This document shows positions 1 to 64,000 of a DNA stretch of 64,000 bases, piece after piece. The DNA is from Tubulanus polymorphus. Taxonomy: Eukaryota > Nemertea > Palaeonemertea > Tubulaniformes > Tubulanidae. The notes below the pieces were generated by a model, which saw only the letters and a program-made list of their open reading frames with translations, was not told where the DNA came from and ran no database searches. The stretch is taken from the NCBI RefSeq assembly GCF_964204645.1, contig NC_134030.1:1961855-2025854 (forward strand). Reading direction: 5' to 3'. Each line of letters opens with the position of its first letter. Position 1 is the stretch's first letter. The position numbers and the translations under genes were made by a program.

Positions 1-479
1 ATGTCTGGTGTATGTAGTGTATTTTCAATTGAAAATGTCTCAGATGAAGCACTGAACACATGTGAAGTGTGGACGATCAGTTTCTGAAAGTGCGCTGATA
101 AAATGTCTGGTGTTTGTAGTTCATTTTCATTTAGAAATGTCTCACGTTAACTACTGAACACATGTGAAGTGTGGACGATCAGTTTTTGAAAGTGTGCTGA
201 TAAAATGTCTAATATCTGGTGTTTGTAGTTCATTTTCAATTAAAAATGTCTCAGGTGAAGCACTGAACACATGTGAAGTGTGGACGATTAGTTTTTGAAA
301 GTGTGCTGATAAAATGTCTAATATCTGGTGTTTGTAGTTCATTTTCAATTAAAAATGTCTCAGGTGAAGCACTGAACACATGTGAAGTGTGGACGATTAG
401 TTTTTGAAAGTGTGCTGATAAAATGTCTAATATCTGGTGTTTGTAGTTCATTTTCAATTAAAAATGTCTCAGGTGAAGT
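1..479 (+). repeat. ~102-109 bp tandem repeat, intronic
   Basis: About four and a half head-to-tail copies of a unit containing ATGTCTCAGGTGAAG, CACTGAACACATGTGAAG and GTGCTGATAAAATGTC. Early units are about 102 bp; later ones are 109 bp because they carry an extra AATATCT. The array lies in the TTC21B intron upstream of the first visible exon. The same family recurs on this strand at 1,968-2,110 and in the opposite orientation at 10,131-10,925. Short open frames here on the minus strand are by-products of the repetition. Confidence 0.9.
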
Positions 480-582
480 ACTGAATTTGCTTGCGGCCTG
501 GTTTGCTCCAGACTGAAGGGTTCAGTGTCCACGCAGCAGATCAATAACGTTGTAAATTCTAATGAATCTGTTATTTTTTCAG

Positions 583-3500
583 GCGAGTAGAAATACCGGT
601 ATCTTACAGCAGACGTATTTTATGGCTGAACGAGCAGTCGGCCTCGATTCAACGAACGCTGAATATGTTAATGAGCTCGGGTATGAACTATTGTTACAAG
701 GTCGCGTGAAGGACGCGATGAAATGTTATAAAAACGCGATGAAATTGGATGAGACGAGCGTCGCTGCGTTGACAGGTAAAGATTAACAATCATAACCGTT
801 ACGCTCTCAAGTCAAGTACTCTGACTTGAGCGGAGTCTACTGTATCATCCAACTCAGATATCACTCTCAAGTCAAAAGATCAGACTTGAGCGGAGTCTAC
901 TGTATCATCCAACTCAGATATCACTCTCAAGTCAAAAGATCCGACTTGAGCTGAGTCTTAAAACTCAGATATTGCTCTAAATCAGACCAATTTAGTCCCT
1001 AAAGACTTTACTTAAGTGGAGTGTACTGTCTCAGTGCCCAGTGATGTTTATTTTGAATATTTCAGGTATAATTCATTGTCAGTTATTAGAGGATCAATTA
1101 GAGGACGCGGCTCAACAATTAGAATTCTTAAACGAAATTCAACAAAGCATCGGAAAAACATCGGTAGAGATTGAAATCCTCAATTCTTTGATAGTTTACT
1201 TGGCGACTCACATTTTGAAGTTCCGATCTTTGATTGTTTCAGGAATTGATGTATCTCAGCGCCGTGCTCGCTCGTAAACGTAATCAAGATCCGCAAATAG
1301 TTCTACAGAATCTCGATGAAGCGATTGAAACACATTTCATCGGTATCAAGGTAAAAACACTACTAAACAATTCATTATACCTGTAGCCTCTCCCCCTCTC
1401 ATTCATTATACCTGTAGTAGCTGTCAATCAAGCCTCTCCCCCTCTCATTCATTATACCTGTAGCCCCTCCCCCTCTCAGACATGTGCTGCCTGTGATTCT
1501 TACAAAACTGATTGAAGACTTCACTAGTTTTTCCTGTCTGGACGCAAGGCATTGAAATGAATTATATTTTTACCTGAAAATTTAGAGACTTCATGCACAG
1601 TTGTCTGAGGGTGAGGCATAAATTGATAGAAGAGAGAAAACCTAAATATTTGTGATGATTTATTTTTACAGGATTTACCGCTGGGGCCGGATTATTACAT
1701 GTATTTGAATCCTGATTTTCTACTACAAGTAATTAATGAGTATTTGATGTACGCGCCGCAGCAGGTCGAGAGTCAACAGAATCAGGGAAACCCGGTACTG
1801 AAACGATGTACGCAGATATTAGAACCATTGAATCGCGCTGTACCCGGAATGTTAGAGGGTCTCTATCTGATGGCTAAAATCAAATATATTTCTGGTAAGA
1901 ATTATTGTATTTTCTGTTTTGGACCTTGTACAGGTATGAATCTACATTCACAGACATTCACTATTGTAAGTGTGAAGTGTGGACGATTAGTTTTTGAAAA
2001 TGTGCTGATAAAATGTCTAAAATCCGATGTTTGTAGTTCAATTTTAACTCATAATGGGGAGATAGAAGTGTGGATGCTCAGTTTTTGAAAGTGAGCTGAT
2101 AGAATGTTTAATGCCGGGACGCAGTTCCACTGTTGTTTGTTAAGTTTGATTCTGAAGTTTGGAATAGTTGATAACAAATGTTTGTTTAAATCATCAACTG
2201 TAGAATTGGATCCTTGTGTTTGTAGTTAATGTTCAATTAGAAGTCTCAAAGTCTCAGCGAGATTCAAGGTTCGGTGCTGCATTGAAATCTTTAGTGCAGA
2301 GTTTAGGCTGTAGATTGATACCTGGGCCCAGTTTCACAAAAAAGTTGAACTCAAACTTTTGGTGTAATCGCTATTGGTTTCTTCATTTCTTCAATGAGGA
2401 CAACTATTCAAATTTAACCGTTTTAGATGTAAACTTTTTCGTGAAACTGGGCCCCGTTTTAGTTCGTTTCGTATTTTGATTTGTTTATTTATTTAAATGA
2501 TTTATTTATTTTCAGGTAATATGGACGCGTCTCAAAGTATCCTGGAACATTGTCTGGACGTCGATCCGTCGATGGCGATGGTTCATTTATTACTCGCTCA
2601 GATATTACTAGAGAAAGGCAAATATCAACAGGCGGATCAATCGTTAGAAATGGGATTGAGTCATCGATTCGAGGTTCGCGAACATCCGCTTTATCACTTG
2701 ATTAAAGCTCGTATACAGAAAAAAATGAACGAAAACGAGGAAGCAGTGAAAACTCTTCAGAGCGCGATGAGTTTACCGGGAGTTCGTAAACGAGGTGAAT
2801 ATAAGTAGAGAGTTTGAACTCGTAGTGAACGCATTCGAGGGTCCTGTTTCATGAGAATGTTTTAGCTTAAAACGGTTTAGGTTTAAGTAACCGCCATGAG
2901 AAAAATCCCGCAATAAATCAGCCATTGATGCAAAGTTTTTGATTAAGAAGTCTAGATATTTGACATCACTAAAACATTACTCAAATATATGAACTTTTTA
3001 CTCAAGAACTTTACACCTGTGCTTGAATTACTGTGGGATTTCTCTTGTATTCATCTTATACAGATAATAAGTATCTTCTCGACTTATTATGAAGTAACCA
3101 GCAGTAATCAAACCCCAAACGTTTGAGTTAAAACTTTTTCGCGAAGCCGGACCCAGTTTGACAAATGTCGAAGACGAATATAGTTTTAACAACTTGTTGT
3201 TATGTTGTTTATAGCTATGCGTCCAGTTCAAAGAAAACCAGGTCGACAACAGTTAGATATCAGCACGAACGACAGAGTATCGGTGTTCCTCGAACTCGCT
3301 GATGCTCATAGACTTTGTAATGAACAGGTTTGTCATCAAATTTATAATATCTTCTCGGTTTCACTGTTCTCTCTTCGGTTGCAATATGACTGTTTTGGGT
3401 GACAGCATTGGTAATGAACTAATTTCTAGTGTTCCCTTTCATAAAAGGTTTTAAGCTTAAAATCAATGAGTTTGAATTGTTAACGCTGAAAACATGAATT

Positions 3501-6500
3501 TACTGACTGCAATTAAACCAAAAATATGAGAGTTAAACTTATTCGTGAAGCTGCATTCATCGGATTCAATTTTCTTCAGCACGAAGCTGTTAAAATCATG
3601 CAAGACGCGATCAGTGAATTCGAAGGAACTCCCGAGGAAATACGTATAACAATCGCCAACGCCGATATATCTATCGCCCACGGCGACGTAGATTCGGCTA
3701 TTAATACGTTACGTAACGTACAACCGGGTCAGCCGTACTTCGTCCAGGCTCGTGAAAAAATGGCCGAAATTTATCTACAACATCGTAACGATAAACGACT
3801 GTACGCCGGCTGTTACAGGTTCGTTTCAATAATTCAAAATTCAAATCTAACCGATCGTTCTGTTGCGTTAACTGGTCTGATTTATTTGTATAGAGAATTA
3901 GTGGAGAAGAATCCTACACCTCATTCTTACCTGTTACTAGGAGACGCTTATATGGGAATACAGGAGGTATGTACAAATTATGACGTAATAATGTTTGTCA
4001 GAAATTGTGTCGGACACACTGAGATTATTGCAGGGTCCCTACGACTCCTTGATTCTTTTAAAACGCCTAAACCAAAAATATTTTTCAAGGTCCTTGAATA
4101 TCCTTGAATTTTAGCAAAATGTCCATAAGTCCTTGAAAATTCCTTGAATTTTGAGAAATTGGCAATTAGGAAATTTCTAGGTTTAGGGTCTAGTTATTGT
4201 GCACAGATTCCATCGCATTGATTGGTTTACTAAGATAAACAGAACCGATTTAGAGGAGTCTACTGTAATTGGGATATGAACGTGATGCCGAAGCTTCCTC
4301 ACAGTTTGAAATTGTTATCTATGAAAACTCATTGAAAAGTTTTTGAATTCTGGAATGACTGATCTGTAGGAGCCCTGTATTGTCATAACGTATATCCTCG
4401 TTACAAAAGTCTGTGAATTCTGGAATGACTGAACTGCAGGAGCCCTGTATTGTCATAACGTATATCCTCGTTACAAAAGTCTTTGAATTCTGGAATGACT
4501 GATCCGTAGGAGCCCTGTATTGTCATAACGTATATCCTCGTTACAAAAGTCTTTGAATTCTGGAATGACTGATCCGTAGGAGCCCTGTATTGTCATAACG
4601 TATATCTTCTGTGAATTCTGGAATGACTGATCTGCAGGAACCCTGTATTGTCATAACGTATATCCTCGTTACAAAAGTCTGTGAATTCTGGAATGACTGA
4701 TCTATAGGAACCCTGTATTGTCATCATGTATATCCTCGTTACAAAAGTCTGTGAATTCTGAAATGACTGAACTGTAGGAGCCCTGTATTGTCATCATGTA
4801 TATCCTCGTTACAAAAGTCTGTGAATTCTGGAATGACTGATCTGTAGGAGCCCTGTATTGTCATAACGTATATCCTCGTTACAAAAGTCTTTGAATTCTG
4901 GAATGACTGATCTGTAGGAGCCCTGTATTGTCATAACGTATATCCTCGTTACAAAAGTCTCTGAATTCTGGAATGACTGATCTGCAGGAATCCTGTATTG
5001 TCATCATGTATATATCCTTGTTATATACATTATCTATTTGTAGCCGGAGAAAGCAATCGAAGCGTATGAAGCTGCTTTAAAGAAGAATCCTCGCGATTCG
5101 TCTCTCGCTAGTAAAATGGGTCAAGCGTTGTTTAAAACTCATAATTACGGAAAAGCCATCAACTATTACGAGGCCGCGTTAAAATCAGGCAATCAATCTC
5201 ACCTCAGGTCAGATAAATAAAATGAATAATCAGGCTTGATTTTGGCTGTATCCCAGTACTAGGGTGCTAGAACTTTTTGTTTGAATACTAAAAATTGGAA
5301 TAAAACTATCCCGGCAGGATTCAAGAAATGTCAGATTTCACCGTAAGAAGATGTTTAATCCAATTCTTTCTTGTGTTTTCTTAATTAGAAATTTAGATTA
5401 AAGGAGTAAACTGGGATATTAATCATTGATGCTGCATGATACCGACAATTTGTATCCTGAGAAAATACTCCCTAAAATTTGATGCCATAAATCAAGCCTC
5501 GGGCCGGGATTTTACAATTTAGACTCAAGAGCTGATTGTTTATTGATTGTATTTGTGTGTGTGATGTTTACAGATATGATCTCGCCGACCTGTTACTGAA
5601 ATTACGACAGTACGAAAAAGCTGAAAAAGTTCTCAAACAAGCAATTGAACAAGATGATTTAGGTACAAATCTATTCATGTTTACTGAAGCTGTGTCTTTT
5701 TAATCCAAATTTGTATTTCTAATTCAATTTACTAAGTCATCATTTGGATAAGTCGTCACATTACTGAAGTCATCTCTATTTTTAAGCCCTATTTTTGAGT
5801 CTCAATTTGTATTTCTAATTCAATTTACTAAGTGTAAGTCATCATTTGGATAAGTCGTCACATTACTGAAGTCATCTCTATTTTTAAGTCTCAATTTGTA
5901 TTTCTAATTCAATTTACTAAGTGTAAGTCATCATTTGGATAAGTCGTCACATTACTGAAGTCATCTCTATTTTTGAGTCTCAATTTGTATTGCTAATTCA
6001 ATTTACTAAGTGTAAATCATCAGCGTAATGATCTTGGTCACAACTACAATGATTTAACTGATTTAGACTGTGTAAACTGCCTCCCCCCACAGTCCCAGCT
6101 GTGTAAGATGTTTCCTATGATGACATTATTTTCCTTGTATGAGATAAGATCCCATTTCAGACGACACCTGCTGGTCTGTCTCAGATCGCGCGTGTTTTCT
6201 ATTTGGTCGAGATTATTAATGATATTTCTTACATCTCATTAGTTTAAGTCTGAGGAAAATCTAACATCTCAATAGATAAGAATCATAATAATGATTGCGA
6301 GTTGTTTCTTTGTTTCAATAATCGTTTTATTCGTTGATGAAACTTGTTTCTTTTTGCAATATTTTTGGGGTACATACCTTATTTAGGTCTTAACGTAACC
6401 CCTAGAATCGCAGAAGTGAGTTGAACCATCAAACTTAATGCAAGTTCCATACTTCTTTTACTCATGTTGAGAAAAGGGACTCGATTGAGTAAAATAGCAG

Positions 6501-9500
6501 TGATCGGCAGGGGTTGATAATGAGTTGTTTGTTTATTTTGTAGGCAGTGATCTTCAGGGTCTAATGCAGAAAACTCGATACTATGTGTTACTATCGAAGG
6601 TCTATCAGAAAGTTGGACGTGTGGATGAGGCGTTGACTAATCTGAATAAAGCGAGGGAAATGCAGTCCAGGTAGAATTTATTCACAGAAATGTAAACTGA
6701 AGGGAAGGCTGACTTCACAAAAATCTGCCTGTAATCTTCTGTTCAGCGTCCTCACCAGTTGCGATCAACAATAGATTTTCTAGACTGGTAACCGGCCTCT
6801 ATTTCTAATAAGCATTTTTCATGATTGGTTAAAGTCTTTCAACTTAACCAAGTCTTGAAAATGCAATCCTCAATCCTCGCTGAGAAAATATCATCGAAAG
6901 TATTGCTGAGAAAATCTATTGTTTATTGATAAAGGTGAGGTTGCTGATCAGAACACAAGATTAGTAGACGTGTCTAGTGGGTTTTTGAAGAGTCGGCATT
7001 CCCTTCTTCATTTTACATTTCTATGTATTCTTCAACTGATTATTCCAGGGTTTAAACCCCTCTTTCTTTCTCTCTCACACTGTTATTTCAATCTTCTATC
7101 GTGAACAGAGTTTTAAAGAGAGTTCAAACCGAACAGCCGGACGCGGTCTCCTCGCAGAAACAGCTCGCTGCTGACATCTGTTGTCAAGTATCGGAACACG
7201 CTGCATCTCACAGGGAATATGATAAAGCCATCAAATCATATAAAGAGGCTTTGACTTATATGGAAAATGACAGCAAGGTAAAAACTGAATTATTCTATCA
7301 ACTAGAATTAGAGGGACAGGAGTCTTTCACCAACTCTTACTCGGTATTTCATACCACCTCTTGGTAGAAGTTTACCATTCCCTTGTCTCTTACTGCAGTA
7401 AAGTTTTGAGTCTCAAAACATAACCTCATGAAAAGACTGAGTCTGCTCCACATTAGATTTCTGTATGAACTAGAATTAGAGGGCCAACAGTCTTTCACAA
7501 ACTCTTACTCGGTATTTGATACCATCTCTTGGTAGGAGTTTACCAGTCACTTGTCTCTTACTGCAGTAAAGTTTTGAGTCTCAAAACATAACCTCATGAA
7601 AAGACTGAGTCTGCTCCACATAAGATTTCTGTATGAACTAGAAAAAGAGGGCCAACAGTCTTTCACAAACTCTTACTCGGTATTTGATACCACCTCTTGG
7701 TAGGAGTTTACCAGTCACTTGTCTCTTACTGCAGTAAAGTTGTGAGTCTCAAAACATAACCTCATGAAAAGACAGAGTCTGCTCCACATAAGATTTCTGT
7801 ATGAACTAGGAAAAGAGGGCCAACGGTCTTTCACAAACTCTTACTCAGTATTCGATACCAAGTTGGGGTAGAATTTTCCAGTCTTAACTTCACACAGAGT
7901 CTACTGCTTACTCAGTATCTGACACCAACTCGGGGTACAATTTTACCAGTCTTAACTTTACTGCAATAAGAGACACAGAGTCTACTTGTGACAGAGTGTA
8001 TGACAGCGTTCCTACTAGCTCAGCTAACGGGAATATACTCTTTAGCTCAGCGGTAGAGCGTCTGCCTTGGACGCCAGGCATCGAGAGTTCAAATCTCGGG
8101 AAGGACAGAAATTTCTTCCTGTTGCATACTGCTTACTCAGTTGCTGACACCAACTCAGGGTAGAAGTCCCTCATCTCTGACGTATTATCCCTCATTTCTG
8201 CAGTAAAGTTTTTAGTCTCAAGACTTTACTGCATGAAAAGAGAGAGTTAACTACTGTATTTGTAAGCTCTCTGATAAATGAATGTATTTATTTATAGATA
8301 ATGTTAGAGTTGGCGAGATTGTATTTATTAACTGAAGATTTAGATTCGTGTCAGCATCAATGTATGACCCTACTGAAGGCCGATACCGAGAATGACGCCG
8401 CTACTGTGATGATGGCTGATTTAATGTTCCGTAAAAATGAGTACGATTCTGCGACGTTTCACTTTCAACAGTTATTAGAACGTAAACCAGGTCAGTTTCA
8501 TCTGAGAGAGAAAACCATCAATCTTCATGAGAGAGGCGAAGTGGCCGAGTGGGTTAATCCGCCGGTCACTGACTGGTCTCGTCAATCCAGGATTTATGGG
8601 TTCAAACCCTGGTGGTGACAGAGTTTCTTGGTCGAAGGTTCTTCTCTGGTCTCTCCCCCATTGGGAAATGAAACATCGAACCCGCTTATAATGCCCTGCG
8701 TGGCGCTTAGCGGGTTGGGGGTGTTGAAAAAAAATCAATCTTTATCAATGATTGTATATTGATATGAAATCCCATGCTAAGAATAGGAGTCTGTAATGTT
8801 TCCTAGAGCGAGTAGTTAATTAGATCATTTAGTTTGTAACTGTTGTTATGCTGTATATAACGATACTCCCTAGTTCGTATCGTATCACCGCTACTTAATT
8901 AGTCTCTTAGTTTCTTACGTCTGGGGCTGGCTCCATAGTCATTCATGGCTTAGACTAAGACCAGTCTGGCTTAAACCAGTCTAAGACTCTCCTAGTTCTA
9001 TAGCCAATCTAACAAATTAAGACCAGTCTTTAGGTTTCAGACCACTTTCGGACTTAAGTCTCGACTATGTAACTGGCCCCTGGATTGAATATAAACATAT
9101 CTCATGATTTTGTAATAATCAAAGCTATAGTATTATTGCTCAAGATGATATAAGGATATAGTCGAAATGTTGAAATAGATGCTAGCTCATACAAAGAAAT
9201 TTCATGATCTTTATATTGTTAGTTTAGGATTTTGCATAATCTGATCAAAACGTATTCAGAGTTCATTAATGATTGTTTGTATTTGAATAGATCACTATGA
9301 AGCGTTAGCCCGGTTAATTGATCTACTACGTCGAGCTGGTAAATTAGAAGATGCTCCCAGATTCCTCGAAACTGCTGAGAAAGCATCGAATAAAGCTCAA
9401 ATTGAACCTGGATTTCAATATTCTAAAGGAATCTATGAATGGTACGTATTATTTATAGGGATTGACCCTATTATTTATTTGATTGGTAGATTTTGTTTGA

Positions 9501-12500
9501 TCTTGTGTCCCTTACAACCCGACCACACCTGCTGGGAGCAAAATAGGGAGTTTGATTCTGAAATCAGAAATCAAAGTACAGATATAATAGTCGTAGAATT
9601 TACTACAATTCAGTGGTTGAATTTACAGATAATTTTGTTTAAGTCAAAGTTCATGATTGGAAATTTCGGTTGCGGTTCATGGAAAAATAAGGTAGAACTC
9701 CAGGGCTGGGTTTCATAGATGTGGAAGAAAAATAGTCCCTGGGAATATTTTGAAATTCGTCAGTTCTCATCGTTACTACGGTGGTTGTTACCCAGATTTA
9801 GGATTTATCCCTAGAGATAACTTCGATACTCAGTCTATGAAACCGGGTCCTGGTATTTTTTGGCTTAAAGCGGCGCCACCCTGTTATATATGCGTATATC
9901 TGTATTGCAGGCATTTAGGAAACCCTAACGCCGCGTTACGACATTTTAACAAAGCTCGTAAAGACACAGATTGGGGACAAAAAGCCGTGTTTAATATGAT
10001 AGAAATCTGTCTGAATCCGGACAATGAAACGATCGGAGGAGAAGTTTTCGAATCTGTGGATAATGATTCGGGGTAAGATTACATTTCATTCTTCAATACA
10101 GCCTGGAACCTGCACAAACTCCAGATTACCACATGTGTTCAGTTCTTCACCCGAGACATTTTTTATTTAAAATGAACTACAAACACCAGACATTAGACAT
10201 TTTATCAGCACAGTTTCAACTCTCATAAACTGATCGTCTACACTTCACATGTGTTCAGTTCTTCACCCGAGACATTTTTTATTTAAAATGAACTACAAAC
10301 ACCAGATATTAGACATTTTATCAGCGCGCTTTCAAAAACTGATCGTCCACACTTCACATATTGTGTTCAGTGCTTCATCTGAGACATTTCTAAATGAAAA
10401 TGAACTACAAACACCAGACATTAGACATTTTATCAGCACATTTTCGAAAACTGATCGTCCACACTTCACATGTGTTCAGTGCTTCACCTGAGACATTTTC
10501 AATTGAAAATGAACTAGTAACATCTGATATTAGACATTTTATCAGCACAGTTTCAACTCTCAGAAACTGATCGTCCACACTTCACATGTGTTCAGTACTT
10601 CATCTGAGACATTGATATTTAGTTGAAAATGAACTACAAACACCAGACATTAGACATTTTATCAGCACATTTTCAAAACTGATCGTCCACACTTCACATG
10701 TGTTCAGTGCTTCATCTGAGACATTTTCAATTGAAAATGAACTAGTAACATCTGATATTAGACATTTTATCAGCACAGTTTCAACTCTCAGAAACTGATC
10801 CACACTTCACACTTCACATGTGTTCAGAACTTCACCCGTGACATTTTTAATTGAAAATGAGCTACGAACACCAGATATAAGACATTTTATCAGTACACTT
10901 TCAAAAACGTCCACACTTCACACTAAAACAGGGTGAATGACCGAAGGGCTGCAGATTGATCATTTTATAAGTATTTCTAACAGTTGAATTGAAATGTATA
11001 TTTTGTAGAAGCGCAGCTGAAAAAGCCGATAGTGAACAATTAGCAGTTCGTACCGCTGATAAACTACTGAAAGAATTACGTATTAAACCGAGTGATATTC
11101 GTCCTAGATTACTCGAGAATATGATTCTAGTTGCTACAAAAAATAAAGCTAACGTTGAGAAAGCTTTATCTGCGTTTATGGAAATAGCGTCGACTGAGGT
11201 AAAAATACTGGATCTCTGTTCTAATTAGAATATTGAATCGAAACGTCAGAAATAAATCGAGTTTTCGTAATATATGAAAATTAACCGTCATTTGAGAGTT
11301 GTTGAAAACGAATTTTAACACGAAAAATTAATTCTGAAGATGACTCCAAGGATATAGCCGAAAAGCTGGATAAATCATAAGGAAAAAACAAACATTAGCT
11401 TAAGGAAACATCAAGGACTCGTATGAGATTTCATCTGATTACAACACGGACTCAGAGTGTGTTGATTAGTGTCTCATCAATGGATATCTAAACTGGGCCC
11501 ACATTGTAATGACTAGTGTTACTTTTTGATTCAGAACTTTGTAAAAAAGAAAAACCTTAAAAAAATCGATGAAAAGTTAGGGAAATAAGTTGAGATTGTT
11601 AGATCATGCAGGTCTGTCTAATGAGTTGTCTATCTATCTATCTCTATATTTGTAGCGGGACCACGTAGGCGCGCTGTACGGAATGGCTACTGCTTACATG
11701 GTTCTCAAACAGGTTCCTCGCGCGCGTAATCAATTAAAACGAATCGCCAAAGTGAACTGGAACATGCAGGATGCCGAGGATTTAGAGAAAGGATGGCTCT
11801 TACTCGCCGATATTTATATTCAATCCGGGAAATACGATATGGCTCAGGATTTACTGAAACGATGTTTGCAACATAATCTAGTAAGTTTAGATGTTTCCTT
11901 CGTTTATCAGGGGTGCATGGAGTCTAGACAGTATTTTCGGTTTAGAGGGGCACCTAATAAAAGTATCTCCAGAGGTCCTGTGCTACTTTGGGGAACGTAG
12001 CCCCTCATGCCGCATACTATTGCCCTTCTTCGGGCCTCTGCCCTAAGTGATTTAGCCGATTTTCAACCCCCTTGCCACACCCCCTTCCATGTCCAGATTT
12101 ACAGTCATCTGTCCAAGTTCTATTCAACATGGACAAATGTTGCTTCACGCAAAACCACGGTTTGATTATCGAAAAGAAAAATATCACTCAATGAGTTTTC
12201 AGTCATGAAATCATCAGGATAAACAGATATATGTCAGAATGTTCTATTATTCATTGGGACAAATATTCAAGTCCTCATTTCCGCAATTCTATAAGCATCA
12301 TGTAAATTGGGAGAATTGAAGAGAAAATCCTTGGTCTTTATTTCACAAACATTCACTCGGTATTTATCATATTTGTGTTTTTTAGTCGTGTTGTAAAGCG
12401 TATGAATATATGGGATTCGTGATGGAGAAAGAACAGTCGTATAAAGACGCTGCTAAAAACTACGAGATGGCCTGGAAATATGGAAACAAGAATAATCCTG

Positions 12501-13453
12501 CTATCGGTAAATTTACATTCATCATTACCACAACCAGTTCCACAATGAGAGCAGTCTCATTATCACAACCAGTTCCACAATGAGAGCAGTCTCATTATCA
12601 CAACCAGTTCCACAATGAGAGCAGTCTCATTATCACAACCAGTTCCACAATCGTGATATTTCAATAGAGCAGTCTCATTATCACAACCAGTTCCACAATC
12701 GTGATATTTCAATAGAGCAGTCTCGGTAGCTCTGTGAGATAAGGCGTCGTGGCGTTGCAAATGGTGCTAAAAATATTGATTCTAAATTTCAAACCTTTTT
12801 CACGGAGTCTTAACAGTAAAATTATCGTATTTTCACCGTTATCATGCACGGTACGAGATCAAAGTTAAAATCAAATAAACAATTGATGCGATCGGATTTC
12901 TATCAGATCAACGCGGAGTAGTCTCAGTAGCTCTGCGAGATAAGGCATGATGCTGTTGTATCCACTATCAGTGATGAGTGGGTTCGAATCCTGCTGGCTG
13001 CTTACAGTGTGCGGTCAACACTTCAAAGGTGGCCATCCCGTAGTGAGGTTAAATGAACAATCCAGTAGGGTTAGTCTTGGGAAGCCAAGATCCAAGCGAC
13101 GAAAAGCCAAAACAAACAAAACTAAACCAAAAATCATTCAAATCGTTTTTTGGATCGTTCTGGATCCTGTATTCCTCTTATTGTTATTTATAAATTGTTT
13201 GATGATGTTTCAGGTTATAAATTGGGTTTTAATTATCTGAAGGCGAGAAGATTTACTGATGCTATCGATATTTGCCATCATGTAAGTAAAGTAGAACAGT
13301 CTCCTGATGAAGGTTCGGAAATATTTTCGTCGTTTTCAGTCTTTTAAATCAAGAGTCTGTTTTGTTATTTTGTAGGTTTTGGCGAGTCACGCTAATTATC
13401 CGAAAATACGTAAAGATATCTTGGATAAAGCACGAGCAAGTCTTAGAGTTTAG
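583..13453 (+). CDS. TTC21B: TTC21B / IFT139, 3' 20 exons (5' end outside window)
   Basis: Tetratricopeptide-repeat protein of the IFT-A complex (IFT139/THM1), needed for retrograde transport in cilia. Exons: 583-775, 1066-1163, 1243-1350, 1672-1894, 2516-2794, 3215-3327, 3580-3818, 3894-3966, 5044-5207, 5574-5662, 6544-6670, 7109-7277, 8298-8490, 9291-9441, 9911-10072, 11009-11198, 11656-11880, 12386-12506, 13214-13281, 13376-13453. All introns are GT/AG and the 3,063 bp read without a stop, giving 1,020 residues to TAG at 13,451. I recognise it by near-identity to vertebrate TTC21B along its whole length, e.g. [60 protein letters not shown] and the C-terminal [15 protein letters not shown]. 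Roughly 300 N-terminal residues must lie upstream of base 1. TPR helices run throughout as an alpha-solenoid with no catalytic site. Exons are rich in CpG codons (GCG, TCG, ACG). Nearly every intron holds a different minisatellite. Confidence 0.97.
802..985. repeat. 60-bp tandem repeat in TTC21B intron
   Basis: Nearly three copies of a 60-bp unit containing CTCTCAAGTCAAAAGATC, GACTTGAGCGGAGTCTAC and TGTATCATCCAACTCAG; the last copy is degenerate. It lies in the intron between exons 583-775 and 1066-1163. Confidence 0.85.
1365..1480. repeat. short C/T-rich tandem repeat in TTC21B intron
   Basis: Three imperfect copies of a unit joining ATTCATTATACCTGTAG to CCTCTCCCCCTCTC, with one copy carrying an insertion. 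It lies in the intron after exon 1243-1350. Confidence 0.75.
1968..2110 (+). repeat. degenerate copies of the 105-bp repeat
   Basis: One and a half diverged units of the family at 1-479, recognisable from GTGAAGTGTGGACGATTAG and GTGCTGATAAAATGTC. They lie in the intron after exon 1672-1894. Confidence 0.75.
2324..2455. mobile_element. MITE with GGGCCCAGTTTCAC terminal inverted repeats
   Basis: A 132-bp element whose left end GGGCCCAGTTTCACAAAAAA is mirrored by the right end TTTTTCGTGAAACTGGGCCC. It has no coding capacity, so it is a non-autonomous DNA transposon. Degenerate ends of the same family appear near 3,100-3,160, 3,495-3,552, 52,080-52,110 and 63,646-63,760. The right-hand arm at 3,530-3,560 runs close to the TTC21B acceptor at 3,579. 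Confidence 0.8.
4330..5018. repeat. 70-bp tandem repeat, about 10 copies
   Basis: Head-to-tail 70-bp units, each with GAATTCTGGAATGACTGA, GGAGCCCTGTATTGTCAT and ATATCCTCGTTACAAAAGTC. One unit is shortened around 4,605. The array ends about 25 bp upstream of the TTC21B acceptor at 5,043, so copy-number change could move the branch-point region. Confidence 0.92.
5700..6020. repeat. ~89-bp tandem repeat in TTC21B intron
   Basis: About three and a half copies of a unit with TTGTATTTCTAATTCAATTT, AAGTCATCATTTGGATAAG and CACATTACTGAAGTCATC. A single related copy is found far away at about 48,972-49,030, so the monomer is also a dispersed sequence. Confidence 0.85.
7300..7880. repeat. ~173-bp tandem repeat in TTC21B intron
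   Basis: Three full copies plus decaying ones of a unit containing TTTCACAAACTCTTACTCGG, TACTGCAGTAAAGTTTTGAG and CCTCATGAAAAGACTGAG. The first copy starts inside the intron just after exon 7109-7277. Weakly related pieces continue to about 8,250. Confidence 0.85.
8035..8108 (+). other. tRNA-like sequence, probably a SINE head or tRNA relic
   Basis: Contains an A-box-like TTAGCTCAGCGGTAGAGC and a B-box-like GAGTTCAAATCTC at tRNA spacing, with TGG in the anticodon-loop position. The acceptor arms do not pair, and the anticodon and T stems pair only when shifted. I therefore read it as a degenerate tRNA or SINE head in a TTC21B intron, not a working tRNA gene. Confidence 0.5.
8523..8745 (+). 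mobile_element. tRNA-Ser-like SINE
   Basis: The head has AGTGGCCGAGTGG (A box, serine/leucine tRNA style) and GGGTTCAAACCCTGG (B box). A ~130-bp body follows, ending in an A-rich tail near 8,735. This order (tRNA head, body, A tail) is the SINE layout. It is inserted just after the donor of TTC21B exon 8298-8490. Confidence 0.7.
8930..9085. repeat. dispersed AAGACCAGTCT-type repeat
   Basis: Imperfect repeats of TTAAGACCAGTCT and TTCTATAGCCAATCTAACAA flanked by GGGGCTGGCTCCATAGTC and ACTATGTAACTGGCCCC, which are inverted relative to each other. It is probably a MITE. The family recurs at 20,585-20,960 and 49,615-49,735. Confidence 0.6.
10131..10925 (-). repeat. ~105-bp tandem repeat, inverted copy of the array at 1-479
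   Basis: About seven to eight units carrying TTCACATGTGTTCAG, GAGACATTTT and TTAGACATTTTATCAGCAC. These are the reverse complement of the 1-479 repeat. It fills most of the intron between TTC21B exons 9911-10072 and 11009-11198. Confidence 0.9.
12530..12725. repeat. 36/51-bp tandem repeat in TTC21B intron
   Basis: Units built from TTATCACAACCAGTTCCACA and GAGAGCAGTCTCA. Three copies are about 36 bp; two later copies are longer because they carry TCGTGATATTTCAATA. Confidence 0.85.
12918..13125 (+). mobile_element. tRNA-derived SINE, with a separate head fragment at 12,715-12,765
   Basis: Has an A-box-like GTAGCTCTGCGAGATAAGGC and a perfect B box GGTTCGAATCC, then a body ending in an A-rich AAACAAACAAAACT tract. 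A second head without a body (GTAGCTCTGTGAGATAAGGC) lies at 12,718. Both are in the intron before TTC21B exon 13214-13281. Confidence 0.65.
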
Positions 13454-13876
13454 AATCTCCGTTCGTCACTGTCTGAAATATATGGATCAAATCCGTCCGA
13501 AACATTCCTGCCTATACAAACATGGTTCTTCCAGTAAGGGCAATTTACGGAATTCCGACTTTTCAAAAAGAAAGTTAAGGAATTTGAATTTTTGGTATCT
13601 TGTCGTTCTTGCTGGTGACACAAGTGGCATAAGGGACCTTTTGATCAGAAACAGCCCTCACCGAGGATATCTTACAATTTTATCGGGGAATTTTTGTCAA
13701 AGGTTGGGGAAACGAAATTCCCTTATCTGTTAGAACCCTGTACAAACCGTTGCGTAGATTTTTCTGTAAAGGCAAAATTTTCTTAATGTTTACTGCTCTC
13801 CAAAATTGTATCACTCGAGATGTTGAAAATATGACTGTTAACAAATATTTAAAAATATCAGTTTCTGGTTAATTCA

Positions 13877-13882
13877 ATTAAA
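13877..13882 (+). terminator. candidate TTC21B polyadenylation signal (ATTAAA)
   Basis: ATTAAA lies 424 bp after the TTC21B stop. No canonical AATAAA occurs on this strand before the convergent METAP1D 3' end. Position and motif are the only evidence. Confidence 0.4.
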
Positions 13883-13939
13883 CCAGATATTTATTATTTA
13901 TTCTACATAAAATGAATTTTATAAATACATGTACTCAAC

Positions 13940-13945
13940 TTTATT
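13940..13945 (-). terminator. METAP1D polyadenylation signal (AATAAA on minus strand)
   Basis: TTTATT on the plus strand is AATAAA for METAP1D, 175 bp downstream of its stop. The two convergent genes therefore end within about 70 bp of each other. Confidence 0.6.
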
Positions 13946-13992
13946 GTACAAAATATACAGATGGAATCATTTGAAAAATGTCTTCAATATTT

Positions 13993-14118
13993 CACTGAGT
14001 TGGAGATCACTGAGTAGATCACTGAGTTGGAAGTCACTGAGTAGATCACTGAGTTGGAAGTCACTGAGTAGGAGATCACTGAGTTGGAGATCACTGAGTC
14101 GGAGGTCACGAGTTGTAG
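13993..14118. repeat. minisatellite in METAP1D 3' UTR
   Basis: Repeated GAGTTGGAAGTCACTGA and GAGTAGATCACT blocks, period about 15-27 bp and irregular. It begins right after the METAP1D stop codon at 14,120, so it would be transcribed in the 3' UTR. Confidence 0.8.
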
Positions 14119-14119
14119 G

Positions 14120-16874
14120 TCACTGAATCGGAGGATCGTTGATATTGTTGTCAGATGTTAATATCTCGACTGCAGTATCTGTTATTAATACAGTATGTTC
14201 AAACTGTGCCGATCGACTGTTATCCAATGAAACGGCCGTCCATCCGTCTGCTAGTATCTGATACTGTGGTGAACCTTCACTGAGAGCTGGTTCTATAATT
14301 ACACATCAATGTGGATTACATCAGTGATTACGAGCGAGTACAGGGATCATTGATAAAGCAAAATTCAGCCAATTTTCAACCCCTATGTACTGCGAACCTT
14401 GCCCAACTGGACATGGGCAACTCGGGACTTAAACAAAATCTTTTTCTGTATTTCCTTTATCACATGTTTCCAATTCTTAAAACTCGGACTTTGTTAAATT
14501 CAGACCAAATTTGGTGGTCAGTTGGTCTGAGTTAGGTAAGGTTTATTGTACGCTATTTCACACTTCACATACTTTTAGCCTTGCTCCTATGTATGAAGCA
14601 TAAGCATTACGAACATCAGGAGAAGTAGACATTCTTTGTCAGTCCCCTGATCGCGTACATACTTTACGAACGTCCCCTAAAGAGGATTCTGCCGGTACGG
14701 AAATATCTTACCGATTGTAAACGTCATTCCAGGCAACATGCGATTTGTTCGATCATTATCTGTGAGCGAAAGAGCACAAACTATTCATTTAACTGCGGCC
14801 TAAATCAGAGTTTGCAATCGAACATTTCAAATCTGTTCTTACCGACGTGGATAACATCAGGAGGACCGTGAAAATATTGTCCTATCCCGTGTCCGCACAG
14901 GTTCCCGATTACATTAAAACCATTTTCGGAAGCAATTTTACTGAAAAAATAGCATATTTTATCACAATTTTTCCCTGGTTTCATAACAAATTGGCAACTG
15001 GATCTAGTTTTACAATTGTGGGTCGAAATTTCTACTTCAAGATTTATGAAAAGATTTGACCCGATTTCGAATTTTGTACTTATTTTGAAATCAACAGAAA
15101 TATGTGCGGTGTCTCACCTGACAGATCGACCAATCACGTTGAAGTATTCACCCGGGTCACATGAATCAATAGCTGCCATTAAACATTTCTCTGTCGTTTC
15201 GATCAGTTTTCGACCGTTTTCATCAACACTACCGACTTCATACGTAGCAGACGTATCGCCGTGGTAACCATTATAATACACCTGAAAACTTTTATTGGAT
15301 ATTTCAAATCAGTTTGAAATTTTGAATATTTCCGAACACGAATGATTTAGAATTTACCGTAAGATCGATGTTTATAATATCCCCGTCTCGTAATGCCCGA
15401 CTGTCCGGTATCCCGTGACAACATACATTGTTGACGGACGTACAAACGGATTTCGGGAATCCGCGATATTTCAGCGGGGAGGGATACGCATTGTGACGGA
15501 TACATTCCGTGTGAACAATTTCATCGATTTCATCAGTGGTAACACCGGCCTGAGTGGAAGAGAAGACAGAGTATGAGCTGATATTACTAGAGGGGCATTA
15601 AAACTAGTAGTGAAGTTTCAGATCTTTTTTTTCAATGCACAAAACTAAGTCAGCACGATTCTTCTGAATCCAAAAACGTTTTAAATCAATGAAATAATAA
15701 AATGCATGCAACTGAATTCAGAATCTATAAAGAAACGATCAATTTAAATTTTGACTTAAAGTAGTAGGCCTAGACCTTATTTCCATGACATTGAGCACAA
15801 AAAGAAAGAACTTATCAGCAGGACTTAAGCGACTAATCAGACCTTATCTCCACAAGTTTAAGAATTTGTCGTACTCGCTACAAACATTTCTAAAAATGAA
15901 TTACCTGTATAAATTTAGCGGAATGATGAAGTACTTTTCGAGCTATCGCACACGCCTTTCTCATACAGCGAATCTGTTCCGCTGTTTTAATTTCTGGTTT
16001 CAACAATATTGGATAAGCTGCTGCTGCTGCTGCTGTGTTGTCAGTAGTTACAGCGTATGGGGGTAAGTTTATACGCCGCGGAACCGATAACGGCGAACTT
16101 ACATCAGCTGGAACAACTATACTCGTTTTCTGTTTCCTGTAGACATAAACAATATAACTTAGAATTACAATGAGTTATAGAGCATAAGTTTAATAATTGA
16201 AATCAAAACCAGTGGCTCATAGTCGAAGTTTAGGGGGTCAGGGGGGTTGAGTAGCTGAGATGCTCCAATTGATAATTATCGCTACTTTATTGTACGTAAT
16301 CATTACTATGTAGTTGTTGGGATATTGGAGCGTCTTAGTTTCTAAATACCCCAAACTTCAATATCCAGCCCCTGAGCCAAGGCTATGAGTTTGCTGGGAC
16401 CAAGAATAATGGGGTGCTTATAACAGATATTGGCTAGGCATAATGAAGAGAATGGTGTAGTTTTCATTAAATTTGAATTAAGTAAGTTAAGCAGCCTAGA
16501 TCTCGATCAGATCGAGGTCCGCCACAAAACAAATTGGCAATATTTCAGCGGTCATCCTGGAAGTAGCGTTGAGAACTGAATGGTGATCTCATTCATAACG
16601 GGCACTGACTTGAAATTCACCTGAATTTGAACATGTCGAACCATCCTGATTTGTGTCTGATTTGTTGAACCCATATCGATGTCGACAATGATTTCCTGCT
16701 GAACAGTGGCAGCGACAACGGAATCATGAGTTTCACCAAGGATCGACCTGTTACATAGATATATAGAGGATAGATACATTTATAACAGTCAAACACAGAA
16801 ACACCTGCGTTCAAAAACACAATACAAGCAACACACGCACCTGTGACAGCTGCCGGTTTCATGGGCGCTGACAT
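14120..16874 (-). CDS. METAP1D: METAP1D, mitochondrial methionine aminopeptidase 1D
   Basis: Metalloprotease that removes the initiator methionine from proteins made in mitochondria. Exons in order: 16874-16841, 16747-16621, 16136-15905, 15549-15358, 15281-15118, 14940-14843, 14759-14712, 14292-14120. They total 1,068 bp, 355 residues (human about 335). The start is chosen because it opens an Arg/Ser-rich, acid-poor leader containing [13 protein letters not shown], typical of a mitochondrial presequence. The M24 fold follows: [20 protein letters not shown], then the metal ligands D in DIINIDLT, D in HGDTS, H in CGHGIG, E in FTIEP and E in QFEHT. The substrate-binding His in CHGIPDSR is also present. 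All key residues are intact. A GCA run encodes five alanines (16,020-16,030) between leader and catalytic domain. The gene converges on TTC21B and diverges from CNPY. An inverted-repeat element sits in the intron at 16,208-16,392. Confidence 0.96.
16208..16392. mobile_element. inverted-repeat element (MITE-like) in METAP1D intron
   Basis: Left arm from GGCTCATAGTCGAAGTTTAG through GATGCTCCAAT is imperfectly mirrored by a right arm from ATTGGAGCGTCTTAG to the CTGAGCC at about 16,370. Short non-coding foldbacks of this type are usually non-autonomous DNA transposons. Confidence 0.55.
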
Positions 16875-17055
16875 CTTCTTTCATTCTCACCTCCTATACA
16901 GAAAATTCCGTTAATTTGTTTCGCAGTGGCTGTATTAAAACTAGATTGAATACAGCCACGCATAAACAATTTGAACCGATGTGGCAGAATTCTGTTGGTT
17001 GATACAGATTAGGGCTCGAATCAGATACCCAGGTATCATATATTCACTATTCATC
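16875..17055. promoter_or_regulatory. divergent METAP1D / CNPY promoter region
   Basis: Only 181 bp separate the two start codons on opposite strands, so both promoters must overlap here, unless 5' UTR introns hide more distant starts. Near the centre is an inverted repeat: GTGGCTGTATT (16,926-16,936) and AATACAGCCAC (16,949-16,959), 11 of 11 bases matched, 12-bp spacer. I see no clear TATA box. Confidence 0.7.
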
Positions 17056-19445
17056 ATGAAACTCAACGTGGTAATATATTTAAACTAATTAAACTTATCG
17101 GTTATAATCAAACTGTTCATTGTGTCGTATTTTATTCTCTGTCACTGGCTGTCCTTCTGTCGTGGCTGTCAAAAAGCTAATTAATCAAAAGATGAGTATG
17201 TTGAATTTTCAGGTCATCGATGCTGCAGCGATGTTTGTTTTTATGTTAGTTTTGTTGGTGACATTTTCATCCGCTGCGAAACTGAGTAAAGATGAAATAT
17301 GTGGAGGTAATTGAAAGTTCCTATCCCACCCTCCTTACCCGCCTCCCTACCCGCCTCCCTTCCCGCCTCTCTACTGCAGTTTTGCGTTCAAGATTTTGTT
17401 AATTTCATGTTGAATATTTTGCAGCATGTTTGGCTCTCGTCGATGAAGTGAATAATGAAATAAAACAAGTCGATCCAAAAAAGATGATAAAAGTTGGAAG
17501 TTTTCGAGTTGACGGTCAGGGAAACCAACCACACGTCAGACAGGTGCGTATGAATAAACTATAGTATAATATTGCGCTCTTGCCTCAGATTTATACGACG
17601 GAAAGCATGCTAGCCAAGCAGAGTCCTGGGTTTATGATAATCCAAGTCAATTTGCTATGAGTCACGAGTCTTTACTGTAAGCACTTTCATTATTCAGGTG
17701 TTTAAATATCTGTATAATTTATTCAGGTTCCGTACGCGACGTCTGAAGAGAAACTTCACGAAGTAGTCGAACAATTGTGCGGAAAATTACACAACTACAC
17801 GAAACATACACCAGAGGGCAGCAGTGAGTCTCTGTGTGTGAGATCAACATCGAGAGATTACACTTCATACAGAACTCTAGGAATTACAACCGATAGAGAT
17901 CTAGGTTTACGATTAAAAAGAGCAGTAAGTTTCTAAAACCTCTTCTCAACTCTCTCTCCTGATTTTTGATATTTTGAAATAGAAGCTACAAGTTTCTCAA
18001 ATTTCCCTCATGATTTTGATATTTCAATATAAGTTTCTCAAACCTCTCTTGATTTTTTGATATATTTTGAAATAACAATCTCTAAAATATCTCAAATCTC
18101 TATTGATATTTCGAAATAACAAGTTATATGTTTCTCAAATCTCAGTAGATTTGTTGATATATTTTGAAATAACAATCTCTCTAGAATATCTCAAATCTCT
18201 ATCGATATTTCGAAATAACAAGTTATAGGTTTCTCAAATCTCTCTTGATTTGTTGATATATTTTGAAATAACAATCTCTCTAGAATATCTCAAATCTCTA
18301 TCAATATTTCGAAATAACAAGTTATAAGTTTCTCAAATCTCTCTTGATTTGTTGATATATTTTGAAATAACAATCTCTCTAGAATATCTCAAATCTCTAT
18401 TGATATTTCGAAATAACAAGTTATGTTTCTCAAATCTCTCTTGATTTGTTGATATATTTTGACATAATCTCTCTAGAATATCTCAAAATCTCTATTGATA
18501 TTTCGAAATAACGAGTTATAAGTTTCTCAAATCTCTTCGCAAATTGATATAAGATCAAGATTGATGAATTGATCCAAATGTTTGTGATTTATTTCTAGTG
18601 TCAGGACATCGTCGATGATCACGAAGAAGAAATAATTACGATGTTCAATAAAAATGAAGAAGATATTGATTTAAAACTATGCAAAGATTTAGCTGGTACG
18701 TGTACGACCTCTTAGGACTCGACATTGGCTCACTACAATACAGGCAGAGATTGCAAAACCTGTTTATTTGACACTCATCAGCCAGAAATCATAGGATTTT
18801 TTCGAAAATACGAACACCGAAGTCGCTGTTGATTTGTTGATATATTTTGAAATAACAATCTCTCTAGGATATCTCAAATCTCTATTGATATTTTGAAATA
18901 ACAAGTTATAAGTTTCTCAAATCCAGACAGAGATTAAAACCTGTTTATTTGACACTCATCAGCCAGAAATCATAACATTTCTTCAAAAATACCAAACACC
19001 GAAGTCGCGATCAGCTAATGGCCCTTGATGTGACTGCTTTATCCGAGAAAAGCTTTACTTTCCTTCTAGGACCTACCATCGAATTTTCTTAGCGTTCTTG
19101 ATTCCTGATAATGAAAAATGATGATTATAAAAATCACTGATCTGCGTTTGTCTTATTTCAGGTGTTTGTTCAACGGAAACAGTTCAACAGAAACGTGAAT
19201 TCCTCTCGAAAGAACCGCAGATGGTCGAACAAGCGAAACTAGAAGAAGAAAAAGAGAGAGTGAAAGAGGAAGCGGAGAGAAAAATACGAGAGGCTGAGGA
19301 AGAGAAGAAGAAGGCGGAAGAAGAGGCAGCGAAAAAAGAAGCCAAGAAGGAAAATGATGATGATGAGAAACAAAGTGAAAATGAAGATGATAAATCTACT
19401 GATGATGATAATAATGAAACTGATGCTAATAAGGATGAATTATGA
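17056..19445 (+). CDS. CNPY2: Canopy FGF-signalling regulator, CNPY2-type, with charged tail and KDEL
   Basis: ER-luminal saposin-fold protein of the canopy family; vertebrate CNPY2 is ER-resident and linked to receptor maturation and the unfolded-protein response. Exons: 17056-17070, 17213-17306, 17425-17543, 17727-17924, 18599-18695, 19162-19445. They total 807 bp, 268 residues. The 15-bp first exon is supported because the same exon and splice site recur in the paralogue at 46,164. A hydrophobic signal (MFVFMLVLLVTFSSA) is followed by KLSKDEICGAC, VDPKKMIKVGSFRV and VPYATSEEKL. The six canopy cysteines are present (CGAC, LCGKL, CQDIV, LCKDLAGVC), with one extra in SLCVRS. Human CNPY2 is about 182 residues. 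This protein adds an ~80-residue Glu/Lys coiled-coil, then Asp/Asn-rich tail ending in KDEL, which should retain it in the ER. Core sequence favours CNPY2 over CNPY3/4, although the latter also have charged tails. Confidence 0.93.
17930..18540. repeat. ~98-bp tandem repeat in CNPY intron 4
   Basis: About six copies of a unit with TTTCTCAAATCTCTCTTGAT, TTGATATATTTTGAAATAAC and ATATCTCAAATCTCTATTG. One stray copy lies in the next intron at 18,826-18,925, next to a ~65-bp sequence that is itself duplicated (18,745-18,800 and 18,926-18,990). Confidence 0.9.
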
Positions 19446-19870
19446 TGATTTTGATAAAAGCTTTAATTTTTAGACCATATCTGAATCGACTATGTGTAAC
19501 TGTGACCAACTGTGTGAGAAACAATCTGTTATATTTATTCCATAATGAAGTACTTAATCTTCCCATTTACCAACGAGTTTATATTAAGTATAGAAATGGA
19601 TTCAATTTAAGTTGAATTTTCTGCGAAATTCTTCATTTTGTGCTGTTAAAAACTATCGGTGTATTTTTACTATTCCATCCTGTGCCTTTATCTCTTAGCG
19701 ACGAGTTAGATTTATTTGGGTTTTTTTAGAACCAAGTATTTTTGGTTGATCATTCCAAGTTGTAGCGACGATCAATTTATCGAATGTTTCTTCTTTTGGT
19801 GTTCTTTTTTTTTGAATGTATAAATTGCTGTTGCTGCGTATGATATGAATACATGATGAATTTTCGAACG

Positions 19871-19876
19871 AATAAA
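19871..19876 (+). terminator. CNPY polyadenylation signal AATAAA
   Basis: Canonical AATAAA 426 bp after the CNPY stop. The corresponding position in the paralogue's 3' flank (47,965) reads AATAAT. Confidence 0.7.
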
Positions 19877-20126
19877 TATTATTTATAGGAATTCAGTTTT
19901 TGGTCTCGATTTGTTTAGTAGAGTTGCAAGAATCGGTGGGTCTTAAGGAGGCATTCAGATCATGTTCAATCAGTATCAATTGACTGGGTTCGAACCTGGG
20001 TCACTATATCTAAGAGCGCTCCCTCATTCTGTAGCTCCCTAGATCCAGTGGTGCGCTCCCTCATTCTGTAGCTCTCTAGATCCAGTGGTCCCCTGTCATT
20101 CTGTACAAGCTCTCTAGATCCAGTGC

Positions 20127-20338
20127 CAGGGGCGGATTTAGGCCGTGTCGCCCGACACGGTCAGAATTTTAGAGTGCCTCTTTATTTTTCTCTGTATCAA
20201 AATTTGTTCTCTCAGAGATGCTCAGAAAGCTCTAAAATGATAGTAAAATTTCCAAAATTTTGCTGATATGCCTTTCTGCCCTAATCTAAGAATATATGCC
20301 CTTTTTATTGGTCACAACATGCCCCTGGATCCGCCCCC
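20127..20338. mobile_element. hAT-like MITE with GGGGCGGAT ends
   Basis: Left end CAGGGGCGGATTTAGG is mirrored by CCTGGATCCGCCCC at the right end, a terminus typical of hAT-type elements. A perfect 8-bp hairpin (CCGTGTCG/CGACACGG) lies at 20,143-20,160. It is non-coding. Just upstream, 19,995-20,125 has three imperfect copies of CTAGATCCAGTG plus CTCATTCTGTAGCTC. A SINE B-box fragment (GGTTCGAACCTGG) lies at 19,986. Confidence 0.65.
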
Positions 20339-20397
20339 CCGAGTGCTTCCCTCATTCAGCAGGCCTGATCCAGACATCCACCATTTTAGTGTTGGAC

Positions 20398-21030
20398 GAT
20401 ACATTTATTTCCACTAAGAAATGTCTCAGGTGAAGTTCTGTATACAGGTGAAGTTGGCGATTAAGAATGTGTTAGGGGTACGAGTTCCGTCCGAGCTAAA
20501 GGGTGGCAGGGTCCAGGCTGCACATTGATAGTGCTCATTGAGAATGACTGGATCTAGAACACACGCATCTGTAAAAACAAGGGGCAGTTGCACAGCTTAG
20601 ACTTAAGACCAGTGTAAGCTCATTTTGGTTCTTTAACCGATCTAACAACAAGACCAGAGTAAACTCATTTTAATAACCAATAACCAATCCAACAAATTAA
20701 GACCAGTCGCAGCTCATTTTGGTTCTATAGCCACTCTAACAACTTCAGAAAAGTCCTAGTCACCAGTCGTAACTGGTTCCCTACAACGTGGAACGAAGGC
20801 TAGGTACTAGCCTAGAGAAGTCTTAGCTAATTTTGGTTTTTTACCAACTCAATAATTTTGGTTCTATCAACTTAATACCAGTCTAAGACCAACTTGGTTC
20901 TATAGCCTATCTAACAACCAAAGAGCAGTCTTAAGGCCACTTAAGTCACAACCTGTGCAACCTGGCCCAGGATCCAGCTTGAGAGGGGATCGTTGGATCC
21001 AAGCCTAGAGCGGAGGCAGAGTCCAGGCTG
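20398..21030. repeat. intergenic repeats: AAGACCAGT family and 105-bp relic
   Basis: No gene seen. 20,398-20,470 has a decayed copy of the 105-bp TTC21B intron repeat (ATGTCTCAGGTGAAG). 20,585-20,960 carries four or five imperfect units of TTTGGTTCTATAGCC, CTAACAA and AAGACCAGTC, the family also seen at 8,930 and 49,615. Confidence 0.6.
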
Positions 21031-21146
21031 CAGGATCCAGTTCCATAGTTGTGAGTTAGATTTAACTTGAGTCAAAGTTAGTTCATTTTCAATGTTTTAA
21101 CTCGACAGTCAAATCTTAACTCGCGACTGTGGAACCGGGCCCTGAT
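21030..21146. mobile_element. MITE with CAGTTCCACAGTTGTGAGTT-type ends
   Basis: Left end CCAGTTCCATAGTTGTGAG is mirrored by CTCGCGACTGTGGAACCGG. The middle reads GTTAGTTCATTTTCAATG. A second member is at 61,298-61,405. The ends are also the monomer of the minisatellite in AGMO intron 6. Confidence 0.7.
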
Positions 21147-21199
21147 TGCTACTGCATTCATCTAATCAGTGTATACTTGGTCATTAGCATTCTTAAATC

Positions 21200-21850
21200 T
21201 ACAACAACTAACAGGTGAAAACTATAAAAGCATAGATTTTATTGAAAAAGATGCAATCAGCAAAACCAGTATTCGACTAAAAACTGGTTTAAAGAAAACT
21301 AAACAAAAACTCAAAATTCACAATTTGATTGGCATATATTATTTAATTAACTGTTTGATCAAACTCAACACAGCAAAATACAATATTTTTTCGATACAAA
21401 GATTTTCAATTAACTTTAAGTGTTACACCACACAAAAAAGTATCGATACTAGACTCCGCCCAAACATCCGACCCTCTTAGTTAAAACTACAGACTAAAGA
21501 TATTTTTCGATACATAGATATTTTTTTTCAATACAAATATATTTTTTTCGATACAAAGATATTTTTTTCAACTAACTTTAAGTGTTTCATCATATAAAAC
21601 AGTATTTGATACTAGACTCCGCCCAAACATCCGACCCTCTTAGTAAAAACTAAAGATAACAGACTAAGATAATTTTTGCAATACAAAGATATCTTTTTTT
21701 CGATACTTAGATAATGTTCTAACTAACTTTAAGTGTTACATCATATAAAACAGTATTTGATACTAGACTCCGCCCAAACATCCGACCCTCTTAACAAAAA
21801 CTACAATTACAACTAAGATATTTTCAACTAACTTTAATTAATTAATTACA
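21200..21850. repeat. ~150-165 bp tandem repeat
   Basis: GACTCCGCCCAAACATCCG occurs at 21,452, 21,615 and 21,766, each followed by ACCCTCTTA and preceded by A/T-rich GATACAAAGATATTTTT blocks. The upstream 100-residue open frame is part of this repeat and resembles no protein I know. Confidence 0.8.
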
Positions 21851-22079
21851 AATTGTTTTGATACTGTGATATATTATTCTGTACTATGATTCACATTAAA
21901 TACTACTTAAAAATAGTGTAGCTACAATGTCTTTGATTCAGGAAATACCACAAATCTGATCAGAGAAATTCAAGATCAAGAAATGACCTTCTTATCTTTA
22001 TCAACAATGACTCTCAATTATAAATTAAGTCATCAATCAAACATTCTATGATACCAATCATTTATTTTTGAAGTTGATG

Positions 22080-22890
22080 GATTTTTTAATTGTGTGTTTG
22101 ATTTTATTTGGTTTAGTGTTTTTACTCGTTAATTGAGTCCATAGAATGCTTATAAGCGATGACGTTTGAAATGATCGAGTCACTGTTTACCGTACGTCCT
22201 TATCCTCAGTCGCCAGAGACTGCTCTTCCAATTCAACAGAAAGCGGTATTTCATGAAAAACTCTTAACACTTACAATCAATTTCAACATAATATTCATGA
22301 TAATTCAGATAATCCAATTAATTATTCGTTAACAATATAAGATAATTATAGAGCGTGATTTTATTAATCCTCTTACAACAATGTATCATAGGCCCAGTTT
22401 AAAAAACAATTAATAATTTCTATTAATGGGCAAATTAAACTCACACAGAAAAATATTGTAGCTACAAACATCAATTTCTTCAATTCATAAATTACCAAAT
22501 ATAACAAAATACCTGACTATGAAAATAATATAAGAGGAAACTCGATTATATTGGATAAAGTCATCATCGAGTAAAACTTGATGAAACTTGATTCGCAAAG
22601 TATCCAGCATTCTATCCTATCAACTGTTTATATGTGTCATTTTTTCTCTTATGTTATTGTTTTTATTTAACCCTTAGTATTTTCAGTGTTGTTGATTTGT
22701 GTATTTTGAATGGTTTATTGTTCATGCGTAGTTGAGCTGATAGAATGCTGAAATAACATCGCGGTAAAAGGTCCTCGACCGACCGGAGGCTCGTACCCTG
22801 CAGACGACACATCCTCAGTCAATAACAAACTGCTCCTCTATATTTTCAACAGGATTTTGATTAAATCGGTATTTTATGAGTCGGCGAAAA
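22080..22890. repeat. two diverged copies of a ~600-bp repeat
   Basis: Blocks at about 22,080-22,262 and 22,680-22,890 share order and scattered identity (ATAGAATGCT, ACGT/CCTCAGTC, ACTGCTC, CGGTATTT-CATGA). Neither holds a recognisable gene. The following 22,890-23,235 shows nothing I can name. Confidence 0.4.
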
Positions 22891-23235
22891 AGACTTAAAT
22901 ACAAACATAACTCTTTTGAAAATAGCCATGAACGTAAAGCCTAGATACGTCCATGACAAAAACAGACTCCAAAACCTAAGAGTCTATGGTGTAACACTAA
23001 GCCGGAGACACAAGCAAAGAGTTGAAATATGACTGTTTTCAACTCAGGACTGCTGTGTTCATCCAGCTAAAATCCTTCAAAAGGTTAAGTTCACTCTGGA
23101 AAGCGTAAGGTTCGAAACCTCCGCACTAAAACCAGACATAACCTCGAAGGCCGTATTCACTCGTAATGTTAACAATATAACTTATTTCTTTCATCTATAT
23201 CATTATTTTTCATAATTGATTCATTTTTTCATCAT

Positions 23236-24632
23236 GATTAATACATTATCTTTTTCTTTTTTTTTAAATTCTTAATTAATACATTATCTTTTTCTTTTTT
23301 TTTAAATTCTTAATTAATACATTATCTTTTTCTTTTTTTCAAAATTCTTAATTAATACATTATCTTTTTCTTTTTTTTTAAATTCTTAATTAATACATTA
23401 TCTTTTTCTTTTTTTTTAAATTCTTAATTAATACATTATCTTTTTCTTTTTTTTTTAAATTCTTAATTAATACATTATCTTTTTCTTTTTTTTTTAATTC
23501 TTAATTAATACATTATCTTTTTCTTTTTAAAAATTCTTAAACAATACATTATCTTTTTCTTTTTTTTTAAATTCTTAATTAATACATTATCTTTTTCTTT
23601 TTTTTTAAATTCTTAATTAATACATTATCTTTTTCTTTTTTTTTTAATTCTTAATTAATACATTATCTTTTTCTTTTTAAAAATTCTTAAACAATACATT
23701 ATCTTTTTCTTTTTTTTTAAATTCTTAATTAATACATTATCTTTTTCTTTTTTTTTAAATTCTTAATTAATACATTATCTTTTTCTTTTTTTTTAAATTC
23801 TTAATTAATACATTATCTTTTTCTTTTTTTCAAAATTCTTAATTAATACATTATCTTTTTCTTTTTTTTTAAATTCTTAATTAATACATTATCTTTTTCT
23901 TTTTTTTTAAATTCTTAATTAATACATTATCTTTTTCTTTTTTTTTTAAATTCTTAATTAATACATTATCTTTTTCTTTTTTTCAAAATTCTTAATTAAT
24001 ACATTATCTTTTTCTTTTTTTCAAAATTCTTAATTAATACATTATCTTTTTCTTTTTTTTTAAATTCTTAATTAATACATTATCTTTTTCTTTTTTTTTA
24101 AATTCTTAATTAATACATTATCTTTTTCTTTTTTTTTTAAATTCTTAATTAATACATTATCTTTTTCTTTTTTTTTTAATTCTTAATTAATACATTATCT
24201 TTTTCTTTTTAAAAATTCTTAAACAATACATTATCTTTTTCTTTTTTTTTAAATTCTTAATTAATACATTATCTTTTTCTTTTTTTTTAAATTCTTAATT
24301 AATACATTATCTTTTTCTTTTTTTTTTAATTCTTAATTAATACATTATCTTTTTCTTTTTAAAAATTCTTAAACAATACATTATCTTTTTCTTTTTTTTT
24401 AAATTCTTAATTAATACATTATCTTTTTCTTTTTTTTTAAATTCTTAATTAATACATTATCTTTTTCTTTTTTTTTTAATTCTTAATTAATACATTATCT
24501 TTTTCTTTTTTTTAAATTCTTAATTAATACATTATCTTTTTCTTTAAATTCTTAATTAATACATTATCTTTTTCTTTTTTTTTAAATTCTTAATTAATAC
24601 ATTATTTTTTTTTTTTTTTTTTATACATAATT
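23236..24632. repeat. ~37-bp AT-rich satellite, about 37 copies
   Basis: Head-to-tail units of TTCTTAATTAATACATTATC followed by TTTTTC and a T run. Length varies (34-39 bp) through the T run. Variant units are not random: AAATTCTTAAACAATACAT occurs at about 23,538, 23,690, 24,219 and 24,371, i.e. in pairs 152 bp apart. CAAAATTC variants also recur in blocks, indicating higher-order duplication. Confidence 0.97.
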
Positions 24633-25140
24633 AATACAAAATTTTAGACTTCTATTAACCATCATTCATAAAACAATGAATATTCACATTAAGTGAATGA
24701 GAGTGGGGCTATTTTAAAGGAAACTTGATCTTTCATTTGTTTATTATGCACATCCTATCGTGCTGCCAACACCCGGTTTGTTAGTTAAGAAAAATGAAGT
24801 AATAAGAGGAGAATTGTTGAGGAGAATAAGAAAGTCTAGAATGTATTGAATTAACTATCAAAAGATCAAGTAATGAATTAAGTAAAGAGATCAGGCTATT
24901 TTTGAGGGCGATGTTTTATGAATGAATGAAAAAAACCTATTTTTAATTTCACTAGAAAATGATACCAGATGATGTAAATAGGACCCATTCATAACACACA
25001 GATTCACACACAAATTTACACACAGATTCACACAGGACCAACAAATACACATCACAATTGCACCTACCTTACACCACCTCCATTTACATCATACTGCATC
25101 TTTTTCGTCGTGAATTTCGGGGCCCCTTTTAAAAAATGCG
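24633..25140. other. AT-rich intergenic stretch, no gene seen
   Basis: Contains only short open frames and a run of CACACAGATTCACACA-type repeats at 25,000-25,050. I see no gene, RNA or transposon ends here. Confidence 0.6.
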
Positions 25141-25149
25141 CACTACACT

Positions 25150-26345
25150 ATACGATTGTCCACCGGTCGCTGCTGCTGCTGCTGCTCCTCAGAATATTCC
25201 GTTTGTTAAATCAGCTGCTGCTCCTTAAAGAATTGTTCGTAAACTTGCTGCTCCTCAAATCATGTAAACTATGTCCCTCCTTGAATCATTGTTTATAAAC
25301 TATGCTGCTCCTTGAATCATTGTTTGTAAACTATACTGCTCCTTGAATCATTGTTTGTAAACTATGTCGCTTCTCGAATCATTTGCTGCTCCTGTAAACT
25401 CGCTGCTCCTTCTGTTGTTTTAACAATTGTTTGTAAACTCCTCCGTCTCTGCCAAAACTCTGTCGTAGTAAACTCTCAACTGTAGAACTCTGGAAAATTA
25501 CAATTTATAAGAATAAATCAATGAAGATTTTGTAAAAGTAATGTTAAAATGATTAATTCAATTTTGAAATCTAACTCACCATATATCACAAGAAATTGTT
25601 GTCTTGCCTTGTCTGATTGCTGCTCTATAATTGTCTTCGTTGCTGCTGAACCATATTCTGCCATCTACTGCTCATCGTGCTGTTGCTGGTAAACTCATCT
25701 TGAACTCTCCGCTCACATTTTCTGGATGTCGTCCTGGCAACAAAAATAATAATTTCTAAGAATAATTCAACATTGAAACAAGTTCCCTACGACTCTACTT
25801 GATGAGATGTGAAAAGACAATGATTTTAATTTTGACACCTAACTCACCATAACTAATCGTCTCTGTTGCTCCTAAACCAAATTCTGCTATCTACTGCTAT
25901 CTGTCTGCGGTAAACTCATTGCTGCTGCTGCTGCTGCTCCTATAAGTTATTTGTAAACTCTGTTGCTTCCAGGCTGATTATAGTATGTAAACTTTGCCCT
26001 GGTATTGTCTTCTCTAACAACTCTGATAAATATATAAAGATATATGAAAAATTGTTCAACGAATATAATTTCGAAGTCTAAACTCACCACATATCACAAG
26101 AAACTGTTGTCTTGACTCTCTCTGTTGCTTCTGTGATCTCATCTGGAACTCTCCGCTCACAAAACTGTCTCTGTTGCTTCTTAACCAAGTTCTGCCATTT
26201 ACTGCTCATCGTGCTGTTGGTGGTAAACTCATCTGGAACTCTCCGCTCACAAAACTGTCTCTGTTGCTTCTTAACCAAGTTCTGCCATTTACTGCTCATC
26301 GTGCTGTTGGTGGTAAACTCATCTGGAACTCCGCTCATATTTCTG
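25150..26345. repeat. degenerate CTG-rich and tandem repeats
   Basis: CTGCTGCTGCTCC tracts (25,165, 25,920) are mixed with repeated CATTGTTTGTAAACTATG blocks (25,285-25,370). Three diverged blocks begin CTCACCATATATCACAAG or similar at about 25,577, 25,845 and 26,083. A clean 90-bp tandem pair (26,161 and 26,251) starts AAAACTGTCTCTGTTGC. Long open frames on both strands over the pair are a by-product of the 90-bp (30-codon) period. Confidence 0.7.
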
Positions 26346-26410
26346 GGTCTTCTGTTGTCGTCACAGGCGTGATTCAGTCACTGATTATCGGCCCCCCCCC
26401 CCCCCCATTT

Positions 26411-27161
26411 CACAGGAAGTTCATGATTGGTAAACAAGTTGGTCCATCGGTCATCAGTCAGTGTCTAGTAACAGGATAGAAGTTCATGATTGGTAAACAA
26501 GTTGGTCCATCGGTCATCAGTCAGTGTCTGGTAACAGGATAGAAGTTCATGATTGGTAAACAAGTTGGTCCATCGGTCATCAGTCAGTGTCTGGTAACAG
26601 GATAGAAGTTCATGATTGGTAAACAAGTCGGTCCATCGGTCATCAGTCAGTGTCTGGTAACAGGATAGAAGTTCATGATTGGTAAACAAGTCGGTCCATC
26701 GGTCATCAGTCAGTGTCTGGTAACAGGATAGAAGTTCATGATTGGTAAACAAGTCGGTCCATCGGTCATTAGTCAGTGTCTGGTAACAGGATAGAAGTTC
26801 ATGATTGGTAAACAAGTCGGTCCATCGGTCATCAGTCAGTGTCTGGTAACAGGATAGAAGTTCATGATTGGTAAATAAGTCGGTCCATCGGTCATCAGTC
26901 AGTGTCTGGTAACAGGATAGAAGTTCATGATTGGTAAACAAGTCGGTCCATCGGTCATCAGTCAGTGTCTGGTAACAGGATAGAAGTTCATGATTGGTAA
27001 ACAAGTCGGTCCATCGGTCATCAGTCAGTGTCTAGTAACAGGATAGAAGTTCATGATTGGTAAACAAGTTGGTCCATCGGTCATCAGTCAGTGTCTGCTA
27101 ACAGGATAGAAGTTCATGATTGGTAAACAAGTCGGTCAATTGGTCATCATCTTCTGTATGG
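26411..27161. repeat. 63-bp satellite, about 12 copies
   Basis: Nearly identical 63-bp units containing GAAGTTCATGATTGGTAAAC, AAGTCGGTCCATCGGTCATC and AGTCAGTGTCTGGTAACAGG. A run of 15 C lies just upstream (near 26,400). The last, diverged unit ends at 27,161, where the first 6-kb unit begins. Because 63 is a multiple of three, a 179-residue minus-strand open frame of 21-residue repeats exists; I do not regard it as a gene. Confidence 0.97.
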
Positions 27162-27609
27162 TCGTCCGATCGGCTGCGTCTTGGAATATTCAGCTGGAAA
27201 GAAATGATATTTTTGAGGCGTACAATCTTTTCGAGCATCTTATAAATTTACATGTAAAAGTTAAATCCGTTCTTGTCGTATACAATTGCAATAATTGTAT
27301 TATTTGATCAGTGATTGTCAATAAACCCCCGATTGATTAGTATTAGTAGCGTTAGTTAATCACTATTTAAGACAGTGATCATTAACGTAGATTTCTCTGA
27401 TACAAGATCAGTTAACGTTGATTTGGTACAAAGACCACAGTGTCTTTAAAAAGACGGATCTGAGAACCTACTGAACCTACCCGACCTCGTCGTTCGAGGA
27501 GTTTGGATTTTTCGTGCAAATAAGGATATACAGCTTTTTGAGGCTGTTATTTCTAGAGGATGTTTGGCAAAAGGACATTTGATAGTTAGGAGCTCTAGCG
27601 AGGCTGGTA

Positions 27610-28385
27610 GCGCCACCTATTGCTCTGTCACTATTGTCTCTGCGCTCTGAGAGGAATGGATAGTTTTTTAAAGATGGATATGTTTGATTTGCGAGTTCTA
27701 GGTGACTGGTAGCGCCACCTATTACTCTTCATCGTCTCCGCAACTTTACCTGTTGCCCCAGAGAGTATTAGATGGGAGATATTTGGGGTTTGTTATGAGT
27801 TGGGAGCTATAGGAAGGCTGGTAGCGCCACCTATTATTGCTCAGGCACCATCGTCTTTGCAACTTACCAGAAGCTCTGATTTACATGATTGAATTCACAT
27901 GATTAAGTGATTTCAAGGGAATTTTTTTTAGAGTTGGGAGCTATAGGAAGGCTGGTAGCGCCACCTATTATTGCTCAGGCACCATCGTCTCCGCCCACTT
28001 ACCCGAAACTCTGATCAAAGTTTAATGTATTTTTAGGGGAGTTTTTTGAGATCTAAGAGCTATAGGAAGGCTGGTAGCGCCACCTATTGCTCAAACACCA
28101 TCATCTCCGCGCACTTACCCGCAGCTCTGATTGTATTTTATAAGGTTTGGGAGCTATAGGAAGGCTGGTAGCGCCACCTTTTATTGCTCAGGCACCATTG
28201 TCTCTGCCCACTTACCCGACTCTGATCAAAGATTAATGTATTTTTAGAGCTATATTTGGGCTGGTAGCACCACCTATTGCTAATGAACCATCATTTCCGC
28301 GCACTTACCCAAAAAGCTCTGATTGTATTTCATAAAGTTTTAGTAATTTAGGGGAGTTAGGGGGTAGTGCCACCTATTGCTCAGG
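27610..28385 (-). promoter_or_regulatory. array of CTCF-core-like sites, unit 1
   Basis: AGGTGGCGC on the minus strand (GCGCCACCT on plus) starts at 27,610, 27,712, 27,824, 27,958, 28,077 and 28,171, with one-mismatch copies at 28,267 and 28,377. AGGTGGCGC is the core of the known insect CTCF site and fits the vertebrate AGRKGGCRS core. Binding is inference. The sites sit in ~100-130 bp sub-repeats all in one orientation. Confidence 0.45.
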
Positions 28386-30879
28386 AATGGTTCCTTTTGC
28401 CTCTCATCAACTATCAAGTTAAACAGTCAAAATATTCATGCATGACTTTTATAACTAGTGACTAATGGATGACACCAAAGCCTTCGATGTGACAGAAAAC
28501 TTGATAGAAAACTTTTACTGGAAATCCAGAATTTTCAAACCAATCGACTAAATGTCAGTAAATCATTAGAAAATATAAACTTGTCATAAAATGAGAAGCT
28601 GAATTGAAAGAGATCTTGAAATGACTCTTTTAAGATTGAGATTTCATTAACAAAGATTGAGATTTCAGTGAGAAAATATTTGAAATATTGCAAATAGTTT
28701 CTGCAATTGATAATTCTAGTAACAAAGATTCACTGACTCAATTGATATATCAATATCAAAATACTGATAGAAGTGACACAGAAATTAGCAACAAACATTC
28801 AGAATTTCATATCTGAAGTTTCTCTCGAAGTTCATTATCAGCTTTGAAATGATACAGTGATTTTCCATCAAAAGGAAAAACACAATTTAAAGTTTTTTCC
28901 ATCAAAAAATGATTTTATTCCGTTCTGTCAAAAGGAAAGATACAATTTAAGTCTTTCCATCAAAAATAAAAACATAGTCAAGTTTTTTTCCGTCAAAAGG
29001 AAAAACGCTATCTCAAGTTCTTCCGAGTTTCACAGGAAATTGCAAACAACCAGTATTCAAACAGGTTTCTTTTCAAATCTCATTATTGTCTGGTTTTAAG
29101 AATTTTCAAACTTAAATCAGCACCAAACAAACATTCATAGAAATTGCTTATAAAAATCAAATATAAACAGATGACATCTAGATGTCAATATCATCTTGAG
29201 AAAAATTATTAATCTTCATTTTTGAAAAATTACTACATGTCATTTACTATGTCTGGTTACAACAGTTATAATGATTATGCAAATGAGAGTGGAGAGAGTG
29301 CCACAAATGAATCGGGACTTTCATCTAATACGAGCACGCTGAAAATAGAAACATGTGTTAAATTGAATGAGGCAAACCATTATGTATAAGACATGAATGA
29401 GTTCGCGGTGGTCATTGAAATATGACCGGTTAAAACTGACGTTTAGAAATAAAGATTGGTGAAATATTGAATTGTAAATTTGTACTCGGAGAAGTCCCAA
29501 GACGACACCTCACCACTCATTATTTCTCACTCTAAACCGGTGTCAGTAATTAAACTCTACACAACCTCAAATTAAAACTATACATCAAAATTACTAATTT
29601 TTGGAATAGTGCCACTGAATGTATTTAAGGACTTCAGTCTAATACGAGTACAAACAAACAAACAAACAAATGAACAGAATATGATGAAAATCTGAACACA
29701 GTAAAATTGAATAAAAGCAAACCATTTATGCAAAACAAAGTTACTACATAAATGAGTTCACAAGTGGCCATTAAATTAGACCTGATTGAAAATGATAAAT
29801 TATTGGAATTGTACTCGGAAAAGTCCTGCATTTATTTCCAAAACGGCACTTCAGTTTCTAGTTCCTAATATTCTCATAGACACCGGTATCATTGATAAAC
29901 TTATATTAGGCTAAATTTATATTAGGCTAAATTTATATTAGGCTAAATTTGAAGTAAAATTTCAAAGCGTCGAAGCTTTTACTCGCAATCACTTTCATTT
30001 TCAGTAATTTCTATTTTTGATTGTTTGGTGCAAATTTATCAATCGGAATATTTGAAATGACACCAGACGTTTTGGATAAAACCTGAAGGTTGCGCAATTG
30101 ATTTTGAATCATACTACAGTGATTTTCCATCAAAAGGAAACTCACAATTTAAATCTTTTCCATCAAAAAAATGATTTTATTCTGGTCTGTCAAAAGGATA
30201 GATAAAATTTAAGTCTTTCCATCAAAAATAAAAACATACTTAAGTTTTTTCCGTCAAAAGGAAAAACGTTATCTTCAGTTCTTCCGAGTTTCACAGGAAA
30301 TTGCAAACAACCAGTTTTCAAGCAGGTTTCTTTACAAATATTTTTCAAAGTTCAGATATCAATTACAAAAAAACTGAATGAAGATTCTATATTTGCATTT
30401 GAATCACGTAAACAAAGTGAGGAACTTCAATTAATTTATTTCAACTTTTAAACTTCACTTCTAAAAGCATTTTAATAAAATCGATATTAAAATATATCGA
30501 GATTTCATAAGATGATATTTGAAATATTCACATAAATGTGGCACAAAACATTAACTAGAAATCAAGAACTTTTAAAACTAAATATCAGTAAGACATCTTG
30601 AAATGACTCTTTTTGAAATTGAGATTCCACTAAGAAAACATTAGAAATGATTGCAAATCTTAGTGCAATTGAGATTTCACTACCAAATATTAAGATTCCA
30701 GTAAGAAAACATATCTAATGATCGCAATTCCTTTGGAGATTGCAAATTTAAGCAAAAGAACTTAACACCCTTATATTGACATTTTGCAGAGACGTTTTTT
30801 AAAGGAAATATGATATGGGAACTTTGATAACATGATTAAAACAGAGCTTGCGGAGATGATCCTAATATACCTCAAGGGA

Positions 30880-31810
30880 CAAGCGTGTTCACCACTGAAC
30901 CAATAGAACTTAAGTCTAATTGGCCAGTGGTTAAACAACGCGAGATTTTATCAAAAATAAAAATATCATGAGCTAATGCTGTTAAGAACTAGCAACGATG
31001 ATACACTTTTCACAGAGCTGACAGAGACTATTTGAACTTTGTTAGCAGGATATGGCCAGGTTTTTGTTATAAACTATGACTACTTAAGGTTGTCCAACAT
31101 TGAAAAGTAGAATCTCTTATATTGACGTGTTTTAAAGGAACTATGATATCGAAACATTGATAACATGATTAAACCAGAGCTTGCGGAGATGATCTTACAA
31201 TACATCAATAAGTCAAGGGACAAGATAAGCGTGTTCACCACTGGACCAATAGAATATAAGTCTAATTCGTCAGTGGTTAAACAGCGCGAGATTTTATTAA
31301 ACAAAATATCAACAGCTATATTTATCCTTAAACAGAACTTAACAGAGATGACCTTATTATAAGTTAAGGCACAAGACAAGCGTGCCAACCACTGATTCAA
31401 TAGAACTTAAGTCTAATTGACCAGTGGTTAAACAGCGCGAGATTTTATTAAATGAAATATCAAGAGCTTTTATTTATCCTATATCAAACAGTAACTAGCA
31501 TCAATAATAAACCTTAAACAGTACTTAACAGAGATGATCTTATTTTAAGTAAAGGCAGAAGACGAGCGTGTTCACCACTGGACAAATAGAACTTTAGTCT
31601 AATTGACCAGTGGTTAAACAGCGCGAGATTTTATTAAACAATATATCAACAGCTATATTTATCCTATATTGAGCAGTAAGCATCAATAATAACACCTTAA
31701 ACATTACTTTACAGAGATGATCTTATTTAAAGTAAGGCCACGAGACGAGCGTGTTCACCACTGGACAAATAGAACTTTAGTCTAATTGACCAGTGGTTAA
31801 ACAGGGCGAG
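30880..31810. repeat. palindromic sub-repeats, unit 1 (five copies)
   Basis: Each ~150-190 bp sub-repeat has ACCACTGG and CCAGTGGT arms around CAATAGAACTTAAGTCTAAT, an imperfect ~41-bp palindrome, followed by TAAACAGCGCGAGATTTT. Copies lie near 30,891, 31,237, 31,388, 31,577 and 31,758. Units 2 and 3 hold four (36,688-37,442) and three (42,376-42,952). Confidence 0.75.
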
Positions 31811-33118
31811 ATTTTTCTAAAAATACAAAATATCATGAGCTAATCCTGTTAAGAAGTAGCAACGATGATACACTTGTATCAGAGCTGACAGAGACGATAT
31901 TTATATGAACTTTGTTAGCGGGATTTATCGGGGCATTAGACTAGTGATTATACTCATTGATATAAGTTTTTGTAACAAACTATGACAACTTTTCCAACAT
32001 AGGAAAATAGATATCTCCTATACTGAATCAGTTATTTATTCTATTGCACAGCTTTACAAAGACGATCTTTACTGGGAATTTGATATAAGAATAAAAAATG
32101 GGGCCACGGAGACAATGATTAGTTAGTACTAGTCCGAGTGAACTAGCGTCCACTCGGACTAGTGACTAGATAGCTTATAATAGTAATAGTTATATAAGTA
32201 CGACTGCTAATATTTTAACTAATATACAGTAAAACATAACTTACAGCGCCATCTATTTTCAGACAAGGTAAGCGTGCTAACTAGTAAAACGGCTAAAATA
32301 TACACTTAATAACAGTAATATATCGACTAACATAATTATCCTTATATAAAATAGATACTAAATCTAAAACACAACTTATTTACAAAATTGTATTTACATT
32401 AAATAAAACTAAAGCTAATGATTATTATGTATTATTATGTATTAAATAACTGATTGACTGAGATATAATAATAAAATAGTAATTACATATTTACATTAAT
32501 TACATATTTATATTAATTACATATTTACATTAATTACATATTTATATAACATATATTTACACATTTATTTATATTGAGTAAAGATGAGATATTCTAAGAC
32601 GCTATATTGAGTGAAAAATGAAATTCCAACACAGAGCTAACAGAGACCAAGGTTTGAGGGTATTTTGTTAGCAAGATTTTGGCCGAAGGTTTTTGTTATG
32701 AAGCTAATCTACTAACAAGAGAAAAGTCATTCTAAGATCTTATCCCAAGTTATCTTATCCTAAGTTATCTTATCCTAAGTAACTATTCTAAACTAGTGCG
32801 GTGCAGACACAGAACATCGTTTAACGATTTTGTGTCATTTGGATATTTTTTTTTTTCAGTTAGAGATATTAAGCGTTAAAAATCTTAAGTTTTGAGATGA
32901 GCTTTTAAAAAGCTTTTCAACACCTCCTTTATGTGTATTTCTACACGTTTTTGGTTTTGTGGACTCTCAGCACTCCACTCTCTCTCTTTCTTACCCCCCA
33001 AAATATAGAATGATAAATCAAACTTAGCTTTTTTGTATTGCGAAGTCACAGTTCCTCTTGGATCCACTTCGCATCTGCTGGTTTCTGCTGGCTTGGAATG
33101 ATTGGTTCTCATCTGTTC

Positions 33119-36100
33119 GTCCGATCAGCTGCATCTTGGAAATATTCACCTGGAAGTAAATGATATTTTTGAGGCGTACAATCTTTTCGAGCATCTTATA
33201 AATTTACATGTAAAAGTTAAATCTGTCCTTGTCGTTTACAATTGCAATAATTGTATTATTTGATCAGTGATTGTCAATAAACCCCCGATTGATTAGTATT
33301 AGTAGCGTTAGTTAATCACTATTTAAGACAGTGATCATTAACGTAGATTTCTCTGATACAAGATCAGTTAACGTTGATTTGGCACAAAGACCACAGTGTC
33401 TTTAAAAAGACATTGAGAACCTACTGAACCTACCCGACCTTGTCGTTCGAGGAGTTTGGATTTTTCGTGCAAATAAGGATATACTGCTTTTTGAGGCTGT
33501 TATTTCTAGAGGATGTTTGGCAAAAGGACACATGAGGTTTTTGATAGTTAGGAGCTCTAGTGAGGCTGGTAGCGCCACCTATTGCTCTGTCACTATTGTC
33601 TCTGCGCTCTGAGAGGAATGGATAGTTTTTTAAAGATGGATATGTTTGATTTGCGAGTTCTAGGTGACTGGTAGCGCCACCTATTACTCTTCATCGTCTC
33701 CGCAACTTTACCTGTTGCCCCGGAGAGTATTAGATGGGAGATATTTGGGGTTTGTTAAGAGTTGGGAGCTATAGGAAGGCTGGTAGCGCCACCTATTATT
33801 GCTCAGGCACCATCGTCTCCGCCCACTTACCCGAAACTCTGATCAAAGTTTAATGTATTTTAGGGGAGTTTTTTGAGATCTAAGAGCTATAGGAAGGCTG
33901 GTAGCGCCACCTATTGCTCAAACACCATCATCTCCGCCCACTTACCCGCAGCTCTGATTGTATTTTATAAGGTTTGGGAGCTATAGGAAGGCTGGTAGCG
34001 CCACCTATTATTGCTCAGGCACCATTGTCTCTGCCCACTTACCCGACTCTGATCAAAGTCTAATGTATTTTTAGAGCTATATTTGGGCTGGTAGCGCCAC
34101 CTATTGCTAATGAACCATCATTTCCGCGCACTTACCCAAAAAGCTCTGATTGTATTTCATAAAGTTTTAGTAATTTAGGGGAGTTAGGAGGTAGTGCCAT
34201 CTATTGCTCAGGAATGGTTCCCTCTGCCTCTCGTCAAGTATCAAGTTAAACAGTCAAAATATTCATGCATGACTTTTATAATTAGTGACTCATGGATGAC
34301 ACCAAAGATACAAAACTTGATAGAAAACTTTTACTGGTAATCCCGAATTTTCAAACCAATCGACTAAATGTCAGTAAATCATTAGAAAATATAAACTTGT
34401 CATAAAATGAGAAGCTGAATTGAAAGAGATCTTGAAATGACTCTTTTAAGATTGAGATTTCACTAACAAAGATTGAGATTTCAGTGAGAAAATATTTGAA
34501 ATATTGCAAAGACTTTTGCAGTTGATATTCTATTAACAAAGATTCACTGACTCAATTGATATATCAATATCAAAATACTGATAGAAGTGACACAGAAATT
34601 AGCAACAAACATTCAGAATTTCATATCTGAAGTTTCTCTCGAAGTTCATTATCAGCTTTGAAATGATACAGTGATTTTCCATCAAAAGGAAAAACACAAT
34701 TTAAAGTTTTTCCATCAAAACAAATGATTTTATGCCGTTCTGTCAAAAGGAAAGATACAATTTAAGTCTTTCCATCAAAAATAAAAACATACTTAAGTTT
34801 TTTTCCGTCAAAAGGAAAAGCGCTATCTCAAGTTCTTCCGAGTTTCACAGGAAATTGCCAACAACCAGTATTCAAACAGGTTTCTTTTCAAATCTCATTA
34901 TTGTCTGGTTTTAAGAATTTTCAAACTTAAATCAGCACCAAACAAACATTCATAGAAATTGCTTATAAAATTCAGATAAAAACAGATGACATCAAGATGT
35001 CAATATCATCTTGAGAAAGATTAATTAATCTTCATTTTTGAAATATTACTACATGTAATTTACTATGTCTGGTTACAACAGTTATAATGATTATGCAAAT
35101 GAGAGTGGAGAGAGTACCACAAATGAATCGGGACTTTCATCTAATACGAGCACGCTGAAAATAGAAACATGTGTTAAATTGAATGAGGCAAACCATTATG
35201 TATAAGACATGAATAAGTCTGCGGTGGTCATTGAAATATGACCGGTTAAAACTGACGTTTAGAAATAAAGATTGGTGAAATATTGAATTGTAAATTTGTA
35301 CTCGGAGAAGTCCCAAGACGACACCCTCACCACTCATTATTTCTCACTCAAAACCGGTGTCAGTAATTAATCTCTACACAACCTCAAATTAAAACTATAC
35401 ATCAAAATTACTAATTTTTGGAATAGTGCCACTGAAAGTATTTAAGGACTTCAGTCTAATACGAGTACAAACAAACAAACAAATGAACAGAATATGATGA
35501 AAATCTGAACACAGTAAAATTGAATAAAAGCAAACCATTTATGCAAAACAAAGTTACTACATAAATGAGTTCACAAGTGGTCATTAAATCAGACCTGATT
35601 GAAAATGATAAATTATTGGAATTGTACTCGGAGAAGTCCTGCATTTATTTCCAAAACGGCACTTCAGTTTCTAGTTCCTAATATTCTCATAGACACCGGT
35701 ATCATTGATAAACTTATATTAGGCTAAATTTATATTAGGCTAAATTTGAAGTAAAGTTTCAAAGCGTCAAAGCTTTTACTCGCAATCACTTTTATTTTCA
35801 GTAATTTCTATTTTTGATTGTTTGGTGCAAATTTATCAATCGGAATATTTGAAATGACACCAGACGTTTTGGATAAAACCTGAAGGTTGCGCAATTGATT
35901 TTGAATCATACTACAGTGATTTTCCATCAAAAGGAAAAAACACAATTAAAATTTTTTCCATCAAAAAAATGATTTTATTCCATTCTGTCAAAAGGATGGG
36001 TACAATTTAAGTCTTTCCATCAACAATAAAAACATACTTAAGTTTTTTCCGTCAAAAGGAAAAACGTTATCTTAAGTTCTTCAGAGTTTCACAGGAAATT

Positions 36101-38749
36101 GCAAACAACCAGTTTTCAAGCAGGTTTCTTTACAAATATTTTTCAAAGTTCAGATATCAATTACAAAAAAACTGAATGAAGATTCTATATTTGCATTTGA
36201 ATCACATGAACAAAGTGAGGAACTTCAATTGATTTAATTCAACTTTTAAACTTCACTTCTAAAAGTATTTTAATAAAATCGATATTAAAATATATCGAGA
36301 TTTCATAAGATGATATTTGAAATATTGACATAAATGTGGCACAAAACATTGACTAGAAATCAAGAACTTTTAAAACTAAATGTCAGTAAGACATCTTGAA
36401 ATGACTCTTTTTTAAATTGAGATTCCACTAAGAAAACATTAGAAATGATTGCAAATCTTAGTGCAATTGAGATTTCACTACCAAATATTAAGATTCCAGT
36501 AAGAAAATATATCTAATGATCGCAATTCCTTTGGAGATTGCAAATTTAAGCAAAAGAACTTAACACCCTTATATTGACATTTTGCAGAGACGTTTTTTAA
36601 AGGAAATATGATATAGGAACTTTGATAACATGATTAAAACAGAGCTTGCGGAGATGATCCTAATATACCTCAAGGGACAAGCGTGTTCACCACTGAACCA
36701 ATAGAACTTAAGTCTAATTGGTCAGTGGTTAAACAACGCTTGATTTTCTTTAAAATACAAAATATCATGAGCTAATCCTGTACAGAACTAGCAACGATGA
36801 TACACTTTTCACAGAGCTGACAGAGACTATTTGAACTTTGTTAGCAGGATATGGCCACGTTTTTGTTATAAACTATGACTACTTAAGGTTGTCCAACATT
36901 GAAAAGTAGAATCTCTTATATTGACGTGTTTTAAAGGAACTATGATATCGAAACATTGATAACATGATTAAACCAGAGCTTGCGGAGATGATCTTACTAT
37001 ACATCAATAAGTCAAGGGACAAGACAAGCGTGTTCACCACTGGACCAATAGAATATAAGTCTAATTGGTCAGTGGTTAAACAGCGCGAGATTTTATGAAA
37101 CAAAATATCAACAGCTATATTTATCCTATATTGAGCAGTAAACATCAATAATACACCTTAAACATTACTTAACAGAGATAATCTTATTTTAAGTAAGGCC
37201 ACGAGACGAGCGTGTTCACCACTTGACAAATAGAACTTAAGTCTAATTGACCAGTGGTTAAACAGCGCGAGATTTTATTAAACAAAATATCAACAGCTAT
37301 GTTTTTCCTATATTGAGCAGTAAACATCAATAATACACCTTAAACATTACTTAACAGAGATGATCTTATTTAAAGTAAGGCCACGAGACGAGCGTGTTCA
37401 CCACTGGACAAATAGAACTTTAGTCTAATTGACCAGTGGTTAAACAGCGCGAGATTTTTCTAAAGATACAAAATATCATGAGCTAATCCTGTATAGAACT
37501 AGCAACGATGATACACTTGTATCAGAGCTGACAGAGACGATATTTATATGAACTTTGTTAGCGGGATTTATCGGGGCATTAGACTAGTGATTATACTCAT
37601 TGATATAAGTTTTTGTAACAAACTATGACAACTTTTCCAACATAGGAAAATAGATATCTCCTATAATGAATCAGTTATTTATTCTATTGTAGAGCTTTAC
37701 AAAGACGATCTTTACTGGGAATTTGATATAAGAATAAAAAATGGGGCCACGGAGACAATGATTAGTTAGTACTAGTCCGAGTGAACTAGCGTCCACTGGG
37801 ACTAGTGACTAGATAGCTTATAATAGTAATAGTTATATAAGTACGACTGCTGATATTTCAACTAATATACAGTAAAACACAACTTACAGCGCCATCTATT
37901 TTCAGACGAGGTAAGCGTGCTAACTAGTAAAACGGCTAAAATATACACTTAATAACAGTAATATATCGACTAACATTTAATTATCCTTATATAAAATAGA
38001 TACTAAATCTAAAACACAACTTATTTACAAAATTGTATTTACATTAAATAAAACTAAAGCTAATGATTATTAACTGTATTAAATAACTGATTGACTGAGA
38101 TATAATAATAAAATAGTAATTACGTATTTACATTAATTACATATTTATATTAATTACATATTTACATTAATTACATATGAATATAACATATATTTACACA
38201 TTTATTTATATTGAGTAAAGATGAGATATTCTAAGACGCTATATTGAGTGAAAAATGAAATTCCAACACAGAGCTAACAGAGACCAAGGTTTGAGGGTAT
38301 TTTGTTAGCAAGATTTTGGCCGAAGGTTTTTGTTATGAAGCTAATCTACTAACAAGAGAAAAGTCATTCTAAGATCTTATCCCAAGTTATCTTAAGTTAT
38401 CTTATCCTAAGTAACTATTCTAAACTAGTGCGGTGCAGACACAGAACATCGTTTAACGATTTTGTGTCATTTGGATATTTTTTTTTTTCAGTTAGAGATA
38501 TTAAGCGTTAAAAATCTTAAGTTTTGAGATGAGCTTTTAAAAAGCTTTTCAACACCTCCTTTATGTGTATTTCTACACGTTTTTGGTTTTGTGGACTCTC
38601 AGCACTCCACTCTCTCTCTTTCTTACCCCCCAAAATATAGAATGATAAATCAAACTTAGCTTTTTTGTATTGCGAAGTCACAGTTCCTCTTGGATCCACT
38701 TCGCATCTGCTGGATTCTGCTGGCTTGGAATGATTGGTTCTCATCTGTT
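33119..38749. repeat. large tandem repeat, unit 2 (5.63 kb)
   Basis: Second copy, same order as unit 1. It lacks one ~130-bp GCGCCACCT sub-repeat (present at 27,835-27,965 in unit 1 and in unit 3) and one palindromic sub-repeat. It has small differences of its own, such as CACATGAGGTTT near 33,530 and CCTTGTCGTTCGAGG. Otherwise identity to unit 1 looks well above 90 per cent by eye. Confidence 0.93.
33572..34202 (-). promoter_or_regulatory. array of CTCF-core-like sites, unit 2
   Basis: Exact GCGCCACCT at 33,572, 33,674, 33,786, 33,904, 33,998 and 34,094, and a two-mismatch copy at 34,194. Same orientation and spacing as unit 1. Confidence 0.45.
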
Positions 38750-41700
38750 CGTCCGATCGGCTGCGTCTTGAAATATTCAGCTGAAAGTAAATGATATTTT
38801 TGAGGCGTACAATCTTTTCGAACATCTTATAAATTTACATGTAAAAGTTAAATCCGTCCTTGTCGTATACAATTGCAATAATTGTATTATTTGATCAGTG
38901 ATTGTCAATAAACCCCCAATTGATTAGTATTAGTAGCGTTAGTTAATCACTATTTAAGACAGTGATCATTAACGTAGATTTCTCTGATACAAGATCAGTT
39001 AACGTTGATTTGGTACAAAGACCACAGTGTCTTTAAAAAGACGGATCTGAGAACCTACTGAACCTACCCGACCTCGTCGTTCGAGGAGTTTGGATTTTTC
39101 GTGCAAATAAGGATATACAGCTTTTTGAGGCTGTTATTTCTAGAGGATGTTTGGCAAAAGGACATTTGATAGTTAGGAGCTCTAGCGAGGCTGGTAGCGC
39201 CACCTATTGCTCTGTCACTATTGTCTCTGCGCTCTGAGAGGAATGGATAGTTTTTTAAAGATGGATATGTTTGATTTGCGAGTTCTAGGTGACTGGTAGC
39301 GCCACCTATTACTCTTCATCGTCTCCACAACTTTACCTGTTGCCCCGGAGAGTATTAGATGGGAGATATTTGGGGTTTGTTAAGAGTTGGGAGCTGTAGG
39401 AAGGCTGGTAGCGCCACCTATTATTGCTCAGGCACCATCCTCTTTGCAACTTACCAGAAGCTCTGATTTACATGATTGAATTCACATGATTAAGTGATTT
39501 CAAGGGAATTTTTTAGAGTTGGGAGCTATAGGAAGGCTGGTAGCGCCACCTATTATTGCTCAGGCACTATCGTCTCTGCCCACTTACCCGAAACTCTGAT
39601 CAAAGTTTAGTGTATTTTTAGGGGAGTTTTTTTAGATCTAAGAGCTATAGGAAGGCTGGTAGCGCCACCTATTGCTCAAACACCATCATCTCCGCCCACT
39701 TACTCGCAGCTCTGATTGTATTTTATAAGGTTTAGGAGCTATAGGAAGGCTGGTAGCGCCACCTATTATTGCTCAGGCACCAATGTCTCTGCCCACTTAC
39801 CCGACTCTGATCAAAGATTAATGTATTTTTAGAGCTATATTTGGGCTGGTAGCGCCACCTATTGCTAATAAACCATCATCTCCGCGCACTTACCCAAAAA
39901 GCTCTGATTGTATTTCATAAAGTTTTAGTAATTTAGGGGAGTTAGGGGGTAGTGCCACCTATTGCTCAGGAATGGTTCCTTTTGCCTCTCATCAAGTATC
40001 AAGTTAAACAGTCAAAATATTCATGCATGACTTTTATAACTAGTGACTAATGGATCACACCAAAGCCTTCGATGTGACACAAAACTTGATAGAAAACTTT
40101 TACTGGAAATCCAGAATTTTCAACTTGTCATAAAATGAGAAGCTGAATTGAAAGAGATCTTGAAATGACTCTTTTAAGATTGAGATTTCATTAACAAAGA
40201 TTGAGATTTCAGTGAGAAAATATTTGAAATATTGCAAATAGTTTCTGCAATTGATAATTCTAGTAACAAAGATTCACTGACTCAATTGATATATCAATAT
40301 CAAAATACTGATAGAAGTGACACAGAAATTAGCAACAAACATTTAGAATTTCATATCTGAAGTTTCTCTCAAAGTTCATTATCAGCTTTGAAATGATACA
40401 GTGATTTTCCATCAAAAGGAAAAACACAATTTAAAGTTTTTCCATCAAAAAATGATTTTATGCCGTTCAGTCAAAAGGAAAGATACAATTTAAGTCTTTC
40501 CATCAAAAATAAAAACATACTTAAGTTTTTCTCCGTCAAAAGGAAAAACGTTATCTCAAGTCCTTCCGAGTTTCACAGGAAATTGCAAACAACCAGTATT
40601 CAAACAGGTTTCTTTTCAAATCTCATTATTGTCTGGTTTTAAGAATTTTCAAACTTAAAGCAGCACCAAACAAACATTCATAGAAATTGCTTATAAAATT
40701 CAAATATAAACAGATGACATCTAGATGTCAATATCATCTTGAGAAAAATTAATTAATCTTCATTTTTGAAAAATTACTACATGTCATTTACTATTGCTGA
40801 TTACAACAGTTATAATGATTATGCGAATGAGAGTGGAGAGAGTGCCACAAATGAATCAGGACTTTCATCTAATACGAGCACGCTGAAAATAGAAACATGT
40901 GTTAAATTGAATGAGGCAAACCATTATGTATAAGACATGAATGAGTTCGCAGTGGTCATTGAAATATGACCGGTTAAAACTGACGTTTAGAAATAAAGAT
41001 TGGTGAAATATTGAATTGCAAATTTGTACTCGGAGAAGTCCCAAGACGACACCTCACCACTCATTATTTCTCGCTCTAAACCGGTGTCAGTAATTAAACT
41101 CTACACAACCTCAAATTAAAACTATACATCAAAATTACTAATTTTTGGAATAGTGCCACTGATTGTATTTAAGGACTTCAGTCTAATACGAGTACAAACA
41201 AACAAACAAATGAACAGAATATGATGAAAATCTGAACACAGGAAAATTGAATAAAAGCAAACCATTTATGCAAAACAAAGTTACTACATAAATGAGTTCA
41301 CAAGTGGTCATTAAATCAGACCTGATTGAAAATGATAAATTATTGGAATTGTACTCGGAGAAGTCCTGCATTTATTTCCAAAACGGCACTTCAGTTTCTA
41401 GTTCCTAATCTTTATAGACACCGGTATCATTGATAAACTTATATTAGGCTAAATTTATATTAGACTAAATTGAAGTAAAGTTTCAAAGCGTCAAAGCTTT
41501 TACTCGCAATCACTTTTATTTCTCGTAATTTCTATTTTTGATTGTTTAGTGCAAATTTATCAATCGGAATATTTGAAATGACACCAGACGTTTTGGATAA
41601 AACCTGAAGGTTGCGCAATTGATTTTGAATCATACTACAGTGATTTTCCATCAAAAGGAAAAAACACAATTTAAATCTTTTCCATCAAAAAAATGATTTT

Positions 41701-43876
41701 ATTCCATTCTGTCAAAAGGATAGATACAATTTAAGTCTTTCCATCAAAAATAAAAACATACTTAAGTTTTTTTTCCATCAAAAGGAAAAATGTTATCTTA
41801 GGTTCTTCCGGGTTTCACAGGAAATTGTATGAACAAAGTGAGAAACTTCAATTGATTCAATTCAACTTTTAAACTTCACTTCTAAAAGCATTTTAATAAA
41901 ATCGATATCAAAATTTTGAGATTTCAGTAAGATGATATTTGATTAATTGCAAATTGAGATTTCAGTAACAAAGATGAAACGATCTTTTTTTTTCAGAAAA
42001 TTTCAATGAAATATTGACATAAATGTGACACAAAACATTGACTAGAAATCAAGTACTTTTAAAACTAAATGTCAGTAAGACATCTTGAAATGACTCTTTT
42101 TGAAATTGAGATTCCACTAAGAAAACAATAGAAATGATTGCAAATCTTAGTGCAACTGAGATTTCACTACCAAATATTAAGATTCCAGTAAGAAAACATA
42201 TCTAATGATCGCAATTCCTTTGGAGATTGCAATTTTAAGTAAAAGGTCTTAACTCCCTAATATTGACATTTTTTCAGAGACGTTTTTAAAGGAAATATTA
42301 TATAGGAACTTTGATAACATGATTAAAACAGAGCTTGCGGAGATGATCCTAATATACCTCAAGGGACAAGCGTGCTAACCACTGAACCAATAGAACTTAA
42401 GTCTAATTGACCAGTGGTTAAACAGCGCGAGATTTTATCAAAAATACAAAATATCATGAGCTAATGCTGTTAAGAACTAGCAACGATGATACACTTTTCA
42501 CAGAGCTGACAGAGACTATTTGAACTTTGTTAGCAGGATATGGCCAGGTTTTTGTTATAAACTATGACAACTTAAGGTTGTCCAACATTGAAAAGTAGAA
42601 TCTCTTATATTGACGTGTTTTAAAGGAACTATGATATCGAAACATTGATAACATGATTAAACCAGAGCTTGCGGAGATGATCTTACTATACATCAATAAG
42701 TCAAGGGACAAGATAAGCGTGTTCACCACTGGACCTATAGAATATAAGTCTAATTGGTCAGTGGTTAAACAGCGGGAGATTTTATTAAACAAAATATCAA
42801 CAGCTATATTTATCCTATATTGAGCAGTAAGCATCAATAATACACCTTAAACATTACTTAACAGAGATAATCTTATTTTAAGTAAGGCCACGAGACGAGC
42901 GTGTTCACCACTGGACAAATAGAACTTAAGTCTAATTGACCAGTGGTTAAACAGCGCGAGATTTTTCTAAAAATACAAAATATCATGAGCTAATCCTGTA
43001 TAGAACTAGCAACGATGATACACCTGTATCAGAGCTGACAGAGACGATATTTACATGAACTTTGTTAGCGGGATTTATCGGGGCATTAGACTAGTGATTA
43101 TACTCATTGATATAAGTTTTTGTAACAAACTATGACAACTTTTCCAACATAGGAAAATAGATATCTCCTATACTGAATCAGTTATTTATTCTATTGCAGA
43201 GCTTTACAAAGACGATCTTTACTGGGAATTTGATATAAGAATAAAAAATGGGGCCACGGAGACGATGATTAGTTAGTACTAGTCCGAGTGAACTAGCGTC
43301 CACTGGGACTAGTGACTAGATAGCTTATAATAGTAATAGTTATATAAGTACGACTGCTGATATTTTAAATAATATACAGTAAAACACAACTTACAGCGCC
43401 ATCTATTTTCAGACGAGGTAAGCGTGCTAACTAGTAAAACGGCTAAAATATACGAGTATAATATATGAGTGAAAAATGAAATTCCAACACAGAGCTAACA
43501 GAGACCAAGGTTTGAGGGTATTTTGTTAGCAAGATTTTGGCCGAAGGTTTTTGTTATGAAGCTAATCTACTAGCAAGAGTTATCCCAAGTTATCTTATCC
43601 TAAGTTATCTTATCCTAAGTAACTATTCTAAACTAGTGCGGTGCAGACACAGAACATCGTTTAACGATTTTGTGTCATTTGTATATTTTTTTTTTCAGTT
43701 AGAGATATTAAGCGTTAAAAATCTTAAGTTTTGAGATGAGCTTTTAAAAAGCTTTTCAACACCTCCTTTATGCGTATTTCTACACGTTTTTGGTCTTGTG
43801 GACTCTCGGCACTCCACTCTCTCTCTCTTGCCCCCCAAATAGAGAAGGATAATTCAAACTTAGCTTTTTTGTATTG
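38750..43876. repeat. large tandem repeat, unit 3 (5.13 kb, truncated)
   Basis: Third copy. It shares some variants with unit 1 only (GACGGATCTGAGAACC; the extra GCGCCACCT sub-repeat) and others with unit 2 only (CACTGGGACTAGT; shorter CAAACAAACAAATG). Internal deletions occur near 40,118, 41,827 and 43,452. Similarity stops at GTATTG, 43,876, so the last ~78 bp of the unit is missing. Confidence 0.93.
39197..39960 (-). promoter_or_regulatory. array of CTCF-core-like sites, unit 3
   Basis: Exact GCGCCACCT at 39,197, 39,299, 39,411, 39,543, 39,662, 39,756 and 39,852, and a one-mismatch copy at 39,952. The copy at 28,267 that is mutated in unit 1 is intact here (39,852). Confidence 0.45.
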
Positions 43877-46163
43877 AGATCATCATTCACCGGTAGGTAG
43901 TTACAGTAGTTCATCATCTACTAGTTCAAGTAGCATTTCATTTTCTAGGATTCTAACTTTCTGCGACTGCAAATATAAGAAAATCATGATAAGTTTCTCG
44001 GAGTGAAAATGATTAACGTTAAAATATGAAGCACAGTGAAAAATATCGTTCAAACGCTACAAAGAAAAACATGGATTATTACTAAATGAAAACAGTAATA
44101 TGAAAAATGGCAATTTATGAAGATGATTTTATGAAAAAATTTATTAAAATGTACTCTACAACTCAATGGGATGTTACTGCATGGGTAAAACAATTAACTA
44201 AATTTTGAAATCAAGCTTTCTCACCATAATATAGCGATTTGAAGCGGATGTCCCCATCTAAAATTCAGCCGGCGGCATGGCTTGGAATAGGATTTCATTT
44301 ACCATTTCAGCATTCAGACCGCTCGGAGGTTTAGACAGGAGTGCGGCGATTCTGAGTGAATGGCGCGAAATGCTTTCAAACCTATTGACGCGTTACCGGA
44401 TTAGATCGGGAGACTATTGAGGGACCGAGTTCGGCATTCCTGCAGTGGCCAATCACAGAGAGCATCGTCCTTGAATAGATTCACCGCGAGGTCGAGTTTG
44501 ACTTCACCGCCGCCCGTTCCGCTGGAATAAACACCGGGTCACACACGAGATACCCTTTCATATTCATATTCTTAGCGTAACATTTCGATAGAAGGAATAA
44601 ATCTTAGATATCTCAATTAGAGCTTTTTATAGCAGTTACATTTCGTGGATACGAATTCAAATTTCTCATCGTACGTGTCTCTCGGAGGAGTCCTAATTTA
44701 GTACCGGTATCATCGTTGTTACACTTACATTTATCGTATCTGTAATTCGAATTATCCCTTAAAACAGTATGATAAAACATAGGCTATATATCACCATCGG
44801 TTTTATGGTGACAAGATAAAACCCACTATTTACAAATTAAAAGAAATCTAAAATCGAGAATTTATTTATTGAAACAATCTAAAATATAAGAACACGACGT
44901 TTCGATCTCTAGAGATCCCTAGAGATCTAAAATTCTCGATTTTAGATTTCTTTTGATTTGTAAATAGTGGGTTTTTATCTTATCATCTGTTCACCACGTT
45001 TGAGTGTAGTTATCGTACATTTTGGTGACAATTTTTATACTCGAATCTTCAAACAAACGAATATCAATTTGATATGCGAAATGTGATTTCTTACACTGAC
45101 AATCGTGTGAGCCCGTATCCTATAGCTTAAGATATAAAATTCGATTCAAATTTCGATGCCGCTGTTAAACTTCTTATATTTGCGGTGAAACGCTCCGAAT
45201 CCGCCTGAAACGTTCATCAACTCCTCCTTACAATGTGAACCGTTGTCAAACTTTATTTCTCATTTTATTAAAAAGTCATCTCGAATCTCCTCAACACACG
45301 TAAATAGGACCATGACGTGGAAGTCCAGTAATAACACGAACAGTCAGTAATCAAACCCCCTGCTCCCGTCAGATGTGGCACCAAATCCAAACAAAATCTC
45401 AAAAACAAATAAATAACAGGGTCATTCCATATTCAAAGTCAAAGATGAATAAGAAATTATAAAACTAACTTTATCTATGATAAACCGCCTCATTTTCAAG
45501 TTGTGAAAATGAAAATGAACATTTGTATTTTTTTCAACTGCCACATCATCTTTTGACATCACGCAAACACAAAATCACTGTGGACAATCTGGTGTTCTGA
45601 TGAATATATTTGTCGTGTTTTCGTTGATCAGTAAATAGCGAAAACTTACAAAAAATGGCGCGGCACCTGCGTGGCAATAGATACAACATTCGGGTATCAA
45701 AAACGGCCTCCAAAATAAGGCAATTTGTTTCTATAATTCCCTCGATACACTTGACTCGTAATGAATTCAACGTTTAAAGAAAAAAAATTATTTTCTAATA
45801 ACATCCCTCCGTTATTATCTCAAGTCCATAAAATCCGTAATCCATGATAAAAACGGCCTTAGCCATCAATCATGGATATTTTAAGAAAAACATTATTTCT
45901 AATAAGATTCTCGCCGTTAATGTCTCAAGTCCATAAAATCCTTAATCCAACTTATGTAATAGAAATTGCCTTTAGCCATCAATTATGAACACGTAGACGG
46001 GACATTACGTGGTTTACGCACGTGCCACAAAGCACCGACCTGTTGTGGAAACTAAAGTTCGCATGTTACAATTCATGTTAACGTTTGAAAAGACACTACG
46101 CCGTTTTTTAGAGTCTCCACGACTACAGACATTCCGGAGAGTATCAACTATTCACGATTTATC
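43877..46163. other. intergenic stretch: CCAAT-containing GC-richer patch and tandem duplication
   Basis: No gene found. 44,260-44,560 is richer in GC and CpG than its surroundings and has GGCCAATCACAGAG at 44,449, so it could be an old promoter or first-exon region, but I cannot assign a gene. 45,775-45,990 is a tandem duplication of ~104 bp (CTCAAGTCCATAAAATCC at 45,819 and 45,923; GCCATCAAT repeated). CACGTG (46,019) and ACGTGG (46,007) lie 140-155 bp upstream of the canopy paralogue. Confidence 0.5.
44815..44979. mobile_element. foldback element with ~48-bp inverted arms
   Basis: The left arm (44,815-44,862: GATAAAACCCACTATTTAC through AAAATCGAGAATT) is an almost perfect reverse complement of the right arm (44,930-44,979: AATTCTCGATTTTAG through AGTGGGTTTTTATC). 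The 67-bp loop has AACACGACGTTTCGATCTC and a small GATCTCTAGAGATC palindrome. It could be a MITE or the end of a retroelement; it has no coding capacity. Confidence 0.75.
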
Positions 46164-47430
46164 ATGAAACTCAACGTGGTAATTATATCTTAACTAATTA
46201 CTGTTATCTGTTAAACTGTTGATATTTTGTCGAATCAAATTCACTGTCACTGGCTGTCCTTTCACTGTCACACTGCTGTCTAACGTTACTAGAACTGGCT
46301 GTCCTTTCATTGGCTCTGTCCCAGTGTCTACTGTCTCACTACTGGGCCCTGACAAATGTTGAATTTTCAGGTCATCGATGCAGGAGCGATGCCTGTTTTT
46401 ATGTTAGTTTTGTTGATGACATTTTCATCCGCTGCGAAACTGAGTAAATTTTGCGGAGGTAATTGAAAGTAACCCAACACATAGTCCCATACCTTCCTCC
46501 AAAACCTAGTCTTATTACCTGACGATGTTTGGGTTTGACATTTACTATTTACAGTACAAATACCACTGGAGGGATTTCTTAACATTCAGACCTGTTTTCA
46601 TAAATTTAACAACAATGTTCAGAAAGGTCTTTATGTTAACGTAAAACAGATACAGTGCTCAAACATTACATGTTCTCAATTTGTAATTTTTCTTTGTCCG
46701 GACTACAGTTTTTTAAGCTGACTTGAGGCAGATACCATTAGAGGTTTTGTCGCTTTTGTTTATCTGAATTTTGCCAGCAAAGTTTCCTCTTGTTCTGGTA
46801 CGCGGACATTTTGGGAGCAAGAAATCGCTGTTGAAACGGTAGTTTTCATGTAGCAAGTTGTACAATAATAGTATTTGTAAAAATAATATATTTTTTTTAT
46901 ATTGGCACGGCTGCTTTTCACCGAGTCCTGGCAGTGGTTGTCTCCACAGTTATATCCGTCGCTCTACGATCCTAGTGTAACCAACTGTGGTACATCATAC
47001 ACTAAGGTTCTTGGTGAAGGCTGCTTAACCCGAGGAATGATTTCTTCTGGATCCCAGCCTCCCGATTATCCTACCCCCTGCAATCACATACAGTTCTGTC
47101 AAAATTCAAATGATGATCGTTTAAATGACTGATTGCTTGTCAACTCTTATAATTTCAGGTTCAGCAGAGACATGTGAATCACAGTCGAAAGAAGTGATCG
47201 AACAAGCGCCGAAAATTGAAAAAGAAAAAGAGAGAGTGAAACAGGAAGAGGAAAGAAAAATACGAGAGGCTGAGGAAGAGAAGAAGAAAGAAGATGAAGA
47301 AACTGCGAAGGAGGAAGATGGTGGTGATGATGAGAAACAAAGTGAAAATGAAGATGATAAATCTACTGGTGATAAAAATGATGCTGATAAGGATGATAGC
47401 TTTAAATTTCTAGACGATTTCATCAGATAA
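46164..47430 (+). CDS. canopy-derived gene lacking the saposin core (exons 1, 2 and 6 of CNPY only)
   Basis: Partial duplicate of the CNPY gene 27 kb away. Exons: 46164-46178 (identical to CNPY exon 1), 46371-46458 (signal peptide, VIDAGAMPVFMLVLL) and 47159-47430 (charged coiled-coil tail). CNPY exons 3-5, encoding most of the cysteine-rich core, are absent; the 700-bp intron holds unrelated sequence. Exon 2 ends in phase 1 and exon 6 starts in the same phase, so joining them gives an uninterrupted 124-residue protein: signal peptide, KLSKFCGGSAETCES, Glu/Lys coiled coil and acidic tail. The KDEL is replaced by SFKFLDDFIR, so ER retention should be lost and secretion is likely. The splice sites at all three exons are canonical. 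The 3' flank is also homologous, but AATAAA there became AATAAT; the next AATAAA is at 48,220. It is either a new gene or a pseudogene that has not yet decayed. Confidence 0.65.
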
Positions 47431-48070
47431 ATGAAGCGTTTAAAATGGATTCGGTTTATGGCGAAATCCTTCCTTTCCATATTATGTTTATTGATTATCA
47501 GTGTACTTTACTCTACCATTCCGACTGCTTTCATTTATGATAATGAGCTAAGTATTTTTATCTAATCGCTTTGGATACAAATCCACGGTTGTCTGGGGCT
47601 GATATTTTAATTGATGGATTTGTATCATAGATGACCGTGCGGATAAGTAACAAGCGCCGGGGAGACGTGCTGATTCTTTTCTACCAACTCTCCGTGTAAA
47701 TCACGCAAATCGCGCTGCGCGAATGATCAAATCGGATTTGAGTAATCATCCAAATGCATTACTCTGAATCGATTTTTGACAAATCAAATACCTCTAGATG
47801 ACTCAAACGCCTCTAGATTGATTTGGTTTTTTCAGAACTGAATTTTTAGTTGATCATTCGAAGTTGTTGTCGATCAATTGAATGCTTTCAGTATCTGGTT
47901 TGTCCGCAGTATATATAACTCACTGCTCTGCTTACGATGTATAAACGAATGAATTTTCGAACGAATAATTTTATTCAGAATCAGATTCTTCAGTTTTTGG
48001 TCTTGTGATGAAAGACGGCGACGATGTATTTCGTAGGTCATTTCGGCTTTCAAATTTGTAAGAACTGTTA

Positions 48071-48400
48071 GACTGGTTGCCAGTATTCAGCCGACAAGCA
48101 ACCAGTCTAAAGAGCCGAGGGATTCTTTCTCTGGCAGTCGAAGATTTGGTGGCAGCACCGTAGGGTACCCCGGCGGGATTTCCGCAAACTAAATGTTCTG
48201 GCTAGAGTGGATTGAATATAATAAACTTTACAGTATCATTTTCATTTTATGCACTTGTAAATAACTGTGTCTTGTTTTTTAATTGGTCAATTGTGAGCGC
48301 AGTCGCAGTGTATTGCATTAGTTCTCGTAAATTCACGCTAGAGGACCGTATGGTCCTGCCGCCTTCTTCGACTGCCAGAGCAAGAATCTCTCGACTGCCA
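48071..48400. mobile_element. inverted-repeat element
   Basis: CTCTGGCAGTCGAAGA with flanking GATTCTT (48,113-48,165) is mirrored by TCTTCGACTGCCAGAG with AAGAATCTCTCG (48,345-48,395); arms are ~48 bp and the inside ~180 bp. A separate perfect hairpin (AGACTGGTTGC/GCAACCAGTCT) lies at 48,070-48,108. Nothing coding is recognised. Confidence 0.6.
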
Positions 48401-48544
48401 CAGTTGCGTTCTAACAATAATATTAAAACGTTATACTGTAACATTCGTAGAATTTGAAGTAGATTATTTTTCTGTAAATCTTTATGGATAAATAGATTAT
48501 TAGATCATAAATAATATTTCAAATCATTCAATGGCACCCTGACC

Positions 48545-48610
48545 ACATAATCAGGTTCGGGTTCGAGCCTGGGACTACCCTGAATTGACTCATTAACAAA
48601 CAAATCGCCA
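48545..48610 (+). mobile_element. SINE fragment (B box)
   Basis: GGTTCGAGCCTGG at 48,561 is a good tRNA-type B box, followed by CATTAACAAACAAA. No A box is left, so only a fragment remains. Confidence 0.4.
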
Positions 48611-48711
48611 CTTGGGAAATCCAATGTTGTCCTTTCAGATTTTAAATAGAAACTCCTCATTCGAACTAAAAAATAACCGTGAAAACAGAAACTTTATTTT
48701 GAAGATGAAAA

Positions 48712-48717
48712 AACTTT
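48712..48717 (-). terminator. possible G6PC polyadenylation signal
   Basis: TTTATT on the plus strand (another at 48,690) is AATAAA for minus-strand transcripts. It would give G6PC a ~1.3-kb 3' UTR containing the SINE pair. I see no nearer AATAAA, so the assignment is tentative. Confidence 0.25.
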
Positions 48718-49077
48718 ATTCAAATTTCTAGCAGCACCATTACGACTACAAGCATTCGATGGAATGTTTCATGTACAATTCATCAAAAAACAATAAGACG
48801 AAGGAAAATAAGTTTCAAGAACGAAAGGAAGAAGTGAATGAAAATCACATCAATCAGTTCCATCTAAATTAGTTAGTTTATGTAACTGACGTCAAAAAAA
48901 CACAACACTTGATCATAAACTAATAAAACAAATCACCATGTACTCTGATAAAAATATTGCATCATAAAATAATTTGTATTTCTTATTCAATTTACTAAGT
49001 GTAAGCCATCATTCGGATAAGTCATCGTCTCAACTATATCTTAAACAAGTTTGGCTGCATTTCAAGGGTTACAAGAA

Positions 49078-49450
49078 AATTAGCCACGGAGCCATTCACA
49101 TCCTCCCTCTGCAGGGACTCGAACCTGATGGCATCGCTGCACTCAGCCACGGCACAAACCCCTGCCACACTAGACCGAGTGCGCAGGTACATGCGCAGCT
49201 TTCCGAACGAAAACTGGCGGCACCAATCAGATTGCTCGTTGTATAATCGTTGAGACAAATTTCAAGGAAGAACTATAAATGGGAAAACCCGGGCTAAAAT
49301 AAAACGGGATTTCTGATTGGCTAAAAATCACATCATCTGAACTGCGCATGTATCTGCGCACACGGTCGATTATGGCAGGGTTTCGTGCCTTGGCAATCTC
49401 GATGCCATCAGGTTCGGATCCCTGCCGGGGGAGGATGAGCCATTCATAGA
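49078..49450. mobile_element. head-to-head pair of tRNA-derived SINEs
   Basis: The left copy is on the minus strand (49,078-49,205): its head reads GCGCATGTACCTGCGCAC, then TGGCTGAGTGCAGCGATGCC (A box) and GGTTCGAGTCCCTGC (B box). The right copy is on the plus strand (49,340-49,450) with GCGCATGTATCTGCGCAC and GGTTCGGATCCCTGCC. They belong to one family and point away from each other across ~135 bp. Confidence 0.7.
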
Positions 49451-50028
49451 ATACACAGTGTATGAGTGTACAGTGTATGAGAAATTGACCAACTTTTGTC
49501 GATACTTTGTCTATGAGATTTATAAAATGATCTTTGTGACATCTCAAACATTACATTAAACATTAAGTAATTATACTATCAGTACCCTGTAAAGAGAAGC
49601 AAGTTGTTGTAATGAATCCAGTCCTGGTAATCAGTTGCATAGTCGACCATATAAAGCCAATCAAACAACTAATGACCAGTTTTAAGATTTAAGACCCTTT
49701 TTGGACCTTTGCAAGTGGGCCCAGAGCTCTAGTCCACCATGTTTAGTGATCTAAGATTCTGGATCCAGGATAAGTTTCAGTTTGGTGAAAAATTCCAAAC
49801 ACCTGAGAATTATAGGCAGTTATTATTAAATGCAGCAGTAAAGAGAAGACTACACCAACGTTAAACATTCTACAAACAAAGTCCCACATAAAAAGAAAAT
49901 ATCTAAAACATTTCCACGATCACAATTGAGAGTAGATCGATAGCCATATCGCTGAAACTGGTAGCGCCATCTGCGGTCGATCATGAATCAACTGATTCGC
50001 GGGTGTCGCGTTGTTGTCAAGTCGTGAT

Positions 50029-53000
50029 TCACGAATGTTTCGGTCTAACAGTCGCGTATTCAGCGTAACCGGGGGCGACGAATGAGAGCACGAATTTCAT
50101 TAATAAATCGCAGACATTCGGAAATATCAATTCAGTCGAAACCGGCATCAAAAACCACTTCACGAAAGCCAAAACGTAGAACAAATTTATGGATGTCTGA
50201 GGAAGTTTTTGTCGATCGAAAATCTGATAAAGTGAAACGGCGACAGCGATGTAGAAGATTCTACTCGGTAAAGATGGCGGTCGATCTTTCAGAGAACGTC
50301 TGGTTAACCTGAGGGCAATCCCAAGTCCTACAAAACAGAGCAACTGATACATGTATATTCTTTGAAAGATTGCGTTTAAAACATTCCTATACTCCCAAAC
50401 TATGTGTTAATGGCCCATTATTGATTCAGTTACAAACTCTCTACCGGTCGCTTCTATCAGGTTTACAGATTGCAAACTCTCTACCGGCCCTTTCTATAGG
50501 TTTACAGATTACAAACTCTTTACCGGTCGCTTCTATCAGGTTTACAGATTACAAACTCTCTACCGGCCGCTTCTATCAGGTTTACAGATTACAAACTCTC
50601 TACCGGCCGCTTCTATCAGGTTTACAGATTACAAACTCTCTACCGGCCGCTTCTATCAGGTTTACAGATTACAAACTCTCTACCGGCCGCTTCTATCAGG
50701 TTTACAGATTACAAACTCTCTACCGGCCGCTTCTATCAGGTTTACAGATTACAAACTCTCCACCAGTTGCTTCTATCAGGTTTACGGATTACAAACTCTC
50801 TACCGGGGCCGCTTCTATCAGGTTTACAGATTACAAACTCTCTACCGGTCGCTTCTATCAGGTTTACAGATTACATACTCTCTACCGGCCGCTTCTATCA
50901 GGTTTACAGATTACTAACTCTCTATCTTTCCTTCTATCTTCTAGATTTACAGATTATACTACTCCAAAATAGGTAGAGTGTATTCTGGTCGAAACAAACA
51001 TGTCAGAAGAGAATTTCACAATTGATAAGAGACCAATCAGAAACCTGCCTAAATTCTTACCTAATAAAGCAGCAGAATCGCGAACTATTGCATGAAATAG
51101 AGTCGTATCGAGATGAATCCATTCGGGTTTTTGACACCATTTTAAAGCACTGGAAACACTCCACATCGGATTCATATTCAATACGTTCTCAATCAGCGAG
51201 TAAACAGCGAATCCACTTAATAACAATCCTGCACTCACTAACATATAGACACAACTACGCACGTGTAATAGTGGAACATGACGAATCAATTCAGCTACGA
51301 TCAAACCTAGAAATATAAAACAGAGATAAATATCAATCATTACCGGTGCTGAAGTTGTTGGTTAAGTTTTCAAATTGTTAGTACTCGTGAGAATGACTTT
51401 AAATCCAAACAACAAATTGGTAAATTGACTTCAAAATACAACTTGGGACTAAAGAATAGAGATGACATCAGTAATGTGACAACTCTGATGACAACTTAAC
51501 AGAGTTTGATAATGCAAGATCTATAGGCCTACATGGGAAACTCGTTACAACAAACTTTAGGGGACCAGAAAATCTGTTTGTTATTACTGATGATACAGTG
51601 ACACAATGAACTTCAGACCAGAAAATCTGTTTGTTTGTTACCGGTATAAACAAAGGAAAATACAGTGTGAAATTATATAAATTGTCCTACCCGGTATTTG
51701 AATGGGATGAAATTCTAGGTTTGTAATAACTTATAAATCATTGTATCCAAAGATCATACATATACCGCAGTTTACGAGATGCAAATAAAAACGTTTACCT
51801 ATGAACGTGCCCAGGACGACTTGATGAGGGAAATGAGTAGCAATAAACAACCGCGAGATCATTACGCAAAACATGAATATGAAATATCCAAACCAACATA
51901 AAACATTCATCACAAACCTGAAATTAGATCAAACAGCACGAATCTTCAAATGATGACAGTAACACCAAAATCAGTTCATTTTCAATTTTTAACACTGAAA
52001 CCAGTTTGACAAATAGATTTTAATCAATTATTCTTATTCAGAGCACAATTTTAGCAGAGACCAGGCGTGGATCGCTGCGGCCCGGTTTCACGAAAAAGTT
52101 TAAATGTCAAATCAATTTAAGGATATCAAATTCTAATCCTCCTAAGGAAATGGGTTGAATTCAACTCCTAAATTTTAAAGCGATTTATTAACTAAAACCT
52201 GAGTCCTGGTTTGTTATACAGAACATGTTGCTATAAATGAGTATCTCGTACCTGTGATGTTTCGAAGCAAAGGTGCTGTGGCAAGTGAGGTGTCGTATAA
52301 GTAGATATAAAACAGACGCTGTAACCATCGCGTGACCAGACGGACTTCCCGGACCGGTTTCACACGTTAAATAAAACTGATCTAATCTCGGACGAGTTTG
52401 ATTGTTGTATAAATGAGTTTCATGAATCCACCAGTACGGTCGGTGACCGTGCAGAACCCTGAAATATCAAAAACTATTCATTATCATCCATTTAACTCTC
52501 TTTCAGCGTGTCCACCCCATAGTGCAGTGTAAAATTGGGTGATGCTAGTACACTGCATCGCGGTGTATTGATGTAATTAGTTATTAGTTATTAATCTATA
52601 TTGTATAAGATATATTCAGTGTTGACGCACTATAGCGGTATTCCCATTATGATCAACAAATTCGGACGAAATTTCTAAAAAGTTTTTAAATCTCCAACTC
52701 TTTTGGGTGTTAAGAGCTCCACGGCTGATCTACATCTGGATATTTATTCAGTTAAATTGAGCTTTAACCCTTTTAGTGCTGACCAATTAACACCCAGAGC
52801 TGGAGATGATTACCGGTAGATAATTTTTTAAAATTCAACCCCAGCGTGTTATATAGGTCTGCCAAGCATCCGGCTAGCTGCTACAGTGCATCTACACACT
52901 GGTTTAGTGTATTGTAACAAACTAATATTTCACCAAATTTGACAGGTGCTGCCATCTTCTGATAAAGATATAAACTACTGGTATTTACATATACTGTGAT

Positions 53001-53526
53001 GCGGTGTAAGCCGACTAGCAAAGTCCATCATCGGTGCTTAATTTAGATTCATACACCGCATGGTGGTGTAGACACATTGAAACATGCTAAAAGGGCAGTT
53101 CAATCTGAATTTCGTATTTACCATTTCAACAACGCGTTAATCCATTCAGAAATAGAAGCCGCCCACAACAATCGGATTCCTACCGATCGATTTAAGTAAA
53201 ATGCCAGCGGGAAATAGATAATAAACGCGTTTCTCGGGTCTCCCAAATACGTCAGTAATAACATAACGTTACTGTATTCCTACAAATGTAATAATAATAA
53301 TAATAATAATAAAAATAACAATAATAATTTCAAGAATAAAAGTTATTGTTAATTTATGTTCAAGATAGAAACAATAAATCGTTATTGGATTGAATTGAAT
53401 TAAACAGAACGCGTAACCCCGACAGGAATCAGCTTTATAAAACAAATTATTCCTAGAATTTACCTTAAACTGTATTTGTAAATACTGAATGAATAGAACT
53501 CCGTTGACATGAAGTACATCCATCAT
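50029..53526 (-). CDS. G6PC: glucose-6-phosphatase catalytic subunit
   Basis: Multi-pass ER membrane phosphatase releasing glucose from glucose-6-phosphate, the last step of gluconeogenesis and glycogen breakdown. Exons in order: 53526-53464, 53279-53122, 52458-52252, 51917-51799, 51306-51061, 50327-50029. They total 1,092 bp, 363 residues (human 357). The PAP2-type phosphatase signature is complete: K..RP in KWVLHGHRPYWW, CETGPGSPSGHAM with the general-base His, and SRLFIATHFPHQV with Arg and the nucleophile His. WCQKPEWIHLDTT and FYVLAFVKW match vertebrate G6PC closely. The C terminus ends RPKHS, not the KKxx dilysine of mammalian G6PC1. Which vertebrate paralogue (G6PC1, 2 or 3) it corresponds to cannot be said; it probably predates that split. 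It diverges from AGMO over 197 bp. Its last intron holds a 40-bp minisatellite and its second intron piggyBac-like MITEs. Confidence 0.96.
50430..50960. repeat. 40-bp tandem repeat in G6PC last intron, about 13 copies
   Basis: Units of TCTACCGGCCGCTTCTATCA plus GGTTTACAGATTACAAACTC, very uniform. Open frames of 200 residues across it are repetition artefacts. Confidence 0.95.
52505..52740 (-). mobile_element. decayed piggyBac-like MITE, inverted copy
   Basis: Reverse-oriented partial copy of the element at 52,768: it has TGATGCTAGTACACTGCATC, GACGCACTATAG and TTTTGGGTGTTAAG, matching the reverse complement of that family. The ends are not clear. Confidence 0.45.
52768..53095 (+). mobile_element. 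piggyBac-like MITE, older copy, in G6PC intron
   Basis: Begins TTAA-CCCTTTTAGTGCTGACC (TTAA at 52,764) and ends CTAAAAGGG at 53,095, where the second TTAA has decayed. Internal landmarks TTTGACAGGTGCTGCCATC and TACACCGCA are shared with the copies at 55,606 and 58,296. Confidence 0.65.
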
Positions 53527-53723
53527 CTTTTATGATGCAAAAAAGCACAAAATATCTGTTGTCAAAAAATTACGAATATCTTGACCGTTACGTGCTGCCC
53601 CTATAAAAAACGTTGACGGCGAATTGTTGAACTAATTTGTTACTCGCATGCCACAGTAAGAATGCGTGATTACCGTACGGTGCTGCCACCGTCTGATTCA
53701 GTCCAGCATTACTCAATTTTATT
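53527..53723. promoter_or_regulatory. divergent G6PC / AGMO promoter region
   Basis: 197 bp between opposite start codons. TATAAAAAA (53,602-53,610) points toward AGMO, about 115 bp before its ATG, a plausible TATA box. TTACTCGCATGCCACAGTAA (53,639-53,658) is a small hairpin. Bases 53,580-53,665 are closely related to both arms of the inverted repeat at 63,184-63,335, which sits upstream of a second G6PC-like exon. Confidence 0.65.
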
Positions 53724-56700
53724 ATGGCGTCTGCAAATCTAGGAACAGTTTTCAACCATCCTGTGGTTTTTGGTGTCCGTAGATTGTTCTATTTAGTTGG
53801 CACCAATGAAACATCATTTGAAACGACAGAACAGGTTCCCGATTATGTAACTAAAGTAAGTAATTCTTTCTAGAATTCTTAATTAGTCTTAATTACGCTA
53901 TGTTTAAAGACAATTCAATTCAAGAGCTGTCAAAAAAGTCAAGACAAAATCATTTGAAAATGACACTGTTTTGTTCGCTTTGCCTTTCTTCTTTATCACT
54001 CTGGTATCTTCTTTTAGAAGTCCTTCCTGGGTCCGGTTACAAGTGTATTGTGTTTATTTCAGGCGCTACCCTATTTCTTTTCTCTGGCCGTGTTAGAAGC
54101 GATCATAGCCCCTTTAAGAGGAAAAAGAAGAATTCGTATCAATGATGGAATAACGTCTATCAGTGCTGGGCTGATTAGCCTGCTTCCGCTGTAAGTATCA
54201 TCAGTAACTCTCCTCCACTACAACCATACTCTGGCTCAGAGCTGTCTCTGTGAATGAGAAGAATAGAAGCAATCGCTTCTCAGGTCTGCGGTCAAAGTAA
54301 AATTCTACGCTTAGGGCTAGCATTTCAATTTTTTTTGGGGGGGGGGGGGTGCCAGTAAGTTAATAACCCGAAGAAGGGCAGGTATAGACTTAGTGGATAT
54401 AACACATCGCTAAACATCGCATCATTTTTTATCTTAAATTCATATAAGTTTTATCGTCCAAACGATACCTTACATAAAAATGTCATAGGTCTACGAGAGG
54501 TCAATGGAGATAGGCCTACTGATTATCAAAATTGGTTATTTACTAGCTGAGATATCGCAGTTTAAACAAAGATAAAATAAAGAATACCGACCGACCGCCG
54601 TCTGTTCGGCAAACGTCAAAGGATGATAAATTTTTTCAATTGTATCCTATTTATAGAATTTTTAATTCCAGGTTAAATATCTTAAGTTATGTAGGCTCCC
54701 CTGGTTTAATTAAAGTGATTCAAACAATTGATAGCGGCTGATCAACTGACCTTGTACCTTGACTTAAAATGGGGTCAGATCAATAATAGGAACCTCAGCT
54801 AGCAAGAAACAACTGTTCATATTGAATACAAGTTTTAGTTCACATTAAAATAGATTTCACGGAAAGCATGACAGGTTATAAGCAGCTAGATTCAAGGAAA
54901 CAAGCCAAAAAACAAACAAAAGAAATTATATAGGCCTATATTTATACTAGTTAATTCTAGGCAATTCTTTATAGTCTCGGTTTTGCTTGCGCTGCCCCTG
55001 TTTTATGGAATAATCTACCTTTAACCTTACGTACTAGTGATGATATTTAATTATTTTAAAACCAATCTAAAAACATTTCTTTTTACTCAGTATTATGATA
55101 ACTAATGTTTTATTAAAACTATTTTATTATCTTAATGTATTCATTATTGTAAACCGCCTTGAAACGCAGTGTAAAGCGGTATATAAATAAGATTATTATT
55201 ATTATTATTATATTTGATGATTGACACTGTATTGCTGTTGTGACGATTATATAAAGAGAAGCCCACAATAATACCGCAAAAATGAAGTTCGAAAATGTTT
55301 CCTTGAGCTAGCCTAGTAGTTTACTTGACGTTTCAAATTAATATTTATATATCTATCTTCATAATAGTGAGTTATGTAATGTATATACAATCCAGAACAA
55401 AGAGACTAATCAAGTAATCAGAGGTGATGATACAAACTTAGTAGAAAATAATATATTAACATTAACCATGAATTTAGAGATACTGACATGTATGTCTGAG
55501 AGATGATGGGCTTTTTGTAGTTGAACTCTGCTGCGATCACCGACAGCTACTGACCTACTCGGGAGATGAATCATATATTTGATTAAGTAGGCCTTTATTC
55601 TTTAACCCTTTCAGTGCTGACTAATTAATACCCTATAGTACTGAGTATGATTTGAAAATTCTGAAAAATTCCACCCTAGTGTGTTGAATAACGGGAATAG
55701 CACTATAGTGCGTCTACACCGCGGCGCCGTGTATCGTTAGTTACTAATATTTCGCTATGTTTGACAGGTGCTGCCATCTTTCAATATAGATAATTACTAA
55801 TTAAATCAATACACCGCAGTGCGGTGTACTAGCGAAATCCATCACTGATTCGTACACCGCACTGCGGTGTAGATTCACTGAAAGGCTTAAAAGGTTATTT
55901 TCGTGATTTATTTATTTCAGGATTTTCTGGCGAGGAATTGACACTTCTTTATACATGATAATGTATGATATGAGATTGATGAGTTTACAGTGGGATCATC
56001 CGCTCACCTGGTGGATCGCGTTTATAGGCGTCGACTTCGCGTATTATTGGGTCCACAGAATGGCACATGGTAAGAGACCAAATTTGAAAATTTCTGTTTA
56101 AAGGTCTTTTAAATTATGGATGAGTAAGTTCCAAGTTTCGAAGAAGTTTATTTTCAAACATGTAAAATTTTGTTTCAATGTGGGGTTGCGTTGTAAGCAG
56201 GGACCGACCCACTGGGAGGATGCAGTTGGTTCATGGCCCCCCTTAAAAAAGTCAAGTTACACCGGAATTTTACAGGAAAATGAAAAATAATGAACTGATA
56301 GCAAAACGTTCAAACTCATAAACTCGTTCTCTGTATTTTCAAAAATGAGTCAAAGTTAGTTTTCAGATGATCGGATGCCCTTTTCATTAGAATGTGAGAT
56401 ATACCCTATTTCGGGGGGTGCAGACTCTAGATCCTCCCCTGGCAAGTTACCATTAGGCTCAATTATGATGGTGTAGAATTGTCTCAGGAGGACAATAGAT
56501 AACCACAATTTTGAGCTAGTGGCAATCTGTTTTTCGGTTCTATAGAATTCTCAGTTACTGATCGCGTGTATAATCTCTTACTATAAATAGATTACGATTT
56601 AGATTTCAAACTCATTTTCTTCTGATTAAAACGTCAGTAATGTTTTTTTTGTTTGAACTGTATTCCAGAGGTGAATCTGTTTTGGGCGGCGCATCAGGTT

Positions 56701-59700
56701 CATCATAGTTCGGAAGATTATAACTTTTCAACCGCACTTCGGCAATCAACGTTTCAGAAATTCTTCTCTATGGTAAACTGAAACTTCCAATTATATCTCA
56801 GATTCAAAATGAAAAAATTGAGAGTTAATTGGTTGGATTCTTAGCAGATGGAATCAGGAAAAACAACGTGCGTGACAGGGAAAAATTAAGTCAAATAAAA
56901 GTGGTCGCCATGTAGATCTGTACTTTGATTCCTATTCCGAGATCAAATGCCCTGTTTCATTCCGGGTAGGGTTTGTAAGGGAAACTTAAAAAATGATAAT
57001 ATGGACAATCGTCTCATTTCAAAGTTAAAAATCTACATATAACTCTAATTCTTAATATTTCATTACAATTCTGAAAATTTCAATTTTTATTGCAGTTTTT
57101 TTATTTGCCGATGGCTATAGTCGGAGTTCCACCGTCATTGTATTTGGTGCACGCACATTTTAACTTGCTGTTCCAGTTTTGGGTTCACACAGAGGTACGC
57201 CTTAAACACAATCGAAAAAATTATTCGCAATAGAATTAGATACCGGTACATCTGCTGAAAAAAATCAAACCACTAAAATTTATTCTATTTCTATCTCTTC
57301 AGATGTTAACTGGTGTATTTTGATGAATTCAATGATTTGATTATTAATTGAATTACAGATTGTAGGTAAATTAGGACCACTGGAGTATATACTGAATACA
57401 CCGAGTCTTCATCGCGTTCATCACGGTAGAAACAGATATTGTATCGATAAAAACTATGGTGGAACTTTGATTATCTGGGATTTATTATTCGGTAAGATCT
57501 GAATTTGTAATTGATCATCAGTTACACAGTTGACTGTGGATCCAGTTCCACAGTTTACTGTGGATCCAGTTCCACAGTTGACTGGATCCAGTTCCGCAGT
57601 TGACTGTGGATCCAGTTCCACAGTTGACTGTGGATCCAGTTCTACAGTTGACTGTGGATTCAGTTACACAGTTTACTGTGGATCCAGTTCCACAGTTGAC
57701 TGGATCCAGTTCCGCAGTTGACTGTGGATCCAGTTCCACAGTTGACTGTGGATCCTGTTCCGCAGTTGACTGTGGATCCAGTTCCACAGTTGACTGTGAA
57801 TCTAGATACACAGTTGACTGGATCCAGTTCCACAGTTGACTGTGGATCCAGTTCCACGGTTGACTGTGGATCCAGTTCCACAGTTGTGAGGGTCTGATGT
57901 GACTGTGGATCCAGTTCAACAGTTGTGTTGGTCTGATGTTACCGTGGATCCAGTTCCACAGTTGTGTGGGTCTGATGTGACTGGATCCAGTTCCACAGTC
58001 GTGTGGATTTAATTTGACTGTGGATCCAGTTCCACAGTTGTGTGGGTCTGATGTGATTGGATCCAGTTCCACAGTAGTTTGTAAATTATCTGTAAGTTAT
58101 AGATGAAATGCACTGTTTTATTTTCTAAGGTACATACGCCAGTGAAACTGATGAAGTTGTTTATGGTTTAGTTCATCTAGTCAATACCTTTGACCCGATC
58201 CACATACAAGTAAGTAATTAGAGCATCTTGAATTTTCTGATAGCTGATGGCATAGACCTGTGTAGAATATTAGATATAACAGCTTTATTCTTTAACCCTT
58301 TCAGTGCTGGCTAATTAATACCCTATAGCGCTGAAGATAATTTGAAAATTCTGAAAAATTCCACCTTAGTGTGTTGAATAATGGGAATAGCACTATAGTG
58401 CGTCTACACCATGGCGCGGTATATCGATAGTTATTAATATTTCACTATGTTTGACAGGTGCTGCCATCATTCAAGAGAGATAATTAGTAATGACTAATTA
58501 AATCAATACACTGCAGTGCGGTGTACTAGCAAAATCCATTACTGACTCGTACACCGCAATGCGGTGTAGATTCACTGAAAGGGTTAACCAAACTCAGACA
58601 TCCAATTCACATGACAATCATACAATTGATCCTTGTTCAGATCATTGCACATCACATTACACATAAAGTTATACTCAAACAAAAATCAAGACATTACCAC
58701 ACTAGATACCTAGTTCTGAATTAGTAGTGGCGTTAGAAGTGCAGCGCCAAGAGCCGGGGCAATAATTTACTGAATGACGTTTCTTTTTTCTTCAAATACC
58801 ACGTTTTTGAAGAAACTAAGTAAATTCGCCACGCCAATATTTAGAACCAGTCCGTAATCGGCATTTGGCCGCGGCAATCAAAAATTGCTTCCAACGCGCC
58901 TGATTAGCAGTTCTTAACCAGAGACAATTACAGGTTGAAACTGCCAGATTGAGTTTAGCAGAGACGGATTTTGTCATATTACATTATCAACGAATAAACT
59001 GATAAGTAATTGACTTATGATGTCTCGATAGCTATGTCTAGATAGATGTCTCCTTGTAGTTGTTATGAAAGGAATTTTATTTACGTTAGGAAAGCATGTT
59101 TCCGCTGATACTCAGCTCCCTGTGTATGCAACTTGTCTGTATTTTGTATTTTTCAGTTGTGTCATTTTAAATGGGTTTGGAGTCAGTTTTGGGAAAAGGA
59201 CGGTTTGAAGAATAAATTGTCGGTGATTTTTAAAGGCCCCAGCTGGAAACCCGGCGAATCGCGTCTCGGTTATAGATTGGATTTTCCTGAAGTAAGTGGA
59301 TCATTCGAATCTATCGTTTGTAGTCGATTAGAATTAATGAAACAACGTGAATTTCTTTCTGAGAACCACGGCATGGAATTATATTTAGGAATTGTTTGAA
59401 AAGTATGCATATTATTTTATTTCTCTCCAGGTATCTGCCCCTCAGCCACGGTACGACCCACAGTTGCCGACGTGGTGTGGTGTCTACATTCTATTGCATA
59501 CTGGTTTATTGGTATTTGGATATTTATGGTTATTGAATATTTCTGAGGTGCGTAACTGTGCTAGTCGATGTGCGCTATGTCATCGGTGCTACAAAAATAA
59601 CAATTACAATTGTGAATTTTGGCGAAAGCAAATATATTTCATAACTCTTATTCTATTTTTGATAAATTTTGATTTTGAGAGGATGTGCACTACGCTATCG

Positions 59701-61251
59701 AAATATCAACGCTAGCCTATTTGCTGGTCAATTAGCGATTTATTCAAATCCGAAATAATTTCATCAATCCTTAATATTAATATAGAACTTATATTATTTA
59801 TTATTGACAAATATTAAGCAATACGCAGGGGTCGATCCAGCCGGTGAATTTCAGTATATTCCTAGAAATTATTGCTCAATGATATGCCAGCCGTGCTGCT
59901 TATTAACGAGGGGTTTGGGGTTGCTCCCAAAAGAATAAATTTGATAAATTACTATTTTTCCTTGTATTTAAAGGCATTCTGGACCTGTTAGATTAGGTAG
60001 GGGTCATTCATTTATTACGTAAGCATTAGGGGAGGGGGAGGGGTCGGTACAATTGTGTACTGTAATGCTTAATGTATATGATAAAACGGCTGATTTTGCG
60101 TACTGAGGGGGAGGGGGGGTTGAAAATTTCAAATTTTATGCGTACGTAATAAATGAATGATCCCGTTCTTATAGAAAATATGCTATTCATAGTTTTCTGA
60201 CTACTCTGGAATGGAATATAGCTTGGATCTGACACTGATTCGTGTTACTTTTCAAGGTGTAAATAAACTTTCAAGTTAATTTTCTTGTTCATATTTTGTA
60301 GATACTTCAACAGGTGCTAGTCATTGCCGGTGTTCTTTATATACTGTTTGCTTTATCGTCAATTGGATGGATATGTGATCGTAGGTATGTCGTCATATTT
60401 TAAGATTTCAGACCGGGTTCTTTTCGATTCTATCGTGTATTTTATTGTCGTGGTTCGGGTGTTTGACTCATGACCTTGAGGTGGTAGTAGTATTGGAAGT
60501 GCAGCGACTGCAGCGGCAATAATTTACTGAATGACGCTTTTTTTTTTGAATACCACGTTTTTGAAGAAATTAAGTAAATTTGCCGTGGCAATACTAAGAA
60601 CCTGTCCAAAATCGGCATTTGGCTGCGGCAATCAAAAATTGCCTCCAATGCCCCTGGGACGGGTGGAAGAAAGAAAAAATGATAACCAATTTTTGGAATC
60701 ATTGGAATCAAAACATTCAACTGCCTGGGTAATATAGAACTCATTAATTGACCATTTCCCCCAATGTACGTAAATAGTTTTCTAGATTCTAGGACAATTG
60801 CCCTCCCGAATATAATCCTCTTTAATTTGGATTAATGCAACCTAATTACTAAACTTAGAAATCAATTTGTATATTATTGCATGTAGATTTATAAGATATA
60901 GAATGACTGATGTTGTGTGCAGATCAAAACTTTAAAAAGATTTAATTTGGCGGGGGGCAATTTATTGTCCTGATACCAATTTTCCGTGAACTGGTTCATA
61001 CTTAATGACAAACTGTCTCTATTTTCAGAACGTTCGCGCCTATTGTTGAATTACTCCGCTGTCTCTTTACGATCACCGTATATTTAATGTGCCGTGATTA
61101 CATACATTCATCAAATGATATCATCAAGGTTCCACCGGTCGCGATTGTGTTTGAATTGGCGAACGTGTTTTTCATATTTTCGGCGGTGCTGTGGTCGATT
61201 CAATCTTACAAACAATTCTTCAACACTTCTAAATCAACGAAAACCCAATGA
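53724..61251 (+). CDS. AGMO: AGMO, alkylglycerol monooxygenase (TMEM195)
   Basis: ER membrane di-iron, tetrahydrobiopterin-dependent enzyme that hydroxylates and so cleaves the ether bond of alkylglycerols and lyso-ether lipids. Exons: 53724-53855, 54063-54190, 55921-56069, 56669-56772, 57096-57194, 57359-57491, 58130-58209, 59157-59291, 59431-59547, 60302-60384, 61029-61251. They total 1,383 bp, 460 residues (human 445). The fatty-acid-hydroxylase histidine motifs are all present: HRMAH (exon 3 into 4), HQVHH (exon 4) and HRVHH (exon 6), with the intervening HAHFNLLFQFWVHTE and the conserved GTYASETDEVVYGL. Hydrophobic segments lie at both ends (FFSLAVLEAIIAPL; VYILLHTGLLVFGYLWLL; VLVIAGVLYILFAL; AIVFELANVFFIFSAVLW). 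Introns carry a LINE tail, two piggyBac-like MITEs, a 24-bp minisatellite and other elements. It shares its promoter region with G6PC. Confidence 0.96.
54955..55212 (+). mobile_element. 3' end of an L2/CR1-type LINE
   Basis: In frame, CTGCCCCTGTTTTATGGAAT encodes APVLWNNLPLTLRTS, the usual C-terminal motif of jockey/L2/CR1 reverse transcriptases, soon followed by stops. The segment ends AGCGGTATATAAAT with an (ATT)n microsatellite, the hallmark tail of L2-type LINEs. It is a 5'-truncated dead copy in AGMO intron 2. Confidence 0.75.
55606..55886 (+). mobile_element. piggyBac-like MITE in AGMO intron 2
   Basis: CCCTTTCAGTGCTGACTAAT at the left and CACTGAAAGGC at the right, flanked by TTAA on both sides (55,602 and 55,887), the piggyBac target-site hallmark. 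Inside are two hairpin-forming TACACCGCA/TGCGGTGTA pairs. The right end lies only 30 bp before the AGMO exon-3 acceptor. Confidence 0.8.
57530..58076. repeat. 24-bp minisatellite (MITE-end derived) in AGMO intron 6
   Basis: About 20 units of GTTCCACAGTTGACTGTGGA-TCCA, later ones changed to GTTCCACAGTTGTGTGGGTC-TGATGTGACTGGATCCA. Each unit has a TCCACAGT/ACTGTGGA inverted pair. Frames open on both strands (up to 184 residues) result from the 24-bp period. Confidence 0.93.
58296..58583 (+). mobile_element. piggyBac-like MITE in AGMO intron 7, intact ends
   Basis: Perfect 11-bp ends CCCTTTCAGTG / CACTGAAAGGG with TTAA on both sides (58,292-58,295; 58,584-58,587), 288 bp between. Same internal sequence as 55,606. 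Non-coding, so any transposition would depend on a piggyBac transposase elsewhere. Confidence 0.85.
58722..58905. repeat. dispersed repeat, copy 1 (AGMO intron 7)
   Basis: Shares GGCAATAATTTACTGAATGA, ATACCACGTTTTTGAAGAAA and GCGGCAATCAAAAATTGC with 60,488-60,660, in the same orientation. It is probably a transposon, but no clear ends are visible. Confidence 0.65.
60001..60163. mobile_element. MITE with GGGTCATTCATTTATTACGT ends and G-runs
   Basis: Left end GGGTCATTCATTTATTACGT (60,001) is mirrored by ACGTAATAAATGAATGATCC (60,143-60,162). Inside each arm is a G-rich tract (GGGGAGGGGGAGGGG at 60,030; GGGGGAGGGGGGG at 60,107) that could form G-quadruplexes. It lies in AGMO intron 9. Confidence 0.8.
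60488..60660. repeat. dispersed repeat, copy 2 (AGMO intron 10)
   Basis: Second member of the family at 58,722-58,905, about 1.8 kb away in the same gene. Confidence 0.65.
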
Positions 61252-61297
61252 ACAATAATTGAATTCTGTTTCTAATTCATCACAATACTGAAGTCAT

Positions 61298-61405
61298 CTG
61301 GATCCAGTTCCACAGTTGTGAGTTAGAGTTGACTCTGAGTTAAAGTTAGTTCATTTTCAATGAGTTAACTCAGGGTCAAATCTTAACTGTGGAACTGGAC
61401 CCTGT
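61298..61405. mobile_element. MITE with CAGTTCCACAGTTGTGAG ends
   Basis: Left end GGATCCAGTTCCACAGTTG, right end CTTAACTGTGGAACTGGACC, middle GTTAGTTCATTTTCAATG; same family as 21,030-21,146. It lies in the AGMO 3' UTR, 47 bp after the stop. Confidence 0.75.
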
Positions 61406-61767
61406 ATTTTTTAGTACCAACCTGTATTTGAAATCAATCTGCTGTAAGTAGATTTAATTATTTGGATGCGTCAACATAATGATCACCCCAAGTTTGACTC
61501 TGGTGGTGTACTTAATTGTCTATGACTTTTGAGATGTTTATTATGAAGTTGCTTTAAAATTTTGCACTAATATGAACAATCACTTTTTGAACTAATTGAA
61601 TTCATAAGTGTCATAAATGTCAATCAATGTTTCCTGGCAATTCACTCTCTTCCTATTGATTCGATGAATCTATCCCTGTTCCCAGGAAATGTCAAACATT
61701 CAGAGAACTTAAGACGAATCAGTATTTTTTAGAGATTATCGTTTAATTTTACATTGTTATATTTCTG

Positions 61768-62046
61768 GGTGGCCACTGACCTGGAAAACCTGGAAAACTC
61801 AGGCAAACAGAAAACATCTAGAAAAAATCAGGCAAAACTCAGTGAATTTGAAAAATTTGACAAAAAACTCTGATAATGCTATCAAACATGTTATCGGTAC
61901 ATGATTAAATGAAAATCGAATGAATTGTAGCATATATTAAATCTAGAAATTTCTCTGATTCACTCATGGAATTTTGTGAAATCGATTGGAAAAATCAGAT
62001 AAAACTCCAGGGATTGTTAATAAACAGGTAAAAAGTGGTCACTCTG
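61768..62046. mobile_element. DNA element with GGCCACT/AGTGGTCAC ends
   Basis: Starts GGGTGGCCACTGACCTGG and ends AAAAAGTGGTCACTC. CTGGAAAACCTGGAAAACTC and similar A-rich repeats inside echo the reverse complement near 62,000 (ATAAAACTCCAGGGA). It is non-coding and inside the likely AGMO 3' UTR. Confidence 0.5.
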
Positions 62047-62137
62047 TATTTGTTATCGATAATAAAGTTTATTTGATGTTGAATGATGTTTTATAATGAT
62101 TTAATGATTTGAGAGATTTTTGTGATTTATACTGCTG

Positions 62138-62147
62138 AATAAATAAA
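62138..62147 (+). terminator. AGMO polyadenylation signals (overlapping AATAAA)
   Basis: AATAAATAAA gives two overlapping AATAAA signals 887 bp after the AGMO stop; an earlier AATAAA is at 62,061. Motif and position only. Confidence 0.5.
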
Positions 62148-62199
62148 GATATTTTACAATCGATTCAAAAGTAATTGTTTTATTGTATCCTCGGTAAAT

Positions 62200-63183
62200 G
62201 GACTGCAAACATGTAACGTGTCCTTTACACGGGCGGATCCTGGTTCCAATTTTGACTCTGCCTCACCGAAGAAAAAAGGGCCCTTTTTTCAAAATACTTT
62301 ATAGAAAATACTCGAGACCGGTACAACTGGATATTCGAAACTCAGGAAACCAAGGAAACAATTGTTTGACGCACACGCGCTCAGGAAATTTTGTCTGATT
62401 AAGACATTTGAAAGTTTTAAAAATTTATTTAGAATTTTTTCTTTTTTTACAAGAAGTGTATTTCGGATATTTTGAGTGCCTCGCGCGGGTGGTGCATGTG
62501 AGGTATCGTAAATCCGCCACAGTTCAGAGACAAGGTCCATGCAGGTGATAATATTTTCTTCATTCCCTGCCCTAATCAACCCTGGCTGCTGTAGCCCAAA
62601 CCTTTTCCCAATCCCTGACCCTAAACCCATTCAGTCCATAACCCTGGTTACCACTTGGCCGTGAGCCCTGATTTCTGCGGTTGAAAAAGCCACCATTTCG
62701 TGTATCGGGTCACCAGTGTCATGCGCAAGAAATATTTGTAAATTGATTAAAAAAATTATCGAAAATAGAGGCGTTGATTTTCCTAATCGTAATTGCTAGT
62801 CATGTGGATCATCTAATCAAATCAGATTTTCACACCAGGATAAATTTGACGATTTGTTCAAAATGGCTGACAAGGAAATAATGTCCCTGATGGTTATTGA
62901 CCTAAGAGAGAGTAGAGTATATTTACAATTGACAAACAGCATTAAATAGATCCCCGAAAAGTCGATGTATTAGGATCGTACTCTATATCGAGGCATGAGT
63001 GACATTTTCAGTGCCCAAGCAAAATTACGCAGTTAGATTTTACTCTATTATTATTTATTCTAACTCCTGATATACGCCAAATATAAATTGAGAAATTTGT
63101 CTTTATCAGACTTTTATTTCGTGCGCAGACTAATATTTTAGTTTATGTACATTCACCGAAAGGCCGTTGTTGGTGCGTAAATC
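62200..63183. other. intergenic stretch, no gene seen
   Basis: Contains a hAT-end fragment (GGGCGGATCCTGG at 62,231) and weak CCCTAA-like motifs near 62,600. Short open frames exist on both strands, but none resembles a known protein. Confidence 0.5.
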
Positions 63184-63335
63184 CTGACCGTAAAGTGCTG
63201 CCTCTATATATAACATTGGCGGCGAATACGTGAACTAACGCCACGGGAGATATTTCTTACTGTGGCATGCGAGTAAGAAGTTAGTTCAACTATTCGCCGT
63301 CAATGCTTTATACAGGGGCAGCACGTGACGGTTGA
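63184..63335. repeat. inverted repeat related to the G6PC/AGMO promoter
   Basis: The left arm (63,184-63,239, CTGACCGTAAAGTGCTGCC through GTGAACTAAC) is mirrored by the right arm (63,280-63,335, GTTAGTTCAAC through GCACGTGACGG). Between them TTCTTAC and GTAAGAA form a 7-bp hairpin around TGTGGCATGCGA. Each arm has a TATA-like block (TATATATAA; TTTATA) and matches the single arm at 53,580-53,640. Confidence 0.8.
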
Positions 63336-63387
63336 GATTTTCAAAATGTAATCGACGCGTGCTGGTAGTAGTGAGGTGTGTTTGGAA

Positions 63388-63411
63388 TTAGGGTTAGGGT
63401 TAAGGGTTAGG
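63388..63411 (+). repeat. short TTAGGG-type repeat
   Basis: Four imperfect TTAGGG/TTAAGGG units, identical to the animal telomere motif but only 24 bp long. It lies between the promoter-like inverted repeat and the G6PC-like exon. Confidence 0.6.
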
Positions 63412-63426
63412 ATCAGAGTTGAGAAA

Positions 63427-63486
63427 ATGATGATGGATGTACTACATGTGAATGGAGTTTTATTCATTCAATATTTTACAAATATT
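63427..63486 (+). CDS. G6PC-like first exon (second copy, rest outside window or lost)
   Basis: Encodes MMMDVLHVNGVLFIQY then FTNI, against MMDVLHVNGVLFIQYLQIQFK in the G6PC gene at 53,526. Over the 15 aligned codons five differ, all at synonymous positions. After Tyr an extra T shifts the frame, but a new donor ATT|GTAAAG at 63,487 keeps phase 0, as in G6PC exon 1. The upstream sequence also matches the G6PC promoter. No second exon is recognisable before 64,000. It could be the start of a linked G6PC paralogue running out of the window, or an orphan fragment. Confidence 0.55.
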
Positions 63487-63645
63487 GTAAAGATGAATAG
63501 AAATTATTGAGAAAACTAATATTATCTAGTTGTACGAATTCCTATTTTTGAATGAAAAATCCTATTTTCGAAAAAAAAATCCTTTTTTATTTGATTTTAA
63601 CTCATTTGATTTTAGATTAATCATCGGCTTGATCGTCCTGACCCG

Positions 63646-63822
63646 GGGCCGGTTTCACAAAGCATAATTAACTTTAATTATAGTTAGGACCTAAATCATG
63701 ATTAAATTTCCTTAATCATGATTAGTTAATTACGATTAAAATTCGGTTTCACGAAAGGGTTTGATTACAAAATTAACTAATTACATAATTAGGCAACTTA
63801 ATTACAATTTAACTGTATCAAA
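63646..63822. mobile_element. decayed inverted-repeat element with GGTTTCAC ends
   Basis: GGGCCGGTTTCACAAAG and CGGTTTCACGAAAG surround repeated AATCATGATTAA blocks and runs of TTAATTA. It belongs to the GGGCCCAGTTTCAC family seen at 2,324, although the ends here are direct copies of each other, so one or two damaged elements may be present. Confidence 0.45.
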
Positions 63823-63987
63823 ATGGCGGAACTTGAGACAGCCATTTGCTGTCCAAGCATCAACAACAGGAACAACCTTCCTTGTTTAGAGGAAAAGAGA
63901 AATTCACTCCTTTGGGAGTTAAAGATTGCTCTGAAAGGTCTCAGGAACCAGTGGAAAAACTTAGCAAGATGTCTCAAAAGTTTTTAA
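63823..63987 (+). CDS. short open frame, 54 residues, unknown
   Basis: ATGGCGGAACTTGAG opens a 54-residue frame ending TAA at 63,985, with start context AAAATGG. It is rich in Leu, Lys and Asn with a C-terminal basic helix (KGLRNQWKNLARCLKSF). Composition is less AT-rich than its flanks, and it begins directly after a transposon-like element, so it may be a transposon gene or the first exon of a host gene. I do not recognise it. Confidence 0.3.
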   Translation: MAELETAICCPSINNRNNLPCLEEKRNSLLWELKIALKGLRNQWKNLARCLKSF

Positions 63988-64000
63988 ATAGAAACTCACC

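Follow-up and report, generated by a model that had tools for sequence, protein, structure and literature searches.

The 64-kb window, by which the whole stretch of DNA analysed here is meant (C6:1,961,855-2,025,854), contains a complete CNPY2-like gene and, about 27 kb downstream of it on the same contig, a diverged second version that spans 46,141-48,003 and has lost the exons of the Canopy core domain while its remaining coding locus (46,164-47,430) still reads in frame. That this copy has a coding past and is not a long-dead pseudogene is supported by its pattern of alignment gaps and by simulations of neutral drift. By a slight preponderance, the locus is best taken as a recently relaxed, decaying partial duplicate. 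The earlier note had proposed a new secreted protein rather than a dead copy; the gap and simulation tests uphold that the copy is not long dead, but a present function of the core-less product was not borne out.

We take the complete gene to be CNPY2-like, a label that draws partly on the human protein sequence. Its PF11938 core covers residues 35-177 (E=2.2e-28), and the direction from parent to derived copy rests on this family domain being complete in the parent. The cysteines of the parent are C35, C38, C94, C143, C170 and C177, plus C113. A PDB search with the parent protein gave four matches at E≤1, none of which is a Canopy-named protein; the best (0.073) is a designed helical protein.

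The similarity of copy and parent is far beyond chance. By blastn, with gaps counted, the piece comprising exon 1 and intron 1 is 79.5% identical (E 1e-25), exon 2 reaches 88% (46,356-46,470 against 17,198-17,318, E 2e-40) and exon 6 reaches 78% (47,159-47,396 against 19,182-19,438, E 1e-55). The homology around exon 1 extends from 23 nt 5' of the ATG into intron 1, and the splice acceptor of exon 6 is homologous to that of the parent. As previously described, exons 1, 2 and 6 are kept with canonical borders, their join is open over 124 residues, and exon 2 has a two-codon deletion, seen as a 6-nt gap in the alignment to the parent. The borders are GT/AG and the frame ends in TAA. With one source gene and part of its open reading frame missing, the copy is a partial gene duplicate. 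In the genome searched (267.8 Mb in 77 contigs), relatives of exons 2 and 6 were found at the parent and copy loci only (four matches among nine candidates). A search for PF11938, which overlooked exons 4 and 5 of the parent and is therefore not exhaustive, gave four matches among eight candidates, three in a single gene on contig C4 and one in the parent. The coordinates of parent and copy are collected in the table.

Table. Features of the CNPY2-like parent gene and its core-less copy (positions are those of the window)
Feature	Position	Strand	Remarks
Parent CNPY2-like gene	17,056-19,445	+	six exons, 268 aa, C-terminus KDEL
Parent exons	17,056-17,070; 17,213-17,306; 17,425-17,543; 17,727-17,924; 18,599-18,695; 19,162-19,445	+	
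Copy exon 1 (MKLNV)	46,164-46,178	+	GT donor; identical to parent exon 1
Copy exon 2	46,371-46,458	+	rest of signal peptide; phase 1 end after FCG; 6-nt deletion relative to parent
Single fused intron, 700 nt	46,459-47,158	+	replaces parent introns 2-5 and exons 3-5
Dispersed repeat of about 105 nt in fused intron	46,914-47,021	.	edge of surviving intron 5 homology
Copy exon 6	47,159-47,430	+	charged Glu/Lys segment, acidic tail, SFKFLDDFIR, stop TAA
New C-terminal codons	47,397-47,430	+	from former 3' UTR after 19-nt net deletion
Diverged 3' UTR homology, two aligned blocks	47,431-48,003	+	alignment to parent

The loss of exons 3-5 from the copy, as the earlier note had it, is confirmed by both searches made for them. 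Single-exon nhmmer searches of 20,001-50,000 were without match for all three exons, and a loose tblastn search for the core over the whole window returned only the three exons of the parent plus matches at E≥2. The frame is indeed intact after this loss, but the cause originally given, a matching phase 1 at the junction of exons 2 and 6, has to be corrected: exons 3-5 together measure 414 nt, or 138 codons, and the frame survives their removal because this is a whole number of codons. The joint loss of the three exons therefore leaves the frame intact whatever selection does. Within the fused intron that stands in their place, the first 42 nt or so (46,459-46,500) resemble parent intron 2 weakly, a resemblance matched by 7 of 200 shuffles, while the last 157 nt (47,002-47,158) resemble the terminal part of parent intron 5 to a degree that 0 of 200 shuffles attained (the upstream part of this resemblance, taken alone, was equalled by 2 of 300). 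The dispersed repeat at the edge of the intron 5 homology may have taken part in the exon loss. At least 45 other matches to it exist in the genome, each lying within positions 456-563 of the query and 83-92% identical, with 40 of 500 candidates scored; among the same scored candidates, the part of the intron from 46,500 to 46,914 had no other match. The repeat has consistent ends and its matches lie on contigs C1-C9 and C11. A related tandem run of units of about 111 nt is found on C8 near 15.26 Mb.

Introns 1 and 5 are retained in part in the copy, and intron 2 weakly. A processed, RNA-derived copy was rejected, as parts of the parental introns are still there. Retroposition of an unspliced transcript was also considered, the homology stopping near the likely ends of the parental transcript (23 nt before the ATG and 30 nt past the AATAAA), and was rejected for want of a poly(A) tract or a target-site duplication: the longest word common to the flanks of the copy is 6 nt, a length reached by 452 of 1000 shuffles, and the longest A run is 3. 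The copy is a duplicate of the CNPY2-like gene made at the DNA level, with introns. Homology to the 5' flank of the parent was detected for 23 nt and no further (42 of 200 shuffles equal the best match beyond that point), so either the duplication did not include the parental promoter or this promoter has since been lost. On the 3' side, the far 3' UTR still shows 71.5% identity to the parent (blastn, gaps counted); the AATAAA of the parent at 19,871 is AATAAT in the copy at 47,964, and the next AATAAA follows at 48,220. That the second locus is an assembly artefact or an allelic duplicate is extremely improbable. A tandem triplication of 5.7-kb units between the two CNPY loci is the kind of place where assemblies err, but divergence between the two copies is about 9-21% in alignable stretches, with many gaps, and no homology was detected between their outer flanks.

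Exon 6 of the copy differs from that of the parent at both of its ends. The parent ends in NKDEL and a stop; in the copy, a net deletion of 19 nt removes the last codons together with the stop and shifts the frame. The ending SFKFLDDFIR was thus correctly described earlier, but it did not arise by substitution of KDEL, its cause being the net 19-nt deletion across the old stop. Being terminal, such a frame shift is tolerated. At the start of exon 6, the best DNA alignment under all three gap costs places a gap of -20 after the acceptor followed by +2, and under this alignment the frame was broken for a time. An in-frame alternative with gaps of -6 and -12 needs two more substitutions and scores slightly lower by hand count; it would be preferable if the frame was under selection, and it leaves one frame-changing gap, at the extreme C-terminus. 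The codon for C177, the last conserved cysteine, is gone from the copy under either alignment. The available text of PMC13093825 describes Cys28 and Cys171 as paired in human CNPY2, and by analogy C177 of the parent may pair with its first cysteine.

The history of the copy was approached through the lengths of its gaps. At gap costs of 5, 7 and 9, the frame is preserved by 8 of 11, 6 of 9 and 5 of 8 gaps in the coding part, compared with 3 of 25, 3 of 25 and 2 of 22 non-coding gaps (Fisher 0.0007, 0.004 and 0.007). The claim that coding differences are largely in frame is sustained by these coding gaps; the pair at the start of exon 6 aligns best as -20/+2. For one neutral branch, 10.3, 10.3 or 9.2 frame-changing gaps, depending on gap cost, would be expected in 375 nt, a count lowered by the choice of the neutral yardstick regions for their alignability and possibly raised by low complexity in the UTR. 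Three were seen on both branches together (-20, +2 and -19), the parent's own branch entering every pairwise count and the -2 end gap of exon 6 being treated as the edge of the 19-nt event, which was counted as one frame-changing gap. With 10 expected, the Poisson probability of seeing no more than three is 0.010; with 8 expected, it is 0.042.

Neutral drift was also simulated. The non-coding parts contain 25 gaps against 65 substitutions, or 0.38 indels per substitution, and their uncorrected distance over the two branches combined is 0.16-0.18. With the indel rate set low, at 0.08 per substitution, and branch distances taken up to 0.18, drift left the frame open in 0.015-0.033 of runs at a distance of 0.14; at 0.10, this low rate left it open in 3.4-4.2%. 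Drift at the observed non-coding indel rate and gap lengths left it open in 0.001-0.007 at 0.10-0.14. There are 63 single-base changes that would stop the 124-codon frame. Neutral drift ever since the duplication is very unlikely on these figures. Drift confined to a short recent phase, on the other hand, is compatible with an open frame: simulated at the observed rate, distances of 0.01, 0.02 and 0.03 leave about 0.36, 0.15 and 0.07 of runs open. Since these odds fall so quickly, any relaxed phase must have been short. A comparison of copy and parent over 112 codons of a hand-made codon alignment with few sites gave dN=0.125, dS=0.273 and a dN/dS of 0.46, with bootstrap values spread over 0.24-0.93, 42% of them reaching 0.5 or more; a ratio of 0.46 would be the expectation for one constrained plus one relaxed copy.

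These results also bear on a role of the locus as RNA. A transcribed partial duplicate that acts not as a protein but, for example, on the mRNA of the parent is quite improbable. Exon 2 and exon 6 contain long stretches nearly identical to those of the parent, through which pairing with its RNA would be conceivable, and transcribed pseudogenes and partial duplicates with proposed regulatory roles are reviewed in the available part of PMC3449122; the frame-keeping gaps, however, indicate that through most of its history the copy was constrained at the protein level, and PMC3449122 itself cites a paper that disputes one of its own examples (reference 128, Mkrn1-p1).

If the copy is transcribed and spliced as drawn, its product would be a signal-peptide-led, highly charged chain with no saposin-like core and no ER retention. 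The signal peptide described earlier is backed by hydropathy, the one property on which it was judged: the hydrophobic 11-mer AMPVFMLVLLM is kept, with a mean hydropathy of 2.59 against 3.20 in the parent. A KDEL-type retention signal is absent from the copy, and with a signal peptide and no ER retention signal the product would be secreted. The predicted mature part, with cleavage assumed after residue 27, has about 97 residues, 21 of them Lys or Arg and 35 Asp or Glu. The acidic tail is present as the earlier note had stated, and so is the charged Glu/Lys segment, but its description as a coiled coil is doubtful, as the best 28-residue stretch, with 62.5% hydrophobic a/d positions, contains a proline. 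"Charged helix" would be the safer label for this segment and, by inspection, the chain is likely to form a charged helix plus a disordered acidic tail. Pfam returned 20 families for the product at E≤1, none passing the cut-off and PF11938 not among them; the best match, to PF22251 (19.7 bits against a cut-off of 32.3), is taken for low complexity. The Canopy pattern consists of six conserved cysteines forming three disulfides, according to the accessible portion of PMC13093825. The copy retains only the first of the six family cysteines, plus one other Cys.

The history that slightly outweighs the others would be as follows. The CNPY2-like gene was duplicated at the DNA level and, as the tests support, the copy kept its frame through most of the period that followed. 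Exons 3-5 would have been lost late, in roughly the final fifth of the divergence. The copy would now be under relaxed selection or none, its frame being still open mainly since the three lost exons amount to whole codons and little time has elapsed; no selected function of its product would be expected. By arithmetic, the three frame-changing events are compatible with neutrality during the final 10-30% or so of the branch, and the dN/dS of 0.46, the altered AATAAA and the failure to detect more distant 5' flank homology fit decay as well. The open frame throughout, the canonical splice sites and the retained hydrophobic core of the signal peptide count against it, as does the finding that a relaxed phase of 0.03 leaves only about 7% of runs open. 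Furthermore, at least two changes that should have come after or together with the core loss, those of the C177 codon and of KDEL, left an open frame, the bootstrap of dN/dS goes as low as 0.24, and the codon-wise alignment of exon 6 leaves a single frame-changing gap.

A new functional secreted protein, in which the core-less product would be transcribed, exported and selected and would act outside the cell as a charged peptide, helical or disordered, is a real possibility if the lesser one. It would account for a frame that is open despite the 63 possible stop changes, where drift at the observed indel rate closes frames fast, for coding gaps that are mostly multiples of three when non-coding gaps mostly are not, for the intact signal core and for the preservation of the frame through changes that should postdate the core loss. 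Most of these points are, however, also expected if exons 3-5 were lost late, and the gap and simulation tests do not separate such late-exon-loss decay from a new functional protein. In addition, the dN/dS is not clearly below 0.5, the best DNA alignment of exon 6 has a frame-breaking pair, no Pfam family passes its cut-off, the inherited poly(A) signal is altered and promoter homology was undetected. The odds between decay and a working protein are close, with decay favoured; they rest on these tests and on the prior judgement that most copies without their defining domain are dead ends. It is rather unlikely that an ER-resident Canopy protein became a secreted, charged, core-less peptide by phase-neutral loss of the core, acquired its new C-terminus from the old 3' UTR and was kept by selection; if so, what was left at the two ends of a protein, a signal peptide and a linker-like tail, would have become a gene in its own right.

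With the Canopy family (PF11938, DUF3456) the copy shares exon 1, the signal peptide and the charged tail of exon 6; it differs from the family in having no PF11938 core, five of the six cysteines missing and no KDEL-type signal. Human CNPY2 isoform 2, as presented in the available part of PMC5723690, has a predicted signal peptide and no HDEL, is reported to be expressed and is proposed to be secreted, and is thus likewise a shortened CNPY2 product without a retention signal. Isoform 2, however, is a splice form that keeps the first 69 residues of isoform 1 (PMC5723690), whereas here a separate gene copy has no core and keeps the tail. The kind of event is ordinary, as many partial gene duplicates are already known: according to the accessible portion of PMC3449122, 21% of 290 young pairs in C. 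elegans and 76% of the copy-number duplications of D. melanogaster are partial. The copy resembles them as a shortened paralogue with an altered exon-intron structure; it differs in that what it lacks is internal and phase-neutral, and in that what is left reads as an open frame. In the literature searched, by titles and abstract openings, no core-less Canopy gene was named, and one may exist in print. Should the product be made and be under selection, it would be a new secreted protein by subtraction, in which the family-defining domain is removed and the ends remain. If the copy is decaying, which is somewhat more likely, exon phase would make a dead-end duplicate look gene-like, a caution for gene prediction.

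Several other features were observed in the course of the searches. The C4 gene with PF11938 matches, presumably CNPY3/4-like, has two tandem versions of an 85-nt exon on the minus strand (L005:2512-2428 and L005:1909-1825), which are identical at 56 of 85 bases, have AG/GT borders and are of a length that is not a multiple of three; they are candidate mutually exclusive exons. Between the CNPY copies, at 27,100-44,000, a unit of about 5.7 kb is repeated three times in tandem; most of the listed blocks are 93-100% alike, with some ungapped blocks as low as 61%. Relatives of this unit lie on contigs C1, C2, C3, C5 and C8, often in tandem sets with a spacing of about 4.8-5.8 kb, and the one open reading frame tested from it had no Pfam match at E≤0.01. 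Rfam gave no match at gathering score within the 64-kb window. Tandem arrays of 38-nt and 63-nt units run from 23,137 to beyond 24,535 and over 26,290-27,282, the 63-nt array being open for 188 codons on the minus strand, and the repetitive stretches at 50,313-50,976 and 57,518-58,096 are open in more than one frame. Other genes in the window include a TTC21-like gene, an M24 peptidase gene and exons at 50,029-52,466 on the minus strand, which we take to belong to a glucose-6-phosphatase-like gene and in which one of the three open reading frames tested has a weak PAP2 match (E=0.00026, below the Pfam cut-off).
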